NCBI GenBank assembly: GCA_937949545.1
Contig: CALEDR010000009.1
Location: forward strand, 1-64,000
Reading direction: 5' to 3'
Source: an uncultured Phycisphaerae bacterium
GTDB lineage: Bacteria > Planctomycetota > Phycisphaerae > Sedimentisphaerales > Anaerohalosphaeraceae
Length of the DNA: 64,000 nucleotides
Part shown: one piece after another, positions 1 to 64,000 of the stretch
Position numbering within the stretch: position 1 is the first letter of the stretch
How the letters are laid out: the number at the start of each line of letters is the position of its first letter
Program-made: the position numbers and the translations under genes
The notes under the pieces: model-generated
The model's input: the letters and a program-made list of their open reading frames with translations, nothing else
What the model was told of the DNA's origin: nothing
Databases searched by the model: none

Positions 1-173
1 CCGTACCGCCGTACCTTGTCCGCCGTTTGGTCCGTAGAGCCGTCATCGACCACGATGATTTCATCCCCCGGCACTGTCTGGCAAAGAACACTTTCGATGG
101 CCCGCTCAATCGTCGCCTCCGCATTATACGCCGGTATCACCACACTCACCGAAAATCTCTGTTCCTGGCTCAT
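1..173 (-). CDS. Glycosyltransferase family 2, N-terminal fragment
   Basis: This is the N-terminal 57 residues of a GT-A fold family 2 glycosyltransferase that runs off the left edge of the window. It would transfer a sugar from a nucleotide-sugar donor during surface-polysaccharide synthesis. The visible N-terminus has the family signature: [11 protein letters not shown] followed by a helix ending in SVLCQT, then [14 protein letters not shown], where DDGS belongs to the nucleotide-binding strand. The ATG at 173 overlaps the TGA of the upstream glycosyltransferase by four bases (ATGA), so the two are translationally coupled. Acceptor and donor cannot be inferred from this fragment. Confidence 0.85.
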
Positions 174-1402
174 CGCTTTTGAATTCGGCAATCCCGAACC
201 ATTTCTAAATAGATTTTCTCCAGTTTATCATTCAAAAGTTTGATATCAAATTTCTCCTCCACATACCTCCGACCCTCCCGCCCCATCCGGATCCGCTTTT
301 CCGGATCCCGAAGCAATTCCGCCATCGCCACCGCGGCCGCCTCCGCATCCCCCTCCGGCACCAAAATCGCCGACCGACACGGCCGAACCGCCTCCGGAAC
401 CCCCCCTACCTCCGTCGCTACGATCGGTACCCCAACCGCCTGCGCCTCCAGCAGCACAACCCCAAGCCACTCATCCCGGCTGGTCAGCAGAAACACATCC
501 GCCTGCCGCATCTGCTCCAACACCCCCTTCTGTTCCAAAGCCCCCTCAAACACAACCTGCCTGCGAATCCCAAGCCGAGCCGCCAATTCCTCCAGCGCCG
601 CTCGCTGCGGCCCATCCCCCGCCAAATGATACACGACCCGCTCCGGCCAAACCTTTTCCATCAGTCGCTGAACGGCCTGCAGGGCAACATCCGGACGTTT
701 TTGCTCACAAAGTCGGCAGACTGTCAGCACCCGAAAAACACCCTCTGTCCGAGACGCCAGCCCGCCGCGGTACGAAAATCGAGCCGGATCAATCCCCACA
801 TAATGAACACAAAGACGATCCGGACAAGCCCCCTGTTCCAAAAGCCGCTGCCGAGTGAACTCCGAATTCGCTAAAATCCGATCCGCATAGGCAAACAGCT
901 CTCGATAGTATTCCGGTCCTCCCTCCTGCCCCAGCAGCAAATCATGTCCGTGAAACATCGTCAAAAAAGCCGTCTCCGGCTGCATCGGCTTCAGCGGCCA
1001 ATAAAAGACGCCGTTGTTCCCGAAATGCACCTGAATCACATCCGGCGCAAAAGACAAAATCTCCAGCGAATGAAAAAAAAGAAGATACGAAAAACCTTCC
1101 TTCCGACCCAAAAGATACCGAAGCACTCGAAACAAAACCAGCGGATGCCTAAACAAAAAACGCAGCAGCCACCCAACGGCCTTCAGACGGCACCCCCATT
1201 GGGACACCGGCACGCTCGGCAGATAAACCGTCCGCTCTAAAAGTCCGTATTCCGCCACCTCCGGATGAAAAACCTCCTCTCGGGGACGAAATCGGCTGAA
1301 AATCCGCACCGTATGACCCCGCTGGATCATACCCGTTATCTGATTGAGAATAAATGTCTCGGAAAGTTTCGGAAACGTGCTGACCACAACCCCTATTCGC
1401 AT
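170..1402 (-). CDS. Glycosyltransferase family 4 (GT-B fold)
   Basis: A 410-residue GT-B glycosyltransferase, probably cytoplasmic and acting on a lipid-linked surface polysaccharide. The N-terminus ([18 protein letters not shown]) is typical of the WcaL/colanic-acid-type GT4 enzymes. The C-terminal half carries [19 protein letters not shown] and the donor-binding region ending [21 protein letters not shown], the usual E-x7-E-like segment. The ATG at 1402 is preferred over an in-frame GTG two codons upstream because it starts directly at the first beta strand. It overlaps the next glycosyltransferase by four bases. The sugar specificity is not determinable from sequence alone. Confidence 0.88.
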
Positions 1403-1525
1403 AAACACAAGACTTTCAGATAACTTCCCCTTGCAAGACAGATACGTTTACCCTTCGACAACTCCGCCAGACAAACCGTTTTCCCTCCCATCCTATAATT
1501 CTCACCCGGAAAAAACAACCGTTTC

Positions 1526-1555
1526 TTGCTTTTCAGACACCCTGCCCAGTATAAT
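1526..1555 (+). promoter_or_regulatory. Candidate sigma70-type promoter for the sulfotransferase
   Basis: TTGCTT (1526-1531) and a perfect TATAAT (1550-1555) are separated by 18 bases. Transcription would start near 1562, leaving a leader of about 45 bases before the sulfotransferase ATG at 1607. The -10 box is consensus and the -35 box matches at four of six positions. Confidence 0.5.
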
Positions 1556-1606
1556 ACCTTCCCGATTTCCTTGGACGGATGCTTCTGAAACAACGAAAGA
1601 AGAACA

Positions 1607-2485
1607 ATGGAACTGCTGAACATTTTACCCATTCCAATCCGACAAAAAATCTGTCGCATTCTCAACAAAATAGAATCCAGAACCCCCGTTTGCATCCGAA
1701 ATCTCGGAGCCAAACTGAATCCGGACACCATTTTCATCTGCGGCAACTACAAAACCGGCTCATCCGCCATTGCCTCTCTGCTGGCCATCGCAACCCGCCA
1801 AAACAAAACCATCGACCTGTTCTGGAGAACCCCAGGAACCGCCAAAATCAAACTCCTTCAAAAAGAACTTCCGCTGGAATGGTACATCCATCGCTACCGA
1901 TACCTGTTCGCCAAAAAAATTGTCAAAGAACCAGACCTGATTTTCTATCTGGATCAGTTGATGGCCCTCTTCCCCCAGGCCCAATATGTCTTCCTCCTCC
2001 GGGACCCGCGCGACAATATCCGCAGCATCCTGAGTTTTTTGAAACTGCCGGGAAACGCCAATGACCTGACAAAGGAACAGATTCAGCAAACCCCAGGGAG
2101 CATCTGGAAACTCGCCCTCGACGGCTCCTTGTTCGGCACGAAAGGTCCCAACTACATCGCCACCCAGGCTCTTCGCTGGAACCGCATCCTCGACATCTAT
2201 GAACAATACAAAGTTCGAATGTTTCTCTTGAAATACGAAACCTTTCTGCAGGACAAAGTCCAGACCATCCACAACCTGGCCGCCCAGCTCGGCCTCTCCG
2301 TCCAACGCGACATTCGCCCTTTCTTAAACCGTCCCTATCAGCCCAAAGGAGATTACGCTCCCGACTGGCTGGCCTTCTACGGCCCCGAAAACCTCGCCCA
2401 GATCGAACAGATCTGCCGCGAAAAAATGCTCCAGTACGGATACCCCCTCACCCCACCCACGCTCCAGAAAAATGCGACGATTTAA
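1607..2485 (+). CDS. PAPS-dependent sulfotransferase
   Basis: A 292-residue sulfotransferase expected to move sulfate from 3'-phosphoadenylyl sulfate to a carbohydrate or other hydroxyl acceptor. The 5'-phosphosulfate loop is seen as ICGNYKTGSSAI (residues 44-55), with Lys49 in the catalytic-lysine position. The 3'-phosphate-binding segment is YVFLLRDPRDNIRSIL (residues 127-142), with Arg132 and Ser140 as the likely phosphate ligands. It is flanked by glycosyltransferases, a phosphodiesterase and a flippase, which suggests that it decorates the surface polysaccharide made by this cluster. It is the only plus-strand gene in the cluster and has its own promoter. Its stop lies one base from the stop of the convergent phosphodiesterase gene. 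Confidence 0.85.
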   Translation: MELLNILPIPIRQKICRILNKIESRTPVCIRNLGAKLNPDTIFICGNYKTGSSAIASLLAIATRQNKTIDLFWRTPGTAKIKLLQKELPLEWYIHRYRYLFAKKIVKEPDLIFYLDQLMALFPQAQYVFLLRDPRDNIRSILSFLKLPGNANDLTKEQIQQTPGSIWKLALDGSLFGTKGPNYIATQALRWNRILDIYEQYKVRMFLLKYETFLQDKVQTIHNLAAQLGLSVQRDIRPFLNRPYQPKGDYAPDWLAFYGPENLAQIEQICREKMLQYGYPLTPPTLQKNATI

Positions 2486-2486
2486 T

Positions 2487-4070
2487 CTACTCAATATACC
2501 CCAAATCCCGAAGACGCTTCTCAACCTGATCCGCTTCCTCATCGGTATAACCCTTGCCCTCCTCCCGACTTGACCGAGGCAAAACCTTCCCATCAAACAC
2601 GGCCGGTTTCATCGTTTCGTCAAACAATTCCAACAAAACACGCCCTTCCATATCCGCAGGAACCGCAATCCCCAAACCCGTTAAAATGGTCGGCGCCAAA
2701 TCCAGCAGCCTCGCTCCATCCAACGAAACCCCGCTTTGCACCGAATCCCCGAAAATCGCCAAAATCCCGTCCGGATGATGCATCCCAAGATGGAAATCCC
2801 TCTCGCAGCAAACCGCCCGAAACAACCCCTTCTGGTCAGCAAAATAATCCCCCGTAAACGAATATCCCTCCGCCGGCTCCACCACCCAATCCGGCATCCT
2901 GTCCGCATACTTGCCCCGATACAGTTCCTCCCGTCTCCAAATGCGTCGAACCGCTTTTTCCCCCGTCTCCGGATCCACAAGCATCTCCAATTGCCGCCTC
3001 AATTCCTCTTCGGTGCGAACACGGCGGCCCTCATCCTCCTCCAAAAAATAAAGAAATCCATCATTGCCCTGGCTGAACGAAAACACACGGCTCTTTTCCC
3101 AGTCATAAACAGGCTTGGTCTTTCCCTTCCGTCCTCGAAAGCGGCCAACCCATTCACGCATCCGAACCGAAACAGGAGGTTTCTGAACGCTCAGAAACCC
3201 CTTTCCCACCAAAAAGGCCCCTAAATGAACCCGTTTCCGGTGAGTCTGAAACCCATGGTCGGACAAAATCATCGTCACAACCGGTCCCGCAGAGCAGCCT
3301 TGAAAAAACTCCACCACACGCCGAATCTCTTCGTCGAGTTTCCTGTAAAATCTCTCAAATATCAGCCGGCAGACCCCCGCATCATAATCCGGATGATCCG
3401 GGCTCATAAATCCCCACAGCCCATGCTGGACCACATCGCTGGCCTGAAAGTGAACCATAAACAAATCAAACAATTCCCTCTCCAGCAGAAAACGAGCCGC
3501 TTGCCCCCGCTTTTCAACCGCCTCACACATCATCGACAAAAATAACTCCGGTTGTCTCCGCGCAGATCGAAACGGCATATCATCCAAGTTAAAAATATGA
3601 TACCCAGGAACCGCACGAAGCAATTCCGTTTTCAGAGAAGCCGGATACGTCCACTCCGAATCCAGCGATGGTGTCAAAATCCCGCAAACCACTTGCCCTC
3701 GAATCGGACGCGGCGGATACGTCATCGGAACATTCAGAAGCCCCACCTGCCTGCCGGCCAGACTGGCATACTCCCAAAGAGTCGTCTCCAGAGAAGCCGA
3801 ACTGGCACACCGGGTTTGACGGCTCGCTCGATCCCACCAAACAAAATCGAATATCCCGTTGGCTCCCGGATTCTTGCCCGTCTGGAACGTCCCCCACGCC
3901 GCCGGCGTCTTCGGCGGAATCGTCGACCGCAGATTTCCCCAGGACCCCTTTTGACGCACCGCCTGCAAATACGGCATCGTCCCGGCCTCGATGGCACGGT
4001 TCAAAACAGACCAGCAACCGCCGTCAATCCCGATCAGCAGAATTCTTCTGGAAACCGTTGAATTGGACAT
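2487..4070 (-). CDS. Alkaline-phosphatase-superfamily phosphodiesterase
   Basis: A 527-residue member of the type I phosphodiesterase/nucleotide pyrophosphatase branch of the alkaline phosphatase superfamily. RILLIGIDGG near the N-terminus supplies the first metal aspartate. PPKTPAAWGTFQTGKNPG holds the likely nucleophilic threonine and the conserved TGxxPxxxG turn. MILSDHGFQTHR carries the second D-H metal pair and HLGMHHPDGILAIFGD a further histidine. No signal peptide is apparent. The ATG at 4070 was chosen over a TTG at 4079, and it overlaps the 3' end of the flippase gene by 47 bases. In polysaccharide loci such proteins often act on nucleotide-linked or lipid-linked intermediates, but the substrate here is unknown. 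Confidence 0.8.
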   Translation of the reverse strand: MSNSTVSRRILLIGIDGGCWSVLNRAIEAGTMPYLQAVRQKGSWGNLRSTIPPKTPAAWGTFQTGKNPGANGIFDFVWWDRASRQTRCASSASLETTLWEYASLAGRQVGLLNVPMTYPPRPIRGQVVCGILTPSLDSEWTYPASLKTELLRAVPGYHIFNLDDMPFRSARRQPELFLSMMCEAVEKRGQAARFLLERELFDLFMVHFQASDVVQHGLWGFMSPDHPDYDAGVCRLIFERFYRKLDEEIRRVVEFFQGCSAGPVVTMILSDHGFQTHRKRVHLGAFLVGKGFLSVQKPPVSVRMREWVGRFRGRKGKTKPVYDWEKSRVFSFSQGNDGFLYFLEEDEGRRVRTEEELRRQLEMLVDPETGEKAVRRIWRREELYRGKYADRMPDWVVEPAEGYSFTGDYFADQKGLFRAVCCERDFHLGMHHPDGILAIFGDSVQSGVSLDGARLLDLAPTILTGLGIAVPADMEGRVLLELFDETMKPAVFDGKVLPRSSREEGKGYTDEEADQVEKRLRDLGYIE

Positions 4071-5877
4071 AAGATACAATCAGCCCTCGTAACAAAGATA
4101 TCTGTTCTCGAAACAGCCCATAAAACAGCCGGCCCGTCAGAACATCCGCCAGCCAGGAAAATCCCGCAAAACAAACCGTCGCCGCCAATCCAACCGCCGC
4201 CATTCGAAAACCCGACGGAACCTGCCCCAAAAATCCGCCCAGCAGCCCTCCTCCCGCAAACATCCCAACCAAACCGGCCGAAGGAACCCAAAGCGACCGA
4301 AATATCTGTCCAGCCGAGCAGTCCAGCAGACGGGACAAAAAACCAACTACGGGAAACTGAACCAAAATCGCACTGATCAACACCGCCAGCCCCGTCCCCG
4401 TAAATCCATACGTTCGGGTCAGAGGATAAATCAAAACCCCCATCAAAAACAACTTCACCGCCTGCAGCCATCCTTGATAAGAAGGTTTCCCCAAACTCAG
4501 AAGAACAGCCCCCGATGTCGCCCCCAAAGGCCGAATGCAGCCCCAAACGGACAGCACACGAATGCACGGAATGATCGGCTTCCACTTCTCCCCAAGAAAC
4601 ACAACCACAAAATCCTCCGAACACAGAAAAATCAGCCCGGAAAACCAAAACATCGCCGCCGCCGTCACAGCAGCCATTTTCAAATACGCCTCCCGCACCC
4701 TCACCACATCATCCTGGATTTTCGAATAGGCCGGAAATGCCGCCTGCCCAAGAACATTCGTGATCTCCGTCGTCGGAAGATTGGAAATCTTGTAAGCCAT
4801 CCCGTAAAAACCCAGCGCCGAAACCCCCAGCATCTTCCCAACAAACAGATCATCCCCATGCGTCAGAAGAAAACCAAGAATTTCAGACAGCGTAACCCAT
4901 TTGCCAAACCTCCACAGCGGCTGGAGCTTCGCAAAATCCAGTTCAAACCGAGGACGATACGGATAAACCCAATACCCCAAAACCAGCCGGCACAATACTT
5001 CCGACGCCTGCCCACCCAGCAAAGCCCACACACTTCGCGTCCAGAACGCCAATACAATCGCCCCAAGGCTCGAAACCAGAGAGGCCGTGCTTCGCAGAAA
5101 AAAAATCCTCGAGAATTGCAGCTCTTTCTGAAAAAAAATCAGACAAATATTTTCAAAGCTCCCCGCAAACAAAAGAACCCCAAAAATTCGAATCAGCCAG
5201 ATCACCTCAGAACGGTCAATTACCTTCCGCTGAACGAAAGACGGATACGCATCCTCCAGGAGCCGCCGGTTCATGCGTTGCAAATCCTCGCCCTTCAATT
5301 CCTTCCCCAGCGAACGCTTCACTGAAGACGAAAGGCCTACCGGAAAATCCGCCGCCACAGAACGCAAATCGCCCTCCCGGCACACCTCTGTCAAAACGGC
5401 CGCTGTACGCCTCGCATCCATTTCCGGACCCGAAAGATAATTTCGCAAATAGCGGTCCAGAGGTGCACGCTCCGCCTGAATTTTCTCCCAAAACCCCTTG
5501 GGATTCAAAATATCTTTCTCCGTCCATTCCCAACTCCCCTCAAAAAAAAACACCCATCCCGGAGCCGCTGCCCAAAGAAAAACACAAAGAATGGCCCCAC
5601 GCAGAACCCCAAAAGACCACACAGAATTCAGATAGGAATGTATCGACTCTTTCTTTTGGATCAACGAAAATTGAAAACCCGGCTGAGTGAACGTATTCAA
5701 AATCTCCAGCAGCAGCATCACGAGCCCAAAACTGCCGAAATCCCTCGGAGCAAGAAGCCGAGCCAAAACAATCCATTTCAAATAAGCCAGCACTTGCTGA
5801 AAAAGCCGAGCCGACAAAAGCCAGAATGTGCCTTGCACCGTTTTTTTATATAAGTCTGGATGAGACTTGAATTCCAT
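4024..5877 (-). CDS. Wzx-like polysaccharide flippase with large soluble insert
   Basis: A 617-residue multispanning membrane protein of the MATE/polysaccharide-transporter group, expected to flip lipid-linked repeat units across the inner membrane. The family signatures are the amphipathic start (FWLLSARLFQQVLAYLKWIVLARLLAP), QFSLIQKKE at about 70, and FQKELQFSR at about 249. Typical members have about 480 residues. The excess is a charged segment at about 114-224, without membrane spans, between what should be TM3 and TM4. The ATG at 5877 has an AGGAAACAGG sequence about ten bases upstream. The open frame continues to 6279, but that extension is antisense to the next gene. The last codons overlap the phosphodiesterase gene. 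Confidence 0.85.
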   Translation of the reverse strand: MEFKSHPDLYKKTVQGTFWLLSARLFQQVLAYLKWIVLARLLAPRDFGSFGLVMLLLEILNTFTQPGFQFSLIQKKESIHSYLNSVWSFGVLRGAILCVFLWAAAPGWVFFFEGSWEWTEKDILNPKGFWEKIQAERAPLDRYLRNYLSGPEMDARRTAAVLTEVCREGDLRSVAADFPVGLSSSVKRSLGKELKGEDLQRMNRRLLEDAYPSFVQRKVIDRSEVIWLIRIFGVLLFAGSFENICLIFFQKELQFSRIFFLRSTASLVSSLGAIVLAFWTRSVWALLGGQASEVLCRLVLGYWVYPYRPRFELDFAKLQPLWRFGKWVTLSEILGFLLTHGDDLFVGKMLGVSALGFYGMAYKISNLPTTEITNVLGQAAFPAYSKIQDDVVRVREAYLKMAAVTAAAMFWFSGLIFLCSEDFVVVFLGEKWKPIIPCIRVLSVWGCIRPLGATSGAVLLSLGKPSYQGWLQAVKLFLMGVLIYPLTRTYGFTGTGLAVLISAILVQFPVVGFLSRLLDCSAGQIFRSLWVPSAGLVGMFAGGGLLGGFLGQVPSGFRMAAVGLAATVCFAGFSWLADVLTGRLFYGLFREQISLLRGLIVSYVQFNGFQKNSADRD

Positions 5878-5960
5878 CAGCGAAAACCTGTTTCCTGTCA
5901 GATTTTTGCAGGTATTGTATTGGCTCCACATTCGAATAACAAGTCTAAACAAACTGTTCA

Positions 5961-5989
5961 TTGCCCTCAGAACCCGAAAATCATATACT
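5961..5989 (+). promoter_or_regulatory. Sigma70-type promoter giving a near-leaderless mRNA
   Basis: TTGCCC (5961-5966), a 17-base spacer and TATACT (5984-5989) lie directly before the ATG at 5998, with only eight bases between the -10 box and the start codon. The bases before the ATG (CCCTCCTT) are not a Shine-Dalgarno sequence. Transcription would therefore begin at or within a base or two of the ATG. See the similar arrangement before the FHA kinase gene. Confidence 0.5.
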
Positions 5990-5997
5990 CCCTCCTT

Positions 5998-8070
5998 ATG
6001 AAAAAACCAACGGCTCTTTTTTTCGCTTTTGCGGTCTTCACTGGAGCCTTTCTGCTCTTTCAGGTCCAGCCGCTCTTCGCCCGCTTCCTGACCCCATGGT
6101 TCGGCGGCACACCCGAAGTCTGGACCGCTTGCATGCTCTTTTTCCAGATGCTCCTGCTCGCCGGCTACGCCTATGCCCACGCCCTCCGCCGCCTGCCCGC
6201 CCGCCTGCAGGCCGTCTTGCATCTGCTCCTGCTCCTCGCCGCCGCCGTACCGGCCTTTCGAATCATCCCGCCGGCACATCTGAAACCAACACCCGAAACG
6301 AATCCCGTTGTCCAGATATTATGGATATGCTTTATCTGCATTGGGCCTCCCTATTTTCTCCTTTCTTCGACAGGACCGCTCCTTCAATCCTGGATCTGCC
6401 GAATTAAACCAGGTTTTATCCCCTATCGTCTTTATGCCCTGAGCAACATCGGCTCATTATTAGCCCTTATTTCCTATCCATTTATCTTTGAACCCATTTT
6501 CACTCGTCAGCAGCAGGCCCAGTTTTGGTCTTTCTTATTCCTTTTTTATGCTCTTACTTGTTCTTCTTGTGCAATAATGCTTTTTCTAAACAACCCATCT
6601 TTTCCATTGCCCCAGACTAAAGAAAATTCAGCAGGACCTTTGAAGTTAACATCCTGCCTTCTCTGGCTTTCTCTGCCTGCGGTCGCTTCCACCCTCCTAC
6701 TGGCCGTAACCGAAAAAATTACCCAAGACATCGCCGTTGTGCCCTTTTTATGGATTCTCCCACTAGGCTTATACCTCCTGTCTTTTATAATCTGTTTCGA
6801 CAACCCAAAATGGTACAAACGTCCTCTCTTTTTAACCCTTTTTATCCTCGCCATTTTAGGTCTTATTATCGCCCGAATCATCGAGGAAAAAAACGCTGAC
6901 ATCGCTTTGATTATCGGACTTTACGCCTTCCTGCTTTTCGGTAGCTGTATGGTCTGCCACGGCGAACTTTACGCCCTCCGACCCCATCCGAAATATCTGA
7001 CCGCCTATTATCTCCTGATCGCCGCCGGCGGAGCCATCGGAGGCATCTTTGTATCCATCCTGGCACCACTGCTCTTTAAAACTTATGTCGAACTCCACCT
7101 GGCCGTCCTATTCGCCGTTATCCTCGTTGTCCTGACCGACCGACAATACATCTCTGGACTTCGCCGAAAAATTGCCTATATTGCCGCCCTCTCTGCCGTC
7201 GGACTCGCTGGCATCTTCCTCGTCGGCCGCCGGACCACCCAAAACCAGCGAGCCATCGATCACGCCCGCAACTTCTTCGGCGTCCTGACCGTCTGGGAAG
7301 ACGATTGGAACAATCCCCTTTTGCACAAACGGCTTCTCCAACACGGCACCACTTTCCACGGACTCCAGTTCCAGCATCCGGACAAACGGCATCTCCCGAC
7401 CGCTTATTACGGCTTCAACAGCGGCATCGGGCTGCTCATCCGCTCCAATTCTCAGCATCCGCCCCGCCGCATCGGTGTCATTGGGCTAGGTGTCGGCACC
7501 ATCGCCTATTACGGCCGAAAAGGCGACGTCATCCGCTTTTACGAAATCAACCCCGCCGTCGAACGGCTGGCCCGAAGGTATTTCACATACCTGTCCGACA
7601 GCCAAGCCGACATTCAAATTGTTTTAGGCGACGGCCGCCTGTCCCTCGAACAGGAATCCCCGCAGAACTTTGACATTCTCGTTCTGGATGCCTTCAGCAG
7701 CGATGCCGTCCCCGTCCATCTGCTCACCAGTCAGGCAATGGAAATCTACCTCAAACACCTCAAACCCGACGGCGTTCTAGCCTTCCATCTTTCATCGGTG
7801 CATCTGGACCTGATTCAGGTCGTCCGCAAACTGGCCGAACACTTCCGGCTTCACTGCCTTTGGCTGGAAACCTACCCTGATGAGCAGTTCGGCGCTCTTT
7901 CCTCCGATTGGCTTCTGCTTTCTCCCTCTAAAGAACCGCTTGAAAACCCGCTTCTCCAGTCCGCCGCCAGCCCCCTGCCCGAATCCGCCGCCTCCATCGA
8001 CCTGTGGACCGATGACCGCATCCGCCTCCTCCAAATCCTCAAGCAGTCCTCTCTAAACAGAAGGATTTAG
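5998..8070 (+). CDS. Membrane-fused spermidine-synthase-like protein
   Basis: A 690-residue protein with two parts. Residues 1 to about 420 are a run of hydrophobic segments beginning FFAFAVFTGAFLLFQVQPLF, a start typical of the MFS-fused spermidine synthase family. The C-terminal part has the Rossmann fold of polyamine aminopropyltransferases: IGVIGLGVGTIAYYG, then RFYEINPAVERLA, GDGRLSLEQ and FDILVLDAFSSDAVPVHLLT. The known family reaction is transfer of an aminopropyl group from decarboxylated SAM, but many fused members are untested and the substrate is uncertain. The MTA phosphorylase two genes downstream would recycle the by-product. The ATG at 5998 fits the promoter placement; the open frame extends further upstream but would precede the transcription start. 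Confidence 0.85.
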   Translation: MKKPTALFFAFAVFTGAFLLFQVQPLFARFLTPWFGGTPEVWTACMLFFQMLLLAGYAYAHALRRLPARLQAVLHLLLLLAAAVPAFRIIPPAHLKPTPETNPVVQILWICFICIGPPYFLLSSTGPLLQSWICRIKPGFIPYRLYALSNIGSLLALISYPFIFEPIFTRQQQAQFWSFLFLFYALTCSSCAIMLFLNNPSFPLPQTKENSAGPLKLTSCLLWLSLPAVASTLLLAVTEKITQDIAVVPFLWILPLGLYLLSFIICFDNPKWYKRPLFLTLFILAILGLIIARIIEEKNADIALIIGLYAFLLFGSCMVCHGELYALRPHPKYLTAYYLLIAAGGAIGGIFVSILAPLLFKTYVELHLAVLFAVILVVLTDRQYISGLRRKIAYIAALSAVGLAGIFLVGRRTTQNQRAIDHARNFFGVLTVWEDDWNNPLLHKRLLQHGTTFHGLQFQHPDKRHLPTAYYGFNSGIGLLIRSNSQHPPRRIGVIGLGVGTIAYYGRKGDVIRFYEINPAVERLARRYFTYLSDSQADIQIVLGDGRLSLEQESPQNFDILVLDAFSSDAVPVHLLTSQAMEIYLKHLKPDGVLAFHLSSVHLDLIQVVRKLAEHFRLHCLWLETYPDEQFGALSSDWLLLSPSKEPLENPLLQSAASPLPESAASIDLWTDDRIRLLQILKQSSLNRRI

Positions 8071-8170
8071 AAAGCAGGCACTCATCGCTAATATTTTCTC
8101 GACTTTTCAGACGCAGGATTTATAATCTAATCTGTGTTTGTTTGCCGGTAGTTCAGAAAATTAGCCCAAA

Positions 8171-9496
8171 ATGAAGCGAAGAATACAATCACTCCTCTTG
8201 CTGTGGATTTCAGCAGCCGGTCTGCTTTCGGCTCAGGTTTCTCCGGAAGAGCGCCGGCGGATTTCGGAGCTCAGTGATGCCGACCACAAACAAATGATGG
8301 AGCAGCTGGGCATCTCTTCCCTTCGTCCAGGCCCCTCCGCCAATCCCAATGCCCCCAATGCTGCCAATGCCGATGAGGCCAAAGTTCCGCCCTATTTCCT
8401 CCCTGACCCGCTCGAATTGAACAACGGCATCCGGGTAACCCGACCCGAACAATGGCCGGCTCGGCGGGCCGAAATCTTCGAACTGTTTGACCGCGAAATC
8501 TACGGACGCGTTCCTGCTAATGTTCCGTCCGTCCGCTGGAAAGTCACGGACGTCAAAGAAGACAAAGACGGGGATTTTCCCGTCAAAATCAAGCAGATGG
8601 AAGGGGTTGTTGACAACTCCTCCTACCCGACCGTCGAAGTGATTATTCGGCTGACGCTCGGCACCCCCGCCGGCGCTGACAAACCCGTCCCCGTCATCCT
8701 CGAATTCGGTTTTCCCGGCTGGGTTGAAAGACCGCGTGCCGGCGAGCTCACCTGGAAGCAGCAGCTTCTGAAAGAAGGCTGGGGCTGGGCTGTCCTGAAT
8801 CCCGCCAGCATTCAGGCCGACCACGGCGCCGGCCTGCGGGAGGGCATCATCGGCCTGGTCAACAAAGGCAACCCCCGAAAACCCGATGACTGGGGCTGCC
8901 TGCGCGCCTGGGCGTGGGGAGCAAGCCGGGCCCTCGATTATTTCGAAACCGACCCGGATGTCGATGCCCGTCGCGTCGCCATCGAGGGTCTGTCCCGCTA
9001 CGGCAAGGCTGCCGCCGTTGCCATGGCCTACGATACACGGTTCGCCGTTGCTTTTATCGGCTCCTCCGGCGCCGGCGGCGTCAAACTCCTGCATCGCCTC
9101 TTCGGGGAACAGGTGGAAAACCTCGCCTCGCCGGCCGAGTATCACTGGTTTGCAGGCAATTTTCTCAAATACGCCGGCCCGCTCACGCAGGAAGACCTGC
9201 CCGTGGACGGCCATCATCTCGTCGCCCTCTGTGCCCCGCGCCCGGTCTTTATCAGCGCCGGCTCCTCCACAGCGGAAGGCCCTTGGGTTGACGCCAAAGG
9301 GATGTTCCTCGGCGGAGCTATGGCCGGACCTGTCTATGAGCTGCTCGGCAAAAAGAGCATGCGGACGATGCTCTTTCCGCCGGAGGGCACACTTATCGAC
9401 GGCGACATCGCCTTCCGCCAGCACGAAGGCGGACATACCACCGGCCCCAACTGGCCGTATTTTATCCAGTTTGCCAAACGTTATTTCGCTCAATAA
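8171..9496 (+). CDS. Secreted CE15-like glucuronoyl esterase / alpha-beta hydrolase
   Basis: A 441-residue secreted alpha/beta hydrolase resembling carbohydrate esterase family 15. Known CE15 enzymes cleave 4-O-methyl-glucuronoyl esters linking xylan to lignin. A signal peptide (SLLLLWISAAGLLSA) ends near residue 21. The nucleophile elbow is IEGLSRYGKA with Ser275, matching the family G-x-S-R-x-G-K pattern. The C-terminal HEGGHT (418-423) offers the catalytic histidine, probably His422. The segment that often reads ESGAGG in relatives is GSSGAGG here (297-303), so the acid must lie elsewhere or be absent. A low-complexity N/A/P linker follows the signal peptide. No clear Shine-Dalgarno is seen. 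A plant-polymer role fits the other glycan enzymes in the window. Confidence 0.78.
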   Translation: MKRRIQSLLLLWISAAGLLSAQVSPEERRRISELSDADHKQMMEQLGISSLRPGPSANPNAPNAANADEAKVPPYFLPDPLELNNGIRVTRPEQWPARRAEIFELFDREIYGRVPANVPSVRWKVTDVKEDKDGDFPVKIKQMEGVVDNSSYPTVEVIIRLTLGTPAGADKPVPVILEFGFPGWVERPRAGELTWKQQLLKEGWGWAVLNPASIQADHGAGLREGIIGLVNKGNPRKPDDWGCLRAWAWGASRALDYFETDPDVDARRVAIEGLSRYGKAAAVAMAYDTRFAVAFIGSSGAGGVKLLHRLFGEQVENLASPAEYHWFAGNFLKYAGPLTQEDLPVDGHHLVALCAPRPVFISAGSSTAEGPWVDAKGMFLGGAMAGPVYELLGKKSMRTMLFPPEGTLIDGDIAFRQHEGGHTTGPNWPYFIQFAKRYFAQ

Positions 9497-9517
9497 CGCT
9501 ATCACTCGGAAGCGCCT

Positions 9518-10393
9518 ATGAACAAGCCGCAGATTGCAGTCATCGGAGGCACAGGGCTCGGCGACGCCTTTGCCGCCCGGCTTGCCGACATCGAAGAAGT
9601 GTTTCCGGATACCCCCTTCGGCAACCCCAGCGCCCCCGTCCAGCTCGGCACCTTTGCCGGCCGCCGCATTGCCTTCCTGAACCGCCACGGCCGGGGACAT
9701 TGCCTGAGCCCTTCCCGCATTCCATATGCCGCCAACATCTTTGCCCTCAAATCCATCGGCGTCCGTACCATTCTCGCCAGCGGAGCCGTCGGCTCACTCC
9801 GGGAGGGATACGCCCCCAAAGAAGTGGTTTTAGTTGACCAGTTTATCGACAAAACCTTCCGCCGCCGGTCCAGTTTTTTTGATTCCCTCGGCGCCGTCCA
9901 CGTCGAATTTGCCCAGCCCTGCTGCGTTCGGCTTCGTCAGCAGCTCCTCACCGTCAGCCGCCGGCTGCCCTTTCCCGTCCATCCGTCGGGCACCTACGTC
10001 TGTATGGAAGGGCCCCAGTTTTCCACCCGCGCCGAATCTCAGATGCACCGCCAATGGGGGGCCGACCTGATTGGAATGACCGCCCTGCCCGAGGCCAAAC
10101 TCGCCCGTGAAGCCCAGATGTGCTATGCCCTGCTGGCCCTGATTACCGATTACGACTGCTGGCGGCCCCACGACCCCAACCAGTCGCAACAGTCCCTTCT
10201 GCAGGAAATCATCGGCAATCTGCACACCGCTACGGACAATGCCGTCCGCCTGCTTGAAGAACTGCTGGCCAGCGGCGAACAGATGATCAAGGATGATTGC
10301 CCCTGCCGGCACGCCCTCGAGCTGGCTGTCTGGACAAGACCTGAAGCCCAAAACGCCGACGAACGCAAATACCTACGCCCTCTCTGGGAATAA
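9518..10393 (+). CDS. mtnP: S-methyl-5'-thioadenosine phosphorylase
   Basis: A 291-residue member of the trimeric purine nucleoside phosphorylase/MTAP family. It would phosphorolyse S-methyl-5'-thioadenosine to adenine and 5-methylthioribose 1-phosphate in the cytoplasm. The N-terminal phosphate loop is IAVIGGTGLGD, followed by NRHGRGHCLSPSRIPY. The substrate-binding block GTYVCMEGPQFSTRAES and GADLIGMTALPEAKLAREA, with the TALPEA pattern, point to MTAP rather than a guanosine/inosine phosphorylase. A GGAAG site precedes the ATG by five bases. It lies 21 bases after the esterase gene and one gene beyond the aminopropyltransferase-like protein whose by-product it could use. Confidence 0.88.
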   Translation: MNKPQIAVIGGTGLGDAFAARLADIEEVFPDTPFGNPSAPVQLGTFAGRRIAFLNRHGRGHCLSPSRIPYAANIFALKSIGVRTILASGAVGSLREGYAPKEVVLVDQFIDKTFRRRSSFFDSLGAVHVEFAQPCCVRLRQQLLTVSRRLPFPVHPSGTYVCMEGPQFSTRAESQMHRQWGADLIGMTALPEAKLAREAQMCYALLALITDYDCWRPHDPNQSQQSLLQEIIGNLHTATDNAVRLLEELLASGEQMIKDDCPCRHALELAVWTRPEAQNADERKYLRPLWE

Positions 10394-10476
10394 AACGGCA
10401 AAAAAACTGCTTCTTTCTGCCGATAATTTACAATATCGTTCCGCAAACGCATAACAACAAAGACAAAGGCTGACAA

Positions 10477-10797
10477 ATGCAGATGGAAGAAAAAAGAAAA
10501 AGTGTTCGCTACAAAGCCCGCGAAGATGTCCGGGCGGCCATCAGCGCCGAAGATTCCGACCTGCACACCGAAGGGTTTGTTCTAAACATCAGCCAGAGCG
10601 GGGCCTATATCTTCGCCAACGCCATCCCGTTCCAAAACGGCATCCTGACCTTCCACCTGCCGGACGGGCGCACCATCCAGCGCCGCTGCCGCCGGATCGA
10701 CCCCTATCAGCCCCGTGCCCGCGGCCAGGCTGTTGCCTTCACGGATGCCCTCACAGCGGAGGAACTGGAAGCCCTCAAGGCCCCCATCCCCGAATAA
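10477..10797 (+). CDS. PilZ domain protein
   Basis: A 106-residue protein that is almost entirely one PilZ domain, the usual cyclic-di-GMP receptor module. The two ligand motifs are visible: an arginine-rich start, KRKSVRYKAR (RxxxR), and NISQSGAYIFA, corresponding to the D/NxSxxG motif with Asn in the first position. AAAGG lies seven bases before the ATG at 10477, so that start is preferred over the ATG two codons later. No effector domain is attached, so it would act through a partner or by binding a target protein. No diguanylate cyclase is present in the window. Confidence 0.8.
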   Translation: MQMEEKRKSVRYKAREDVRAAISAEDSDLHTEGFVLNISQSGAYIFANAIPFQNGILTFHLPDGRTIQRRCRRIDPYQPRARGQAVAFTDALTAEELEALKAPIPE

Positions 10798-10808
10798 GCC
10801 GCCCGGTT

Positions 10809-11204
10809 TTACGAAGGTCTCGATTCGGCCAGCGCAACCGCCGAGGCAATTGCAAACCGGTCTGTATGCGTGATGCTCAGCGTGATTTGCTCAATTCCCT
10901 GTTTTTCAGCCAGCTCCTTCAGGCGTCCGGTCAGATTCACCACAGGCCGGCCCGCCGGATCGTTTACCACCTCCACATCCGTCCAGGCCACGCCGTCCCG
11001 CCAGCCGCTGCCGACCAGCTTCATCACCGCCTCCTTGGCGGCAAACCGCCCCGCCAGCCGCTCCAGACGGTTGCGGAGGCCCTGGGCATCCGCCTGCTCT
11101 CTCGCCGTAAAAATCCGCTCCATCGCCCGCGCGCCGTGCTGCTCCAGCAGCTGTTCGAGCCGGCCGAACTCCACCAAATCAATCCCGTGTGCCAGAGTCT
11201 TCAT
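10809..11204 (-). CDS. acpS: Holo-[acyl-carrier-protein] synthase
   Basis: A 131-residue 4'-phosphopantetheinyl transferase of the AcpS type. It attaches the phosphopantetheine arm of CoA to acyl carrier protein, with Mg2+. GIDLVEFGRL (7-16) provides Asp9 and RFAAKEAVMK (53-62) provides Glu58, the metal ligands. The C-terminal SITHTDRFAIASAVA is the third family motif. The ATG at 11204 places GIDLVE at the usual distance from the N-terminus; an in-frame TTG at 11228 would add eight residues. It is the last gene of the lptB-def-acpS unit, 30 bases after def. Confidence 0.93.
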   Translation of the reverse strand: MKTLAHGIDLVEFGRLEQLLEQHGARAMERIFTAREQADAQGLRNRLERLAGRFAAKEAVMKLVGSGWRDGVAWTDVEVVNDPAGRPVVNLTGRLKELAEKQGIEQITLSITHTDRFAIASAVALAESRPS

Positions 11205-11234
11205 AAAGGTCCAACGGCATTCCGCCAAGCCCGC

Positions 11235-11753
11235 TTACGATTCCGAACCCGCCGCTTCTTCGAGTTCTTTGAGCCGCTTGCGGATGCGAAGTTTGGCCGC
11301 CTCCCTCAGCCGGTCCTTTATCAGGACCCCTTCCAGATGGTCGTATTCGTGCTGAAAAGCCCGCGCCAAAAGCCCCTCACCTTCCTCCGTAAATCGCCGC
11401 CCTTCCAAATCCGTCGCCGTCACCGTGCATTTCTTATAGCGGCGGACCTTTCCCCAGATGCCCGGCAGCGACAGGCACCCTTCCTCGTGCTCCTCCAGAC
11501 CGCCGCTGACCTGAATCTCCGGATTGATATAAATCTTGGCGTGTTCTTTCGTGCCGTCTACCGACACGACAAAAATCCGCAAATCCACCCCCGCCTGCGG
11601 GCCGGCCAGCCCCACTCCCTTGTGCTCAACCATCAGGTCTTTCATCCGCTCCGCCAGCGCACGAATCGAGTCGTCAATTTTTTCCACAGGCCGCGCTTTT
11701 TTCGCCAGCACCCCCGCCGGATACCGCGTCATTCTGCACTCAAACTCCGCCAT
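11235..11753 (-). CDS. def: Peptide deformylase
   Basis: A 172-residue metal-dependent deformylase that removes the formyl group from the initiating methionine of nascent proteins. All three family motifs are intact: GVGLAGPQ (46-53), EGCLSLPG (91-98, metal ligand Cys93) and QHEYDHLEG (134-142, ligands His135 and His139, catalytic Glu136). Length is standard. It sits six bases after lptB and 30 bases before acpS, as the middle gene of a three-gene unit. The C-terminus ends in a charged helix (RIRKRLKELEEAA). Confidence 0.96.
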   Translation of the reverse strand: MAEFECRMTRYPAGVLAKKARPVEKIDDSIRALAERMKDLMVEHKGVGLAGPQAGVDLRIFVVSVDGTKEHAKIYINPEIQVSGGLEEHEEGCLSLPGIWGKVRRYKKCTVTATDLEGRRFTEEGEGLLARAFQHEYDHLEGVLIKDRLREAAKLRIRKRLKELEEAAGSES

Positions 11754-11759
11754 AGGCCT

Positions 11760-12518
11760 TCACCCCACCCACGGGCTGGAAGGTTTGTCAAACTCATCCA
11801 TTCGAAACGACTGCCCCAGATAGCTTCGCCGCACCAGTTCGTTGCGAACAATCTCTTTCGGCGTGCCTTCGGCAATCACCTTTCCGTGGTCGATAATATA
11901 CGCCTTGTCCACCACCTCCAGCGTCCGCTCGACATTATGGTCCGTAATCAGCACACTCACACCGCCGGCCGCCAGCCGCCGAATCTCCCCCTGCAGCTCT
12001 TCGACCCCAATCGGGTCCACCCCGCTGAACGGCTCATCCAGCAGCAGCAGGGCCGGACGCAGCGCCATCGCCCGCGCAATCTCCAGCCGCCTGCGCTCTC
12101 CGCCTGAAAGCATCCGCGCCTGCGTATACCGCACTTCCGTCAGGGCATACCGCCCCAGCAGCTCCTCCGTCCGCTCCCGCACCTGCCGGCGGCCCGCCGT
12201 CGTCATCTCCAGAATCGCCGCCAGATTCTCCTCCGCCGTCATCCGCCCGAATACGCTGGGCTCCTGCGACAGATACCCCATCCCCATCCGAGCCCGACGG
12301 TACATCGGCATCCGCGTCACATCCACCCCCTCAAAAAGCACCCGCCCCCCGTCCGGCTCAATCATCCCCATCACCATACGGAATGTGGTCGTCTTGCCCG
12401 CACCGTTGCGTCCCAAAAGGCCCACAATCGAGCGCTGCGGCACCGTAAGATAAACCTGATCCACAACCGTCCGGCCGGAATATTTCTTCACAAGCCCTTC
12501 GGCTTCCAGCAATGTCAT
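11760..12518 (-). CDS. lptB: LPS export ABC transporter ATPase LptB
   Basis: A 252-residue ABC ATPase matching LptB, which powers lipopolysaccharide extraction from the inner membrane with LptF/G. The Walker A is GRNGAGKTT (36-44). The Q-loop region YLSQEPSVFGRMTAEENL, the signature LSGGERRRLEIARA, the Walker B LLLDEPFSGVDP and the switch VLITDHNVERTLEV are all characteristic of LptB, notably the S-Q-E-P and D-H-N-V strings. The ATG at 12518 matches the family N-terminus (MTLLEAEGLVKKY). A TTG at 12542, with GGAAG nine bases before it, is a possible alternative start. Together with hldD this supports an LPS-bearing outer membrane. Confidence 0.93.
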   Translation of the reverse strand: MTLLEAEGLVKKYSGRTVVDQVYLTVPQRSIVGLLGRNGAGKTTTFRMVMGMIEPDGGRVLFEGVDVTRMPMYRRARMGMGYLSQEPSVFGRMTAEENLAAILEMTTAGRRQVRERTEELLGRYALTEVRYTQARMLSGGERRRLEIARAMALRPALLLLDEPFSGVDPIGVEELQGEIRRLAAGGVSVLITDHNVERTLEVVDKAYIIDHGKVIAEGTPKEIVRNELVRRSYLGQSFRMDEFDKPSSPWVG

Positions 12519-12568
12519 CTGAACCAACGGCTTCTCTCCCAAAAAAGTTGTCTTCCAACGAAAAACCC

Positions 12569-12598
12569 ATTATACCAGCCCCTCTCTTCTCTGCCAAA
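12569..12598 (-). promoter_or_regulatory. Candidate promoter of lptB-def-acpS
   Basis: Read on the minus strand, TTTGGC (12598-12593) is followed after 18 bases by a perfect TATAAT (12574-12569). Start of transcription would be near 12562, leaving 20 to 44 bases before the two possible lptB starts. It lies in the divergent gap shared with the GcvT-like gene. Confidence 0.5.
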
Positions 12599-12717
12599 TC
12601 CCTTTTTGCATCGACTTTTCGACTGTTTCGGCACAAAGCAGGGCTTTTTTGTTTGGAAAATCCTGCTGGTTTTGATAATAAGAACATTCAGGAAATGATA
12701 TTTGATAAAGTCCGAAA

Positions 12718-13419
12718 ATGACCAAAATAAGCCCGTTTCATCAAGTTCATCAGACCCTCGGAGCCGCCTTTGAGGAGTTCAACGGCTGGCACCTGCCCCG
12801 CGACTTCGGCAGTCCGCAAACCGAGCAAAACGCCATTTTGAATCACTGCGCCGCCGTAGACTTAAGCAATTTCGGCAGAATCTCCGTCAAAGGTGACTGG
12901 CAGCCCCTTCTGGATAAAGCCGGTATCCGACCGTCTGTCCCTCTTGCCGAAGGCCGGTGGTGCTGGGCCGCACAAAATGGACAATCCCACCTGCGCATCG
13001 GAAAAATCGGTTCAGAACTGCTGATTTTAACCCTCCCCGGCCGCGATACAGCCCTCTTTGCCCGCCTGCGGCAAATCGCCGCCGACCTGAACCCGCCGCC
13101 GGCCGTCCTCGACCTGTCGGATTCCACCGGAATGCTAGGCCTGTACGGCCCCAATGCCTTTCGCTCCGCCGCCCGGATTGTCCCATTTGAGCTGGAAGAC
13201 CTCCAGCCGGAAGGACTGATGAAAATCTCCCTGTTTCTGTTCAACCTGTTTGTCCTGCGGGGCAGCTGGCTCGATTCCGACGGACTGGAGCTGCTCTGCC
13301 CCGCCTCGGCAGGCACCCTGGCCGCCGGCTCTATCGCCAAAGCCGGACAAAAATACAACATCATCCCCGCCGGAATGACCGCCTTCCGGGAACTGCTGGC
13401 CCAAAAAAACCTGCTCTAA
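12718..13419 (+). CDS. GcvT-like folate-binding protein, short form
   Basis: A 233-residue protein resembling the N-terminal folate-binding domain of the aminomethyltransferase (GcvT)/YgfZ family. The start (PFHQVHQTLGAAFEEFNGWHLPRDFG), the segment AVDLSNFGRISVKGD, the variant of the family A-x-D-L-S-x-x-G motif, and DLSDSTGMLGLYGPNA support this. Genuine GcvT has about 370 residues with a C-terminal beta-barrel, which is missing here. The glycine cleavage partners (H and P proteins) are not nearby. A role as a folate-dependent iron-sulfur maturation factor or a sarcosine-oxidase-gamma-like subunit is possible but not shown. No clear Shine-Dalgarno is seen. It is transcribed divergently from lptB. 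Confidence 0.7.
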   Translation: MTKISPFHQVHQTLGAAFEEFNGWHLPRDFGSPQTEQNAILNHCAAVDLSNFGRISVKGDWQPLLDKAGIRPSVPLAEGRWCWAAQNGQSHLRIGKIGSELLILTLPGRDTALFARLRQIAADLNPPPAVLDLSDSTGMLGLYGPNAFRSAARIVPFELEDLQPEGLMKISLFLFNLFVLRGSWLDSDGLELLCPASAGTLAAGSIAKAGQKYNIIPAGMTAFRELLAQKNLL

Positions 13420-13558
13420 AGCGACCGCCAACCTCCTGAATTCTGATTTCAAAACTCCGCAAGGGTTTTTCTGGAAAACCTTCTCAGAGTATGCTATAAG
13501 AGCGGTTTTGAAAACGTTCCAGTGTAAAAAAGACAGATATTGTCATAAAATAACCGAT

Positions 13559-14335
13559 ATGTTTGCCATTATCAGCGACATTCATTCGAATCTGGAGGCC
13601 CTCTCCGTCGTCCTGAAGGACATTGAAGAGCGGGGCATCAAGACGATTTATTGTTTGGGCGATGTCATCGGCTACGGCGCCAACCCCAAAGAATGCCTCG
13701 ACCTGGTTATCGAAAAGACCCAAAACAGCGTGATGGGCAACCACGACTACGCCGTTCTGTTCGAGCCGACCAATTTCAATACCGGCGCCGAATCCGCCAC
13801 CTACTGGACCCGGCGGGTTCTCGAAGAAGAGCCCGACCCGGAAAAACGCGCCCGCCGCTGGCAGTACCTCGGACGCCAGCGGATGCGCTGGACGATGAAA
13901 CTGAATCTGGACGGCTTCGAGGCCCAGCTGGACTTCGTCCATGCCTCCCCCCGGCGGCCCATCAACGAATACATCTTCCCAGACGATGTCTATACGACCT
14001 CTTCGAAAATCACTACGCTCTTCGACAGGACGCCGCACATCTGCTTTGTCGGACACACCCATCTGCCCGGCGTTTTTCTCGAAGACCCGGACTTTTACAG
14101 CCCTGATGAACTCGGCGGCAAATACCCGATTATTCCCAACGAAAAAGCCATCATCAACGTCGGCTCCGTCGGGCAGCCCCGAGACCGCGACAACCGCGCT
14201 GCGTATGTTTATATCCAGGACAACGAAGTCCACTTTGTCCGGCTGGAATATGATTACAAAACCGCCGCAGAAAAGATTTACGCCGTCCCGGAACTGGACA
14301 ACTTCGAGGGCGACCGGCTGGCCGACGGACGATAA
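13559..14335 (+). CDS. Calcineurin-like metallophosphoesterase
   Basis: A 258-residue phosphoesterase of the YfcE/MJ0936-like group with a two-metal centre. The ligands are seen in order: FAIISDIHSN (D-x-H), YCLGDVIGYGANP (GDxxGYG), VMGNHDYAV (GNHD), and CFVGHTHLPGVF (GHTH), followed by INVGSVGQPRDRDNRAAY, the family G-S-V-G-x-P-R block. It is cytoplasmic, with no signal peptide. The substrate is unknown; relatives are phosphodiesterases of broad specificity. The ATG at 13559 starts right at the first strand. The gene is 39 bases before yidC and may share a transcript with it. Confidence 0.87.
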   Translation: MFAIISDIHSNLEALSVVLKDIEERGIKTIYCLGDVIGYGANPKECLDLVIEKTQNSVMGNHDYAVLFEPTNFNTGAESATYWTRRVLEEEPDPEKRARRWQYLGRQRMRWTMKLNLDGFEAQLDFVHASPRRPINEYIFPDDVYTTSSKITTLFDRTPHICFVGHTHLPGVFLEDPDFYSPDELGGKYPIIPNEKAIINVGSVGQPRDRDNRAAYVYIQDNEVHFVRLEYDYKTAAEKIYAVPELDNFEGDRLADGR

Positions 14336-14374
14336 AAGCGGCTGTCAATTCCTTCAGAAAGGAACGCAATCACC

Positions 14375-16564
14375 GTGAACGGCAGAACCAATATGAGGAA
14401 ATGGCCTTTACTCATCTGGACGCTCATAATTGCTTTTGTCGGCTTTTGCGCCCTGCAGGTTTACAAGGCGGGCTTCTGTTCCGCCGGCCGATGTGAACTT
14501 CGAAATCCCGTCACTCTTCTGGCCGCCGCGGTGCAGCCGGAATCCGCGGCAAAACCCGCCGCATCGTCCGAACAGACCTCCGACACCCCGCAGGCACCCG
14601 ACGAGCCCGAAGAACCCGTTGTGTCCTTTGACAATCTGTCCGCCGTCAGCGGCCCCGAACAAACCGTCACCCTCGGAGCCCTTTATGATGTCTGCCGGCG
14701 CACCAGTGACACGTCCCAATACAAATTTCAAGTCGAACTGACTACCCGCGGCGCTGCCGTCAAAACCGTTACGCTCTCTGAATTTGACGATCGGCACAAA
14801 GACAACCCGCAGCCCTTTGTCCTGCTCAAGCCCATAGCCGCGGGCGAACGGCCCATCTACACCCTGGCCAACACATCCCTGTCGCTGACCGGCAATAAGG
14901 GCTCCTCGAACACACTCGTTTTTCCTCTGGACAGACTGAACTGGACCGTGGTCGAACAATCCGCCGACAAAGCCGTCTTTGAAGCTCTTCTGGGGCAGGT
15001 CGAAACCCGCGACGAACAGCGCATCCTGACCATCCCCCAGATTCGCCTGCGCAAAACCTACCGCATCCAGCCGGGCCGTTATGACCTGACCTGCGAACTG
15101 ACCATCGAAAACCTCACCGAAGGTACCGTCCGCCAGCAGCTCGGAATCCAGGGCACCGCCGCCGTTCTGGCGGAAGACATCCGAACCGATGAGCGCAACA
15201 TCATCGCCGCCTACCGCACCCAAAACAACGCCGTCGAAACGCGGCTGCTCGAATATCCCAGAATCCGCTCTTATGTGAAGGAATTGTCCTGCCCCGAAAA
15301 GCCGGGCGTTTTTCCAGTGATGTTCGGTCCGCTTGTCAGCGGCTTCAAAAAAATCTTCGGCTCTTCCGATCCCCAGGACATCCTTCAGATGAAGGCGGAC
15401 CAATCGGCCTCTTTTCTGTGGGCCGCCTCCACCAACAAATATTTCGCCGCCGTCATCCGTCCTGAGTCCGCTGCTCCGATCGCCTTCACCGGCACTCAAT
15501 ATTACGACCCCCAGCTCTGCCAGCCGGAGGGCTCTCCGGACGCCGGCGCTACATACCGCCTCCAGACAGATACACTCCTGCTGGCCCCCGCCGGACACCC
15601 CAACAGCACCCAGACCCTCACCCTGGAATGCTTCCTGGGCCCCAAGGACAAACGGCTCTTCGACAAAAACCCGACTTATCGGGCCTATGCCTACTACCAG
15701 ACCTTCGCCATGCGAAGCTGCTGCTGCTGTCCGGCCTTCCTGACCCAGCCGCTGGCCTTTGCGATTATGTGGCTGATGACTGCCCTCTATCACCTGATGG
15801 GGCCCTGGGGCAACTACGGTGTCGTGATTATGGTCCTGGTCTTCCTGATGCGGCTGGTTCTTCACCCGGTCACCAAAAAAAGCCAGGTCACGATGATGAA
15901 GGTCCAGAAACTCGGGCCCCAGCTGCAGGAGGTCCAGCAGAAATACAAAGGCAATCCGCAGGAAATGCAGCGGAAGATAGCCGAAGTCTATCACCAGGCG
16001 GGCATGACCCAGTTCAGCCCGATGGTCGGGATGATGCCGATGTTCCTGCAGATGCCCATCTGGATTGCCCTCTGGACCGCCGTCTATACGAGCATCGACC
16101 TGCGGGGCGCCGGCTTTCTGCCGTTCTGGATTACCGACCTGTCCGCCCCGGATGCTCTGATTCACTTCGGCCGGTTTGCCTTTACCATTCCCCTGATCGG
16201 CCTGCACATTGAATCGCTCAATCTGCTGCCGATTCTGATGGGGGTGGTGATGTATCTTCAGCAGAAGCTCACCCCCCAGACCCAGCCCGCCGAGACCGCC
16301 CGGCCTGAAGTCGTCCAGCAGCAGAAAATTATGATGATTCTCTTTCCCCTGCTGTTTCCGCTGATGCTCTACAACGGACCGTCCGGCGTGAATCTCTACA
16401 TTATGGCCAGCATCGGCGCCGGCGTCATTGAACAGTACGTCATTCGCAAACACCTCCAGCAGCAGGAGGCCGAGAAGGAAAAACGCCTTGTGCCCGCCAC
16501 CGCAAAAACCGGCGGCAAACCCAAAAAGAAAAAACCCAAACCCTTGTTCCGCGAATACAAATAA
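14375..16564 (+). CDS. yidC: Membrane protein insertase YidC
   Basis: A 729-residue YidC/Oxa1 insertase. It has the Gram-negative layout: TM1 (about residues 9-29), a low-complexity A/P/E/S linker, a large periplasmic beta-sandwich, and the C-terminal conserved core beginning LAFAIMWLMTALYHLMGPWGNYG. The core contains RLVLHPVTKKSQVTMMKVQKL, the conserved cytoplasmic coiled segment, with an arginine in the hydrophilic groove helix. A basic tail (GGKPKKKKPKP) would aid ribosome contact. Four consecutive cysteines (449-452) precede TM2, which is unusual. The GTG start at 14375 is chosen because AAAGGA lies about 11 bases upstream; the ATG at 14393 has no such site. Confidence 0.94.
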   Translation: MNGRTNMRKWPLLIWTLIIAFVGFCALQVYKAGFCSAGRCELRNPVTLLAAAVQPESAAKPAASSEQTSDTPQAPDEPEEPVVSFDNLSAVSGPEQTVTLGALYDVCRRTSDTSQYKFQVELTTRGAAVKTVTLSEFDDRHKDNPQPFVLLKPIAAGERPIYTLANTSLSLTGNKGSSNTLVFPLDRLNWTVVEQSADKAVFEALLGQVETRDEQRILTIPQIRLRKTYRIQPGRYDLTCELTIENLTEGTVRQQLGIQGTAAVLAEDIRTDERNIIAAYRTQNNAVETRLLEYPRIRSYVKELSCPEKPGVFPVMFGPLVSGFKKIFGSSDPQDILQMKADQSASFLWAASTNKYFAAVIRPESAAPIAFTGTQYYDPQLCQPEGSPDAGATYRLQTDTLLLAPAGHPNSTQTLTLECFLGPKDKRLFDKNPTYRAYAYYQTFAMRSCCCCPAFLTQPLAFAIMWLMTALYHLMGPWGNYGVVIMVLVFLMRLVLHPVTKKSQVTMMKVQKLGPQLQEVQQKYKGNPQEMQRKIAEVYHQAGMTQFSPMVGMMPMFLQMPIWIALWTAVYTSIDLRGAGFLPFWITDLSAPDALIHFGRFAFTIPLIGLHIESLNLLPILMGVVMYLQQKLTPQTQPAETARPEVVQQQKIMMILFPLLFPLMLYNGPSGVNLYIMASIGAGVIEQYVIRKHLQQQEAEKEKRLVPATAKTGGKPKKKKPKPLFREYK

Positions 16565-16569
16565 ATCGG

Positions 16570-16610
16570 AATGAAAAGCAGACACGCCGTTAGAGGCGGA
16601 TTCTTTCATT
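16570..16610 (+). terminator. Possible stem-loop after yidC
   Basis: Arms AATGAAA (16570-16576) and TTTCATT (16604-16610) enclose an inner CGCC/GGCG stem (16585-16588 and 16595-16598). A short T-rich stretch follows. The stem is interrupted and weak, so a role in ending the yidC transcript is only possible. Confidence 0.3.
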
Positions 16611-16664
16611 TTGATTTTGCATTTTCAAACGGGCTCGATGTTCGGTTGAGAACGCAGAATTGTT

Positions 16665-18047
16665 ATGATAACCGATGATACCATCGCCGCCCTCAGCAGC
16701 CCGCCGCCGGCGGTCGGCAGGGTCTGCGGTTCTATCCTGCGCCTGAGCGGCCCGCAAACCTTCTCTGTTCTTGAGAAGCTGCTCGGCTCTTCCATTCCGC
16801 GGCATCGGGGCCTTTTCCACACGGAACTGTCGGTGGAAGACATTCCTGTCCCCGCCGTGGTCTATACCTTTACCGCTCCCCATTCCTACACCGGCCAGGA
16901 TATGGCGGAACTGCACGTATTAGCCGCCGCTTCGGCTGTGGAGCGGATTTTCTCCCAAATCCTCGAACACACCCGTCAGGCCCGGCCGGGTGAGTTCACC
17001 CTCCGCGCCTATCTGAACGGCAAGCTCGACCTCACCCAGGCCGAGGCCGTCGCCCAAATCGTCAGCGGATCCAATACCGCTCAGGTGCTGGCCGCCGAAA
17101 AACTCCTCGCCGGACGCCTGGCCCAAACCATCGCCCAAATCCGCTCCGCCCTGCTCGACTGGCTCAGCCGCCTCGAAGCCGGACTGGACTTCGCCGAAGA
17201 AGACATCCAAATCCTGCCCGCCGCTCAGGCCGCCCAAATCCTTCACTCGCTCCGTCCGCAAATCGAACAGCTCCTGAGCGGCGCCCTCCGGTATGAACGG
17301 ATGATTGACCTGCCCTCCGTCGGGATTGCCGGAGCCGTCAACACCGGCAAAAGCATGCTCACCAACGCCCTGCTCGGTCGTGCCCGCAGCATCGTCTCCG
17401 ATGCCCGCGCCGTCACCCGTGATGTCCTTGCGGAAATCCTGCCCCTGGGCGGCATCGACTGTGTCCTCTTTGACTGTGCAGGCCTAAGCACGCAGCCCCC
17501 GCTGGATGCCCTCGACGCCCTCGCCCAGCAGGCCGCCCGCTCCGCCCTGGAGAAGGCCGACCTGGTTCTGTTCTGCATCGACATCACCAAACCCGACCGC
17601 ACGGAAGACCGCGGCATTTTCACCCTCCTGGGCTCCAGGCCGCTGCTGGCTTTGGCAACACAATCCGACCGGCTCGCCCCCGCAGAGATTCCTGCCCGAC
17701 TGGCGCAGCTGAACGACGAGTTCAGCCGGGAGTTTTTGCCCGTCAGCGCCCTGCGGGGTGACGGCCTTGACGCTCTCAAAGAGCAGATTCGCAAAACTCT
17801 TCTGCAGCAGCGAACCGCCGCCCCGGAAACTGACACCGCCCTGATGCTCAATCAGCGGCACCGGCAGATTCTGTCCGACACCTCCGCCGCCCTCGCCGAA
17901 GCCGCCAAACAGGTCGAACAGGGCCGCGAGGAGATTGCCGCGATGCTCGTCCGCTCCGCCTGGGAGCAGCTGGGCGGCTTCGAACGCGAAAACCTCTCCG
18001 AAGCCGTCCTCGAACAAATCTTCTCCCGCTTCTGCATTGGAAAATAA
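16665..18047 (+). CDS. mnmE: tRNA modification GTPase MnmE (divergent)
   Basis: A 460-residue MnmE/TrmE, which with MnmG installs the carboxymethylaminomethyl group on wobble uridine of certain tRNAs. The N-terminal folate domain has PHSYTGQDMAELH and GEFTLRAYLNGKLDLTQAEAV, both highly typical. The P-loop is GAVNTGKS (223-230). The last four residues are CIGK, the invariant C-terminal motif. The GTPase domain is divergent: switch II reads DCAGL (270-274) instead of DTAGL/I-R, and the G4 motif is TQSD (332-335) where NKxD is expected. No clear Shine-Dalgarno precedes the ATG. MnmG is not in the window. Confidence 0.88.
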   Translation: MITDDTIAALSSPPPAVGRVCGSILRLSGPQTFSVLEKLLGSSIPRHRGLFHTELSVEDIPVPAVVYTFTAPHSYTGQDMAELHVLAAASAVERIFSQILEHTRQARPGEFTLRAYLNGKLDLTQAEAVAQIVSGSNTAQVLAAEKLLAGRLAQTIAQIRSALLDWLSRLEAGLDFAEEDIQILPAAQAAQILHSLRPQIEQLLSGALRYERMIDLPSVGIAGAVNTGKSMLTNALLGRARSIVSDARAVTRDVLAEILPLGGIDCVLFDCAGLSTQPPLDALDALAQQAARSALEKADLVLFCIDITKPDRTEDRGIFTLLGSRPLLALATQSDRLAPAEIPARLAQLNDEFSREFLPVSALRGDGLDALKEQIRKTLLQQRTAAPETDTALMLNQRHRQILSDTSAALAEAAKQVEQGREEIAAMLVRSAWEQLGGFERENLSEAVLEQIFSRFCIGK

Positions 18048-18084
18048 TTCCCTGCGGACTTCGCGGCTGGCCGCAGGAAACCCG

Positions 18085-18112
18085 TTGCACCCGCCGCATC
18101 GGCCGATACAAT
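18085..18112 (+). promoter_or_regulatory. Sigma70-type promoter giving a leaderless mRNA
   Basis: TTGCAC (18085-18090), a 16-base spacer and TACAAT (18107-18112) end seven bases before the ATG at 18120. The expected transcription start coincides with the A of the start codon. No Shine-Dalgarno sequence is present. Confidence 0.5.
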
Positions 18113-18119
18113 ACCCCTT

Positions 18120-19238
18120 ATGGCCAAACTGACGATACTGACCGGACCGCTGCGCAGGCAGGCCTTCGAGCTGGACCCGAAGGACCAGCCCAAAATCATC
18201 GGGCGAACACGAGACAAAGCCGGTGTTTTCCTGTCTGACCCGGCCGTATCCCGTCAGCACGCGGAACTGTTCTTCCGCGACGGCCAGTGGCTCATCTGCG
18301 ACCTGAACTCCTCCAACGGCACCTTCCTGAACGAGCAGCGTATCACACGCCCCGTCCAGCTGCACAATCAGGACCAAATCCGCTGCGGCGGCACCGTCCT
18401 GCTCTTTGAAACCGGAGAACCGCTCCCTGCCGCCGAGGCCGCCCGATTGGCCGACGACCAGCGCATTGAGCTGGTTTTTGACCCGGGCGAAACGATGGTT
18501 GCCGTCGCCTTCAATTCCCTCCAAAGCAAGCAGGCCGCCGCCCGCCGACACCGCATGCTCCAAGCCGCTCAGGCCGCGATGAACCTCTCCCACGGCATCA
18601 AAAACATCCTGCAGGCCCTCCGAACCGGCATCGACGTGATGGACCAGAGTTTCCGCCAGGATAACCTCGAACAGGCCCGAAAAAGCTGGGCTATCCTCCG
18701 ACGCAATCTGGGCACCATTGAAAAATTCGTCCTCGACATGCTCAAATTTACGCAGGATGAAAAGCCGCACCTCCAGCCCTGCCAAATCAATCGGCTGGCT
18801 GAAACCGTCATCGAGCTGCTCCGCCCGCAGGCCCAGCAGCGCGGCGTTGCTCTCATCGCCCAGCTGGATGAGCAAATCGGCCTGGTGCCCCTCGACCCGG
18901 ACCGGATGCAGGATGTGCTGATGAATCTGCTCTTAAACGCCCTCGAGGCCGTGCCGCCGCAGACCGGACAGGTCACGCTCACCACCGAACTGGATACCGC
19001 CGCCGGTCACCTGCTCATCCGCGTTCAGGACAACGGCCCGGGCATCGAAAACCCCGAAATGCTCTTTCGCCCCTTCCACTCCACCAAAGGGCATATGGGG
19101 ACCGGTTTGGGTCTGGCCATCGCCAAAAAGGTCGTTTCCGCCCACAACGGCACCATCGAGGCCCAAACCCTCCGCGGCGAAGGCACCGTCTTCACCGTCC
19201 GCATCCCCATGAATCCTGCACCCCAAAAAGACGGATAA
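18120..19238 (+). CDS. Soluble FHA-domain histidine kinase
   Basis: A 372-residue two-domain protein. Residues about 1-100 are an FHA phosphopeptide-binding domain with the core signatures IIGR, SDPAVSRQHAEL and DLNSSNGTFLNEQRI. After a helical linker comes a HisKA-like helix containing NLSHGIKNILQAL, whose His is the likely phospho-acceptor. The GHKL ATPase follows: N-box NLLLNALEAV, G1 DNGPGIE, G2 GTGLGLAIAKKVV. No membrane segment or signal peptide is seen, so it is cytoplasmic and probably responds to Ser/Thr phosphorylation through the FHA domain. No response regulator or Ser/Thr kinase is adjacent. Its promoter implies a leaderless transcript. Confidence 0.88.
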   Translation: MAKLTILTGPLRRQAFELDPKDQPKIIGRTRDKAGVFLSDPAVSRQHAELFFRDGQWLICDLNSSNGTFLNEQRITRPVQLHNQDQIRCGGTVLLFETGEPLPAAEAARLADDQRIELVFDPGETMVAVAFNSLQSKQAAARRHRMLQAAQAAMNLSHGIKNILQALRTGIDVMDQSFRQDNLEQARKSWAILRRNLGTIEKFVLDMLKFTQDEKPHLQPCQINRLAETVIELLRPQAQQRGVALIAQLDEQIGLVPLDPDRMQDVLMNLLLNALEAVPPQTGQVTLTTELDTAAGHLLIRVQDNGPGIENPEMLFRPFHSTKGHMGTGLGLAIAKKVVSAHNGTIEAQTLRGEGTVFTVRIPMNPAPQKDG

Positions 19239-19383
19239 CTAAAACCCTTTCTCGTTCCGCTCCGGTTCCTTCTTCCCCGTTTTTTTCATTTTCTCGTAAA
19301 CGCCCGGCGGGCTATAATGCTCTTTCTTCGCAGAAACAGTCGATTTTTGAGACGAAACAGCGAAAACACGAACGGCAGGTCAA

Positions 19384-19896
19384 GTGGGCGACGAACAGTT
19401 TCAGCAGCTGGCGGCCGAATACAGCAGCAGAGTCCTGGCCATTGCCCGGCGGGTCTGCGGCAGCGATGATGCCGCCCTCGACATCCATCAGGAGGTCTTT
19501 CTGACCCTCTGGAAACGCCGCCGCTGCTTCACCGCCCCGGTCAACTGGAACGCCTATCTCTACCGCACCACCGTTCGAAAGGCTCTCGAGTATGTCCAAA
19601 AACAGCGAAAGGAAAAAATCCTGGACCCAGAATACGAAAAGATCTTGTCCGCCGACAACAACCCCGATGATAACGCCCAGGTCGCTGAACTGCTGGGCCG
19701 TCTTCGAGAGGCCCTCCGCAAGCTCCCGCGGCACCAGGCCCAGGTCTTTATCCTGGCCCGGCTCGAAGGAATGGATTACCCCCAAATCGCCAAAATCGTC
19801 GGCTGTTCCGAACCCACAGCGCGAGTGCATCTGCACAGGGCCCTTCGCCGTCTGGCCCATCTGATGCGCGATGTTTTAGAGCGAGAACCCGTATGA
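19384..19896 (+). CDS. ECF-type RNA polymerase sigma factor
   Basis: A 170-residue sigma factor with only regions 2 and 4. Region 2 covers EYSSRVLAIARRV through DIHQEVFLTLWKRR, the core-binding and -10 recognition helices. Region 4 is LRKLPRHQAQVFILARLEG followed by the helix-turn-helix YPQIAKIVGCSEPTARVHL. A GTG start at 19384 is used; an AGG sequence lies close upstream. The four-base overlap (ATGA) with the downstream zinc-finger protein marks a classic sigma/anti-sigma pair. A TATAAT at 19313-19318 may drive the pair, though its -35 region is weak. Target genes are unknown. Confidence 0.9.
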   Translation: MGDEQFQQLAAEYSSRVLAIARRVCGSDDAALDIHQEVFLTLWKRRRCFTAPVNWNAYLYRTTVRKALEYVQKQRKEKILDPEYEKILSADNNPDDNAQVAELLGRLREALRKLPRHQAQVFILARLEGMDYPQIAKIVGCSEPTARVHLHRALRRLAHLMRDVLEREPV

Positions 19897-20549
19897 ATCA
19901 TAAATACATTCAGGACAATCTGGCCGCGTACGTCTTGGGCGAACTCGACGGCGCCGCCGCCGAACAAATCCGCACCCATCTGTCTGACTGCGCCGACTGC
20001 CGCCGAGCCGCCGAAGAAATGCAGAACATCCTCCGCACTGCCGAGCGGATGAAAGATGAACCCCTGGATGCATCGCTCGTCGCTCTGGCCCGCCGCCGTC
20101 TGGATGAAACCCTCCTCCGCCTCCCGTCCTCTTTCCTGTCCGACCGGCTGCCCCATCCTCTTCTCCGCTATGCAGCGGCGGCCGTGATTTTAGCCGGTGC
20201 CCTGCTGGCCCTGCATATCCTCGGCCCCCAAACGCTCCCCGACCGCCGCACGATGACCGTCGACGCGCAACGGACCGGCGCAGAGGAGTCCGCCGATGTA
20301 TTCCAGAAAGAACTCGAACAAACCGCGCAGGCCTTCCAAAAACGGGACATCCGGACGCTGGCCCGGCTCCTGCAAAGCGAACATGAGCCGACCCGCCTGG
20401 CCGCCGCCGACTGTCTGGCCCAAATCGGCGATGCCTCCGTCCTGCCTGCTCTGGACACCCTCGCCCGCCAATGGACCCAAGTCGGGGAAAATCCCTATGC
20501 CAAGGCCGCCCAGACAATCCGACGCCGTCTGGCCGAACAGGCCGACTGA
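19893..20549 (+). CDS. Zinc-finger anti-sigma factor with membrane span
   Basis: A 218-residue single-pass membrane protein. The N-terminal cytoplasmic part has the ZAS motif H-x3-C-x2-C (His29, Cys33, Cys36 in THLSDCADCRRA), which in known anti-sigma factors folds against sigma regions 2 and 4. A membrane span is predicted at about 91-110 (LRYAAAAVILAGALLALHIL). The extracytoplasmic part of about 105 residues contains one HEAT-like alpha pair (EPTRLAAADCLAQIGDASVLPAL), which could be the sensing surface. It overlaps the sigma gene by four bases and almost certainly controls it. Confidence 0.85.
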   Translation: MNHKYIQDNLAAYVLGELDGAAAEQIRTHLSDCADCRRAAEEMQNILRTAERMKDEPLDASLVALARRRLDETLLRLPSSFLSDRLPHPLLRYAAAAVILAGALLALHILGPQTLPDRRTMTVDAQRTGAEESADVFQKELEQTAQAFQKRDIRTLARLLQSEHEPTRLAAADCLAQIGDASVLPALDTLARQWTQVGENPYAKAAQTIRRRLAEQAD

Positions 20550-20562
20550 ACCGGCTTTCTCG

Positions 20563-20591
20563 TTGACAAACCGCCCTCCCCCCGATAGGGT
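20563..20591 (+). promoter_or_regulatory. Candidate promoter of hldD
   Basis: A consensus TTGACA (20563-20568) is followed after 17 bases by TAGGGT (20586-20591), four of six matches to the -10 consensus. It lies between the anti-sigma stop and hldD and would give a leader of about 37 bases containing AGGAA before the ATG at 20634. Confidence 0.45.
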
Positions 20592-20633
20592 ACAAGGAAT
20601 AAAACTCGATTTTCTTTGGCAGGAACAGACCCC

Positions 20634-21608
20634 ATGATAATTGTAACCGGCGGGGCGGGCTTTATCGGCTCGGCCATTGTAGCCGCCCTCAATCAGCGAG
20701 GCATCGAAGACATCCTCATCGTCGATGAGCTCGGCAATGATGAAAAGTGGAAAAACCTCCGCACTCTCCGCTTTGCCGACTACCTTGAACTGGATGACTT
20801 CAGCGACACCGTCACCAACTCCGACGAGCCCTGGCAGGTCGAGGCCGTCTTTCATATGGGCGCATGCTCCGACACCACCGAAACCGACGCCACCTACCTG
20901 GTCAAAAACAACTACGAATTCTCCAAGCTCCTGTGCAACTGGGCCCTGTCCATCAACACGCGGTTTATCTACGCCTCCAGCGCCGCCACCTACGGCGACG
21001 GCTCGCAGGGCTTTTCCGATGACGAAGACAAAATCGAACTCCTCCGCCCGCTGAACATGTACGGATACAGCAAACAGATGTTTGACCTCTGGCTCAAGCG
21101 CCAGGGCCTGCTCGATCAGGTCGTCGGCCTCAAATATTTCAACGTCTTCGGCCCCAACGAATACCACAAGGGCGATATGCGCAGCTTCGTCCACAAGGCC
21201 TTCGAGCAGATTCGCGACACCGGCAAGGTCAAGCTCTTCCAATCCCACCGGCCCGATTACGGTGACGGCCAGCAGCAGCGCGACTTCATCTATGTCAAGG
21301 ACGCTGTCGAAATGACCCTCTTTTTCGCCGAGCACCCCGAAGCCAACGGCATCTACAACATCGGCACCGGCCGAGCCCGCACCTGGAACGACCTGGCCCG
21401 TGCCGTCTTCGACGCCATGGGCAAAGAAGTCCGCATCGACTACATCCCCATGCCCGAATCCCTTCAGCCCAAATATCAGTATTTCACCCAGGCCGACATC
21501 TCCAAACTCCGCGCCGCCGGATGCAAAACCCCCATTACGCCGCTCGAAGAGGCCGTCCGCGAATACGTTCAGGATTACCTGCTCAAAGACCGTTATCTCG
21601 GTGCCTGA
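20634..21608 (+). CDS. hldD: ADP-L-glycero-D-manno-heptose-6-epimerase
   Basis: A 324-residue short-chain-dehydrogenase-type epimerase. It converts ADP-D-glycero- to ADP-L-glycero-beta-D-manno-heptose, the heptose donor of the LPS inner core. The NADP-binding start is MIIVTGGAGFIGSAI. Family-specific strings follow: DELGNDEKWKNL, HMGACSDTTETD, YASSAATYGDG, the YxxxK catalytic pair in MYGYSKQMFD, and KYFNVFGPNEYHKGDMRS. The C-terminus (PKYQYFTQADISKLRAAG) also matches HldD. The other heptose pathway genes are not in the window. Together with lptB it indicates an LPS-containing outer membrane. Confidence 0.95.
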   Translation: MIIVTGGAGFIGSAIVAALNQRGIEDILIVDELGNDEKWKNLRTLRFADYLELDDFSDTVTNSDEPWQVEAVFHMGACSDTTETDATYLVKNNYEFSKLLCNWALSINTRFIYASSAATYGDGSQGFSDDEDKIELLRPLNMYGYSKQMFDLWLKRQGLLDQVVGLKYFNVFGPNEYHKGDMRSFVHKAFEQIRDTGKVKLFQSHRPDYGDGQQQRDFIYVKDAVEMTLFFAEHPEANGIYNIGTGRARTWNDLARAVFDAMGKEVRIDYIPMPESLQPKYQYFTQADISKLRAAGCKTPITPLEEAVREYVQDYLLKDRYLGA

Positions 21609-21619
21609 CCGAACCGCTT

Positions 21620-22174
21620 ATGCCGTACACACCCTATCATTTCGGCCTGAATGGTTTTGTCGGTTTGCTGTTCCGCCGCCGGATCGATGTGCCGATGATT
21701 TTCCTGGCCAATATCCTGCTCGATATCGAGGTTTTGGCCGCCGGCTGGTTCGCTTACGAAGGACACGTCCACCAGTTCCTCCGCCTGCATACCCTGCTGG
21801 TCGGGGGAGCCGCCGGCGCTGCGATGGGGGCGGCGGTGTACGGTCTGAAACCCCTGCGGCAATTCTGCGAATTCACCATGTCCATTTTCGGCCTGCCTTA
21901 CCGGGCCACGCTTCTGTCGATGATAGCCGGCGGTCTGCTCGGCGCCTGGCTGCACGTACTCATCGACGCTCTCTATCATCTCGATGTCCAGCCCCTTTGG
22001 CCCTTTTCAGACAATCCCTTTATCCGAAATTTCATCGGTCCCTTCGGTCTTTACTATCCCACGATTCAGCGTTATGTCCGAATCCTCTGCATCGGCTTCT
22101 GGGCCCTCTTTCTCGCCCTTTACCTCTGGCTCATCCTGAAAAAAATCTGCAAGGCCTGGCGATCCCCCGCCTGA
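21620..22174 (+). CDS. Inner-membrane protein, YdjM/metal-dependent hydrolase-like
   Basis: A 184-residue membrane protein with about four or five hydrophobic segments. It resembles small inner-membrane proteins annotated as LexA-binding or metal-dependent hydrolase-like, judged from an N-terminal TPYHFGLNGFVGLLF, DVPMIFLANILLDIE and LHVLIDALYHLDVQPLWPF. The conserved His and Asp residues in these strings (PYHF, LLDIE, LHVLIDALYH) could bind a metal. It begins 11 bases after hldD and may be co-transcribed. The function is unknown; the family resemblance is moderate. Confidence 0.6.
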   Translation: MPYTPYHFGLNGFVGLLFRRRIDVPMIFLANILLDIEVLAAGWFAYEGHVHQFLRLHTLLVGGAAGAAMGAAVYGLKPLRQFCEFTMSIFGLPYRATLLSMIAGGLLGAWLHVLIDALYHLDVQPLWPFSDNPFIRNFIGPFGLYYPTIQRYVRILCIGFWALFLALYLWLILKKICKAWRSPA

Positions 22175-22269
22175 CAATCCAAAAAACACAAGAAAAATTG
22201 AAGAAAAACTGACCATCCGCTGTACAATCTGAAAAACACCGCACCAGAACAGAAATAAGGACCGTACGC

Positions 22270-24996
22270 ATGAAACAACATAAAACACAAATTCGTTTCC
22301 TCTGTCTTGCTGCGTTCCTATCAGTGACAGTTTCCTCCATCCTCAAAGCCCAGGAAGCGACGGGAAAAAACGTCAATCTCGAATCGGCCAAGCGATGGGA
22401 GGAGACAATGGAGGAGTTTCGCCGCCAGGATGCCCTCAATTCCTTTCCCCCCCATGCCGTGCTCTTTGTCGGCAGCTCCAGCATCGCCCGATGGCCGACG
22501 CATACCTTCTTCCCCGAATTTCCCGTCATCAACCGCGGCTTCGGCGGCTCCATTTATTCCGATATCACCCATCACGCCCAAACCGTGATTTTCCCATACA
22601 ATCCGCGCCTGCTGGTCCTTTACGCCGGCGACAACGACCCATTCTGGGGCAAAACCCCCGAGCAAATCTTCGAGGATGTCCGACAGCTGCTGGCCCTGGT
22701 TCGAACGCGTCTGCCGCAAACCCCCGTCGTCCTGATGGCCGTCAAACTCAGCCCCGCCCGCATCGAACGCGCCGCCGACTATATCCGCTTCAACACGATG
22801 CTCCGGACACTGGCCCAGTCCGACGAGCGGCTTTTCTTTTTCGATTCAGCCTCCCTTCTGCTCAACCGCGAAGGCCGGCCCGACCCGCAATACTTCACGG
22901 ATGACAACCTGCATTTAAACGAGAAAGGGTATCAGGTCTGGTCAGACACCCTTCGGCCGCTCATCGCCCATTTGCTCAAGCGGCAAAACGAACAAACTTT
23001 GTACGTCTCACCGACCGGCGATGACGCAGCGCCGGGCACCTTTGAAGCACCGGTGCGAACCCTCGAACGCGCCCTCGAATGGCTTCGTCAAACCCCGAAA
23101 CACCGGCCGCGGACCGTTATCCTGCGCGGCGGCCAATATCCCCGCACCCAGCCGCTTGTCCTCAGGCCCGACCATTCCGGAACAGCCGACAGCCCCGTCA
23201 GGTTTTGCGCCTATGAAAATGAAAAACCCCTCCTGACCGGCGGCCGCCCGATTGTCGGCTGGCAGCCGCACAACGAACACATCTGGAAGGCGGAAATTCC
23301 CGAAGTCAAGGCGGGCAAGGGACTCTTCACCCAGCTGTTTGTCAACGGCCGCCGACGGATGCGGGCCCGCACCCCCAACGAGGGCTTCTTCCGCGCGGCC
23401 GGCTTCCCCGATGAAGGCCATCAGAAACCCTACAATACCCCTTCGCGATGCTTTGTCTTTCGGCCCGGCGATCTCGAACCCAACTGGACAAACCTGAAGG
23501 ATGCCGAAATCATCATGTTTCATTTTTGGACCGACACCCACCTGCCGATTGAATCCATCGACGCCGACAAGCATATCGTGACCTTCCAGTTCCCCTCCGG
23601 CAAACGCTTCACGGATGATTTCACGCAGGACGGGGCCCGCTATATCGTCGAAAACGTCCGGGAAACCCTCGATTCCCCCGGCGAATGGTACCTGGACCGC
23701 ACAACCGGCACGCTGTATTATTGGCCGATGCCGGACGAGAACCTGCCTGATACCCAGGTGATTGCACCGGTGCTGCCGACTCTGCTGCGGCTCGAAGGAG
23801 ACCCCCTTGCCCGCCGGTACGTCGAACACATCCATTTCGAGGGGCTTCATTTTGCCCATACCCAGTGGTCCCTGCCGCCCGGCAACTGCAACAATGACCA
23901 GGCCTCCGTCACCGTTCCGGCCGCCGTCTCCTTAACAGGAGCCCAACACATTCGGTTCGAACGCTGCACGTTCGGACGGCTGGGAACATACGCCGTCGAA
24001 TTCCTCGACGGCTGCCGGAACAACTCCTTTGCGCAAAACCGGATTTTTGATGTCGCCGCCGGCGGAATCCGCATCACCGGCGGGGAGGCACACGCCCACC
24101 CGCTGCTGCGCACCGGCGGCCATACCATCGCCGACAATCAAATCGGCCCCTACGGGCTGGGCTTTTATTCGGCCGTCGGCATCCTGCTGATGCATACTGA
24201 CAACAACACCGTCGAACACAACGAAATCTACCACGGGTATTATACCGGCATCTCCGTCGGCTGGAGCTGGGGCTATCAGCGCAGCGTCAGCCGCGACAAC
24301 CGCATCGCCTTCAACCACATCCACCACATCGGCCGGGGGCTCCTGTCCGACATGGGCGGCATCTACACCCTCGGCGTCTCGCCGGGCACCGTCCTGCTCG
24401 GCAACCGCATCCACGACATCGACGCCAACCGGTACGGCGGATGGGGCATTTACAACGATGAGGGATCCAGCCACATCCTCATCGAGGACAATCTCGTCTA
24501 TGACACCCAGTTCGCCGGCTACAATATCCACTACGCCAAGGAAATCACCGTCCGGAACAATATCTTCGCCTTCGGACGGCTCCATCAGCTCAGCCGCGGC
24601 GTCGTCGAGCCCCACAAAAGCTGCTTTTTCGAACGCAATATCGTCTATTTTGAAACCGGGACCCTTTTCGACGGCATCTGGGACGACAAACCCTACGAAT
24701 TTTACTATCGCCCCAGTACACCGGCGGAAAAAACAGTCCGCACCTTCGAGACGGATTGGAATCTCTATTTCAACCCGAACCAGCCCCTCGAGCAGGTGCG
24801 CTTCGGCGGGCGTACTTTTGAAGAATGGAAAAAGTCCGGCAAAGACGTCTATTCCCGCTGGGCCGACCCGCTGTTCCTTGACGCCAAAGCGAGGGATTTC
24901 CGCCTGCGGCCGGACTCTCCGGCTTTTGAACTCGGATTTCGGCCGATTGACCCCGACCGCGCCGGCCCGCGCCGCCGGGTCCCCGAGGCGGATTGA
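22270..24996 (+). CDS. Secreted SGNH/GDSL esterase fused to a right-handed beta-helix
   Basis: A 908-residue secreted protein. After a signal peptide (FLCLAAFLSVTVSSILKA) residues about 40-235 form an SGNH hydrolase: block I VLFVGSSSIARW with the nucleophilic serine, block II VINRGFGGSIYSD, block III LYAGDNDPFW and block V DDNLHLNEKGY with the D-x-x-H pair. From YVSPTGDDAAPGT (about residue 248) onward it is a right-handed parallel beta-helix with many H-I-H/N repeats, like alpha-1,3-galactosidase or polysaccharide-lyase folds. An esterase plus a beta-helix suggests removal of acyl groups and binding or cleavage of one branched polysaccharide. TACAAT about 40 bases upstream may be part of its promoter. 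Confidence 0.82.
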   Translation: MKQHKTQIRFLCLAAFLSVTVSSILKAQEATGKNVNLESAKRWEETMEEFRRQDALNSFPPHAVLFVGSSSIARWPTHTFFPEFPVINRGFGGSIYSDITHHAQTVIFPYNPRLLVLYAGDNDPFWGKTPEQIFEDVRQLLALVRTRLPQTPVVLMAVKLSPARIERAADYIRFNTMLRTLAQSDERLFFFDSASLLLNREGRPDPQYFTDDNLHLNEKGYQVWSDTLRPLIAHLLKRQNEQTLYVSPTGDDAAPGTFEAPVRTLERALEWLRQTPKHRPRTVILRGGQYPRTQPLVLRPDHSGTADSPVRFCAYENEKPLLTGGRPIVGWQPHNEHIWKAEIPEVKAGKGLFTQLFVNGRRRMRARTPNEGFFRAAGFPDEGHQKPYNTPSRCFVFRPGDLEPNWTNLKDAEIIMFHFWTDTHLPIESIDADKHIVTFQFPSGKRFTDDFTQDGARYIVENVRETLDSPGEWYLDRTTGTLYYWPMPDENLPDTQVIAPVLPTLLRLEGDPLARRYVEHIHFEGLHFAHTQWSLPPGNCNNDQASVTVPAAVSLTGAQHIRFERCTFGRLGTYAVEFLDGCRNNSFAQNRIFDVAAGGIRITGGEAHAHPLLRTGGHTIADNQIGPYGLGFYSAVGILLMHTDNNTVEHNEIYHGYYTGISVGWSWGYQRSVSRDNRIAFNHIHHIGRGLLSDMGGIYTLGVSPGTVLLGNRIHDIDANRYGGWGIYNDEGSSHILIEDNLVYDTQFAGYNIHYAKEITVRNNIFAFGRLHQLSRGVVEPHKSCFFERNIVYFETGTLFDGIWDDKPYEFYYRPSTPAEKTVRTFETDWNLYFNPNQPLEQVRFGGRTFEEWKKSGKDVYSRWADPLFLDAKARDFRLRPDSPAFELGFRPIDPDRAGPRRRVPEAD

Positions 24997-25057
24997 CCCT
25001 GCCGGCTCACTACAAGCTTTCACATCGGGCCAGTCCTCGACAAGCGGGGGCCAGAAG

Positions 25058-25098
25058 AAAAAAACGGGGCGGAGATCCGTCGTCGGACCGCCGCCCCG
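25058..25098 (-). terminator. Rho-independent terminator on the minus strand
   Basis: Eight-base arms CGGGGCGG (25065-25072) and CCGCCCCG (25091-25098) with an inner TCCG/CGGA stem (25076-25079 and 25084-25087) form a strong hairpin. The T tract (A on the plus strand, 25058-25064) lies only on the minus-strand exit side, so it cannot serve the plus-strand GDSL gene in the usual way. Confidence 0.7.
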
Positions 25099-25180
25099 CC
25101 GGAGCGTCCATGCCATGGAAAAGACAGGAGAGGAGATTGCTTATCAAAACCCCGACTTGGGGAACTGCACATCTCTCTAC
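25058..25180 (-). ncRNA. Candidate small RNA antisense to no gene
   Basis: This lies in the 306-base gap between the GDSL protein and the peptidase gene (24997-25302), both on the plus strand. On the minus strand a perfect TATAAT (25192-25187) is followed about 90 bases later by a strong hairpin and seven Ts. The implied transcript is about 115-125 nucleotides, starting near 25180 and containing a small CCCC/GGGG stem near its 5' end. There is no convincing -35 box and no open frame of note. It does not resemble SRP, 6S, RNase P or tmRNA by eye. The rest of the gap shows nothing recognisable. Confidence 0.4.
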
Positions 25181-25302
25181 ATAGAAATTATACGAAATAA
25201 AAGCCCGCGATGACGGCAAAAAAATCTTTTTGCCATTTCCGGCCAAAACAGGTATTTTACTGCCGGTTTGACCCGATTTTTCACCCTGGGAACTATGTGT
25301 TT

Positions 25303-26418
25303 ATGGACAAAAAACTGATTCAAAATCGTCTCAAACAGCTTCGCACGTTTCTGCGGGCCAAGAACCTGGACGCGTTGGTCCTGACCAAGGTCGAGAACGT
25401 CCGATATATCACCAACTTTTCCGGCCACGACAGCTGGGTTTTGGTCACACAGAAGGCCTCGATTCTGCTGACCGACAGCCGTTATACGGAACAGGCGACA
25501 GGAGAATGCCTGGGCTGCCGAATCGTCGAGCGGAAAAAAACCATCACCGACGCCCTGGCCGAAGAGGTCAAACGACACGGCAAAATCCGCCGTCTGGCCG
25601 TGGAAAAAACCATCCCCGTCGGAACCCTGATGCGCATCCGCAAGGCGCTTCATCCGCTTGGGACTGCCGTTGTCTGTGCCGACAGCGCCGTCGAACAGAT
25701 TCGGCTCATCAAGAAATCGGCTGAAATCCAAACCATCCGCAGGGCCGCACAACTCGCCTGGGAGTACCTCGAGGCGACCCTCAAGACCCTTCGCACGGGA
25801 ATGACCGAACAGCAGCTGACAGCGCATCTGGAATATCAGATGCGCATGCGCGGCGCCCGCCCCGGTTTTGACACCATTATTGCCTTCGGCCCCAACGGCT
25901 CCCGCAACCACCACCAGCCCTCCGCACGCAAACTCCGTGCACACGATACCATCCTGATTGACTTCGGCGTCAGCATTGACGGCTATACCTGCGACATCAC
26001 CCGCAGTTTCGGCTGGGGCCAGGTTTCCGGCGACTATCGGCGGGCTTGGGAGACCGTCTATGCCGCCCAGCAGGCCGCCATCGCCAAACTTCGCGACGGC
26101 GTCCCGGCAGCGGAGGCGGATGCCGCCGCCCGTGAAGTGATTCAGCGGTCCGGCTTCCCCGTCTACGGCCACGGCACCGGCCACGGACTGGGACTGGAGG
26201 TGCACGAAATGCCGTATCTGACGCCGCTGGACAAGAAAACGCGTCTCAAAGCCGGACAGGTTATTACGATTGAGCCCGGCATTTATCTGCCCGGGCGTTT
26301 CGGCATTCGTCTGGAGGATGATGTGCTGATTACCGAGACCGGCGCGGAGGTTCTTACCACGGACCGTCGAACCGGATACAGCTGCGGCTCGCTGCAGATT
26401 TTGAAAGGCCGACCGTGA
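25303..26418 (+). CDS. M24 Xaa-Pro aminopeptidase / dipeptidase
   Basis: A 371-residue cytoplasmic peptidase of the pita-bread fold, removing residues before proline or cleaving Xaa-Pro dipeptides. The N-terminal creatinase-like domain (about 1-125) precedes the catalytic domain. All five metal ligands are present: Asp220 and Asp231 in IDFGVSIDGYTCDITRSF, the His of GHGTGHGLGLEVHE, and two glutamates in ITIEPGIYLPG and GIRLEDDVLIT. Length fits the short PepQ/YpdF group rather than long aminopeptidase P. The ATG at 25303 directly precedes the family start KKLIQNRLKQL. Its TGA overlaps the GTG of hpt (GTGA). Confidence 0.88.
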   Translation: MDKKLIQNRLKQLRTFLRAKNLDALVLTKVENVRYITNFSGHDSWVLVTQKASILLTDSRYTEQATGECLGCRIVERKKTITDALAEEVKRHGKIRRLAVEKTIPVGTLMRIRKALHPLGTAVVCADSAVEQIRLIKKSAEIQTIRRAAQLAWEYLEATLKTLRTGMTEQQLTAHLEYQMRMRGARPGFDTIIAFGPNGSRNHHQPSARKLRAHDTILIDFGVSIDGYTCDITRSFGWGQVSGDYRRAWETVYAAQQAAIAKLRDGVPAAEADAAAREVIQRSGFPVYGHGTGHGLGLEVHEMPYLTPLDKKTRLKAGQVITIEPGIYLPGRFGIRLEDDVLITETGAEVLTTDRRTGYSCGSLQILKGRP

Positions 26419-26960
26419 CCGCCCGGGATTCCAAACCGTACGAGCGCATCCTTATCTCCGCCGAACGCCTGGCCCAAACCGTCAAACGCCTGGCATCTGA
26501 ACTCAATACCGCTTATGCCGATACCGACAATGTCCTGGCACTGGTGATTCTCGAAGGGGCTCGAATCTTTGCTTCGGATTTGCTGGGACAGGTTCATTTT
26601 CCTGTGCAGGTCGAATACCTGAGCGCCTCCAGTTATCGGGGCACTACGCAGTCCAGCGGCAGTATCCGTCTGCAGGGCCATCTCGACCTGGCCCGCAAAC
26701 TTCGCGGCCGCAAGGTTCTTTTGATTGATGACATTTACGATACGGGTCTGACGCTGGCGGCTGTTCAGGATTGGCTGGGAATCTGCGGACCTGCCGACGT
26801 CAAAACCTGTGTCCTTCTCGAAAAGGAAATCACCCATCAAAAACAGATTTCGATTGATTTTCTCGGCCTTTCCATTGAGGACTGTTTTGTCATCGGCTAC
26901 GGTCTGGACTATCAGGGACGCTTCCGCGACCTGCCCTTCATCGCCGCCCTGGCGCAGTAA
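26415..26960 (+). CDS. hpt: Hypoxanthine phosphoribosyltransferase
   Basis: A 181-residue purine salvage enzyme joining hypoxanthine or guanine to PRPP. The PRPP loop is VLLIDDIYDTGLTL (101-114), with the two acidic residues and the T-G-x-T turn. The region DCFVIGYGLDYQGRFRDLPFIA is the characteristic base-binding and C-terminal block. The flexible loop region SASSYRGTTQSSG matches the usual SSY segment. The GTG start overlaps the stop of the peptidase gene by four bases, indicating coupling. It converges on the SYLF lipoprotein gene, with nine bases between the stops. Confidence 0.92.
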   Translation: MTARDSKPYERILISAERLAQTVKRLASELNTAYADTDNVLALVILEGARIFASDLLGQVHFPVQVEYLSASSYRGTTQSSGSIRLQGHLDLARKLRGRKVLLIDDIYDTGLTLAAVQDWLGICGPADVKTCVLLEKEITHQKQISIDFLGLSIEDCFVIGYGLDYQGRFRDLPFIAALAQ

Positions 26961-26969
26961 AACCGGCGG

Positions 26970-27524
26970 TTAATTCATCAGCCGCGGGGCCGGTTCAAAC
27001 TCAAACCGCTGGCCGCCGATGGACACATCCACCATCAGCCCTGTATCCGCCAGCACAAAGACCGCCATGCCGTCCTGATAGTCGGCCTTGGCCGCCGCAC
27101 CGATGGAAACCGCTGTTGCCGTCGCCTGAGCCGACAGAGTAAAATTGCCTTCCGTAAAAATCCGCAAGTCCTGCGGATAGCGGAAGAAGATAACTTCCCG
27201 GAAATATTCCCCCCCGAACGAAAACCCCAGCGTCGCCTGCTTCATATCGCAGTATCCGAGGAATCGTCCGCCTTTCTCAAACACCATTCCGCGGCCGTAT
27301 GCCCCGCCCACCAGAAAAGCCCCCTTAAAAACCTTCGGCAGAACAGCATAACCCGCCGAACGGTCAAAATAACTTTGCAGCGTCGGGTCGGCCCGCTTGA
27401 AATCCGCAATGGCCATCTGAACATCCAGCATCAGAGTTTCCCGCTGACCGGGCTGGCGAGGGCTGGCCGAACATCCTGCCAGAAAAGTCGCCGCCAATAA
27501 ACAAATGCAATGATGCATCCTCAT
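26970..27524 (-). CDS. SYLF/Ysc84-type lipoprotein
   Basis: A 184-residue predicted lipoprotein. The signal peptide ends in a lipobox (FLAGCSA) with Cys18 as the lipidation site. The rest is a SYLF domain: YFDRSAGYAVLPKVFKGAFLVGGAYGRG followed by GGEYFREVIFF and AVSIGAAAKADYQDGMAVFVLADTGLMVDVSIGGQRF. SYLF proteins bind phospholipids in eukaryotes; bacterial roles are poorly known. AAAGGAG is seven bases before the ATG. It is monocistronic, with its own promoter in the divergent gap shared with thiC. Confidence 0.88.
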   Translation of the reverse strand: MRMHHCICLLAATFLAGCSASPRQPGQRETLMLDVQMAIADFKRADPTLQSYFDRSAGYAVLPKVFKGAFLVGGAYGRGMVFEKGGRFLGYCDMKQATLGFSFGGEYFREVIFFRYPQDLRIFTEGNFTLSAQATATAVSIGAAAKADYQDGMAVFVLADTGLMVDVSIGGQRFEFEPAPRLMN

Positions 27525-27580
27525 TTTTGGGCTCCTTTCTTGCTTTCTGTTCTACAATCCAACTACCCGAACCGAAAAAA

Positions 27581-27608
27581 ATTCTATCACGACAACACCG
27601 GTTGACAA
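27581..27608 (-). promoter_or_regulatory. Candidate promoter of the SYLF lipoprotein gene
   Basis: On the minus strand, TTGTCA (27608-27603), a 16-base spacer and TAGAAT (27586-27581) precede the lipoprotein ATG by about 56 bases. Both boxes match five of six consensus positions. Confidence 0.5.
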
Positions 27609-27630
27609 TAAGAATCCGAAAATCTTTTTT

Positions 27631-27659
27631 TTGACCTTTCTTCTCTTTATTCGTATAAT
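27631..27659 (+). promoter_or_regulatory. Strong sigma70-type promoter of thiC
   Basis: TTGACC (27631-27636), a 17-base spacer and a perfect TATAAT (27654-27659). Transcription would start near 27666, exactly where the TPP riboswitch begins. Spacing and boxes are close to ideal. Confidence 0.7.
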
Positions 27660-27666
27660 ACTTCGG

Positions 27667-27763
27667 TTCGCTGGGGGTGGTCATAAAAAAGATGACCTGA
27701 GAAAAACCCTTCGAACCTGATCAGGCAAACCGCTGACAGCGGAGACCTGCGTAGGGAAGCGGC
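27667..27763 (+). promoter_or_regulatory. TPP riboswitch (thi box) upstream of thiC
   Basis: The conserved thi-box elements appear in order: GGGGGTG after a short P1 strand, GACCTGAGA, ACCCTTCGAACCTGATC, and finally ACCTGCGTAGGGAA. P1 can form from CGCT (27669-27672) and AGCG (27758-27761). Binding of thiamine pyrophosphate should reduce thiC expression. Downstream, up to the ATG at 27827, no strong hairpin with a T tract is seen, so control of translation initiation is more likely than termination. Confidence 0.93.
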
Positions 27764-27826
27764 CTTTCAGAAGTTCCCTTCTGTGTTCGTTTCCCGCAGA
27801 AAAAAAAACGATAAATCGGAGCATAT

Positions 27827-29143
27827 ATGGCCACACAATTGCAAGAAGCACGGGCGGGTCGGATTACAGAAGCGATAAAAATTGTCGCACAAAAAGAGGG
27901 ATTGCGTCCGGAGACAATCCGTGAAGAAGCCGCCGCCGGCCGGCTGGTGATTCCGGCCAACCGGGTGCATTTGTCGCGCAATCTGGTGCCTGCAGGCATC
28001 GGTCGGACCGTCAGCACCAAAATCAATGCCAACATCGGATGCAGCAGCGTCCGCTCCGATTTGCAGCAGGAAATTGAGAAATTAAAAGCCGCTCTCGAAG
28101 CCGGCGCTGATGCGGTCATGGATTTGAGCACCGGCGGCAACCTGGATGAAATCCGCACGCGTCTGCTGGCCGAATGCCCTGTGCCGTTCGGAACCGTCCC
28201 CATCTATGAAGTCATCGTCGGCCGCGATGTCGAGGACATTACGCCCGACACCATCCTGAAAGTCATCGAAAAGCAGGCCGCCCAGGGCGTCGATTTCTTC
28301 ACCATCCACGCGGGCATCCTCCGCGAACACCTCGAGCTGCTGGGCTCGCGGGTGTGCGGCATCGTCAGCCGCGGCGGAGCCCTGCTGGCCAAATGGATGC
28401 TCTATCACAACCGTCAAAACCCGCTCTACGAACTGTTCGACGAGCTGTGTGCAATCATGCGGGAGTATGACGTCTGCTTTTCCCTGGGCGACGGCCTTCG
28501 TCCGGGTTGCGGAGCCGACGCTACCGATGCGGCTCAGATTGCCGAGCTGCGGACGCTGGGCGAGCTGACCCAGCGGGCCTGGGACCAAGGCTGTCAGGTG
28601 ATGGTCGAAGGCCCCGGCCATGTGCCTTTTAATCAGATTCAGTACAATATGGAGCTCCAGCAGCAAATCTGCAAAGGCGCTCCGTTCTATGTGCTCGGTC
28701 CGCTGGTGACCGACAGCGCTCCCGGCTATGACCATATCACCAGCGCCATCGGCGGCACGGCAGCGGCCTATTACGGCGCTTCGTTTTTGTGCTATGTGAC
28801 GCCGCGGGAACATCTGGGACTGCCGGATGTAAACGATGTTCGGCAGGGTGTCATCGCCGCCAAAATCGCCGCTCACGCCGCGGATGTGGCGCGCGGGCTG
28901 CCCGCCGCCGTCCAGCGCGACCGCCGACTCAGCCAAGCCCGCGCCGCACTCAACTGGAAGGAGCATCTGGACAATGCCCTCGACCCCAACACTGCACGGG
29001 CGATGTACGAAGAGGCCTGCGCTCACAGCCGCATCGGTCAGGAAGCCACACAGGACGACTACTGCACGATGTGCGGCAAACCCTGGTGCTCCCTGCGAAT
29101 CAGCCGGGAGATTCAGCAGTTTTTAAAAAATCCGAAATCATAA
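27827..29143 (+). CDS. thiC: Phosphomethylpyrimidine synthase ThiC
   Basis: A 438-residue radical-SAM enzyme that rearranges aminoimidazole ribotide to the HMP-phosphate pyrimidine of thiamine. The C-terminal cluster motif C-x2-C-x4-C is intact (Cys413, Cys416, Cys421 in DDYCTMCGKPWCSL). Other typical strings are NANIGCSSV-like INANIGCSSVRSD, MDLSTGGNLDEIR, GTVPIYEV and EGPGHVPFNQIQYNM. It is the short form without the N-terminal extension of the proteobacterial enzyme. GGAG lies five bases before the ATG. No other thiamine gene is nearby. Confidence 0.96.
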   Translation: MATQLQEARAGRITEAIKIVAQKEGLRPETIREEAAAGRLVIPANRVHLSRNLVPAGIGRTVSTKINANIGCSSVRSDLQQEIEKLKAALEAGADAVMDLSTGGNLDEIRTRLLAECPVPFGTVPIYEVIVGRDVEDITPDTILKVIEKQAAQGVDFFTIHAGILREHLELLGSRVCGIVSRGGALLAKWMLYHNRQNPLYELFDELCAIMREYDVCFSLGDGLRPGCGADATDAAQIAELRTLGELTQRAWDQGCQVMVEGPGHVPFNQIQYNMELQQQICKGAPFYVLGPLVTDSAPGYDHITSAIGGTAAAYYGASFLCYVTPREHLGLPDVNDVRQGVIAAKIAAHAADVARGLPAAVQRDRRLSQARAALNWKEHLDNALDPNTARAMYEEACAHSRIGQEATQDDYCTMCGKPWCSLRISREIQQFLKNPKS

Positions 29144-29191
29144 ACCGTTATCCGACATCGGTCTGGAAACATATTTTTTGGGGACAATCAG

Positions 29192-31783
29192 ATGACATCT
29201 TCGGTCAGCACAGGAATCGCCGGCCTCGATGAAATCCTTTGCGGTCTTCGCTGGGGCGACAACGTCGTCTGGCAGGTGGAGCGCATCGGGGACTACCGAC
29301 GCTATGCCGCCGCCTTTGTCGATAAGGCCCTGGCCGACGGCCGCCGTGTCCTTTACATCCGTTTTGCCGACCACGAACCGCTTCTGCCCGAGCATCCCGG
29401 CATTCAAACCATCCGGCTGGATGCCGAAGGCGGATTTGAGAGTTTCTCCAGCCGCATTCATCAGATTATCTCCGAAGCCGGTCGGCTGGCCTGCTACGTC
29501 TTTGACTGCCTGTCGGACCTGCTCAGCGCCTGGGCCACCGACCTGATGATCGGCAACTTCTTTATGGTCACCTGCCCCTACCTGTATGAATGGGACACGC
29601 TGGCCTATTTCGGCATCCTGCGCAACCATCATTCTTTCCATACCATCGCCCGAATCCGCGAAACCACTCAGCTGCTTTTGGATGTTTATCATCTGCAGGG
29701 GCAGGATTATATCCATCCGCTGAAGGTCTGGCGCCGCTATTCCCCGACGATGTATTTGCCGCATATCCGACAAGGAGAGCGGTTTGTTCCCCTCAGCAGC
29801 AGTTTAGATGCGGCCCGGCTTTTTTCCCATTTGTCCGAGCAGGGACTTCAAAGCACGGAACGTATTTTAGATTACTGGGATCGGCTTTTTCTCGAAGCGC
29901 AGGACCTGCAGGGATTGCCGGCCGATACTCCGCAGGTCCGGCAGATGGTGGAGCAAATCTGCCGTGTCATGGTTGGACGCGAAAAACGCATCGGACAGCT
30001 GGCTGGACGCTATCTGACGCTGGAAGACCTGTTGGCTATCAAGAGCCGCCTGATTGGAAGCGGTTATATCGGCGGCAAGACCGCCGGGATGCTCATCGCC
30101 CGCCGCATCCTTCTGGATGACCCTTCTGAAAACTGGCAGGAACGTCTCGAACCGCACGACTCTTTCTATATCGGTTCCGACGTTTTTTACACCTACATCG
30201 TGGAAAACGGCTGGTGGAAACTCTTTATGGAGCAGAAAACGCCCGAGGGCTACTTCCGTGCGGCTGCCGAACTGAAGGAAAAAATGCTGCACGGCAAATT
30301 CCCCGAACCCATCCGCCGGCAGTTTCAGGAAATGATGGAATACTTCGGCCAGTCGCCCATCATTGTCCGCTCCAGCAGTCTCCTGGAGGATTCCTTCGGC
30401 AATGCCTTCGCCGGCAAATACGAAAGCCTCTTTCTGGTCAATCAGGGTGAACCCGAAGAGCGGCTGGCTCGCTTTGAAGAAGCCGTGCAGCGCATTTTTG
30501 CCAGTACGATGAATGAAAACGCCCTCACCTATCGGCTCCAGCGGGGCCTTGCCGGACACGATGAGCAGATGGCTCTGCTGGTTCAGCGGGTCTCCGGCGC
30601 CTATCATCGACAATATTATTTCCCCGCCATGGCCGGCGTGGGCGTCTCGTACAATACCTTCGTCTGGAACGCCTCTCTGGACCCGAAAGCCGGAATGCTG
30701 CGGCTGGTCTTCGGGCTGGGCACCCGCGCCGTGGACCGTGTGGAGGATGATTACCCCCAGACCATCGCCCTCGACGACCCGCTGATTCGTCCCTATGCTG
30801 AGCGCGACGGCGCCGGCCGGTTTTCCCAGCACAAAATCGACCTGCTCGATGTGAGGGAAAACTGCCTCAAGACCCTCAATGTGCAGGAGCTTTTGTCGGA
30901 ACCGATCGATTTACCGCTGGACCTGATTGTTTCGCCGGATGAATATCTGATGCGCCGCCTGCAGGAAACGGGACGCTGCGACGCCAAAACCTACTACCTG
31001 GTTACCTTCCGCAAACTGCTGGCCGAAACTCTGTTTCCGCAGCTGATGCAGCGGCTCTTAAAGACGCTCGAGGCCGCTTATCAGTATCCGGTCGATATTG
31101 AGTTTACCGCCAATTTCACACAGGACGGCCAGCTGCGAATCAACCTTGTCCAGTGCCGGCCGCTGCAGACCAAAGGAATCCGCGCCGACGTCCGAATGCC
31201 GGCCGAGGTCCCTGATGAAAAGGTTCTGCTCAGCACGGAGGGATTTACGATGGGGCCGAGCGTCTCTTTGCCAATTCATCGGATAGTCTATGTGGTTCCG
31301 GAACCTTATCTGGACCGTCCGCAGAATCAAAAATACGAAGTCGCCCGCCTCATCGGCCGGCTGAACCGAATGATTGAAAACCGTGAAAAGACGTCCGTGC
31401 TGCTTTTGGGGCCCGGACGTTGGGGCACCAGTACGCCTTCGCTGGGCGTGCCGGTGCGGTTTGCTGAAATCAGCAATGTTTCTGTGCTGACCGAAATCGC
31501 CTGCGAGGGAAGCAATCTCATCCCCGACCTGTCCTTCGGGACGCATTTCTTTCAGGATTTGGTCGAAAGCGACATTTTCTATATGGCCGTCTTTCCGGCC
31601 CGCCCGGAGGTCCTTTTCCGCGCGGAATGGTTCCTGAATTGCCCAAATGCTCTGCAGGAGTTCCTCCCCGATGCCGCCGACTATTCGGATACAATCCGGC
31701 TTATCTGCCTCGACAAACTCGGCATTTCCCTCCATCTTATCAGCGACATCGTCTCCCGACGTTCCCTCTTATTTTTGTCATAA
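29192..31783 (+). CDS. KaiC-like domain fused to PEP/pyruvate-binding (PPDK_N-like) domain
   Basis: An 863-residue cytoplasmic protein of two unlike halves. Residues about 1-235 resemble a RecA/KaiC ATPase (STGIAGLDEILCGLRWGDNVVWQ, then GRRVLYIRFADH), but the expected Walker A glycine-lysine loop is replaced by WQVERIGDY, so nucleotide binding is doubtful. Residues about 285-863 resemble the ATP-grasp domain of PEP synthase and pyruvate phosphate dikinase: SGYIGGKTAGMLIARRIL, PIIVRSSSLLEDSF with FAGKYESLFL (about 390-410), and a final INLVQCRPLQTKG. The phosphohistidine and PEP-binding domains are absent, so it cannot run the full dikinase cycle. It may phosphorylate an unknown acceptor. A GGGGA site precedes the ATG. 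Confidence 0.8.
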   Translation: MTSSVSTGIAGLDEILCGLRWGDNVVWQVERIGDYRRYAAAFVDKALADGRRVLYIRFADHEPLLPEHPGIQTIRLDAEGGFESFSSRIHQIISEAGRLACYVFDCLSDLLSAWATDLMIGNFFMVTCPYLYEWDTLAYFGILRNHHSFHTIARIRETTQLLLDVYHLQGQDYIHPLKVWRRYSPTMYLPHIRQGERFVPLSSSLDAARLFSHLSEQGLQSTERILDYWDRLFLEAQDLQGLPADTPQVRQMVEQICRVMVGREKRIGQLAGRYLTLEDLLAIKSRLIGSGYIGGKTAGMLIARRILLDDPSENWQERLEPHDSFYIGSDVFYTYIVENGWWKLFMEQKTPEGYFRAAAELKEKMLHGKFPEPIRRQFQEMMEYFGQSPIIVRSSSLLEDSFGNAFAGKYESLFLVNQGEPEERLARFEEAVQRIFASTMNENALTYRLQRGLAGHDEQMALLVQRVSGAYHRQYYFPAMAGVGVSYNTFVWNASLDPKAGMLRLVFGLGTRAVDRVEDDYPQTIALDDPLIRPYAERDGAGRFSQHKIDLLDVRENCLKTLNVQELLSEPIDLPLDLIVSPDEYLMRRLQETGRCDAKTYYLVTFRKLLAETLFPQLMQRLLKTLEAAYQYPVDIEFTANFTQDGQLRINLVQCRPLQTKGIRADVRMPAEVPDEKVLLSTEGFTMGPSVSLPIHRIVYVVPEPYLDRPQNQKYEVARLIGRLNRMIENREKTSVLLLGPGRWGTSTPSLGVPVRFAEISNVSVLTEIACEGSNLIPDLSFGTHFFQDLVESDIFYMAVFPARPEVLFRAEWFLNCPNALQEFLPDAADYSDTIRLICLDKLGISLHLISDIVSRRSLLFLS

Positions 31784-31844
31784 ATCCCTATCCGTTTTAC
31801 CCTTTTCTCCGACCTTTGCAGATACTCCAATACCGACAGCCTGC

Positions 31845-31881
31845 TTTGTGGATACCAGAACCGCCTTTCAGTATCCACAAA
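31845..31881. repeat. Perfect 11-base inverted repeat
   Basis: TTTGTGGATAC (31845-31855) and GTATCCACAAA (31871-31881) flank a 15-base loop. It lies about 60 bases after the KaiC-like fusion and about 210 before the PEP-CTERM gene. There is no T tract on either side, so it is not a standard terminator; an operator or an RNA processing stem is possible. The rest of this 309-base gap (31784-32092) is AT-rich, ends in a GGAGAAGGAAAG ribosome-binding site, and shows no gene. Confidence 0.5.
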
Positions 31882-32092
31882 CGAACTTGTGATTAATGGA
31901 ATGCCGGCCAATCTTTGTTCTTATTTCCGCTCCAAGGCAAATATAATAACAACTTGCTTTTTTTCACAAAATCTGCGCAAAGCGCCCTATTTAACGGCTA
32001 TTGCTTTAAGGAGTACCCTTGTCCCGTGTGTGTGAAGTGTGGCGAATCGTGAACAAACACAAACAAATCGTAAGTCTTTAGGAGAAGGAAAG

Positions 32093-32758
32093 ATGAAGGC
32101 AAAAGCAATTCTGTGTCTGGTTTCTCTTGTTCTGACATCCTCCGCCTGGGCTGACGTTGTCGTCGGCAATTTTGAAAATTCCACCGACGGCTGGTGGACC
32201 GGCGGCTGGCGACCGGGCGACTCCTCCACCCCCGTACAGGCCAACGCCACCCTGGGTGAGTGGTCGATGAAAATGACGCAAGTCCTCGGAGGATGGGACA
32301 ATACGATTGAAGGTGCCTTGCTGGGAACCCCAGCTCAGGCCGCACTGGCCGCCTATGGAAAAGTTTCCGTGGATATTACTACTTTCGCCAATGATTTCCC
32401 TGCCGGCTGGGCTTCCATCGGCCTGCTGATTAACACCGGTCTCGGTGCCGAAGGCGGCTGGGCGCAGACGATGTGGAACGTCTTTGACTGGCAGAATGTG
32501 GCTATCGGAACCACACAAACCATCGTCTTCCAGATTTCTGCAGAAGCGATGGCCAAGATGGGCGGCGCCACCGGCTGGGCCAACATCGGCTTTATCAGCA
32601 ACACCGGCAACAACGAAAATGACCCGATTACCGGGGAACCCGTTTATCCGGCGATGGCGATTTACTACTTTGACAACATCAAAGTGCTGGTTCCGGAACC
32701 GGCATCATTGATCCTGCTGGGGCTGGGCGGATTGTCCGTCCTTCGCCGCAGGTGGTAG
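32093..32758 (+). CDS. PEP-CTERM secreted protein with NFEN-type module
   Basis: A 221-residue exported protein. A signal peptide (AILCLVSLVLTSSAWA) ends at about residue 20. The C-terminus VPEPASLILLGLGGLSVLRRRW is a complete PEP-CTERM sorting signal: VPEP, hydrophobic helix, basic tail, recognised by an exosortase. The mature part (VVVGNFENSTDGW, then GWASIGLLINTG, GWANIGFISNTG and MAIYYFDNIKVLV) looks like a beta-sandwich carbohydrate-binding module. It is related to the N-terminal module of the LamG protein at 35210. GGAGAAGGAAAG precedes the ATG, a strong site suggesting high expression. No exosortase is in the window. Confidence 0.85.
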   Translation: MKAKAILCLVSLVLTSSAWADVVVGNFENSTDGWWTGGWRPGDSSTPVQANATLGEWSMKMTQVLGGWDNTIEGALLGTPAQAALAAYGKVSVDITTFANDFPAGWASIGLLINTGLGAEGGWAQTMWNVFDWQNVAIGTTQTIVFQISAEAMAKMGGATGWANIGFISNTGNNENDPITGEPVYPAMAIYYFDNIKVLVPEPASLILLGLGGLSVLRRRW

Positions 32759-32777
32759 CAGGAGGAATCCGGAGTGT

Positions 32778-32818
32778 AAAAACGGGCTTGTTCGCTTCCG
32801 GCAGGCAAGCCCGTTTTT
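32778..32818 (+). terminator. Rho-independent terminator after the PEP-CTERM gene
   Basis: Arms AAAAACGGGCTTG (32778-32790) and CAAGCCCGTTTTT (32806-32818) pair over 13 bases around a 15-base loop, ending in five Ts. The A tract on the other side makes it usable from both directions. It separates the PEP-CTERM gene from the sigma factor gene. Confidence 0.88.
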
Positions 32819-32950
32819 CTTCCATTCCGGAACGGGGGGAATAAAATGTTCCCTGGCCGAGAAAAAACCGCTGAGAAACCGTGTTTTCGGCTATTGCAGA
32901 AGGGGCGGGTGTGAAAGACGGACTGCAATCTAACGCAGGGAATTGGGACA

Positions 32951-33502
32951 ATGACACAGGAAAACGAAAAAACATCCGATTTTCTGAAGGCCCGAACGCC
33001 GTTCGTCAAACTGCTCACGGCCAATCACGCCCGAATCTATGCCTACATCATCAGCATGGTCCCCAATGATTCGGACGCCGATGACATCATGCAGGAAACG
33101 GCGGCGGTGATGTGGAGAAACTTCCACAAATTCGAGCCGGGAACCAACTTCGTTTCCTGGGCGGTTACCATCGCCAAATATCAGATTCTGAATTACCGAA
33201 AACAGAACAAACGTTCCCGCCTGTGTCTGAGTGAAGAGGCCTATGACCTGCTGATTTCCGAAACGGAAAAGGTGCAGGAGCAGAGCCAGGACCGGCTTCA
33301 GGCCCTGCGAAACTGCCTGAATAAACTGTCCGACAAGGACCAGCAGTTTATCCGGATGCGCTATTATGACGGCTCCAGTGCCCGTCTTGTGGCTCAGAAA
33401 GTCGGTGCGTCCATTGATGCCGTGTATCGTTATACCGCTCGGCTGAACGACTGGCTGCTGAATTGTGTGCGGCGAACGCTGGCGGCGGGAGAACGAACAT
33501 GA
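32951..33502 (+). CDS. ECF sigma factor, Rhodopirellula/Verrucomicrobium type
   Basis: A 183-residue sigma factor. Region 2 runs from LLTANHARIYAYIISMV through DADDIMQETAAVMWRNFHKF and FVSWAVTIAKYQILNYRK. Region 4 is LNKLSDKDQQFIRMRYYDGS followed by the helix-turn-helix ARLVAQKVGASIDAVYRYTARL. The W-R-N-F-x-x-F and F-x-x-W-x-x-x-I-A strings are typical of the planctomycete/verrucomicrobial ECF group. Its stop overlaps the start of the FecR-like gene (ATGA), so the two act as a regulator pair. It lies inside a block of glycan-related genes, which are its most likely targets. Confidence 0.92.
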   Translation: MTQENEKTSDFLKARTPFVKLLTANHARIYAYIISMVPNDSDADDIMQETAAVMWRNFHKFEPGTNFVSWAVTIAKYQILNYRKQNKRSRLCLSEEAYDLLISETEKVQEQSQDRLQALRNCLNKLSDKDQQFIRMRYYDGSSARLVAQKVGASIDAVYRYTARLNDWLLNCVRRTLAAGERT

Positions 33503-35160
33503 ATGCAGATGATAAAATCCTGTACCGAGTGCGGTATCTGATCTGCAAGTCGCTGGACGGGCGAATTGAAGAGGAAGAAATCCGCGAGCTGGACCGTCTG
33601 ATTGTCGAACAGCCGCTGGTCCGCCGGTATTATGTGGAGTTTCTGCAGATTCATATGCACCTTCGGACCCTTCTGGAACATGCTCCGCAGACCGCCTGTG
33701 CGACGGAGGAGGTTTTGGATGCGCAGCTGTGGCAGCAGCTGGCCCGGCACGAACAGACGGCAGAGCTGGTGCCGATGGAACGTCCGGCTGAGCCTGCCGT
33801 TTCGGAACCGCCGGCTGCTCCGCTGCCCCCGCGCCGCCGCGTCAGCCGCCTGTCCTTGTTTGGAATAGCGGTTTCCGTTGCTGCCATGCTCTTTATCGTG
33901 GTGTATGCGCAGTTTTTTGCTTCGCCGGCGGTAGCAACCCTGACTGATTCGGTCAATGCCCGCTGGGCCTCCGGCCAAAATCCTCTTCAGCCGCAGGACC
34001 GTCTTTCCGTCCGTCCGAAAGAACTGCTCAGCGGCTTCATTTCCATTCGTTTCGATTCCGGCGCCGAAGTCGTGCTCGAAGGTCCCGCCCGTTTCAAGCT
34101 GCTATCGGAAAACCAGATGCGTCTGTTCAGCGGAAAGGCCTTTGCCTCCGTTCCCAATACCGCTATCGGTTTTACCGTTGAATGTCCCGGTTCGCGCGTG
34201 GTGGATTTGGGCACGGAATTCGGACTGGAAGTCCGCAGCGGCGGCCAGGCCGAGGTGCACGTAATGAAGGGCAAAATCAATCTCGTGGCCGGGGTACAGG
34301 GAACGCCGCAGACCAGCGAAATCCTTCAGCCGGCCCAGGCGCGTCGGGTCGAATCGGATGGAAAAATCCGGCCCGCCGAGTTTAAGGAATTGTATTTTGC
34401 CCGAAAGATTTCCTCGCAGGAGCAGTTCGTCTGGTACGGACAGACCTATTTGGATTTGGCGGATTTGGCCGCGGGCGGCAGCGGAACGGACATCAGCCGT
34501 TCTCGGAGCGGCATTGACCCTTCCTCCGGGCGCATCAATCCGGAGGCCGAACAGGGCTATCTGCGAAGCGGTTCAATCGCATATCATCCCGTTGCAGCTC
34601 TGGCGGTTGTGGACGGGGTGTTTGTTCCCAACGGCAATCAGGGACCGGTGCAGGTCTCTTCCGCCGGGCATACATTCGGCGGTTTTCCGGGGACAGCCGG
34701 GGAATACTGGGCGGATATCCTCACCCAGCCGATTATTTACACCGCCCGCCTCGGCGACAATCAGGAACTCCTGAAAGGCCAGCCGATGGAGGTGTCGCTG
34801 GAGCCGTCCAAAACGCCTTCTTCTGTGCTGGTGATTCATTCAAACGCCGGCATTACGTTTGACATGGACGCCCTGCGGCGGCAGTATCCGAATCTGGAGA
34901 TTGTCCGCTTTACCGCCCGCTGCGGCGTTTCGGCCAATGCGCTGGCGCAAATGGCCAATGAATTCTGGGTGCTCGTAGACGGCCAGGTGCGTTTCCACCA
35001 TCTCAACCCGCATCAGCAGGCATCGATTCAGAAAATCAGCATCGAGATTCGTCCGGAGGAGCGGTTTTTAACGCTGGCCGTCACCGACGGCGGCGACGGA
35101 ATCAGTTACGACTGGTGTCTGTTTGAACAGCCGCGCCTGGAATGGAGAGGAAAATACTGA
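33499..35160 (+). CDS. FecR-like membrane regulator with NPCBM-like tail
   Basis: A 553-residue single-pass membrane protein. The N-terminal about 110 residues (RYLICKSLDGRIEEEEIRELDRLI) form an anti-sigma-like cytoplasmic domain. A membrane span is at about 118-140 (LFGIAVSVAAMLFIVVYAQFF). A FecR domain follows outside (FISIRFDSGAEVVLEGPARFK, then ECPGSRVVDLGTEFGLEV). The C-terminus (FTARCGVSANALAQ, FWVLVDGQVRFHH, LTLAVTDGGDGISYDWCLF) resembles the NPCBM carbohydrate-binding module. The architecture suggests sensing of a sugar or polysaccharide outside and release of the sigma factor inside. The ATG at 33499 overlaps the sigma stop. Confidence 0.82.
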   Translation: MNADDKILYRVRYLICKSLDGRIEEEEIRELDRLIVEQPLVRRYYVEFLQIHMHLRTLLEHAPQTACATEEVLDAQLWQQLARHEQTAELVPMERPAEPAVSEPPAAPLPPRRRVSRLSLFGIAVSVAAMLFIVVYAQFFASPAVATLTDSVNARWASGQNPLQPQDRLSVRPKELLSGFISIRFDSGAEVVLEGPARFKLLSENQMRLFSGKAFASVPNTAIGFTVECPGSRVVDLGTEFGLEVRSGGQAEVHVMKGKINLVAGVQGTPQTSEILQPAQARRVESDGKIRPAEFKELYFARKISSQEQFVWYGQTYLDLADLAAGGSGTDISRSRSGIDPSSGRINPEAEQGYLRSGSIAYHPVAALAVVDGVFVPNGNQGPVQVSSAGHTFGGFPGTAGEYWADILTQPIIYTARLGDNQELLKGQPMEVSLEPSKTPSSVLVIHSNAGITFDMDALRRQYPNLEIVRFTARCGVSANALAQMANEFWVLVDGQVRFHHLNPHQQASIQKISIEIRPEERFLTLAVTDGGDGISYDWCLFEQPRLEWRGKY

Positions 35161-35209
35161 AAAAACAGGATCGGATTTATGAATTCATAAAAAAGGAAAG
35201 GGGAAGCAG

Positions 35210-37405
35210 ATGAAAAGACATTGGTTTTCAGTTTGTACGGTATTCGGACTTCTTTTTGTGTCCGCAAGTTTTTCAATGGACCCGATTTTAATTGGGAATT
35301 TTGAAAATGGGCCGGACGCCGGGTATACACCTCCTCGCTACGACCACTGGTTCAACGGCGGGCTGGCGATTTCCGATACCTTGCTGCCGGCCGTGGCGGC
35401 CACACGCGGAACCCATTCGTTAAAATGCGTGGACGCCGACGGCGGCTGGGGTGCTACGGTTCAGCTCCCTTTGTTTGTGATGGGCAATAGTTTAGACAAC
35501 CCCTGGATTCAGGCCATTCTGTCTCCGAACAGTGTCGTCTCCGTCGATGTGACCGCCTTCGCTTCGGAAGTCGCCGGCGGCTGGTGTGAATTGGGATTTA
35601 TCCACAATACAGCGGCCCCAAGCGGCGGCTGGAATCTCTATATGTGGCAGCCCTTGATAATAGACGGCTTGCCGCATCGCTACATATTCACCATGGATGA
35701 GGAAACGCGAAATTCTATTATCAACGCTATCGGCGGGTGGGGGGCCAATATCGGCTTCGGCATCAATACTGGTTCCGGCAGCACCACCATTTATATCGAC
35801 AATGTCTGGATATGGCCCGAAGGGTTGGTGGATGAATTTGGGCCTCGCAATCCTTCCGTCGAGCAGGAATTTGCCCTCAATCCGGAATTTGTCAGTGCGA
35901 TTCTCAAGTGGAGGCCGGGAGGGGACCCCAACGGACAATACGAGGTCAATCCGCTCATTGTGGATGAATATGTTTTTATAAGCAAAACAATCAATGACCC
36001 CAATCTTTATTACCACGGCAGAACGGCTGTGGATCCCGGCCTGACAGCTACCGAATCGCAATACGGCCCTGTGCTTCTTCCAATCAACAGCACCTTCCGC
36101 TGGGCGGTTGTGGAAGCCGTAGAAGGATTGGAACAAACCTTTACCATCGGCGTCAGCACACTGGCGGACGTGGAACCCAACAATATCATCGGGCCCATTT
36201 GGTCCTTCAACACACTCAGCACCCTGCCGGTCATTACGGCTCAGCCGGTCAGCACCCGCTATTTGATCGGAGGTCCCAACCCGCAGTTTACTGTCACCGT
36301 TCAAAGCGTTACGACGCCCAGTTATCAGTGGTATTTCTCCCAGGACGGTGTGATTGACGCCTCCGATACAGCCATCAGTGCTTCAATCGGCGGAAACAGT
36401 CCGACTCTGACAATCCCTTCGCCCAACAAGGCCTATCAGGCCTATTACTACTGCCGTATCTGGAATGCGGCGACTCAGTCCGGAGGAGGTTCTTTCCCGG
36501 ATATTTACTCCGATGTTGTCACCCTTGTTGTGGAGCGCAAGGTGGCGGAATATCTGTTTGACGGCAATCTGAACGACAGCAGCGGCCACGGCATCAACGG
36601 CACCGGTGTCGGCAGCCCGACCTTTGCCCCGGGCGTCGGCGGCGGGCAGGCGCTGTCTTTGAATGGGGTCAATCAGTATGTTGCGCTGGGCAACAACGGC
36701 TTCCCGAAGGCCAGTCTGCTGGATGCCGGCGGTATCGGCGGCGGTCTGGACAGAGGGTCGGTCGTTTGCTGGGTGAAGGTCAATTCCGTGCCGGGCGGGG
36801 AGCCCTACAGCAAGGTGGCGGCGATTTTGTCCGGCTGGAATCACGGAGACGGCTGGCCCCATACGGCTTTCGAATTGGCCGTAGAGTCCGATTTGGATTC
36901 CACCTATACAAACGCCCGAGCCCTTGTGCTCGGTGAGACAGCTCAGGTATCGTGGGTCTCCTGGCGGCCGACATGGGTGAACAACTTCAACATGGCCGGG
37001 GACGGGCAGTGGCATCTGATTGCGGCGACCTGGGCGATGGATGACATCATGCGGGTCTATGTGGACGGCAGTCTCATCGCCACCTCAGGCAATGCCTCCA
37101 GCAGCACCTTCCTGCCGTGGGTTAACGGAATGCTCATCGGGGCTTCTCCTCAGGATACGCAGGGCGGCATCCATCGGTACTTCAACGGACTGATTGACAA
37201 CCTGCGGGTGTACAATTACGTGCTGACTCCGGAGACCATTGCTCAGGAATACTACAACCTGACGGGCAAACCCGGCTGCATCTATACGGACTTCCCGGGC
37301 AGCAACTTCAACGTGGATAACACCGGAACGTCTTATTGCCGCGTCGATTTGGCGGACTTTGCCCTGATGGCTCAGAACTGGCTGGCAGAGGGATTTTATC
37401 CGTAA
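35210..37405 (+). CDS. Secreted multi-domain LamG protein with dockerin-like C-terminus
   Basis: A 731-residue exported protein. After a signal peptide ending near residue 22, residues about 25-210 are a module related to the PEP-CTERM protein at 32093 (ILIGNFENGPDAGY, GWGANIGFGINTGSGSTTIYIDN). Next come a segment seen in planctomycete LamG proteins (EYVFISKTINDPNLYY) and an Ig-like domain (PVITAQPVSTRYLIGGPNPQ through YYYCRIWNAAT). A LamG/concanavalin-like domain follows (VAEYLFDGNLNDSSGHGING to LIDNLRVYNYVLTPETIAQEY). The end (CRVDLADFALMAQNWLAEGF) is a single dockerin-like repeat common in Phycisphaerae. AAAGGGGAAG precedes the ATG. It probably binds polysaccharide at the cell surface. Confidence 0.83.
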   Translation: MKRHWFSVCTVFGLLFVSASFSMDPILIGNFENGPDAGYTPPRYDHWFNGGLAISDTLLPAVAATRGTHSLKCVDADGGWGATVQLPLFVMGNSLDNPWIQAILSPNSVVSVDVTAFASEVAGGWCELGFIHNTAAPSGGWNLYMWQPLIIDGLPHRYIFTMDEETRNSIINAIGGWGANIGFGINTGSGSTTIYIDNVWIWPEGLVDEFGPRNPSVEQEFALNPEFVSAILKWRPGGDPNGQYEVNPLIVDEYVFISKTINDPNLYYHGRTAVDPGLTATESQYGPVLLPINSTFRWAVVEAVEGLEQTFTIGVSTLADVEPNNIIGPIWSFNTLSTLPVITAQPVSTRYLIGGPNPQFTVTVQSVTTPSYQWYFSQDGVIDASDTAISASIGGNSPTLTIPSPNKAYQAYYYCRIWNAATQSGGGSFPDIYSDVVTLVVERKVAEYLFDGNLNDSSGHGINGTGVGSPTFAPGVGGGQALSLNGVNQYVALGNNGFPKASLLDAGGIGGGLDRGSVVCWVKVNSVPGGEPYSKVAAILSGWNHGDGWPHTAFELAVESDLDSTYTNARALVLGETAQVSWVSWRPTWVNNFNMAGDGQWHLIAATWAMDDIMRVYVDGSLIATSGNASSSTFLPWVNGMLIGASPQDTQGGIHRYFNGLIDNLRVYNYVLTPETIAQEYYNLTGKPGCIYTDFPGSNFNVDNTGTSYCRVDLADFALMAQNWLAEGFYP

Positions 37406-37436
37406 TCGTCACAGAAAAACGTTCCTTGAGGATGAC

Positions 37437-37466
37437 GGGGCCTGCGAAAAAGCAGGCCCTTTTTTT
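37437..37466 (+). terminator. Rho-independent terminator after the LamG gene
   Basis: GGGCCTGC (37437-37444) pairs with GCAGGCCC (37451-37458) around a six-base loop (GAAAAA) and is followed by seven Ts. It cleanly ends the sigma/FecR/LamG block, so the GH94-GH5 genes need their own promoter, which was not identified. Confidence 0.93.
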
Positions 37467-37565
37467 GTTTTTTTCCAAAAATAATCTTTACAGAAACCCC
37501 TAATGCAAATATTTTAGACAGCAGAGAAATCGCTGCACAAAAAACAGCACAAAAAGGACGGCAAA

Positions 37566-40028
37566 ATGGAGACAGCATCTAAGTACGGTTTTTTTGACGA
37601 GGCGGCTCGGGAATATGTCATCACGCGTCCCGATACGCCACTGCCGTGGATAAACTATCTGGGATTTCAGGACTATCTGGGGATTATTTCGAATACGGCC
37701 GGCGGGTACAGTTTCTACCGCGATGCCAGGCTGCGGCGGATCACCCGTTATTTTTACAATGCGGTGCCGAAAGACAATCCCGGCCGTTATCTGTATCTCT
37801 GCGACGGGCGACACACCTGGAATCCGAGCTTTAAGCCCATGCGGCGCCCGCTGGATTTTTACCAGTGCCGTCACGGTCTCGGCTATACCGTGATTACCGG
37901 CCGGCTTGACGATATCGAGGTCCAAACAACTTATTTCGTGCCGGTTGATGAGGATGCGGAGGTGTGGGCGGTCCGGCTGACCAATCACGGCCGACGCAAA
38001 AAGACCATCGACCTGTTCAGCTATGCGGAATTTTGCCTGTGGAACGCCTGGGACGATGCCACCAATTTTCAGCGAAACTGGAACACCGGCGAGGTCGAAG
38101 TCGAGGGCAGTGTGATTTACCACAAAACCGAGTATCGCGAACGCCGCAATCATTACGCCTTTTTTGCCTCCAGCGAGCCGGTTGTCGGATTTGACACCAG
38201 CCGCGATGCGTTTCTGGGCAATATGAATGATTACGGCTGTCCGGAGGCTGTGCTCCGGCGGCAGTCCTTCCACAGCATCGCCCACGGCTGGGCGCCAGTC
38301 GGGTCCCACCACCTGCGGCTGTCGCTGGAGACCGGTCAAACCCGTTCGTTCCATTTTGTTCTCGGGTATCTGGAAAATCCGCCCGAGAAAAAATTTTCCG
38401 CCCCCGGTGTGCTCAACAAAGAGCGGTGTTATGACCTGCTTAGGCGTTTTCAGACAACCGAGCAGATTGAGGAAATGTTTCAGCAGCTTCGGCGGCACTG
38501 GGAGCGGCTTCTGAGCACCCTACAGACCGAGACAGACAATCCGCTGGTTCGGCGGATGGTCAATACGTGGAATCCGTATCAATGTATGGTTACGTTTAAT
38601 GTGTCTCGTTCGGCCAGTTCGTTTGAGTCCGGCATCGGGCGGGGGTTGGGGTTTCGGGATTCCAATCAGGACCTGCTCGGTTCTGTGCAGATGGTGGCCG
38701 CGCGGGCCCGGCAGCGCATTCTCGATTTGGCCGCCACGCAGAACTCCGACGGCACCTGCTATCATCAGTACCAGCCGCTGACCAAACAAGGCAATCACAA
38801 GGCCGGCACCGGCTTCAGCGACGACCCTCTGTGGCTGATTGTTTCGACGGATGCCTATATCCGCGAGACCGGCGATGAATCGATTCTCGATGCCCCCGCG
38901 GGATATGCGGACAAACCCCAGAGTGCCGAGCGTACAACCCTGCTGGACCATCTGCATCAGTCGGCTCGTCGGGTGCTGGCCGACCGCGGGCCGCACAATC
39001 TGCCGCTGATCGGCCATGCCGACTGGAACGATTGCCTGAATCTGAACTGCTTCAGCAATACCCCCGGCGAAAGTTTTCAGCTGGCCGGCGATATTAAAAG
39101 CGGCCGGGCTGAATCCGTGATGGTCGCCCAGCTGTTCATCTACAGCGCAGGCCGGCTGGCGGCCCTGCTGCGCCGGCGCGGCGATGCGGCGGCCGCAAAC
39201 GCCTACGAAAAAGAGGCCGCCGCGATGAAAGAGGCCGTGATGCAGTTCGGCTGGGACGGAAAATGGTTTCGGCGGGCGTATGACCATTTTTCGCGGCCCG
39301 TGGGCTCGGCCTCCTGCGATGAAGGCAAAATCTTTATTGAAACCCAGGGCTGGGGCGTGATGGCCGGTATAGGGCTGGAGGATGGAAAAGCCCGACAGGC
39401 CCTCGACAGTGTCTGGGAATATCTGGCTGACGAAAACGGAATGGTCCTCGTGCAGCCCGCTTATACCTATTACCGCGACTATCTGGGCGAAATCACCTCC
39501 TATCCGCCCGGTTATAAGGAAAATGCAAGCGTCTTCTGCCACAACAACACCTGGATGATTATCGCCGAAACCATCCTCGGACGCGGGGACAAGGCGTGGG
39601 AGCTGTACCGGCGGATTTGTCCGGCAGCCAAAGAAGACCGGCTGGATATTTACCGCAGCGAACCCTACTGTTTTGCTCAGACCATCGCCGGCAGAGATGC
39701 CCCGCGGCCCGGGGAGGCCAAAAACTCCTGGCTGACCGGCACCGCTTCCTGGACCTATGTCGCCCTCACGCAATACATACTGGGGATTCGGCCTGAATAC
39801 GACGGGCTGTGCATTGACCCGTGCATCCCGCCGGACTGGAAAGGTTTTGTTGTGCATCGGCTCTTTCGCGGCTGCCGCTATGAAATTCACGTGAGCAATC
39901 CGGCCGGTGCGATGAAGGGCATTCGCCGCCTGTTGGTGAATGGAAAACCAATTTCGGGACAAGTCATACCGGTTTTTCCGGCCGGCCAAACCGTTTGTGT
40001 TGATGCAGAAATGGGGGTGAAAGAATGA
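37566..40028 (+). CDS. Cellobiose phosphorylase (GH94)
   Basis: An 820-residue family 94 glycoside phosphorylase, cytoplasmic, converting cellobiose and phosphate to glucose 1-phosphate and glucose. The N-terminus (KYGFFDEAAREYVITRPDTPLPW, then SNTAGGYSFYRDARLRRITRY) is close to the known cellobiose phosphorylases. The catalytic general acid lies in IGHADWNDCLNL, Asp486. FESGIGRGLGFRDSNQDLLG and GFSDDPLWLI form the sugar site. The length is standard, and the absence of a signal peptide fits an intracellular role. GGACGG precedes the ATG. Its stop overlaps the GH5 start (ATGA). Cellodextrin or chitobiose phosphorylase activity is a less likely alternative. Confidence 0.92.
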   Translation: METASKYGFFDEAAREYVITRPDTPLPWINYLGFQDYLGIISNTAGGYSFYRDARLRRITRYFYNAVPKDNPGRYLYLCDGRHTWNPSFKPMRRPLDFYQCRHGLGYTVITGRLDDIEVQTTYFVPVDEDAEVWAVRLTNHGRRKKTIDLFSYAEFCLWNAWDDATNFQRNWNTGEVEVEGSVIYHKTEYRERRNHYAFFASSEPVVGFDTSRDAFLGNMNDYGCPEAVLRRQSFHSIAHGWAPVGSHHLRLSLETGQTRSFHFVLGYLENPPEKKFSAPGVLNKERCYDLLRRFQTTEQIEEMFQQLRRHWERLLSTLQTETDNPLVRRMVNTWNPYQCMVTFNVSRSASSFESGIGRGLGFRDSNQDLLGSVQMVAARARQRILDLAATQNSDGTCYHQYQPLTKQGNHKAGTGFSDDPLWLIVSTDAYIRETGDESILDAPAGYADKPQSAERTTLLDHLHQSARRVLADRGPHNLPLIGHADWNDCLNLNCFSNTPGESFQLAGDIKSGRAESVMVAQLFIYSAGRLAALLRRRGDAAAANAYEKEAAAMKEAVMQFGWDGKWFRRAYDHFSRPVGSASCDEGKIFIETQGWGVMAGIGLEDGKARQALDSVWEYLADENGMVLVQPAYTYYRDYLGEITSYPPGYKENASVFCHNNTWMIIAETILGRGDKAWELYRRICPAAKEDRLDIYRSEPYCFAQTIAGRDAPRPGEAKNSWLTGTASWTYVALTQYILGIRPEYDGLCIDPCIPPDWKGFVVHRLFRGCRYEIHVSNPAGAMKGIRRLLVNGKPISGQVIPVFPAGQTVCVDAEMGVKE

Positions 40029-41140
40029 ACAATGTCCAGAGAAAACCGGAGTGGGCCGGATTCAGGCCGGTCAGAAGAACCATCGGCTTCTTTCTGTTTC
40101 TTGGGGCCTTGGCCGCCGCCGCTGTACCTCGGCTGCATGCGGAAGGGACGGTTCTCAAAGACCCGGCAGGCAATGTGGTGGTCCTGCGCGGCGTGTCTTT
40201 GATTGATGTAGGCGGGACGGAAAAGCAGTTCGGCGGGGCGATTCGAATGATTGACCGGCTGACCAACCGCGATGACCCGCAGGGCTCTTCACCCGGCTGG
40301 TATCCGAAGGTCATCCGCATCCCGATTTATCCGCCGGATGAAGAGGATTACAAAAGCCCGTGGACGTTTATCCCCGGCCGGGATGATTTCTATGAGAAGC
40401 TGCTGCGGCCTGTGGTGGACTACTGCAAAAGCAAGGACGTGTATGCCATTGTGGACTGGCACTACATCGGCAACACCTTCGACCATCGCGAAACGACGCG
40501 GCAGTTCTGGGAGTATATGGCGCCGCGGTTTGCCGACGACAGCCACGTTATCTTTGAGCTGTTCAACGAGCCGATTAACAAGGTCGGCACAGACGAGGCA
40601 TGCTGGCTGAGTGTCCGCCAGGATATGCAGGAGTGGGTCAATCTGATTCGGCGGCACGCCCCGCGGACACTGCTGCTGATTGCCGGCGCCAACTATTCAC
40701 AAATCATCGGGCCTGCCGCCGACCATCCCATCGACGACCCCATCGGAAACAAAAACTATGCCATCGTCTCCCACATTTATCCGCTGCACTGGCTCAGCGA
40801 AAATGCTCAGTGGTACAAAGACCATATTCTCCGCTGCGCAAAAGTGCATCCGGTCTTTATGAGCGAATGGGGCTTCAGCCGCACTTTCCGTCACCGCAGC
40901 GTTCCGCCGGCCACGATTGACAACTACGGACGGCCTTTGATGGACTGGATTGAACAGTTCAAAATCAGCAGCACCTGCTGGGCCGCCAGCTACGACTGGG
41001 AACCCAGACTGTTCAACCCCGACTGGACGCTGCGATGCGGGCCCTATGAGATGGGCTGCTTTCTGAAGGATTATCTCTACGAAAAGCGGAACGATGACCA
41101 GCCGGCCCAGCCGGAGCATCCATCGGCTTCTTCACCGTAA
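40025..41140 (+). CDS. Secreted GH5 endoglucanase-like enzyme
   Basis: A 371-residue family 5 glycoside hydrolase with a (beta/alpha)8 barrel. An N-terminal hydrophobic segment (TIGFFLFLGALAAAAVPRLHA) preceded by basic residues is a signal peptide of about 39 residues. The acid/base glutamate is Glu182 in FELFNEPIN and the nucleophile is Glu281 in VFMSEWGFS. VIRIPIYPP, IVDWHYIGN and AIVSHIYPLHW supply other conserved family residues. It overlaps cellobiose phosphorylase by four bases, suggesting that its products are cellobiose-type disaccharides. No binding module is attached. It converges on the minus-strand chaperone block, with nine bases between the stops. Confidence 0.9.
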   Translation: MNNVQRKPEWAGFRPVRRTIGFFLFLGALAAAAVPRLHAEGTVLKDPAGNVVVLRGVSLIDVGGTEKQFGGAIRMIDRLTNRDDPQGSSPGWYPKVIRIPIYPPDEEDYKSPWTFIPGRDDFYEKLLRPVVDYCKSKDVYAIVDWHYIGNTFDHRETTRQFWEYMAPRFADDSHVIFELFNEPINKVGTDEACWLSVRQDMQEWVNLIRRHAPRTLLLIAGANYSQIIGPAADHPIDDPIGNKNYAIVSHIYPLHWLSENAQWYKDHILRCAKVHPVFMSEWGFSRTFRHRSVPPATIDNYGRPLMDWIEQFKISSTCWAASYDWEPRLFNPDWTLRCGPYEMGCFLKDYLYEKRNDDQPAQPEHPSASSP

Positions 41141-41149
41141 AAAAGAAGA

Positions 41150-42298
41150 TTATCCGCGACTGCTTCCGGAGGCCTGACGGGCGAACCGGCTGCGGCACTG
41201 GGCAATCAGGTTCAGCATCTGGTCGGCTTGCCGGCGGACAGCCGGGTCCGGATGGGTCACCCGGGTGTTCCACTTGCGGTATTCACTGGTGAGTTTCTCA
41301 AGGATTTGTGCTTCCGTCATCCGCTCATGAAGCCCCAGCAGGAGCATCGGGTCCTGGATGTGTTCGGCCTGGCGGCTCAGGTATTTCTGCACGAGGGCCT
41401 CCCAGCGGTCTTTGGGGATTTCCAGATTGGCGGCAAGGGTCTGAAGCTCCCTCAGAAGCGGCTGGGAAATCGATTCGCCGCAGGCAGCAATCCGCATACA
41501 GATTTCCAGAACGGCGTAGCCGTCGGCAGGGTCCGCATAGCCCGCCAGCTGCTCGCACGCTTCCCGTGCGAGGGCGGCGGCCTGCTCCACCGTTCCAACG
41601 GCGGGCTCGGCGGCAGGCAGCTTCCGCTCCTGCAGCCACCGATCCAGCAGCTCTTTGCCCCCCGGATTCGGTGCCGTCATCTGCCAGACAGCCGAGGCCA
41701 TCTGACGCATCGCATTCTGCTTGGCCAGCCGCTGCTGCTGAATTTCCTCATAGCCGAAGTGTTCGGACAGCAGCGAAACTTGGCTTCGTGCACAGGCCAG
41801 GGCCTTGCCGGCTGTCTGGTCCAGAACGGTCACTTCGCATTCGAGGACCGCCGGTCCGCGCCGCGGAAAGACCAGCTCCCAGACGCCGATTTCGGCAACG
41901 GTGACCCAGTCCTTCAGGACCGACACCCGTGCCGGCAGCAGGCCGTTGTGAAAGTGGTATTGATGGGCGGGTGTGCCGTCCGAGGTCCATTCCGTGCGGC
42001 GGCACAGCACCGGTTTGACGGTTCCTTTGTCGGTCGCATCGGTCAGCTGAATCAGCAGGTCGGTATCACAATTCGGATGCGGGGCACGAATCGCACCCTG
42101 AATCTGGATTTTTAATACATCCCGGCAGCCGGCGGCCGTTTCCTCCTCAAACACAAGCACCCGACAGACAAACCGCCGCGGGTCCAGGGCGGGTATCAGC
42201 ACACTGAGCCATCGCCGCAGACAGGCCGGGCCGAGGGCCGCTCCAATCGCTCCCAGCGTCAGCACAACAATCAGAATGCTCAATACCCGTTCCGTCAT
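41150..42298 (-). CDS. Membrane-anchored protein with J-domain-like C-terminus
   Basis: A 382-residue protein with one N-terminal membrane span (residues about 4-24). The middle (about 50-170) looks like a beta-rich domain, followed by a helical region. The last about 60 residues read LLLGLHERMTEAQILEKL, then EYRKWNTRVTHPDPAVRRQAD, and end in a helix. This has the order of a J-domain (LLGL start, acidic helix, Y-R-x-W, HPD at 349-351, A-x-x-L-x-x-I helix) but is divergent. It lies two bases after a lidless Hsp70 gene and downstream of a GrpE-like gene, so a co-chaperone role is a reasonable inference. A coincidental match is still possible. Confidence 0.6.
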   Translation of the reverse strand: MTERVLSILIVVLTLGAIGAALGPACLRRWLSVLIPALDPRRFVCRVLVFEEETAAGCRDVLKIQIQGAIRAPHPNCDTDLLIQLTDATDKGTVKPVLCRRTEWTSDGTPAHQYHFHNGLLPARVSVLKDWVTVAEIGVWELVFPRRGPAVLECEVTVLDQTAGKALACARSQVSLLSEHFGYEEIQQQRLAKQNAMRQMASAVWQMTAPNPGGKELLDRWLQERKLPAAEPAVGTVEQAAALAREACEQLAGYADPADGYAVLEICMRIAACGESISQPLLRELQTLAANLEIPKDRWEALVQKYLSRQAEHIQDPMLLLGLHERMTEAQILEKLTSEYRKWNTRVTHPDPAVRRQADQMLNLIAQCRSRFARQASGSSRG

Positions 42299-42300
42299 CC

Positions 42301-43851
42301 TCAGCGAACCTGGAATTTGGCGATTTCCTCTGTTTTCTGATGGATGGATCTCTGAACGGCAGCCCCGTCGGGCGTCAGAGATAGATCCACTTCCAGCATA
42401 CGGCCCGACTCCTCGTCGCAGAACGTGCAGTGCATCCGCTGGTTGAGGTCATAACTGTATCGAACCAGAATCGGCCGATTGGCCGGACGATTGGGCGGCA
42501 GTTCGAAGATTTCCGTGGCAATCTTGTTGACAAAGTCCGGGTCTTCGTCTTCTCCCTGCGTGATGGTAATCTGAAGTTCAGTCTGTCCCTCGCACATTGT
42601 ATAGAATGTCTGGGTGGCCTCACAGGGCAGCGGCGTATTCTTTTTCAGCAGGATGCTGTTCCGAATGACATGCTTGCCCGTGGCCTCATCGAACGGAGCA
42701 CACAGGGTGCCGTAGCTGTGGTTGCAGACGTCCTTGAGTTTGATGTCGCGCAGGCCGGCGACGATGCCCGCCTCAACCTTTTCAGGGTGCTGCCGCAGAA
42801 GAGTCAGGCCGGCGTGGATGGCCGCCCCCAGCGCCACACACTCATCGACGTTGACGGCCACCAGCGGGGGTTTGCCGAATCTTTCCGTCAGCCGCTTTTG
42901 CACCAGCGGAATGCGGGTGCTGCCGCCCACCAGCAGAACCTGGTCAATTTCTTTGATCGTGCAGCCGGCCTCCTGGAGACTGACGTCAATAAGCATCTCT
43001 GTGCGGCCGACCAGCGGTTCGACAGCCTCTTCAAACTGGGCCTGTGTAATTTCAATCCGGGCGCTGCCGGCTTTGCCGTATAAAATCTTTTTGGCGACCG
43101 GGCGCCGTGAGAGGGTCTTTTTCACATCTTCGGCCTCATCTTCGTATTGGGCCTGCTCCTGCGAGTTGGTAATCAGCGGCTGGCCGGTCTGTTCCTGGTA
43201 GGTTTTTTCGAACATCTGAAGGATTTTCCGGTCAAAGTCCACTCCGCCCAGTGCGTGGTCTCCCTGATTGCAGACAATCTGAATATTCTGACCGCTGACG
43301 TCCATAATCGTCACATCGAACGTTCCGCCGCCCAGGTCATAGACCAGCACCCGGCCCTTGACATCGTGTGTGGTTGCATAATAGAGAGCCGCTGCCACCG
43401 GTTCATTGACAATGCCGATCACATTCAGCCCCGCCATCTCACCGGCGTCCATTGTGGCTTTTCGGCGAACCTCGTCAAAATGTGCCGGCACGGAGATAAC
43501 GACATGCTGAATGTTCGGATAAATCATCTCCGCATCCTGTTTGAGTTTCTTCAAAATCAAACTGGAGATTTCCTCCGGCGCCCAGATGCGATTGCCGAAA
43601 GTCTTTCGCCACTGGGAATCACCCATGTGCCGCTTAATCCAGCGGATAGCCCTGTCCGGATTGAGCTGCCGGCAGTTCAGCGCCTCGATGCCGACACGAA
43701 CCGTGGCATCCTGATCTTCATCAAAATACACCACAGACGGCGTCAGCCGCTCTCCTTCGCTGTTCGGAACCACTTCGGGACGTCCGATTTTGTTCAGGAT
43801 GGCCAGCGCCGAAAATGTGGTTCCCAAGTCTATGCCTGCTATCATGCCCAT
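42301..43851 (-). CDS. Hsp70-family chaperone lacking the lid
   Basis: A 516-residue DnaK-like protein. The ATPase domain is intact: phosphate 1 loop AGIDLGTTFSALA, NEPVAAALYYATTHD, phosphate 2 loop VYDLGGGTFDVTIMD, and VLLVGGSTRIPLVQ. A beta-type substrate domain follows (about 390-500: SILLKKNTPLPCEATQTFYT, QTELQITITQGE). DnaK normally has about 610-640 residues; the alpha-helical lid and the EEVD-like tail are missing here. Neighbours are a GrpE-like exchange factor 28 bases upstream and a J-like protein two bases downstream. The protein itself has no membrane span and would be drawn to the membrane by its partners. This is a specialised paralogue and not the general DnaK. Confidence 0.9.
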   Translation of the reverse strand: MGMIAGIDLGTTFSALAILNKIGRPEVVPNSEGERLTPSVVYFDEDQDATVRVGIEALNCRQLNPDRAIRWIKRHMGDSQWRKTFGNRIWAPEEISSLILKKLKQDAEMIYPNIQHVVISVPAHFDEVRRKATMDAGEMAGLNVIGIVNEPVAAALYYATTHDVKGRVLVYDLGGGTFDVTIMDVSGQNIQIVCNQGDHALGGVDFDRKILQMFEKTYQEQTGQPLITNSQEQAQYEDEAEDVKKTLSRRPVAKKILYGKAGSARIEITQAQFEEAVEPLVGRTEMLIDVSLQEAGCTIKEIDQVLLVGGSTRIPLVQKRLTERFGKPPLVAVNVDECVALGAAIHAGLTLLRQHPEKVEAGIVAGLRDIKLKDVCNHSYGTLCAPFDEATGKHVIRNSILLKKNTPLPCEATQTFYTMCEGQTELQITITQGEDEDPDFVNKIATEIFELPPNRPANRPILVRYSYDLNQRMHCTFCDEESGRMLEVDLSLTPDGAAVQRSIHQKTEEIAKFQVR

Positions 43852-43879
43852 AGTCTTCTGTCCTTATGCTGTCCTCGCT

Positions 43880-45247
43880 CTACGCATACAGTTTCACCTG
43901 AGCGCAGCGAACGATTTTCACCTCTTCATCATTGATCAGATATTGATAGCCCGGACGAATCACTTCCGCGATGCATCCGCTCTTGGCCGGGTCATCGTTT
44001 TCCTTCTTTTCCCGGACGGATTCTGCATAGCGTTCCAGCCCTTTGTATTCCAGTCCGATTTCCGGTTCGTACTGTTCCACACCGCTGGATTCAAGAGCAA
44101 ACAGAATCTCATCCCGGATGTCCTTGAGCGTCGAGACGTCCTGATTGGCGTTCTGAAGCTGCCGGATGCGGTCTTCGAGATTGTCAATGCAGCGGATAAT
44201 CCGCAGACAGAACCGCTTAATCAGCATCCAGTCATAGCCGTCCTGAAACTTCCTGACCTGATTCTGCTGCTCGGCGGCGAATTCCCGAATGGCCGACATC
44301 TGTTCGCTGATTTCCGACAGTCCTTTGACGACCGGAATCGGGGCCATCAGCGACGCCAGAATCGGGTCTGCAGCCGCCGGCTCCGGTTCCGTCAGAACAG
44401 CCGCGGCCGTTCGCGCGGCGGTTTGCAGATCATCCGTCTTGGCCGGCACAACAGCCGGCTTGTCTGTTCTTACCCGTTTGCCGCCGGATAAATCGGCCGC
44501 CGGTTCTTTCGGCTCCGGCTTGGGGGATATGTCGGAGGATTGAGAACCGCTTACAGCCCCAGCGGGTTTCCTGTCGGAGGCGCTGCGCTGCGGGAACAGA
44601 AACACCTCCTTGTCCTGACGCGGCTGCTGGTCGGCACTCGTCTGCTCAGCCGTACCCTCCGATGCTCTGCCGGCGCCGTCATCGTCCATTTCCGCTGAAC
44701 AATCCTCTGATCCGGATTTTTCAGCAGCCGCTCTGACCGCTCCGACCAGCCAAACCAGCGTTCCGATGAAAAGCACCAGCACGCCGGCAGCCAGCAGAAT
44801 TGTAGAAAAGATGCTCAGGATTTCCTGATACTCGATCTGCTTCTGATATTTCTGAACCCGCTGCTTCCAGCCGGGACCGTAAAGAATATCCCCCAGCTCA
44901 CTCGGAAAGGTCTGCTCGGCCAGCAGTTCCGGAAGGTCGGCCATCAGCCGCTCTTCCTGACGAGACCGCAGCCGTTTTTGGATCTCCGGTCCCCCGTAGG
45001 GTCCGCTGCCCCACGGATTGTCCGCCTTTTCCTGAGCACTGAGACGATTCCATTCCTCATACATTCGAAGGAATTCTTCCTTCTCCTGCCGGCTGATTTC
45101 CCGATAGCTGTCCGTCCGGTTCTGCTGGATTTGCCGCTGCGTCAAAACGATGCACCATCCGGTCAGACCGGGCAGCAAAGCCAGCAGTGCCCAGGTAAGC
45201 CAGTGTCTGGCTGAACTGTTTTTCCCGTTTTCCCTGTCCGCATCCAT
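43880..45247 (-). CDS. Membrane-anchored GrpE-like nucleotide exchange factor
   Basis: A 455-residue protein with two membrane spans (about 16-35 and 144-172) around a 108-residue charged segment, then a disordered P/E/S/A-rich linker (about 173-300). The C-terminal 150 residues resemble GrpE: a helix RFCLRIIRCIDNLEDRIRQL, then DEILFALESSGVEQYEPEIGLEY, and the beta-domain GCIAEVIRPGYQYLINDEEVKIVRCAQVKLY, matching the G-Y-x-x-x-x-x-x-x-R-x-A-x-V pattern of GrpE. It should release ADP from the adjacent Hsp70. GAGG lies six bases before the ATG. It is the first gene of the three-gene chaperone block. Confidence 0.72.
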   Translation of the reverse strand: MDADRENGKNSSARHWLTWALLALLPGLTGWCIVLTQRQIQQNRTDSYREISRQEKEEFLRMYEEWNRLSAQEKADNPWGSGPYGGPEIQKRLRSRQEERLMADLPELLAEQTFPSELGDILYGPGWKQRVQKYQKQIEYQEILSIFSTILLAAGVLVLFIGTLVWLVGAVRAAAEKSGSEDCSAEMDDDGAGRASEGTAEQTSADQQPRQDKEVFLFPQRSASDRKPAGAVSGSQSSDISPKPEPKEPAADLSGGKRVRTDKPAVVPAKTDDLQTAARTAAAVLTEPEPAAADPILASLMAPIPVVKGLSEISEQMSAIREFAAEQQNQVRKFQDGYDWMLIKRFCLRIIRCIDNLEDRIRQLQNANQDVSTLKDIRDEILFALESSGVEQYEPEIGLEYKGLERYAESVREKKENDDPAKSGCIAEVIRPGYQYLINDEEVKIVRCAQVKLYA

Positions 45248-45596
45248 AAACGGCCTCGTTTGGAGGTTGAGGTTTGGCGCCGGCGGCCCGATTCACGGCA
45301 GGGCCCGACTCTTTTGCGCTTCACAAAATAAAATCAGGGCGGACCTTCGTTCCGGCAGGTCCTCGTCTTTTAAACTATAACAATCAATCCGCATTCTCTT
45401 ATCGGCCAAACTGAAGCGGCAGGTAAGCCCCCAAACTTTTTTTGAAAAAAGAAAACGCTGTTTGCCATCGGAGGAACCTTCAGAAAAGTTTTTATCGGTC
45501 TTTGGCTCCGGATTCAGAACAGGATGCCGGCCGAATGTTCGTTCGACTTTCTGGATGGACGGAGAATGTCTGATAACTCGTTTTTTTCGGAGAGAA
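45248..45596. other. Intergenic stretch upstream of the chaperone block
   Basis: These 349 bases lie between the GrpE-like gene and the stop of the membrane/helical-repeat gene, both on the minus strand. They should hold the promoter of the chaperone block, but no convincing -35/-10 pair was found. A minus-strand open frame of 116 codons (45293-45643) crosses the region and overlaps the upstream gene; its product resembles nothing known and it has no clear ribosome-binding site, so it is not called. Confidence 0.4.
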
Positions 45597-47462
45597 TTAA
45601 AGGTTGGCCAGCGGAGCCAGAAGCCGACGGGCGGAATCAGCAAACGGACTTTGGGGATAAGTCTGAAGCAGGTGGGTCAGCAGAGAGCGGGCCTCCGCCA
45701 GCAAGTCGGCCTTGGCTCCCTCCGCTCTGTCTTCCTTCCACTGCTGAAGACGCAGGGCCCCCAGTTCATAGAGAGCCTGAATCCCTCCGTCTCGGTCCGG
45801 ATATTTTTCCCAAATCTCCCGCAGGGCCGCCGCCCGTGCCTGCAAGTCTCCCATCAGGCGGGTCCGCGCTACCAGCAGATTGTCGCGAAGCGGATCCTCC
45901 TCGGAGGAAGACGCCAAAAGGTCCTCAATCTGTCGGGCATACTGGATTCCGTATGGATTGAGCAGAACAAATCGGGCCAAACGCTGACGCTCCGCCTCAC
46001 CGCCGCCCTGATTGGCGGGCAAAATCAGCTCCATCAGCATCAGCAGACGGCTTCGAAGGTCCTGCAGCTTGTACCGGGTCATCGCCGTTTGAATCGGACG
46101 TCCAAACGCCGTTGTAAAACTGCCGGCGGCAATCGGCGGCTCCGAAAAAGACGGCAGCATTTGCTCCAGAAGAGCCAGCGCCACCGTACACAGATCATAG
46201 GCTTCCTTGAAGCGCCCCCGCCCCGCCATGTGAACCGCCAGCCGCCATCGGGATTCCAGCGCCTCCGGGCTTTGCGGAAACCGAACCAGCAGGTCCTGCC
46301 AGATATGCTGATTCTCATAAAAGGGATAGTCCTGATAAAAGCGAAGGACTTCCGTCTGGCCGAAATAGCGGGCATCGGGCGCCAGCTCATTCAGCATCGC
46401 CTTGAAATACAGGGCAATCGGAACCCGGCGGCTGTTCGGTCTTTTTTCCAGAAAATAGTTGTATTGAGCCAGCAGCTCACTTCGTTTGGACTGATACCGC
46501 AGCTTCTCCGGCAAATCGCTGAGAAACCACTGCGGCCATCGGTTGTAATACAGCAGATTTTCGATTTCCTCCCGAAGTTTTTTCCGAAGGTCGATTTTGT
46601 CGCTCGGATAAAAATAGCCCGCAAAATAACTGTACCGCATCTCATCGGTCAGAATTCGGTCCAGATATTTCGTGAGGGAATGGTCGTGGAACTCCACCTG
46701 CTCTTCCGGATTGTGGCCGGCCACATACATCTGAAAGTCCAGTTCATCAAACCCAATGGTCCTTTCGAAGACCAGAAATGCGGCAGCCCCCGCCGCCAGC
46801 GTCATCAGCCAGACCAGCCCCGGACGGTACCGCGTATAATGTCCGACGGCGATGACGACTCCGGCAATCAGCATGGCAACCAGCCAGGCGTAAATCCAGG
46901 GTGTGTAGGAAATGCCCCATCGAATCGGGTCGCTGCTGCGGATGCCGCCAAAGGCCGCCCAGTAAATCATCGGACCGGCCATGCACAAAGCCAGGGAAAT
47001 AATCCGCGAACGAAACCGCAGCGGACGGCAGGCCACGGCTGTACAGGACAGCACCAGAAAGACCCCCAGCATCGGAAGGCGCGCCAGAAAAACGGTCAGG
47101 ACAATCATCGGGATGCTGAATCGAAAACTCATCAGCTGAGCCGTCAGCAGCGGCCCGACTGCCAAAATCCCCATCAGCGTGCCTAAAATCGCAATCTGCC
47201 AGGGATACTCATAGATGCTCAGGGGTTCCGTGGCGACCCGTCCCAGATGCCATTGATTTGGGTTAAGCAGCTCCAGAAGATTCAGAACCAGAAACTGACC
47301 GTTGGTCAGGCGGCCCCAGAACAGACAAACCCCTGCATAGACCGCAATCGACAGCAGCCAGCAGCTGTACACATTGGCGTGGCTGTAGTGTAAAGTCGGG
47401 CCGGCCGTCATAAAGGATTTGGTAGGCCCGGAGGGTTTTATGCCTGGACTCGGTTCTGCCAT
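45597..47462 (-). CDS. Multispanning membrane protein with helical-repeat C-terminus
   Basis: A 621-residue protein not matched to a known family. Residues about 30-235 contain some seven or eight hydrophobic spans (for example YSCWLLSIAVYAGVCLFW and FRFSIPMIVLTVFLARLPML). Residues about 290-621 are soluble and alpha-helical with tetratricopeptide-like pairs (HIWQDLLVRFPQSPEALESRWRLA, ALREIWEKYPDRDGGIQALYELG, LLTHLLQTYPQSPFADSARRLL); the recurring Y/F-P-x-S/D pattern is typical of TPR proteins such as YbgF/BamD. It has its own promoter and lies between the V-ATPase operon and the chaperone block. A scaffold role in the cell envelope is a guess. Confidence 0.7.
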   Translation of the reverse strand: MAEPSPGIKPSGPTKSFMTAGPTLHYSHANVYSCWLLSIAVYAGVCLFWGRLTNGQFLVLNLLELLNPNQWHLGRVATEPLSIYEYPWQIAILGTLMGILAVGPLLTAQLMSFRFSIPMIVLTVFLARLPMLGVFLVLSCTAVACRPLRFRSRIISLALCMAGPMIYWAAFGGIRSSDPIRWGISYTPWIYAWLVAMLIAGVVIAVGHYTRYRPGLVWLMTLAAGAAAFLVFERTIGFDELDFQMYVAGHNPEEQVEFHDHSLTKYLDRILTDEMRYSYFAGYFYPSDKIDLRKKLREEIENLLYYNRWPQWFLSDLPEKLRYQSKRSELLAQYNYFLEKRPNSRRVPIALYFKAMLNELAPDARYFGQTEVLRFYQDYPFYENQHIWQDLLVRFPQSPEALESRWRLAVHMAGRGRFKEAYDLCTVALALLEQMLPSFSEPPIAAGSFTTAFGRPIQTAMTRYKLQDLRSRLLMLMELILPANQGGGEAERQRLARFVLLNPYGIQYARQIEDLLASSSEEDPLRDNLLVARTRLMGDLQARAAALREIWEKYPDRDGGIQALYELGALRLQQWKEDRAEGAKADLLAEARSLLTHLLQTYPQSPFADSARRLLAPLANL

Positions 47463-47533
47463 AAAAGGATACGCACCGGCTCCTAAACCGGCTTCTTTAA
47501 GGTTTTGGCTTAAACATTAATAATGAAGGAAAT

Positions 47534-47562
47534 ATTGTACAGACAGAAAACCAGCGAGGCAA
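47534..47562 (-). promoter_or_regulatory. Promoter of the membrane/helical-repeat protein
   Basis: On the minus strand TTGCCT (47562-47557), a 17-base spacer and TACAAT (47539-47534) precede the ATG at 47462 by about 70 bases. It separates this gene from the ATPase operon. An 8-base inverted repeat, CAGAAAAC/GTTTTCTG (47544-47551 and 47568-47575), overlaps the spacer and -35 box and could be an operator. Confidence 0.55.
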
Positions 47563-47607
47563 GAACCGTTTTCTGAAACACAGAGGTATCCGATATACAA
47601 TCCGCCG

Positions 47608-48228
47608 TTATTCTCCGCGAATCATATCGGCAATAATCATCAGCCGGCTGATGTTGTCCCGTTCGGCCTCGCCGAGTTTGTTGGAAATGAACCGAATCGT
47701 CGCCTGAAGTTCCGGGATGACAACGTGCTCCAGAACATTCACGCGCCGGCGGGTGCTTTGCAGTTCAATTGCCAGCAACTGAGCCTGCTTTTCCTTTTCC
47801 GCCAGTTCAATCAGCATATCAAAGGCCCGCTCCAGGGCCCGCAGCGCCACATCCATTTCGCCGCTGGTCGCAGCAAATCCGTAGCAGAGCATATCTCCTT
47901 CAATCTGCTTGGTCAGCTGCGGCACTTTTACGCTCATCACACTGGCAAACTGCACAGCCAGCGAAAACCTTTTGGTGGGGATGTCCAGAGCCGTCCGGAC
48001 GTGTTCCGGCTCCATCGTGGAACGGGCCATCACAAACCGCCGGCTCGTTTCCAGCAGCTCCCGTTCGACCTTCTGCCGCAGCTCCTTGAGTGAGCGGGAA
48101 ATCAGCACCAGCTGGCGGCTGATTTCATCCCGCTTCTGACTGAGCAGACGATGGCCCCGCACGGCCAGGGCAACGCGTCTGCGGAGCCGCAGCATTTCCA
48201 TTCGGGTTGCGTTGACATTCTGCTGCAT
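47608..48228 (-). CDS. atpD: V-type ATPase subunit D
   Basis: A 206-residue central-stalk subunit forming the rotating coiled coil inside the A3B3 head. The N-terminal helix (NATRMEMLRLRRRVALAVRGHRLLSQKRDE) and the C-terminal helix (RRRVNVLEHVVIPELQATIRFISNKLGEAERDNISRL) are the family hallmarks, both long coiled-coil segments. It is the last gene of the operon, 12 bases after subunit B. Confidence 0.94.
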   Translation of the reverse strand: MQQNVNATRMEMLRLRRRVALAVRGHRLLSQKRDEISRQLVLISRSLKELRQKVERELLETSRRFVMARSTMEPEHVRTALDIPTKRFSLAVQFASVMSVKVPQLTKQIEGDMLCYGFAATSGEMDVALRALERAFDMLIELAEKEKQAQLLAIELQSTRRRVNVLEHVVIPELQATIRFISNKLGEAERDNISRLMIIADMIRGE

Positions 48229-48240
48229 AGGTTCCGGGGT

Positions 48241-49656
48241 TTAGGATTTCTTCAGTTCCACGGTTTTCTGCTCCTGTTTGGCGCGGAACTTCGGCATATA
48301 CTTTTCAATGAGTTTAATATCAATTCGCTTCAGTTCGACATTTTCAAACATACTCAGCAGCTCCCAGCCGAGATCTAAGGTCTGGAAGACCGTCCGGTTT
48401 TCATAATAGCCCTGCGAGATGTAGCGGGCTTCGAATTCGTTGGCAAACTTCATATATTTCTGGTCTTCCGCCGACAGAGCTGCCTCGCCCAGAATCGTCG
48501 CCAATTCCTGGGCTTCCTTGCCGCGGGCATAGGCCGCATACAGCTGGTTGTACAGGTCGGCGTGGTCCTCGCGGGTCTTGTTCGGTCCGATGCCCTTGTC
48601 TTTCAGACGCGACAGGCTGGGCAGCACATCCACCGGCGGAGCAATGCCGCGCCGATGAAGCGAGCGGCTCATAATAATCTGCCCTTCCGTAATATAGCCC
48701 GTCAGGTCGGGTACCGGATGCGTCTTGTCATCTTCCGGCATCGTCAGCACCGGCACCATCGTAATCGAGCCCTTTTTGCCCTTGATTCGGCCCGCCCGCT
48801 CATAAATGGTCGCCAGGTCGGTGTACAGGTAGCCCGGATAGCCGCGCCGGCCCGGCACTTCCTTGCGGGCCGCACTGATTTCCCGCAGCGCCTCGCAGTA
48901 ATTGGTCATATCATTCAGAATGACCAGCACGTGCATGTCCTCTTCAAATGCCAGGTATTCCGCCGCCGTCAGCGCCACACGCGGCGTAGCAATCCGTTCA
49001 ATCGCCGGGTCATTGGCCAGATTGATAAACAGCACCGCCCGCTCAATCGCTCCTGTCTCCGTCAAGTCATTGATGAAGAACTGGGCCGCCTCAAAGGTGA
49101 TGCCCATTGCCGCAAACACGACGGCAAAGTTTTCTCCCTTGCCCAGCACGGTTGATTGCCGCGCCAGCTGAGCCGTGATTTCATCGTGCGGCAGACCAGA
49201 CCCCGAGAAGATCGGCAGTTTCTGCCCGCGCACCAGCGGGTTCAGCCCGTCAATCGTGCTGATGCCCGTCTGAATAAATTCGTTGGGATAGTCGCGGGCA
49301 TACGGATTGATCGGGTTGCCGTTGATGTTCAGCCGCTTTTTGGGAAGGATGGCCGGACCGCCGTCCTTGGGCTGACCGGTGCCGCTGAACACACGCCCCA
49401 GAATGTCCGGCGAGACCGCCAGCTCCATCGGCTTGCCCAGAAACCGCACCGTCGTATCCCGAACGTCAATCCCCTCTGTTCCTTCAAACACCTGAATCAG
49501 CACCTTGTCTTTTTCGACCTGAAGGATTTGACCGTGCCGGAGGGTGCCGTCGCCCATCTCGATATCTACGATTTCGCCGTATTTGGCCAGCTCTACCCCC
49601 TCCACCAGCATCAGCGGGCCTGCAATTTCCTGAACGGTTTTGTATTCTTTCAACAT
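48241..49656 (-). CDS. atpB: V-type ATPase subunit B
   Basis: A 471-residue non-catalytic nucleotide-site subunit of the A3B3 head. Signatures include [19 protein letters not shown] at the N-terminus, [38 protein letters not shown], and, in place of a Walker [19 protein letters not shown], which is diagnostic for the B subunit. The [25 protein letters not shown] and [11 protein letters not shown] blocks follow. The length is normal. It lies between A (36-base gap) and D (12-base gap). Confidence 0.97.
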
Positions 49657-49692
49657 CGAATAACTCCTGTGTTTGCTCTCTGACGGATTTGC

Positions 49693-51471
49693 TTATTGGA
49701 CGGCCGCCGAAGAATAGAGTTCTTTGATTTGCCTGTCGATCTTGTCCGCAATCGACCGAATCTTCTCCGCCTCGGCATAATCAATATATTTGGCTCTGGC
49801 AATATCCTCCCGCACCGGCAGGGCGAACAGATCTGACGTCTCCACTCCCCGCTCAATTGCCGCCAGTCCCTGCCGATGGAAATGCAGAATCAGACTGAGC
49901 ATATCATACTGCTTGTCAATCGGCGTGTAGGTGTCCACCTTGTGGAAGGCATTCTGATGCAGGAAGTCCTCGCGGATGCTCTTGGCCGTTTCCAGAGCCA
50001 TCCGATCGGCGGCACTGATGGCCTCCGCTCCAACCAGACGGACGATTTCCACCAGCTGTGCCTCCTGCTCCAGCAGAGCCATTGCTTCTTTGGTCATCTG
50101 CACAAACTCGCGCCCTTTGTCCTTATCCTCAAAGGTTTCCGCCAGGTACTGTTTGTAGAACGAATAACTGGTCAGCCAGTCAATCGCGGGGAAGTGCCGC
50201 TGCTGAGCCAGGCGGGCCAGCAGAGACCAGAAGACCTTTACGACGTGCAGGGTGGCCTGCACCACGGAATCCGACAGGTCGCCGCCGGGCGGACTGACCG
50301 CCCCGATAATGGACAGGGCCCCTTCCCGCTGCGGGCTTCCGGAACAGATAACCCGGCCGGCCCGTTCATAGAAGGAGGCGATTCGCGCCCCCAGATAGGC
50401 CGGATACCCTTCTTCGGCAGGCATTTCTTCCAGCCGAGTGGAAATTTCCCGCATCGCCTCTGCCCATCGGCTGGTGCTGTCGGCCATCAGGGCCACCGAA
50501 AGCCCCATATCCCGGAAATACTCCGCAATCGTGATGCCGGTATAAACCGACGCCTCGCGGGCCGCCACAGGCATATCCGATGTGTTGGCCAGCAACACAA
50601 CCCGCTTCATCAGCGGCTCGCCGCTGTGCGGGTCCGTCAGTTCCGGAAACTCCCGCAAGACATCCGTCATTTCGTTGCCGCGCTCGCCGCAGCCAATATA
50701 CACCACAATATCTGCATCCACCCACTTGGCCAGCTGGTGCTGCACAACCGTCTTGCCGGTGCCGAAGGGGCCGGGCACGCAGGCCGTTCCGCCCTTGGCA
50801 ATCGGGAAAAACGCATCGATAACCCGCTGACCTGTCAGCAGAATTTTGTTGGGATTGAGCCGCTGATGCACCGGACGGGGCCGCCGTACGGGCCATTTCT
50901 GCATCAGGGTCAGTACCCGCTCGCCATCTTTGGTTTTGACCGCACCGATTTTATCCGTAACGGTAAACTCACCTTCCGACAGGCCCTCCAGACGCCCATG
51001 CACCCCGGGCGGAACCATAATCTTGTGCCGAACCAGCGTCGATTCTTGCACTTCGCCCAAAATATCTCCCGGCCGCACCTCGGTGCCGTTCTGAATCGTT
51101 GGATGAAAGTGCCATTTCTTATTCCGCGGAAGCCCCGGGATATCGCTGCCTCGCCTGATAAAACTGCCTTGTGCCTCCACCAGAGCACTGAGCGGACGCT
51201 GGATGCCGTCATAAATGCTCGAAATCAGCCCCGGTCCCAGTTCCACACTCAGCGGAGCACCGGTATTGACCACCTTCTCTCCCGGGCCGATGCCGACCGT
51301 GTCTTCATAGACCTGAATGCTGGCCCTGTCGCCGTGCAGTTCCACAATTTCCCCGATGAGATTTTCTTCGCCGACGCGAACGACATCGTACATATGAGCG
51401 CCGGTCATTCCCTCGGCCACCACCACCGGGCCGGCTACTTTGATGATTTTTCCGATTTTTTGTTCCGTCAT
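49693..51471 (-). CDS. atpA: V-type ATPase catalytic subunit A
   Basis: A 592-residue catalytic subunit. The Walker A is [17 protein letters not shown] (P-loop 234-241). The family-specific inserted non-homologous region (about 110-190, [23 protein letters not shown]) distinguishes it from F-type beta subunits. [22 protein letters not shown], the glutamate-containing catalytic strand, [19 protein letters not shown] and [15 protein letters not shown]-like [18 protein letters not shown] follow. It couples ATP hydrolysis or synthesis to ion flow through subunits K and I. GAP to subunit F is 49 bases. Confidence 0.97.
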
Positions 51472-51520
51472 ATTTTCTGCTTCCGTTTGCTCAAAAAGTT
51501 GCCTGAAGGGCTCTGCTGTT

Positions 51521-51841
51521 TTAGCTTTTCAGAATATTGATTCCGGCGGCCAGTTTAATCAGCCGTCCGAGCGATTCGGTTGCAATGCCGGTCGGTTCGG
51601 CGGTAAACGGCACCACCACCACACAGGGCACGGCCTTCCGCATTGTTGCATCAAAAACCGGCTGGGCCTGCCGGGCGACGTTTTCCGCCACCACGATCAG
51701 GGTGTACTGCTGCCGCAGGATGGCCCTGGCCGTCTCCTGCACGGCTTCCGCTTTCGGCTCTACGACGAAAGTATCCAGCCCCATCGCCGAAAACGGCATT
51801 ACAAAATCCGCTGTTCCCAATACCGCTGCTTTGCCTTCCAT
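51521..51841 (-). CDS. atpF: V-type ATPase subunit F
   Basis: A 106-residue small stalk subunit that binds subunit D and modulates activity. The pattern [22 protein letters not shown], then [20 protein letters not shown] and [15 protein letters not shown], corresponds to the Rossmann-like fold of subunit F. The position between C and A is the standard bacterial V-ATPase order. Confidence 0.88.
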
Positions 51842-51907
51842 TTCCGTCCCTTTGGAAGCCGACTCCGGCTTCCGGTTATGATTCCTGACCGGCCGAATGC
51901 CGGTCTG

Positions 51908-52945
51908 TTAATCCATCCATGTCCCCAGCCGGTCCAGCAGCAGTTCAGTTGACAGGCCGTTTTTCTTGCCCATCAGCAGCATCCGGACCGTCCGAATCTC
52001 CGCCTCTTTCATCAGCAGATAGGCCGCGATCGGCTGCGGCCCCGCCGCCAGCTGACGCGTGGTCTTCAGAAATTCCATCAGATAATCTTCACAGCCCCGC
52101 TCGAGGGCCAGGAACGAGCCCTTTTCCCGCAGGTACCGCGTTCCTTCCTCTACCAGTTCCAGATAGGGGGTGGCGTAAAAGAGCGGAACCAGTGCATCGT
52201 AGTTGTGTTCCAATCCCTGAATAAAACGGGCCGTTTCGATGAATCCATCCGGCAGAAAATGAAACCGCTCCTGACGTTCGGCGGCTTTCAGACGCAGCAG
52301 CGTCCGGATGTTGTGCAGGTCGATTCGAATCCGCGACAGCGACAGACAGAAGACGCTGCCGATGGCCTGACTGTGCCGGACCCGCCAGGCGGCCTCCACC
52401 CGGTCGATGGCATAATCAATCTGCCGAACATCCTTGTTTTCATAGTAGGCCAGGATGGCGGCCTCCACCGCCTCCTGCAGATACTCCGGAAACCGCTGAT
52501 AGTTTTCCTGTTCGAAAATCTCCTCAAACTCCTCCGCCGGCACCGTTCCCTCCGGGCTGTAGTCCGTCCCCAGGGGTCTGTCCGTAACGACGCGGCGCAC
52601 GGCCAGGCGCATATTGGAAAAATCCTCCCGTGCCTGAAACATCTGCACAACCCCCGGCTCCTCCACCAGCTGCACAAACAGCTGACGCACCTGACGCCGG
52701 CGAGCCAGAAGCACCTGTTCGATTTCCTCCGCCGACGCCTGCCGACCGACGGCATACTCCGTTCCGCTCAGCAGCTCAGCGGCCGTTTCAAACCCGTCCG
52801 CGTGGGCCAGTTCCGAGAGCATCGCCCGCTTGAGCATCAGCGTTTCCAGCACGCGAACCCGCGCGGTCGCGTACACATACCGCCAGTCCTCCTCGCCGAT
52901 CGGAGGATACCGGTAAAAATCCAGAATGGGCGGGAATGAATTCAT
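51908..52945 (-). CDS. atpC: V-type ATPase subunit C (V0 d-like)
   Basis: A 345-residue all-helical funnel subunit that joins the central stalk to the K ring. The family features are the N-terminal YRYPPIGEEDWRYVYATARVRVLETLML and repeated three-helix units including YAIDRVEAAWRV and the C-terminal ELLLDRLGTWMD. Sequence conservation in this family is low; the length and operon position support the call. Its ATG overlaps the stop of subunit E (ATGA). Confidence 0.87.
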   Translation of the reverse strand: MNSFPPILDFYRYPPIGEEDWRYVYATARVRVLETLMLKRAMLSELAHADGFETAAELLSGTEYAVGRQASAEEIEQVLLARRRQVRQLFVQLVEEPGVVQMFQAREDFSNMRLAVRRVVTDRPLGTDYSPEGTVPAEEFEEIFEQENYQRFPEYLQEAVEAAILAYYENKDVRQIDYAIDRVEAAWRVRHSQAIGSVFCLSLSRIRIDLHNIRTLLRLKAAERQERFHFLPDGFIETARFIQGLEHNYDALVPLFYATPYLELVEEGTRYLREKGSFLALERGCEDYLMEFLKTTRQLAAGPQPIAAYLLMKEAEIRTVRMLLMGKKNGLSTELLLDRLGTWMD

Positions 52946-53538
52946 GAGTTGCCGAATAATTTTTCAGCCAGTTCCTTTTCAATTCGTTCACGAATCTGTT
53001 CCAGCAGCACCTTCAGCGAGCAGTTGATCTGCACTTTGCCCCGACGAAGGAGAAATCCGCCGTCGATGTCCGCTTTTTCTGCCGACGGCCGCAGGTTGCC
53101 CTTGTAACCCGGTCCCAGACGCTTGTTGATTTGCTTGAGAAAATCCTGATTAATCCGCGTTTCGTTTCTGCCGACGACCACTTCTTCATCGCCGGTGACA
53201 ACCGCCTGCATCAGAAGCCGGCCCATCAAATCCAGATAGGCACTGTCTTCCTGACGGTTCAGACGCTGATAGGTTTTTTCAAACACCTCATCCAGCAACT
53301 CTCTTTTGGCGGCCAGAATCTTTTTCCGCAGCTCCATCCGGGCCGCCGCCAGCATCCGCGCCTGTTTGTCCTCGGCGCTGCGGCGGGCCAGCTGTTCCGT
53401 CTCCTGCTCAAACGCCGCGGATTCCCGCTCAAACGCCTCCTGTCGGGCCTGAACCTGACGGCGCGCTTCATCCAGAATCCGCTCCGCTTCCTGCCGCGCC
53501 TCGCTGAGGATTTTTTCCGTGACCTGCTCGGCTCTCAT
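52942..53538 (-). CDS. atpE: V-type ATPase subunit E
   Basis: A 198-residue peripheral-stalk subunit. The N-terminal half is a long charged coiled coil (ILSEARQEAERILDEARRQVQARQE) that pairs with the H subunit. The C-terminal half (about 95-198) is the globular head-binding domain, with GGFLLRRGKVQINCSLKVLLEQIRE as the most typical string. Its stop overlaps the subunit C start by four bases. Confidence 0.9.
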   Translation of the reverse strand: MRAEQVTEKILSEARQEAERILDEARRQVQARQEAFERESAAFEQETEQLARRSAEDKQARMLAAARMELRKKILAAKRELLDEVFEKTYQRLNRQEDSAYLDLMGRLLMQAVVTGDEEVVVGRNETRINQDFLKQINKRLGPGYKGNLRPSAEKADIDGGFLLRRGKVQINCSLKVLLEQIRERIEKELAEKLFGNS

Positions 53539-53592
53539 GATACGATTCCTGTCTAAGTCCGGGGGTTTCTGTTTGGTCCGCCAAGGAGCGGG

Positions 53593-54069
53593 TTATTTGA
53601 TGCCGATGAAAATCAGCAGGAACGAGACCAAAAAGCCCAAAATGGCGTAGAACTCAATCAGCGCCGCATAGACGACACCGGCCTTGACACCCATTTCCGG
53701 ACGCTTGGCCGCCATTTGAATGCCTCCGGCACAGGTCTTGCCCTGATGAATCCCGCTGAACAGACCAGCGATGCCGACCGGAAGCGAAGCCGCCAGAATC
53801 TGGATGCCTTCCGCCAGCGATACATCCGCCAGATTGCCTCCGAACAGATTGATTTTAATCATGATAAACAGCGAAATCACCAGTCCGTAAATACCCTGGG
53901 TACTGGGCAGAACCACCAGAAGCGTCATCAGACCGTACTGTTCGGGCTTTTCACTGAGAATGCCCGATGCACTGCGCCCGGCAATTCCCAGACCAATAGA
54001 GGAGCCGATTCCGGCCAGAAATGTTGCAAACGCCGCTCCGCTGAATGCCAGTGCCAATCCGTATTCCAT
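53593..54069 (-). CDS. atpK: V-type ATPase rotor-ring subunit K
   Basis: A 158-residue proteolipid of two fused hairpins (four membrane helices), the V-type form of subunit c. The first hairpin has VLPSTQGIYGLVIS and the second GLFSGIHQGKTCAGGIQMA and ALIEFYAILGF. Compared from memory with the Enterococcus hirae NtpK ring, the Na+ ligands Leu61, Thr64, Gln65, Gln110 and Glu139 correspond here to Leu54, Thr57, Gln58, Gln109 and Glu139. As in V-type rings, only one carboxylate is present per four helices. Na+ rather than H+ coupling is therefore likely. Confidence 0.95.
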   Translation of the reverse strand: MEYGLALAFSGAAFATFLAGIGSSIGLGIAGRSASGILSEKPEQYGLMTLLVVLPSTQGIYGLVISLFIMIKINLFGGNLADVSLAEGIQILAASLPVGIAGLFSGIHQGKTCAGGIQMAAKRPEMGVKAGVVYAALIEFYAILGFLVSFLLIFIGIK

Positions 54070-54095
54070 CGTCGTAACCTTCCCTTAATAAAGAC

Positions 54096-56093
54096 TCACG
54101 ATTTCCTTGTTTGATTCTCCACAACCAACACATGCTTATACTGCGTCCGCAGCGGGGAAAACTCCCGTCCGCCCCCGCTGAAAAATTTCGGGAAAAACTC
54201 CACAAACTGAAGCCGCAGGCTGTGTACAAACGCGCTCAGCAGGGACAGCACAATATTCACCCCGTGACCGGCCACAAACAAAACAAGCCCCAGGATAAAG
54301 CCCACATACGGAATGTCCATCAGCAGCTTGGTCAGGATATTGATGGCCATTCCCAGCCCGCCGGTAACCATCCCCAGCGCCATCAGACGCACATAACTGA
54401 GAATGTCTCCCAGATAAAACACCGTGCTGAATACGGCAAAGGTGCCTCCGCCGATTCGTCCGGCCAGCCCGCTTTTCCGCTCGGTAAACCAGAAAATCAC
54501 AGCCGCCGTCGCCAGGGCCAGCCATCCGGCCGGCGCCGCCAGAAATGCAGGAACCTTCTCCTGAGAAGCCAGCCCGAGAATCAGCAGACAGTTCAGGAGC
54601 ACAATCCACGTCAGCTTCTCAAATACCGCCTCCGCATACCGGCGCCGCTGCAGCAGATTGACAAAAGCAACCGCCAGACCGAACAGCACCTGCACATATC
54701 CCAGCCCCAGCGCCAGGCCGATAAAAATCAGCGGATGCTGCATCGGGTCAAACAGCATCAGTTTTTCCCGCCACAGATTCAGACGGGCTCCCAGGCTGCC
54801 TTCTTCCTGCGGCAGCAGCGTCTGGATGGTATCGGCAAACCAGCCTCCGGTCACCGCACCGGCCGCGATGGTCAGAATCGAGCAAATCAAAAGCATCTGA
54901 ATCGCCCGCTTATCGCCCTGAAGCTTCCGAAGCACCCAGACCAGCAGCGCCGTCAGAACAATCCCGTAACCGGCATCCGTCAGACACAATCCGAAAAACA
55001 CCGCAAAAAACGGCGCCAGAAACATAGTCGGGTCCACATCTCGGGGCGAAGGCACGCCGTACAGGCGGGTAATCGTTTCAAACGGGCGAACCAGCCCCGC
55101 ATTTTCAATCTCCACCGGCGGTTCTTCCCCCTCCATCGGAATCAAAACCGTCACATCGCAGGCACTGAACCGGCGGACAATCTCCTGAACCCGGGGATAA
55201 TCCTTCTGTTTGGTCCAGCCCTCCAGAAAGAGCGTCTGTTCCGTCGCCGCCGCCTGGGCCTGAGCCGTCTTTCGCTCCAGAAGATTGCGATAGTAGTCGG
55301 CTAAGACCTTCAGCTCCACGCGGCGCTGCGACAGGTCGGCGGCCTGTCGGCGGACCTGCCCTATCGTCTCGTCAATTTCCTGCAGCCGCCGGCGGCACTG
55401 TTCAATCAGCTCCGCCGGCGTACCCTTGAGTCCTTCCAGATGAACGGCCTCAAACTCAGCGCCGCGGAGGATTTTCTGCACCTCCGTCGTCTGAGCGGCC
55501 AGAGCAAAAATCAGGCATGCCTTCCGGTTCTCCGCCTGGCCGACCGTTTCAACCAGGCACGACATCTCCTCCAGGGCGGTTTGAGCCGAAGCGGCATGCT
55601 GAACGGGAATCATTCCCGCATACACCTCAACGGTGGAAAAAGCCATCAAGTCCTCCAACCGGCAGGTCAGAGTCCGCCACGGAAGAAGGCGGTGCAGCTG
55701 CTCGGAGGTCTGTTCCTGTTCGCTGCGGAGCTCTTCCAGCCGGTCTGCCAGACGCTCCGTCTCCTTCAGCAGGGCCATCGCCTCCTGACCGCTGATGATA
55801 GACAAATACTGCGAGGATTCCACAGGCAGCCGGGAGGAAAACAAACCGCCTTTCGACGGCTCCGGTGCAAAGGATTCGAGAAACTCGACCGCCCGTTCCA
55901 GACGTCCGAGCAGCTCTTCCAGCTCCCGAGGCCGGCGGAATTCCGTCTGAAGCTCCGGCCATTCCTTGCTCACCATCGCCTGAGCGGCATCCAGCAAATG
56001 CACCAATCCGGCCTCCTGAAGGGCCTCCAGAAGCTCGGCAGCCTGGCTGCGGTGTGCGACAATCAGGATTTTTTCCATCGGCGCAATGGCCAT
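54096..56093 (-). CDS. atpI: V-type ATPase subunit I
   Basis: A 665-residue stator subunit equivalent to eukaryotic subunit a. The N-terminal half (about 1-340) is soluble with coiled coils (IGQVRRQAADLSQRRVELKVL). It begins with the family string MEKILIVAHRSQAAELLEALQEAG. The C-terminal half has about seven membrane helices, starting near PTMFLAPFFAVFFGLCLTDAGYG, a highly conserved block, and including FYLGDILSYVRLMALGMVTGG, which carries the essential arginine facing the rotor. It is 26 bases upstream of K. Confidence 0.94.
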   Translation of the reverse strand: MAIAPMEKILIVAHRSQAAELLEALQEAGLVHLLDAAQAMVSKEWPELQTEFRRPRELEELLGRLERAVEFLESFAPEPSKGGLFSSRLPVESSQYLSIISGQEAMALLKETERLADRLEELRSEQEQTSEQLHRLLPWRTLTCRLEDLMAFSTVEVYAGMIPVQHAASAQTALEEMSCLVETVGQAENRKACLIFALAAQTTEVQKILRGAEFEAVHLEGLKGTPAELIEQCRRRLQEIDETIGQVRRQAADLSQRRVELKVLADYYRNLLERKTAQAQAAATEQTLFLEGWTKQKDYPRVQEIVRRFSACDVTVLIPMEGEEPPVEIENAGLVRPFETITRLYGVPSPRDVDPTMFLAPFFAVFFGLCLTDAGYGIVLTALLVWVLRKLQGDKRAIQMLLICSILTIAAGAVTGGWFADTIQTLLPQEEGSLGARLNLWREKLMLFDPMQHPLIFIGLALGLGYVQVLFGLAVAFVNLLQRRRYAEAVFEKLTWIVLLNCLLILGLASQEKVPAFLAAPAGWLALATAAVIFWFTERKSGLAGRIGGGTFAVFSTVFYLGDILSYVRLMALGMVTGGLGMAINILTKLLMDIPYVGFILGLVLFVAGHGVNIVLSLLSAFVHSLRLQFVEFFPKFFSGGGREFSPLRTQYKHVLVVENQTRKS

Positions 56094-56139
56094 CGGTTTG
56101 TTCCCTTTTTACGCTTCCGTATTCATCCCCGACAGGGTT

Positions 56140-56445
56140 TCATTGAGGCAGCTGGGACAAGATAAAACGGATGCCTTCTTCCATTCGGCCGGCCGTTTTC
56201 TGTCGAAGCAATTCGATTTGTTTCTGCCCTTCCTTCAGCAGAGAATCCGCCTGGGCCCGACCGTTCCGTTCCGCTTCCGCAAGAGCCGCCGCGATTGTTT
56301 CCTTTCGCCTCTGGACGGCCTGACGGCGCTTCTGCTCCTGTTCATCAGCCGTTTTCTCCAGCAGTTCAGCGGCCTCTTTTTTGGCTTGTTCAATCATTTG
56401 CCGGGCCTGCTGTTCGGCGTCTTTAATTCGTTGGACCAGTTCCAT
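56140..56445 (-). CDS. atpH: V-type ATPase subunit H/G (peripheral stalk)
   Basis: A 101-residue coiled-coil protein, the first gene of the ATPase operon. The start MELVQRIKDAEQQARQMIEQ followed by continuous heptads rich in Q, E, R and A matches the archaeal AhaH / bacterial G-like stalk subunit that pairs with E. AGGA lies seven bases before the ATG. Sequence alone is weak because of the coiled-coil bias; operon position makes the call sound. Confidence 0.87.
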   Translation of the reverse strand: MELVQRIKDAEQQARQMIEQAKKEAAELLEKTADEQEQKRRQAVQRRKETIAAALAEAERNGRAQADSLLKEGQKQIELLRQKTAGRMEEGIRFILSQLPQ

Positions 56446-56505
56446 AAAATCGTCCTGCTTTCGGCGGTTTCAAAAGTCCTTTGCGTTCTTTTTTTTCAGG
56501 GAATT

Positions 56506-56533
56506 ATCATAGCAAGCCCCTCAAACAGAACAA
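56506..56533 (-). promoter_or_regulatory. Candidate promoter of the V-ATPase operon
   Basis: On the minus strand TTGTTC (56533-56528), a 16-base spacer and TATGAT (56511-56506) precede the first ATPase gene by about 60 bases. Boxes match four and five of six consensus positions. Confidence 0.45.
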
Positions 56534-56578
56534 GGGAAAACTTTCGGTTTTTTGGAGAAAAAACAGGAGTTTATTTTC

Positions 56579-57277
56579 TCAGAGCTGCTTTTTGGCAGGG
56601 CCAATCAATCCTTTCTGTTCCATTGCCAAAAGAATCAAATCCGCCATCTGCTCTTTTCTGAAAATTGAATTGTCCAGTGTAATGGCAAACGCCGGCTCGG
56701 GCGGGTTCTTTTCTTCATAAAGACGCCGCATGAATTCTCGCTCTTTATCTATTTCATCTATTTTAACAGCCGCCGCCGTTTTATCTATTTTCTCGCGAAT
56801 GCTCACCCTCGCAATTCTCCAGTCTCTCGGCGCCTCCACTCGAATGCTTAATCCATTATCAATATCATGGGTTGCCGATGCGCCGCCCTGTCCGATAATA
56901 ATTGCATAGCCTTCGTAGGCAATGGTGCGCACCATCAGCATAATTTTATTGCGGATTTCGTACCCGTCCGGAACATTTCCTTTTCGCAGCCCTCGCAGGA
57001 AATCCCTGAAAAGACTGGGTTTGGCCCGACGCTCCCGTTCAATCAAATCCTCGGTCAGACCGGTATCCTCCGCCAGCTGCTTGAGCAGTTCCTTATAATA
57101 CAGTTTCCAGCGGCCTAATTCATCTCGCTGATTGAGTTTTTCCAGGAGGTACTGCCCCAACTCAAATCCGTCGCAGCCGAATTGTCTCGAAATGGTCAGG
57201 AAAGGGCCGGGCTCCTGCTTGCGATTTACATTCTCCAAATGATCCCGAAGATAGGCGGATAGGGTCGGCTTGCTCAT
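56579..57277 (-). CDS. Cytidylate kinase-like protein
   Basis: A 232-residue protein of the cytidylate-kinase-2 group, P-loop kinases of unknown substrate. The start of the fold reads PFLTISRQFGCDGFELGQYLLEKL, the variant phosphate loop of this group. EGYAIIIGQGGASATHD (the family I-x-G-R-G-G region, with Gln for Arg) and VEAPRDWRIARVSIREKI follow. Housekeeping Cmk differs in these motifs, so this is probably not the main CMP kinase. AAGGAA is seven bases before the ATG. It lies directly upstream of the ATPase operon, which has its own candidate promoter. Confidence 0.8.
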   Translation of the reverse strand: MSKPTLSAYLRDHLENVNRKQEPGPFLTISRQFGCDGFELGQYLLEKLNQRDELGRWKLYYKELLKQLAEDTGLTEDLIERERRAKPSLFRDFLRGLRKGNVPDGYEIRNKIMLMVRTIAYEGYAIIIGQGGASATHDIDNGLSIRVEAPRDWRIARVSIREKIDKTAAAVKIDEIDKEREFMRRLYEEKNPPEPAFAITLDNSIFRKEQMADLILLAMEQKGLIGPAKKQL

Positions 57278-57318
57278 CAGTTCTTCCTTTTAATAGATTT
57301 GCAGAAATCACCAGATAA

Positions 57319-57345
57319 ATTATCGGAATTCCTCATTTTTGTCAA
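57319..57345 (-). promoter_or_regulatory. Candidate promoter of the cytidylate kinase-like gene
   Basis: On the minus strand a perfect TTGACA (57345-57340) and GATAAT (57324-57319) are separated by 15 bases, slightly short of ideal; the overlapping TAATTT would give 17. The leader would be about 35 bases. The 210-base gap also holds the unidentified promoter of the divergent rhamnosidase gene. Confidence 0.45.
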
Positions 57346-57487
57346 CAAAATCCCGCTTCTCGGCCCCGCTGCCCGGTCAAAATCGGCAGTCAAGTCCGTT
57401 TTCGGTTAAATAATTCTGGATACCGTTTTGCATTATGATATAAGATAAAAAATCTTTTTTTGTTCATCCGGAAGAAAGGGAAGAGAT

Positions 57488-60400
57488 ATGCGGTGCCTCG
57501 TTTGCTGGGTTCTCCTCTGCACATTTGTTTGGCCGACATTTGCCGTCTTGTCTGAACAGGAGTTTCAAAATCCTCCCGCCTGGGCGGGGGTGCGGTGCTG
57601 GTGGTGGTGGCTGAACAGCAATGTCACCGCCGAGGCCATCACCCGCGACCTGGAGGAGATGAAAGCCAAGGGATTCAGCGGGGCCATGATTTTTGATGCC
57701 GGAGGCGCTGAACAGCGGGGCAATGCCCAGGTCCCTGCCGGGCCGCTCTTCGGCAGTCCGGAGTGGGTCAAACTGTACCAACACGCCCTCCGCGAGGCCC
57801 AGCGGCTCGGGCTGGAATTGGGGCTGTCCATCCAGAGCGGCTGGAATCTCGGCGGGCCGATGGTAACGGCCGATTGGGCTGCCAAACATTTGACCTGGTC
57901 CGAAGTGCAGATTGAAGGCCCGCAGCAGTACAAACAGAAACTTCCGATGCCCGAGAACCGGAATTGGTATCGGGACATTTGCGTGCTGGCTTTTCCTTTG
58001 AAGCTGCACAAGCCCTCCGACATCCGTTGGACGGTCCAAAGCAGCTCTGCTCAGCAGGATCATCCCGCCGCCCTCGTATTCGACGGCAATCCGGACACTT
58101 TTTGGGTCAGCGGGGGAACCGAACCCGGGCAGGGGCCTTCTGCCGAGAATCCCCAGTGGCTTCAGTTTACCTTTGACAAACCGGTTGCCGTCTCCGGCCT
58201 GCAGGTCTTGGGCCGACCCGGCTACGGCCCGAAAGTCATCCGCCTGCAAATCGATCAGAATCCCCCGCTGGAAGCCGTTTCTATCGAAGACGGAAAACCA
58301 AAAACAATCGAGATAGAAAAACAAATTGGCACTGTCTTTCGCATTCTTTTTGACCAAGCATTTGACCCGCGTTATCCCGACCGGCCTCGCAATGTCCAAG
58401 TGGCCGAACTCTATCTCCTCGATGAAGACAAAAAAACCATCACCGGCACAATCTCCCGCCCAGGAATTCAAAACCTCCAGCTGAAAATCCTTCACGAGGA
58501 GCTGGGCATGTCCGCTCCAGACTGCCGATTTCTCCTGGAGGATATCCCCTCTGCAGAAGGCGAAGAAGATGCCTCGTTGGAAGACATAGCCAATCTGACA
58601 GACCATCTGGCGCCCGACGGAACCCTGACTTGGTCCGTTCCCGCCGGCACCTGGACCGTTCTGCGCTTCGGCTATACGCCCACCGATGCGCGTGTGTCCA
58701 CCTCCAGCGGCGCCTGGCAGGGCATGGTCATTGACTACCTGAGCCGAAGTGCCTTTGAACGGTACTGGAACGAGGTCGTTGAGCCCTTGCTGGCGGCGGC
58801 CGGGACGTACAAAGGCACCGTCCTCAAACAGCTCGAAACCGACAGCTGGGAATGCGGCGGGATGAATTGGTCGCACCAGTTCGCCGAAGACTTCAAAAAA
58901 TACCGCGGCTACGACCCCATTCCCTATTTGCCCGTTATCGCCGGCAAGATTATCGAAAGCCGCCAAGTGTCCAATGCCTTCCTGGCCGACTTCCGCAAGA
59001 CGCTGGCCGACTGCGTAGCCGACAATCACTATGCAGTTTTTGCGGAATTAGCCCACAAGCACAACCTCCAGATTCAGCCCGAATCCGCCGGCCCGCACGC
59101 CGGCCCGATTGACGGCATCAAAAACTACGGCAAGAGCGATATCGTCATGTCCGAGTTCTGGTCGCCCTCGCCCCATCGTCCCACGCCCGAAGTGCGATTC
59201 TTTGTCAAGCAGGCAGCCGCCGCTGCCCACATTTACGGCAAGGAAATCGTCGCCGCCGAGTCCTTCACCACCATCGGACGCCACTGGAACGATGTGCCCT
59301 GGAAGACGATGAAGCCCGCCATGGACCACGAGTTCTGCTCCGGACTGAATCAGATCTTCTTCCACACCTTCACCTGCTCGCCCAAAGAGATGGGCATTCC
59401 CGGACAGGAATATTTTGCGGGCACCCACGTCAACCCCCAGGTGACCTGGTGGCACCATTCCGTCCCCTTTATGCAGTACATCAGCCGCTGCCAATATATG
59501 CTCCGCAAAGGCAGATTTGTCGCAGATGTGCTGTATTATTACGGAGACCATGTGCCCAACATCGCCCGGCTCAAGGAAGACGACCCGGCCAAAGTCCTGC
59601 CCGGATTCGATTATGACATCACCGATGAAGTCATTCTGGCCAAACTGAAAGTTCGCGCCGGCAAAATCGTCGTTCCCGGCGGCATTTCCTATCATCTGCT
59701 GGTGATGCCGGATCATAAAGTTCTTTCGTTGGAGGCCCTCGAAAAAGTCAACGAACTGCTCCGTCAGGGGGCGACGGTCCTTTGTGTCCGCCCGGAACGG
59801 ATGGTTTCTTTGGTCGGCGGACTGTCGGCCCGACAGCGTTTCGAGCAGCTGACCGACCAGCTGTGGGGCGAAGTGACGCCGCCTGCCGGTCAGCGCACCA
59901 TCGGAAGCGGCCGGCTCATCTGGGGCAAGACCGCACGCCAGGTCCTGCTCGAAGACCGCATTCGTCCCGACTTCGAATTCTCCAGTGCCGACCCCGATGT
60001 GCAGCTGGACTACATTCACTGCACCCGCGAGGATGCAGATGTATATTTTGTCTCCAACCAGACGGAAGCCGTCGTGACGGCCGACTGCCGTTTCCGCATC
60101 AGCGGCAAAATCCCGCAGCTGTGGGACCCTGTCAGCGGACAGGTCAAGCCCGCCGTTTTTCGGCTGACGGATGGACGAACAGAAGTGCCGCTTCGGTTCG
60201 GTCCGTACGGTTCTGTCTTTGTTGTGTTTCGTCCAGCGGCTGCCGCCGAGCCAACTGTCGCAGCCTCGCAGAAGGAATACCAGCCCATTCAAACGCTCAC
60301 CGGTCCCTGGCTGGTCGCCTTCGACCCGAAGTGGGGCGGTCCGGAGCAAATCGTCTTTCCGGACCTGCTCGACTGGAGTCAGCACGAGCAGGACGGGGTA

Positions 60401-60772
60401 CGCTTCTACTCCGGTACGGCGGTCTATAGGAAAAGTTTTCAGCTCGAAAAGCCGCTCGAAGCCGGCCGCGAATACTGGCTCGATCTCGGACGCATCGAAG
60501 ATGTCGGCATCGCCAAAGTGACGCTCAACGACAAAGAGCTGGGGATTCTCTGGACCCCGCCGTTTCAGGCGGATATCACCTCCGTGCTGAAAAACGGCGT
60601 CAATGTGCTCGAGGTGGAAGTGGTCAACTCCTGGCGCAATCGGCTTATCGGCGACCGGGACCTTCCGCCGGACCAGCGCCGCACAAAGACCAATATTACC
60701 GTCCGACGGGACTGGAAACTGGAGCCGTCCGGACTGCTGGGACCTGTGACTATTCTTATCGAGAAAGAATAA
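57488..60772 (+). CDS. Secreted GH106-like alpha-L-rhamnosidase
   Basis: A 1094-residue exported glycosidase resembling family 106 alpha-L-rhamnosidases. A signal peptide (LVCWVLLCTFVWPTFA) ends near residue 19. The family start is clear: AWAGVRCWWWWLNSNVTAEAITRDLEEMKAKGFSG, followed by GLELGLSIQSGWNLGGP. The barrel continues through QLETDSWECGGMNWSHQF and GKEIVAAESFTT, where acidic catalytic residues would lie. The C-terminus has a galactose-binding-like beta-sandwich ending GVNVLEVEVVNSWRNRLIGDRD, typical of GH106. A discoidin-like domain appears inserted at about 170-290. GGGAAGAG precedes the ATG. Rhamnose-containing pectin or ulvan-type polymers are the likely substrates. Confidence 0.83.
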   Translation: MRCLVCWVLLCTFVWPTFAVLSEQEFQNPPAWAGVRCWWWWLNSNVTAEAITRDLEEMKAKGFSGAMIFDAGGAEQRGNAQVPAGPLFGSPEWVKLYQHALREAQRLGLELGLSIQSGWNLGGPMVTADWAAKHLTWSEVQIEGPQQYKQKLPMPENRNWYRDICVLAFPLKLHKPSDIRWTVQSSSAQQDHPAALVFDGNPDTFWVSGGTEPGQGPSAENPQWLQFTFDKPVAVSGLQVLGRPGYGPKVIRLQIDQNPPLEAVSIEDGKPKTIEIEKQIGTVFRILFDQAFDPRYPDRPRNVQVAELYLLDEDKKTITGTISRPGIQNLQLKILHEELGMSAPDCRFLLEDIPSAEGEEDASLEDIANLTDHLAPDGTLTWSVPAGTWTVLRFGYTPTDARVSTSSGAWQGMVIDYLSRSAFERYWNEVVEPLLAAAGTYKGTVLKQLETDSWECGGMNWSHQFAEDFKKYRGYDPIPYLPVIAGKIIESRQVSNAFLADFRKTLADCVADNHYAVFAELAHKHNLQIQPESAGPHAGPIDGIKNYGKSDIVMSEFWSPSPHRPTPEVRFFVKQAAAAAHIYGKEIVAAESFTTIGRHWNDVPWKTMKPAMDHEFCSGLNQIFFHTFTCSPKEMGIPGQEYFAGTHVNPQVTWWHHSVPFMQYISRCQYMLRKGRFVADVLYYYGDHVPNIARLKEDDPAKVLPGFDYDITDEVILAKLKVRAGKIVVPGGISYHLLVMPDHKVLSLEALEKVNELLRQGATVLCVRPERMVSLVGGLSARQRFEQLTDQLWGEVTPPAGQRTIGSGRLIWGKTARQVLLEDRIRPDFEFSSADPDVQLDYIHCTREDADVYFVSNQTEAVVTADCRFRISGKIPQLWDPVSGQVKPAVFRLTDGRTEVPLRFGPYGSVFVVFRPAAAAEPTVAASQKEYQPIQTLTGPWLVAFDPKWGGPEQIVFPDLLDWSQHEQDGVRFYSGTAVYRKSFQLEKPLEAGREYWLDLGRIEDVGIAKVTLNDKELGILWTPPFQADITSVLKNGVNVLEVEVVNSWRNRLIGDRDLPPDQRRTKTNITVRRDWKLEPSGLLGPVTILIEKE

Positions 60773-60794
60773 TTCAAAGACGGCAGGATGACAG

Positions 60795-60959
60795 CCGCGC
60801 CCGCAAGGGCGCGGGGAAAGGACGGAAGTGTCCGTCTGTCTCCCTTCCCCGGGCTTGCGCCCAGGGCTAAGTCCCTCGCAGGCTCAATAGAATCTTGCCA
60901 GCCGTTTTTTGAGCCCGCGCAGCGGGCAATATACGACAGCCGCGGGCGCCAGCCCGCGG
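60795..60959. repeat. Cluster of five GC-rich hairpins
   Basis: Between the rhamnosidase and the TauE gene lie five perfect small palindromes. They are CCGCGCCC/GGGCGCGG with a GCAA loop (60795-60814), GACGGA/TCCGTC (60821-60836), GGGC/GCCC (60851-60862), GCCCGC/GCGGGC (60913-60927) and CCGCGGGC/GCCCGCGG with a GCCA loop (60940-60959). The first and last share the leader ACAGCCGCG and the same 8-4-8 geometry, suggesting copies of one repeat. No T tract follows, so they are not standard terminators. The whole 257-base gap (60773-61029) has no gene. Confidence 0.7.
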
Positions 60960-61029
60960 AGGAAAGCCCAGCTCTCATTTTTCCTGACTTTCGCCTCCCG
61001 CCTGTCAGCCGCTCCGCATCTCCTCAAAC

Positions 61030-61767
61030 TCAAAAAAGCAGTTTGACAGCCGCGGCGGCGGCCAGCACCACCGTGAGGATTTCAAACAGCCGCTGTGGAA
61101 TATGCCGTAGCAGAATGATACCGCCGACCGCCCCGAGTGCAACAGCGGGAAAAACGTACACATCCGCTAAAAGAGAAGACGGCGTAATCAGCCCCAGATG
61201 CCACAGAAACGGAACCTTGACCCAGTTGACCACAAAGAAAAACCAGGCGGCTGTCCCGACAAATTTGTCCTTTTCCAGATTCATCGACAGCAGATACAGC
61301 GTCATCACAGGGCCGGCGGCGTTGGCTAATAACGTCGTCACGCCGGCCGCAAAGCCCATCCCATACGCAAAAATCGGATGCCCCTTCAACGCATCGGCGG
61401 AGGCCCCAAATCCGCGGCCTTTCATCGCCAGCATTCCCAAAACAATGGCCCCTATCAGCGGGGCCAGCCGTCGGTCATCCAGGTGCTTCATCAGCATAAA
61501 ACCCGCCGCAATGCCGACCAGCGCCGCCGGCAGCAGCCGCACCAGACAGGACCATTGCGCCTGCCGGCGATAATACGCCGCCGAAAACAAATCCGCAAAA
61601 ATCAGCAAAGGCAGCAGCAGACCGACTGAGGCCCTGGCAGGCACCGCCATCGCCGCCAGCGGCACCGCCAGAATCCCCGCGCCCGGCAGCGCCGTCTTGG
61701 ACAGCCCCGCCAGAACCCCGCAAAAAGCCAACATCACCCAACCCGCTGTCGAAATTGTCTGTTCCAT
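61030..61767 (-). CDS. TauE/SafE-family membrane permease
   Basis: A 245-residue inner-membrane protein with about eight spans in two repeats of four. The N-terminal repeat has FCGVLAGLSKTALPGAGILAVPL and the second AYGMGFAAGVTTLLANAAGPVMTLYLL, the two equivalent family signatures (G-x-x-K/T-x-x-G-G and N-A-A-G-P). Members export sulfite, sulfonates or other small anions; the substrate here is unknown. AAAAGGAT abuts the ATG. Release of sulfate or sulfonate during use of sulfated polymers would fit but is only inference. Confidence 0.85.
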   Translation of the reverse strand: MEQTISTAGWVMLAFCGVLAGLSKTALPGAGILAVPLAAMAVPARASVGLLLPLLIFADLFSAAYYRRQAQWSCLVRLLPAALVGIAAGFMLMKHLDDRRLAPLIGAIVLGMLAMKGRGFGASADALKGHPIFAYGMGFAAGVTTLLANAAGPVMTLYLLSMNLEKDKFVGTAAWFFFVVNWVKVPFLWHLGLITPSSLLADVYVFPAVALGAVGGIILLRHIPQRLFEILTVVLAAAAAVKLLF

Positions 61768-61820
61768 ATCCTTTTCCCAAAATGCTCCGCCGCTCAGAAC
61801 CTCACCCGGCAGAAAAAACC

Positions 61821-61855
61821 CAAAAAAAACGCCGCGCTCCAGTTCGAACGCGGCG
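61821..61855 (-). terminator. Rho-independent terminator of rpsA
   Basis: On the minus strand CGCCGCG (61855-61849) pairs with CGCGGCG (61836-61830) around a 12-base loop and runs into eight Ts (61829-61822). It lies 32 bases after the rpsA stop and before the TauE start. Confidence 0.92.
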
Positions 61856-61886
61856 ATTGAATTTCAGCAGATTATCCGGCAAGCCG

Positions 61887-63680
61887 TCAGGCGTTTGCCT
61901 GCCTGTTTTCCGACGGAATCTTCATCGGTCCCGGCATCAGCGTGCCGTCCAGACCGCCTCGGCGAGTCGGAATTTCCGGCTTGCCTTCCGACAAGGATTT
62001 CTTCTCTTCGCCGCCGGCAGAGGCCGCTTGGTCTTCCGCCGCCCAGCGAACCCGACGCAGCGACAGGCCGATCTTGCGGGCTTCCGTATCTACCCGAAGA
62101 ATCTTCACCTCCAGCACATCGCCGATCTTGACGACATCCTGCGGAGACTCGACCTTCTCGTCGGACAGCTCGGAAATATGAAGCAGACCTTCCAAATCCG
62201 GCTCCAGCTCGACAAACACCCCGAAGTTGGTCAGTTTGGTCACCACACCGCGGACAATCTGTCCCGGAATATACTTTTCCGGAATCGCCCGAACCCACGG
62301 GTCTTCCGTCAGCTGCTTGATGCCCAGCGAAATGCGGTGCTTCTCTTCATCCATTTCGAGCACCACACACTTGACTTCCTGGCCCTTCTGAAGGCACTCG
62401 CCGGGGTGATTGTACTTCTTCGTCCAGCTCAGGTCGGAAATATGAATCAGCCCGTCAATCCCCGGCTCAATCTCCACAAAGGCCCCGTAGTTGGTCAAAC
62501 TGGTCACCTTTGTCGTGACAATCGTCCCGACCGGATACTTCTGGCCGGCAATCGACCACGGGTTGGTTTCCAGCTGCTTTAAGCCCAGGGAAATCTCCTG
62601 CTTGTCCTTATTGATGTCCAGCACGGCCACTTCGACTTCCTGGCCGACCTGCAGGATATCCGCCGGATGGGCAATCCGCTTGGTCCAGCTCATCTCGCTG
62701 ATGTGAATCAGGCCCTCGACGCCTTCTTCCAGCCGCACAAAGGCCCCGTAATTCATAATATTGACTACCGTGCCCTTCACCCGGCTGCCGACCGGATACC
62801 GCTGAGCCACCGTTTCCCACGGACTGGGGGTCTTCTGCTTCAGTCCCAGCGAAACCTTTTCGGCCTGCCGGTCGATGCCGATAACCACACATTCGATTTC
62901 CTGATCCATCTGCACCATTTCGGACGGATGAGAGATGCGGCCCCAGCTCATATCCGAAATATGCAACAGGCCGTCCAGACCGCCCAAATCGATAAAGACG
63001 CCGAAATCGGCGATGTTTTTGACCACGCCCTTGCGGAGCTGACCGACTTCCAGTTCAGACAGCAGCTTTTCCTTGTTGGCCTGCCGATTCTCTTCAATAA
63101 TCTTCCGGCGGGACACGACAATATTGTGGTTTTCCGTATCGATCTTGAGAATCTTGCACTCAATTTCCTGACCGATAAACCGGCTGATGTCGCCGGGCTT
63201 GCGGATGTCCACCTGCGAGGCGGGCAGAAAAACCGGCACGCCGATATCCACCAGCAGACCGCCCTTGATGCGGCGGCTGACAACGCCCTTGACGATATCG
63301 CCCTCTTTGTGATGCGTAATCACATGCTCCCAGCCGCGAATCCGATCGGCCTTCCGCTTGGACAGCAGAATCGACCCTTCGGCATCCACTTCTTCCAGAA
63401 GCACCTCGATTTCCCCGCCCGGCCGAATCTCCGAGGGGTCATCAAATTCCGAAGCATCCACAATGCCTTCGCTCTTTAAACCCAGTTCGACAATCACATC
63501 ATTGCCCAGCTGGGTGATAATCCGCCCTTTGACAATCGTGCCCGGAACGAGGGCTTCCACATTCTTATCCAGAACCTCGCCGAGCAGCTTGTCATGCTCA
63601 TCCGTAAAGATTTCACTGACTTGTTTTTCGAGTTCCTCGGCCGTCAGACCGAGCTTGCTGATAATGTTTCTGTCCACCAT
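61887..63680 (-). CDS. rpsA: 30S ribosomal protein S1
   Basis: A 597-residue S1 with six S1 RNA-binding domains at about 44-110, 125-193, 211-281, 296-368, 383-455 and 470-544. The later ones show the repeated core NYGAFVRLEEGVEGLIHISEMSW. Domains 1 and 2 bind the ribosome and are more divergent, as in other bacteria. Known S1 helps the 30S subunit load mRNAs with weak or structured leaders, of interest because several genes here lack Shine-Dalgarno sites. The C-terminal about 50 residues are a variable acidic/basic tail. It follows ispH by 137 bases on the same strand. Confidence 0.96.
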   Translation of the reverse strand: MVDRNIISKLGLTAEELEKQVSEIFTDEHDKLLGEVLDKNVEALVPGTIVKGRIITQLGNDVIVELGLKSEGIVDASEFDDPSEIRPGGEIEVLLEEVDAEGSILLSKRKADRIRGWEHVITHHKEGDIVKGVVSRRIKGGLLVDIGVPVFLPASQVDIRKPGDISRFIGQEIECKILKIDTENHNIVVSRRKIIEENRQANKEKLLSELEVGQLRKGVVKNIADFGVFIDLGGLDGLLHISDMSWGRISHPSEMVQMDQEIECVVIGIDRQAEKVSLGLKQKTPSPWETVAQRYPVGSRVKGTVVNIMNYGAFVRLEEGVEGLIHISEMSWTKRIAHPADILQVGQEVEVAVLDINKDKQEISLGLKQLETNPWSIAGQKYPVGTIVTTKVTSLTNYGAFVEIEPGIDGLIHISDLSWTKKYNHPGECLQKGQEVKCVVLEMDEEKHRISLGIKQLTEDPWVRAIPEKYIPGQIVRGVVTKLTNFGVFVELEPDLEGLLHISELSDEKVESPQDVVKIGDVLEVKILRVDTEARKIGLSLRRVRWAAEDQAASAGGEEKKSLSEGKPEIPTRRGGLDGTLMPGPMKIPSENRQANA

Positions 63681-63817
63681 AAAAAATCCGTCTCTTGTGG
63701 AGTCTGTTCATCCGCACCGACCGCGCCCCACATGTACGCTGCCGGGCTTTTTGCATCCCGGGTTAATCTATGCATTGCCGCCGGCCCACACAGCCGACGG
63801 TCTTTCTTTTCATCTTG

Positions 63818-64000
63818 TCAAAGAGCCGGTTCTTCCGGAGAGTATTCCTGCAGATGCCTGACAAAGTCTTCGATGACCCAGTCCGGAGTCGAAGCTCCAG
63901 CGGTAACGCCTGCGGTTCGTTTCCCGGAAAGCACTCTTCTATCAAGTTCCTGCCAGTTTTGCAAATGAAACGTTTGCGGATTGTGTTTTTTGCAGAGTTC
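63818..64000 (-). CDS. ispH: 4-hydroxy-3-methylbut-2-enyl diphosphate reductase, C-terminal part
   Basis: The last 60 codons of a gene running off the right edge. The peptide RTAGVTAGASTPDWVIEDFVRHLQ is the diagnostic C-terminal block of IspH/LytB (V-G-x-T-A-G-A-S-T-P), in which the Ser/Thr contact the substrate diphosphate near the 4Fe-4S cluster. IspH makes IPP and DMAPP in the last step of the MEP isoprenoid pathway. The stop is TGA at 63820-63818. It is immediately upstream of rpsA on the same strand, an order also seen as a gene fusion in some Firmicutes. Confidence 0.92.
   Translation of the reverse strand, partial: ELCKKHNPQTFHLQNWQELDRRVLSGKRTAGVTAGASTPDWVIEDFVRHLQEYSPEEPAL

Follow-up and report, generated by a model that had tools for sequence, protein, structure and literature searches.

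What does an ECF sigma factor control, and to what does it respond, when its anti-sigma partner ends in a predicted sugar-binding domain and its operon lies directly upstream of a cellobiose phosphorylase and a cellulase-like enzyme? Planctomycetes use many polysaccharides, and to our knowledge little is known of how they sense them. The window analysed here is a stretch of 64,000 nucleotides from an uncultured Phycisphaerae bacterium (assembly GCA_937949545.1, contig CALEDR010000009.1, positions 1 to 64,000 of the forward strand), whose genome of 2.84 Mb in 52 contigs is referred to as G000, with C9 the contig that carries the window; G000 to G005 are six genomes of one genus, and G024 and G028 belong to another genus. 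An earlier note on this DNA had read the locus as a cellulose-use locus wired to a sigma/anti-sigma sensor. We consider it probable, from sequence comparison and structural models, that the sigma factor (SIG) and its partner (FECR) instead form a one-protein surface-signalling switch, a putative glycan sensor with lectin-like surface proteins as its output and with GH94-GH5 as a separate unit.

Locus layout and the FECR sensor

The genes concerned are as follows.

32093..32758, + strand: PEP1, secreted CBM22-like jelly-roll protein with a PEP-CTERM anchor (Pfam/NCBIfam, AF2)
32951..33502, + strand: SIG, ECF sigma factor, TIGR02989
33499..35160, + strand: FECR, one-pass anti-sigma regulator, its membrane span assigned to the AF2 helix at 117-139
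35210..37405, + strand: LAMG, secreted, with a PEP1-like module, Ig, LamG (Pfam) and a dockerin-like tail (by eye)
37566..40028, + strand: GH94 cellobiose phosphorylase, a neighbour, probably a separate transcription unit
40025..41140, + strand: GH5, secreted and cellulase-like, a neighbour in the same unit as GH94 (signal sequence by eye)

This gene order agrees with the earlier description of a sigma gene and an overlapping FecR-like gene between two secreted proteins with a common module, followed by a cellobiose phosphorylase and an overlapping secreted GH5. SIG scores 153.2 bits against the TIGR02989 cut-off of 124.55 and is thus a member of the TIGR02989 ECF sigma factors, and the FECR gene overlaps it by 4 bases. 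The N-terminal module common to PEP1 and LAMG is 32% identical over 190 aligned positions (E 3e-18), and PEP1 ends in a PEP-CTERM anchor by Pfam/NCBIfam, a signal whose sorting needs exosortase. The AF2 model of PEP1 (pLDDT 83.5) is closest to Xyn10B (2w5f, Z 16.4) and to CBM22 domains (Z 15.5-15.9; 4xuo 15.8, 1dyo 15.5), with CBM27 and CBM15 reaching Z 14.4; because several CBM families score so close together, the jelly-roll fold is clear and the CBM family is not. LAMG starts 50 bases 3' of FECR, the gene order at LAMG is kept in G003, G004 and G005, and LAMG is likely in the same operon as SIG-FECR. The GH5 gene overlaps GH94 by 4 bases. Against the cellobiose phosphorylase 3qde GH94 reaches 1070.5 bits, and against the best chitobiose phosphorylase structure 427.2; by its closest characterised sequences it is a cellobiose phosphorylase, and the nearest solved relatives of GH5 (4hty and 8bn7) are both named cellulases. 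The sole Rfam match over positions 26000-46000 is an ordinary TPP riboswitch (27663-27774, RF00059, 57.9 bits) ahead of a thiC-like gene at 27827, the latter named by eye.

Two segments of FECR lie beyond its membrane helix.

34003..34437, + strand: juxta-membrane periplasmic beta domain of FecR/PupR type, amino acids 169-313, with the GT motif at 238-239
34441..35154, + strand: CBM51/NPCBM sensor tail, amino acids 315-552, standing in place of the STN subdomain (2vmg, Pfam NPCBM)

Pfam matches in FECR are to FecR (27.7 bits, cut-off 24) and NPCBM (34.3 bits, cut-off 23.9), both over cut-off, and the AlphaFold2 model, made with 46 aligned sequences, has a pLDDT of 82.8 and a pTM of 0.61. In this model residues 169-313 resemble FecR-type periplasmic beta domains (4m0n, Z 15.4; PupR 6ovk, Z 15.1), and residues 315-552 of 553 resemble the CBM51 structure 2vmg (Z 14.6, rmsd 2.2, 139 of 145 aligned), with the next chain other than CBM51 at Z 8.9. 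The modelled fold is thus in keeping with the earlier proposals that the tail is a carbohydrate-binding module and that sensing passes through a sigma/anti-sigma route with an outer CBM-type tail. By sequence alone the tail is weak (best PDB match E 0.33), and of the 46 aligned NPCBM-type relatives 45 have a Pfam FecR match and 34 an NPCBM match at E 0.01. A first family search with PF07639 was a dead end. Most of the best 80 named FECR relatives come from MAGs labelled Planctomycetota, Sedimentisphaerales, Anaerohalosphaeraceae or Phycisphaerae/Phycisphaerales; close relatives at two loci (L304 and L357) are on MAGs labelled Balneolaceae and Anaerolineae, and these are probably misbinned planctomycete contigs, or otherwise cases of transfer.

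FECR has the features of a FecR-type regulator, namely an overlapping cognate ECF gene, an N-terminal cytoplasmic domain, one membrane helix and a juxta-membrane all-beta domain. It also has, by predicted fold, an extracytoplasmic carbohydrate-binding domain on the anti-sigma factor as in RsgI. The Pfam scan of FECR gave no STN subdomain, with residues 315-552 modelled as CBM51 instead, and no RsgI domain. The GT motif is invariant in all 46 aligned sequences, GT[EQ]F is present in 83 of the 87 complete FecR partners of the genus, a hydrophobic 19-residue stretch occurs in 92/92 partners checked (minimum mean hydropathy 1.80), and the genome encodes an S2P-type protease. The GT motif is tied to FecR self-cleavage (PMC8144685).

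The candidate promoter motif and its predicted targets

Aligning the regions upstream of PEP1 and SIG in G000, G003, G004 and G005 gave the core CGGCTATTGC, which occurs within two longer sites in the window.

31965..32006, + strand: candidate ECF promoter motif before PEP1, core CGGCTATTGC at 31995-32004, matrix score 40.3, the window's best
32858..32899, + strand: candidate ECF promoter motif before SIG, core CGGCTATTGC at 32888-32897, matrix score 37.4, the window's second

In 4/4 genus genomes with SIG the motif lies upstream of SIG, of PEP1 and of an unlinked prepilin-like gene, which in G000 is at C9:66171-67028, 34 kb away, and has an N_methyl match. The site is 51-76 bases before the prepilin-like gene start in these four genomes; in G004 gene calling had put it within the open reading frame, and a second look gives a pilin start behind the site. 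The consensus from 12 sites is aAAAa-n3-CGC.aA-n13-CGGCTATTGCT..AgGG, and the matrix was built from 7 of the 12, including both window sites and the G000 pilin site. The third-best score in the window is 13.7, and held-out PEP1 and SIG sites of G003 and G004 score 30.1-40.8. Pilin sites fit less well, with that of G000 (in the matrix) at 28.9 and that of G004 (held out) at a poor 17.4. Outside the genus, the upstream region of the SIG relative in G028 (57% identical) scores 28.4 and that of the relative in G024 a weaker 15.9, and the best of 93 other genus sigma upstream regions scores 10.1. The earlier note had proposed a search for a motif common to the regions upstream of 32093, 32951, 35210 and 37566; one is present before the first two of these genes and was not found before the last two.

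The core was matched 81 times in the six genomes versus 62 times for a reversed control, so CGGCTATTGC alone does not predict targets. Among the 69 of 81 match contexts examined, 47 are within called genes. Three other sites recur in two or three genomes, and we did not count them as targets: the first sits where a gene resembling EtfB by eye begins (G000, G004), the second is followed by no called gene (G003, G004), and the third falls within or next to a coding region (G000, G003, G004). Within the genus, PEP1 orthologs (94, 94 and 52% identical) were found in no genome that lacks SIG; in G001 and G002 the closest PEP1 matches reach 33 and 39% identity. A search for a 9-mer common, in all members, to the upstream regions of the sigma gene and another gene singled out the SIG orthogroup alone among 17 orthogroups with at least 3 members, and two others gave partial cases. 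G001 has no SIG ortholog in the sigma tree, and its pilin gene keeps the motif with one mismatch (score 35.9), so another sigma may read it there. In G002 the pilin ortholog (L288, G002:C65) lies directly behind a different sigma-FecR pair and lacks the motif; this target has possibly been rewired to another sigma.

The genes switched on are most likely those of cell-surface proteins and not the adjacent cellulose-use genes. In the mechanism that we propose, the cytoplasmic anti-sigma domain of FECR would hold SIG at the inner membrane, and FECR would cross the membrane once, continuing into the FecR/PupR-type beta domain and then into the CBM51 tail in the place of the PupR STN subdomain. A glycan meeting the tail would set off stepwise proteolysis as in FecR, with GT self-cleavage followed by S2P, and the freed SIG would read the bipartite motif before the SIG-FECR-LAMG operon, PEP1 and the unlinked prepilin-like gene. 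The output would be a lectin-like surface coat made up of a PEP-CTERM-anchored CBM22-like protein, a LamG protein and a pilin-like fibre.

Many other pairs of the genus have similar surroundings. TIGR02989-type sigmas number 15 in this genome at E < 1e-25 (14 above cut-off), and 15, 25, 14, 18, 16 and 10 in G000 to G005, 98 in total; 92 of the 97 parsed have a downstream partner, and the other 5 are at or near contig ends. A survey took in the 74 complete pairs whose contigs run on for at least 2.5 kb downstream, and looked from 1.5 kb upstream to 4 kb downstream: a PEP-CTERM or prepilin-like open reading frame is nearby in 53 and a protein with a dockerin-like tail in 48, and a PEP-CTERM or prepilin neighbour is found in 24 of 29 orthogroups. 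A rough background is 9 such PEP-CTERM/prepilin frames in 198 kb around motif matches, about 0.25 per 5.5 kb, a density that is if anything too high because these loci were partly chosen by the motif and include the pilin and PEP1 targets themselves. In 39 of the 74 pairs the PEP-CTERM or prepilin gene starts no more than 300 bases behind FecR, where a second promoter would be unnecessary.

These surroundings also bear on a different view of the ligand, in which the tail binds an exopolysaccharide or surface glycoprotein made by the cell itself, so that the switch balances the envelope coat rather than sensing food glycans. The surface nature of the predicted targets, the frequent PEP-CTERM, prepilin and dockerin-like neighbours and the lack, among the predicted motif targets, of genes for transport or sugar catabolism are all consistent with such self-sensing, but the 10-25 sigmas of the same type in each genome, together with several lectin folds, fit many external ligands better, and we regard it as rather unlikely, if the strongest of the alternatives.

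GH94-GH5, a probable separate unit

A sensor of external glycans could also serve cellulose use itself, as the earlier note had supposed, with cellulose or cellobiose, sensed by FECR, leading SIG to induce GH94 and GH5 at a locus free of SusC/SusD. The region between LAMG and GH94 bears directly on this reading.

37437..37460, + strand: intrinsic terminator closing the sensor operon, behind LAMG, with 9 pairs (7 G-C) and a T-run
37487..37515, + strand: sigma70-like promoter TTTACA-17-TATTTT for GH94-GH5, from a consensus scan

The terminator is the longest of 12 terminator-like sites in the region, for which shuffles give 10.7, and sigma70-like sites number 4 versus 4.5 expected from shuffles; since neither count is above the shuffles, it is position and conservation that matter. 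The terminator is recognisable in G001, G003 and G004 and altered in G005, and the GH94 promoter is kept with small changes in the same three genomes and is not evident in G005. Upstream of LAMG, GH94 and GH5 the matrix scores no higher than -5.8, 1.4 and -3.6, compared with 37-40 at the window sites, and motif-driven wiring of GH94 was without support in the alignment, the matrix and the consensus scan alike.

The island of sensor genes and GH94 are collinear neighbours in G000, G003, G004 and G005, and because four of the six genus genomes keep both together their adjacency is not pure chance. In G001, the reading frames of GH94 and GH5 are intact (85% and 84% identity) and the sensor island beside them has decayed, leaving upstream the last 25 LAMG codons with the stop and a FecR-like fragment (E 0.007). 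In G002, GH94 occurs without the island, with another gene preceding it and the contig ending behind it. Beyond the genus, 17 genomes have a GH94 match, and in the 9 whose GH94 surroundings were fetched (L132-L140), several of them on short contigs, no SIG, FECR or LAMG relative lies beside it. Conversely, no GH94 accompanies the SIG/FECR relatives of G028 and G024 on the short contigs that carry them, and a search of both genomes at E 1e-80 gave no GH94 match. The genome has one other GH94 match, a paralog at G000:C27:56560-58899 that is 38% identical, and none of the other 14 sigma genes is on its contig.

On the side of cellulose induction are this collinearity and the nature of the enzymes, with GH94 nearest to cellobiose phosphorylases and GH5 to named cellulases, and the description of the locus as one without SusC/SusD stands, there being no SusD match in the genome (a Bacteroides control matched) and no SusC-type gene in the locus. 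Against it are the missing motif before GH94, the terminator and sigma70-like promoter that intervene, and the persistence of GH94-GH5 in G001 and of GH94 in G002 without the island, and the CBM51 structures matched by the FECR tail have titles that name methyl-galactose and GlcNAc, not cellulose. We therefore judge control of the cellulose-use genes by SIG to be quite unlikely, and GH94-GH5 is probably a neighbouring unit with a housekeeping-type promoter.

Exchange of sensor ends and relation to known signalling systems

By profiles built for this analysis, the partner tails in the genus are NPCBM in 65 cases, LamG in 21 and neither in 6 (4 of the 6 cut by contig ends), and Pfam finds both FecR and LamG in 20/20 LamG-type partners. 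A third sensor type is a tandem of CBM96 and NPCBM (L159:3498-5783, L175:3411-5801, L052:8420-10606). The C-terminal regions of two further FecR partners (L206:3501-5315 and L185:801-2744) have no Pfam match besides FecR, and are possibly additional sensor types, L185 perhaps being frame-shifted. A quick tree of the sigmas accounts for the tail types with only 7 changes, so that tail type is for the most part stable.

The exceptions clearly point to exchange of sensor ends near the membrane helix between pairs, this locus included. Here the tail is NPCBM in G000, G003 and G004 and LamG in G005, with the neighbours in the same order, and identity in G005 falls from 84% for SIG and 54% for the cytoplasmic part to 24% for the periplasmic part, with the drop at the membrane helix. 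In a second orthogroup (sigma 74-93% identical) the tail is NPCBM in G003, CBM96 plus NPCBM in G004 and, in G001, one to which Pfam assigns no family, FecR being the sole match of that protein, and the drop between G003 and G004 starts about 40 residues behind the helix start. The opposite pattern is seen in three pairs with dissimilar sigmas and similar sensors: sigma, cytoplasmic and periplasmic identities are 35, 26 and 66% for G003_C41/G001_C14, 39, 30 and 65% for G003_C7/G003_C48, and 31, 22 and 59% for G001_C44/G000_C52. The rise starts at the helix in all three, and in G003_C7/G003_C48 it is strong only in the first 200 residues (the FecR domain), the tail being 35-57% alike. By comparison, periplasmic identity over paralog comparisons has a median of 35% and a 99th percentile of 49%, and it is below 35% in 4 of 110 ortholog comparisons, three of which involve G005 at this locus. 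The correlation of sigma with periplasmic identity over all paralog comparisons (Spearman -0.13, n=3455) is uninformative, so that the evidence for exchange comes from the outliers. Many of the high periplasmic identities come from partners truncated by a contig end, and only complete partners were used. Contig breaks fall within FecR domains at the end of C16 and the start of C30 in G000, and at the start of C21 and the end of C31 in G001; the FecR stretches there are 86-89% alike in DNA and belong to pairs with different sigmas, and recent copying of sensor segments may be what splits the contigs.

The closest functional analogue of FECR is RsgI. According to PMC4711584, the SigI/RsgI systems of Clostridium thermocellum likewise comprise multiple sigma/anti-sigma pairs per genome, mostly with overlapping genes, the anti-sigma factors carry C-terminal carbohydrate-binding domains of different families, which bind cellulose, xylan or pectin, and the sigma genes lie behind predicted promoters of their own kind. 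In contrast, the sigma factor here is a TIGR02989 ECF protein and not SigI, and the N-terminus of FECR is not of RsgI type, differences that place it outside the RsgI family. Moreover, the membrane-proximal part is of FecR/PupR type, the host is a planctomycete, the predicted targets are surface proteins and not cellulosomal enzymes, and sensor ends are seen exchanged near the membrane helix.

The other comparator is FecI/FecR and PupR signalling which, as described in PMC7186176, PMC11637429 and PMC8144685, similarly has an ECF sigma beside a one-pass regulator with an N-terminal anti-sigma domain, a periplasmic beta domain and the GT motif. In PupR, residues 110-238 form the juxta-membrane domain and residues 250-324 the STN domain, and binding to the transducer requires both subdomains (PMC7186176). 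Here CBM51 or LamG replaces STN and the neighbourhood is without a transducer gene, so FECR falls outside classical FecR signalling on both counts. That an unlinked TonB receptor works FECR, with the CBM tail incidental, is very improbable, for while the genome does encode such receptors (13 Plug match rows, 12 over cut-off), none was found on C9 or in the sigma neighbourhoods fetched, STN was found in 0 of the 8 Plug proteins scanned, and the FECR tail matches CBM51 right to its end. The polysaccharide utilisation loci of Bacteroidetes are glycan-responsive gene sets under FecI/FecR-like sigma/anti-sigma control; they differ from this locus, which has no SusC-type gene, lies in a genome where no SusD was found and has its sensor built into the anti-sigma factor. 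Among the papers listed in searches of one open-access collection, no title or abstract describes FecR proteins that end in LamG or NPCBM; a paper about iron in Bacteroidetes (PMC10434189) contains both words FecR and LamG.

The switch proposed for SIG-FECR is a concrete circuit, with a defined sensor domain, a promoter motif and three target units, and with natural swaps to show which half carries the input. More broadly, and tentatively, with slightly less than even confidence, we picture the genus as a bank of plug-in glycan sensors, in which output halves (the sigma and the cytoplasmic anti-sigma domain) and input halves (the FecR beta domain with a CBM51, LamG, CBM96+CBM51 or other tail) may recombine near the membrane helix, and in which a receptor placed on the anti-sigma factor would free FecR signalling from the TonB transducer. 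If so, a fixed surface-coat regulon would gain a new glycan signal with its sigma and promoters unchanged, the FecR and RsgI kinds of signalling would be joined, and the pairs would provide ready-made chimeras for glycan biosensors.
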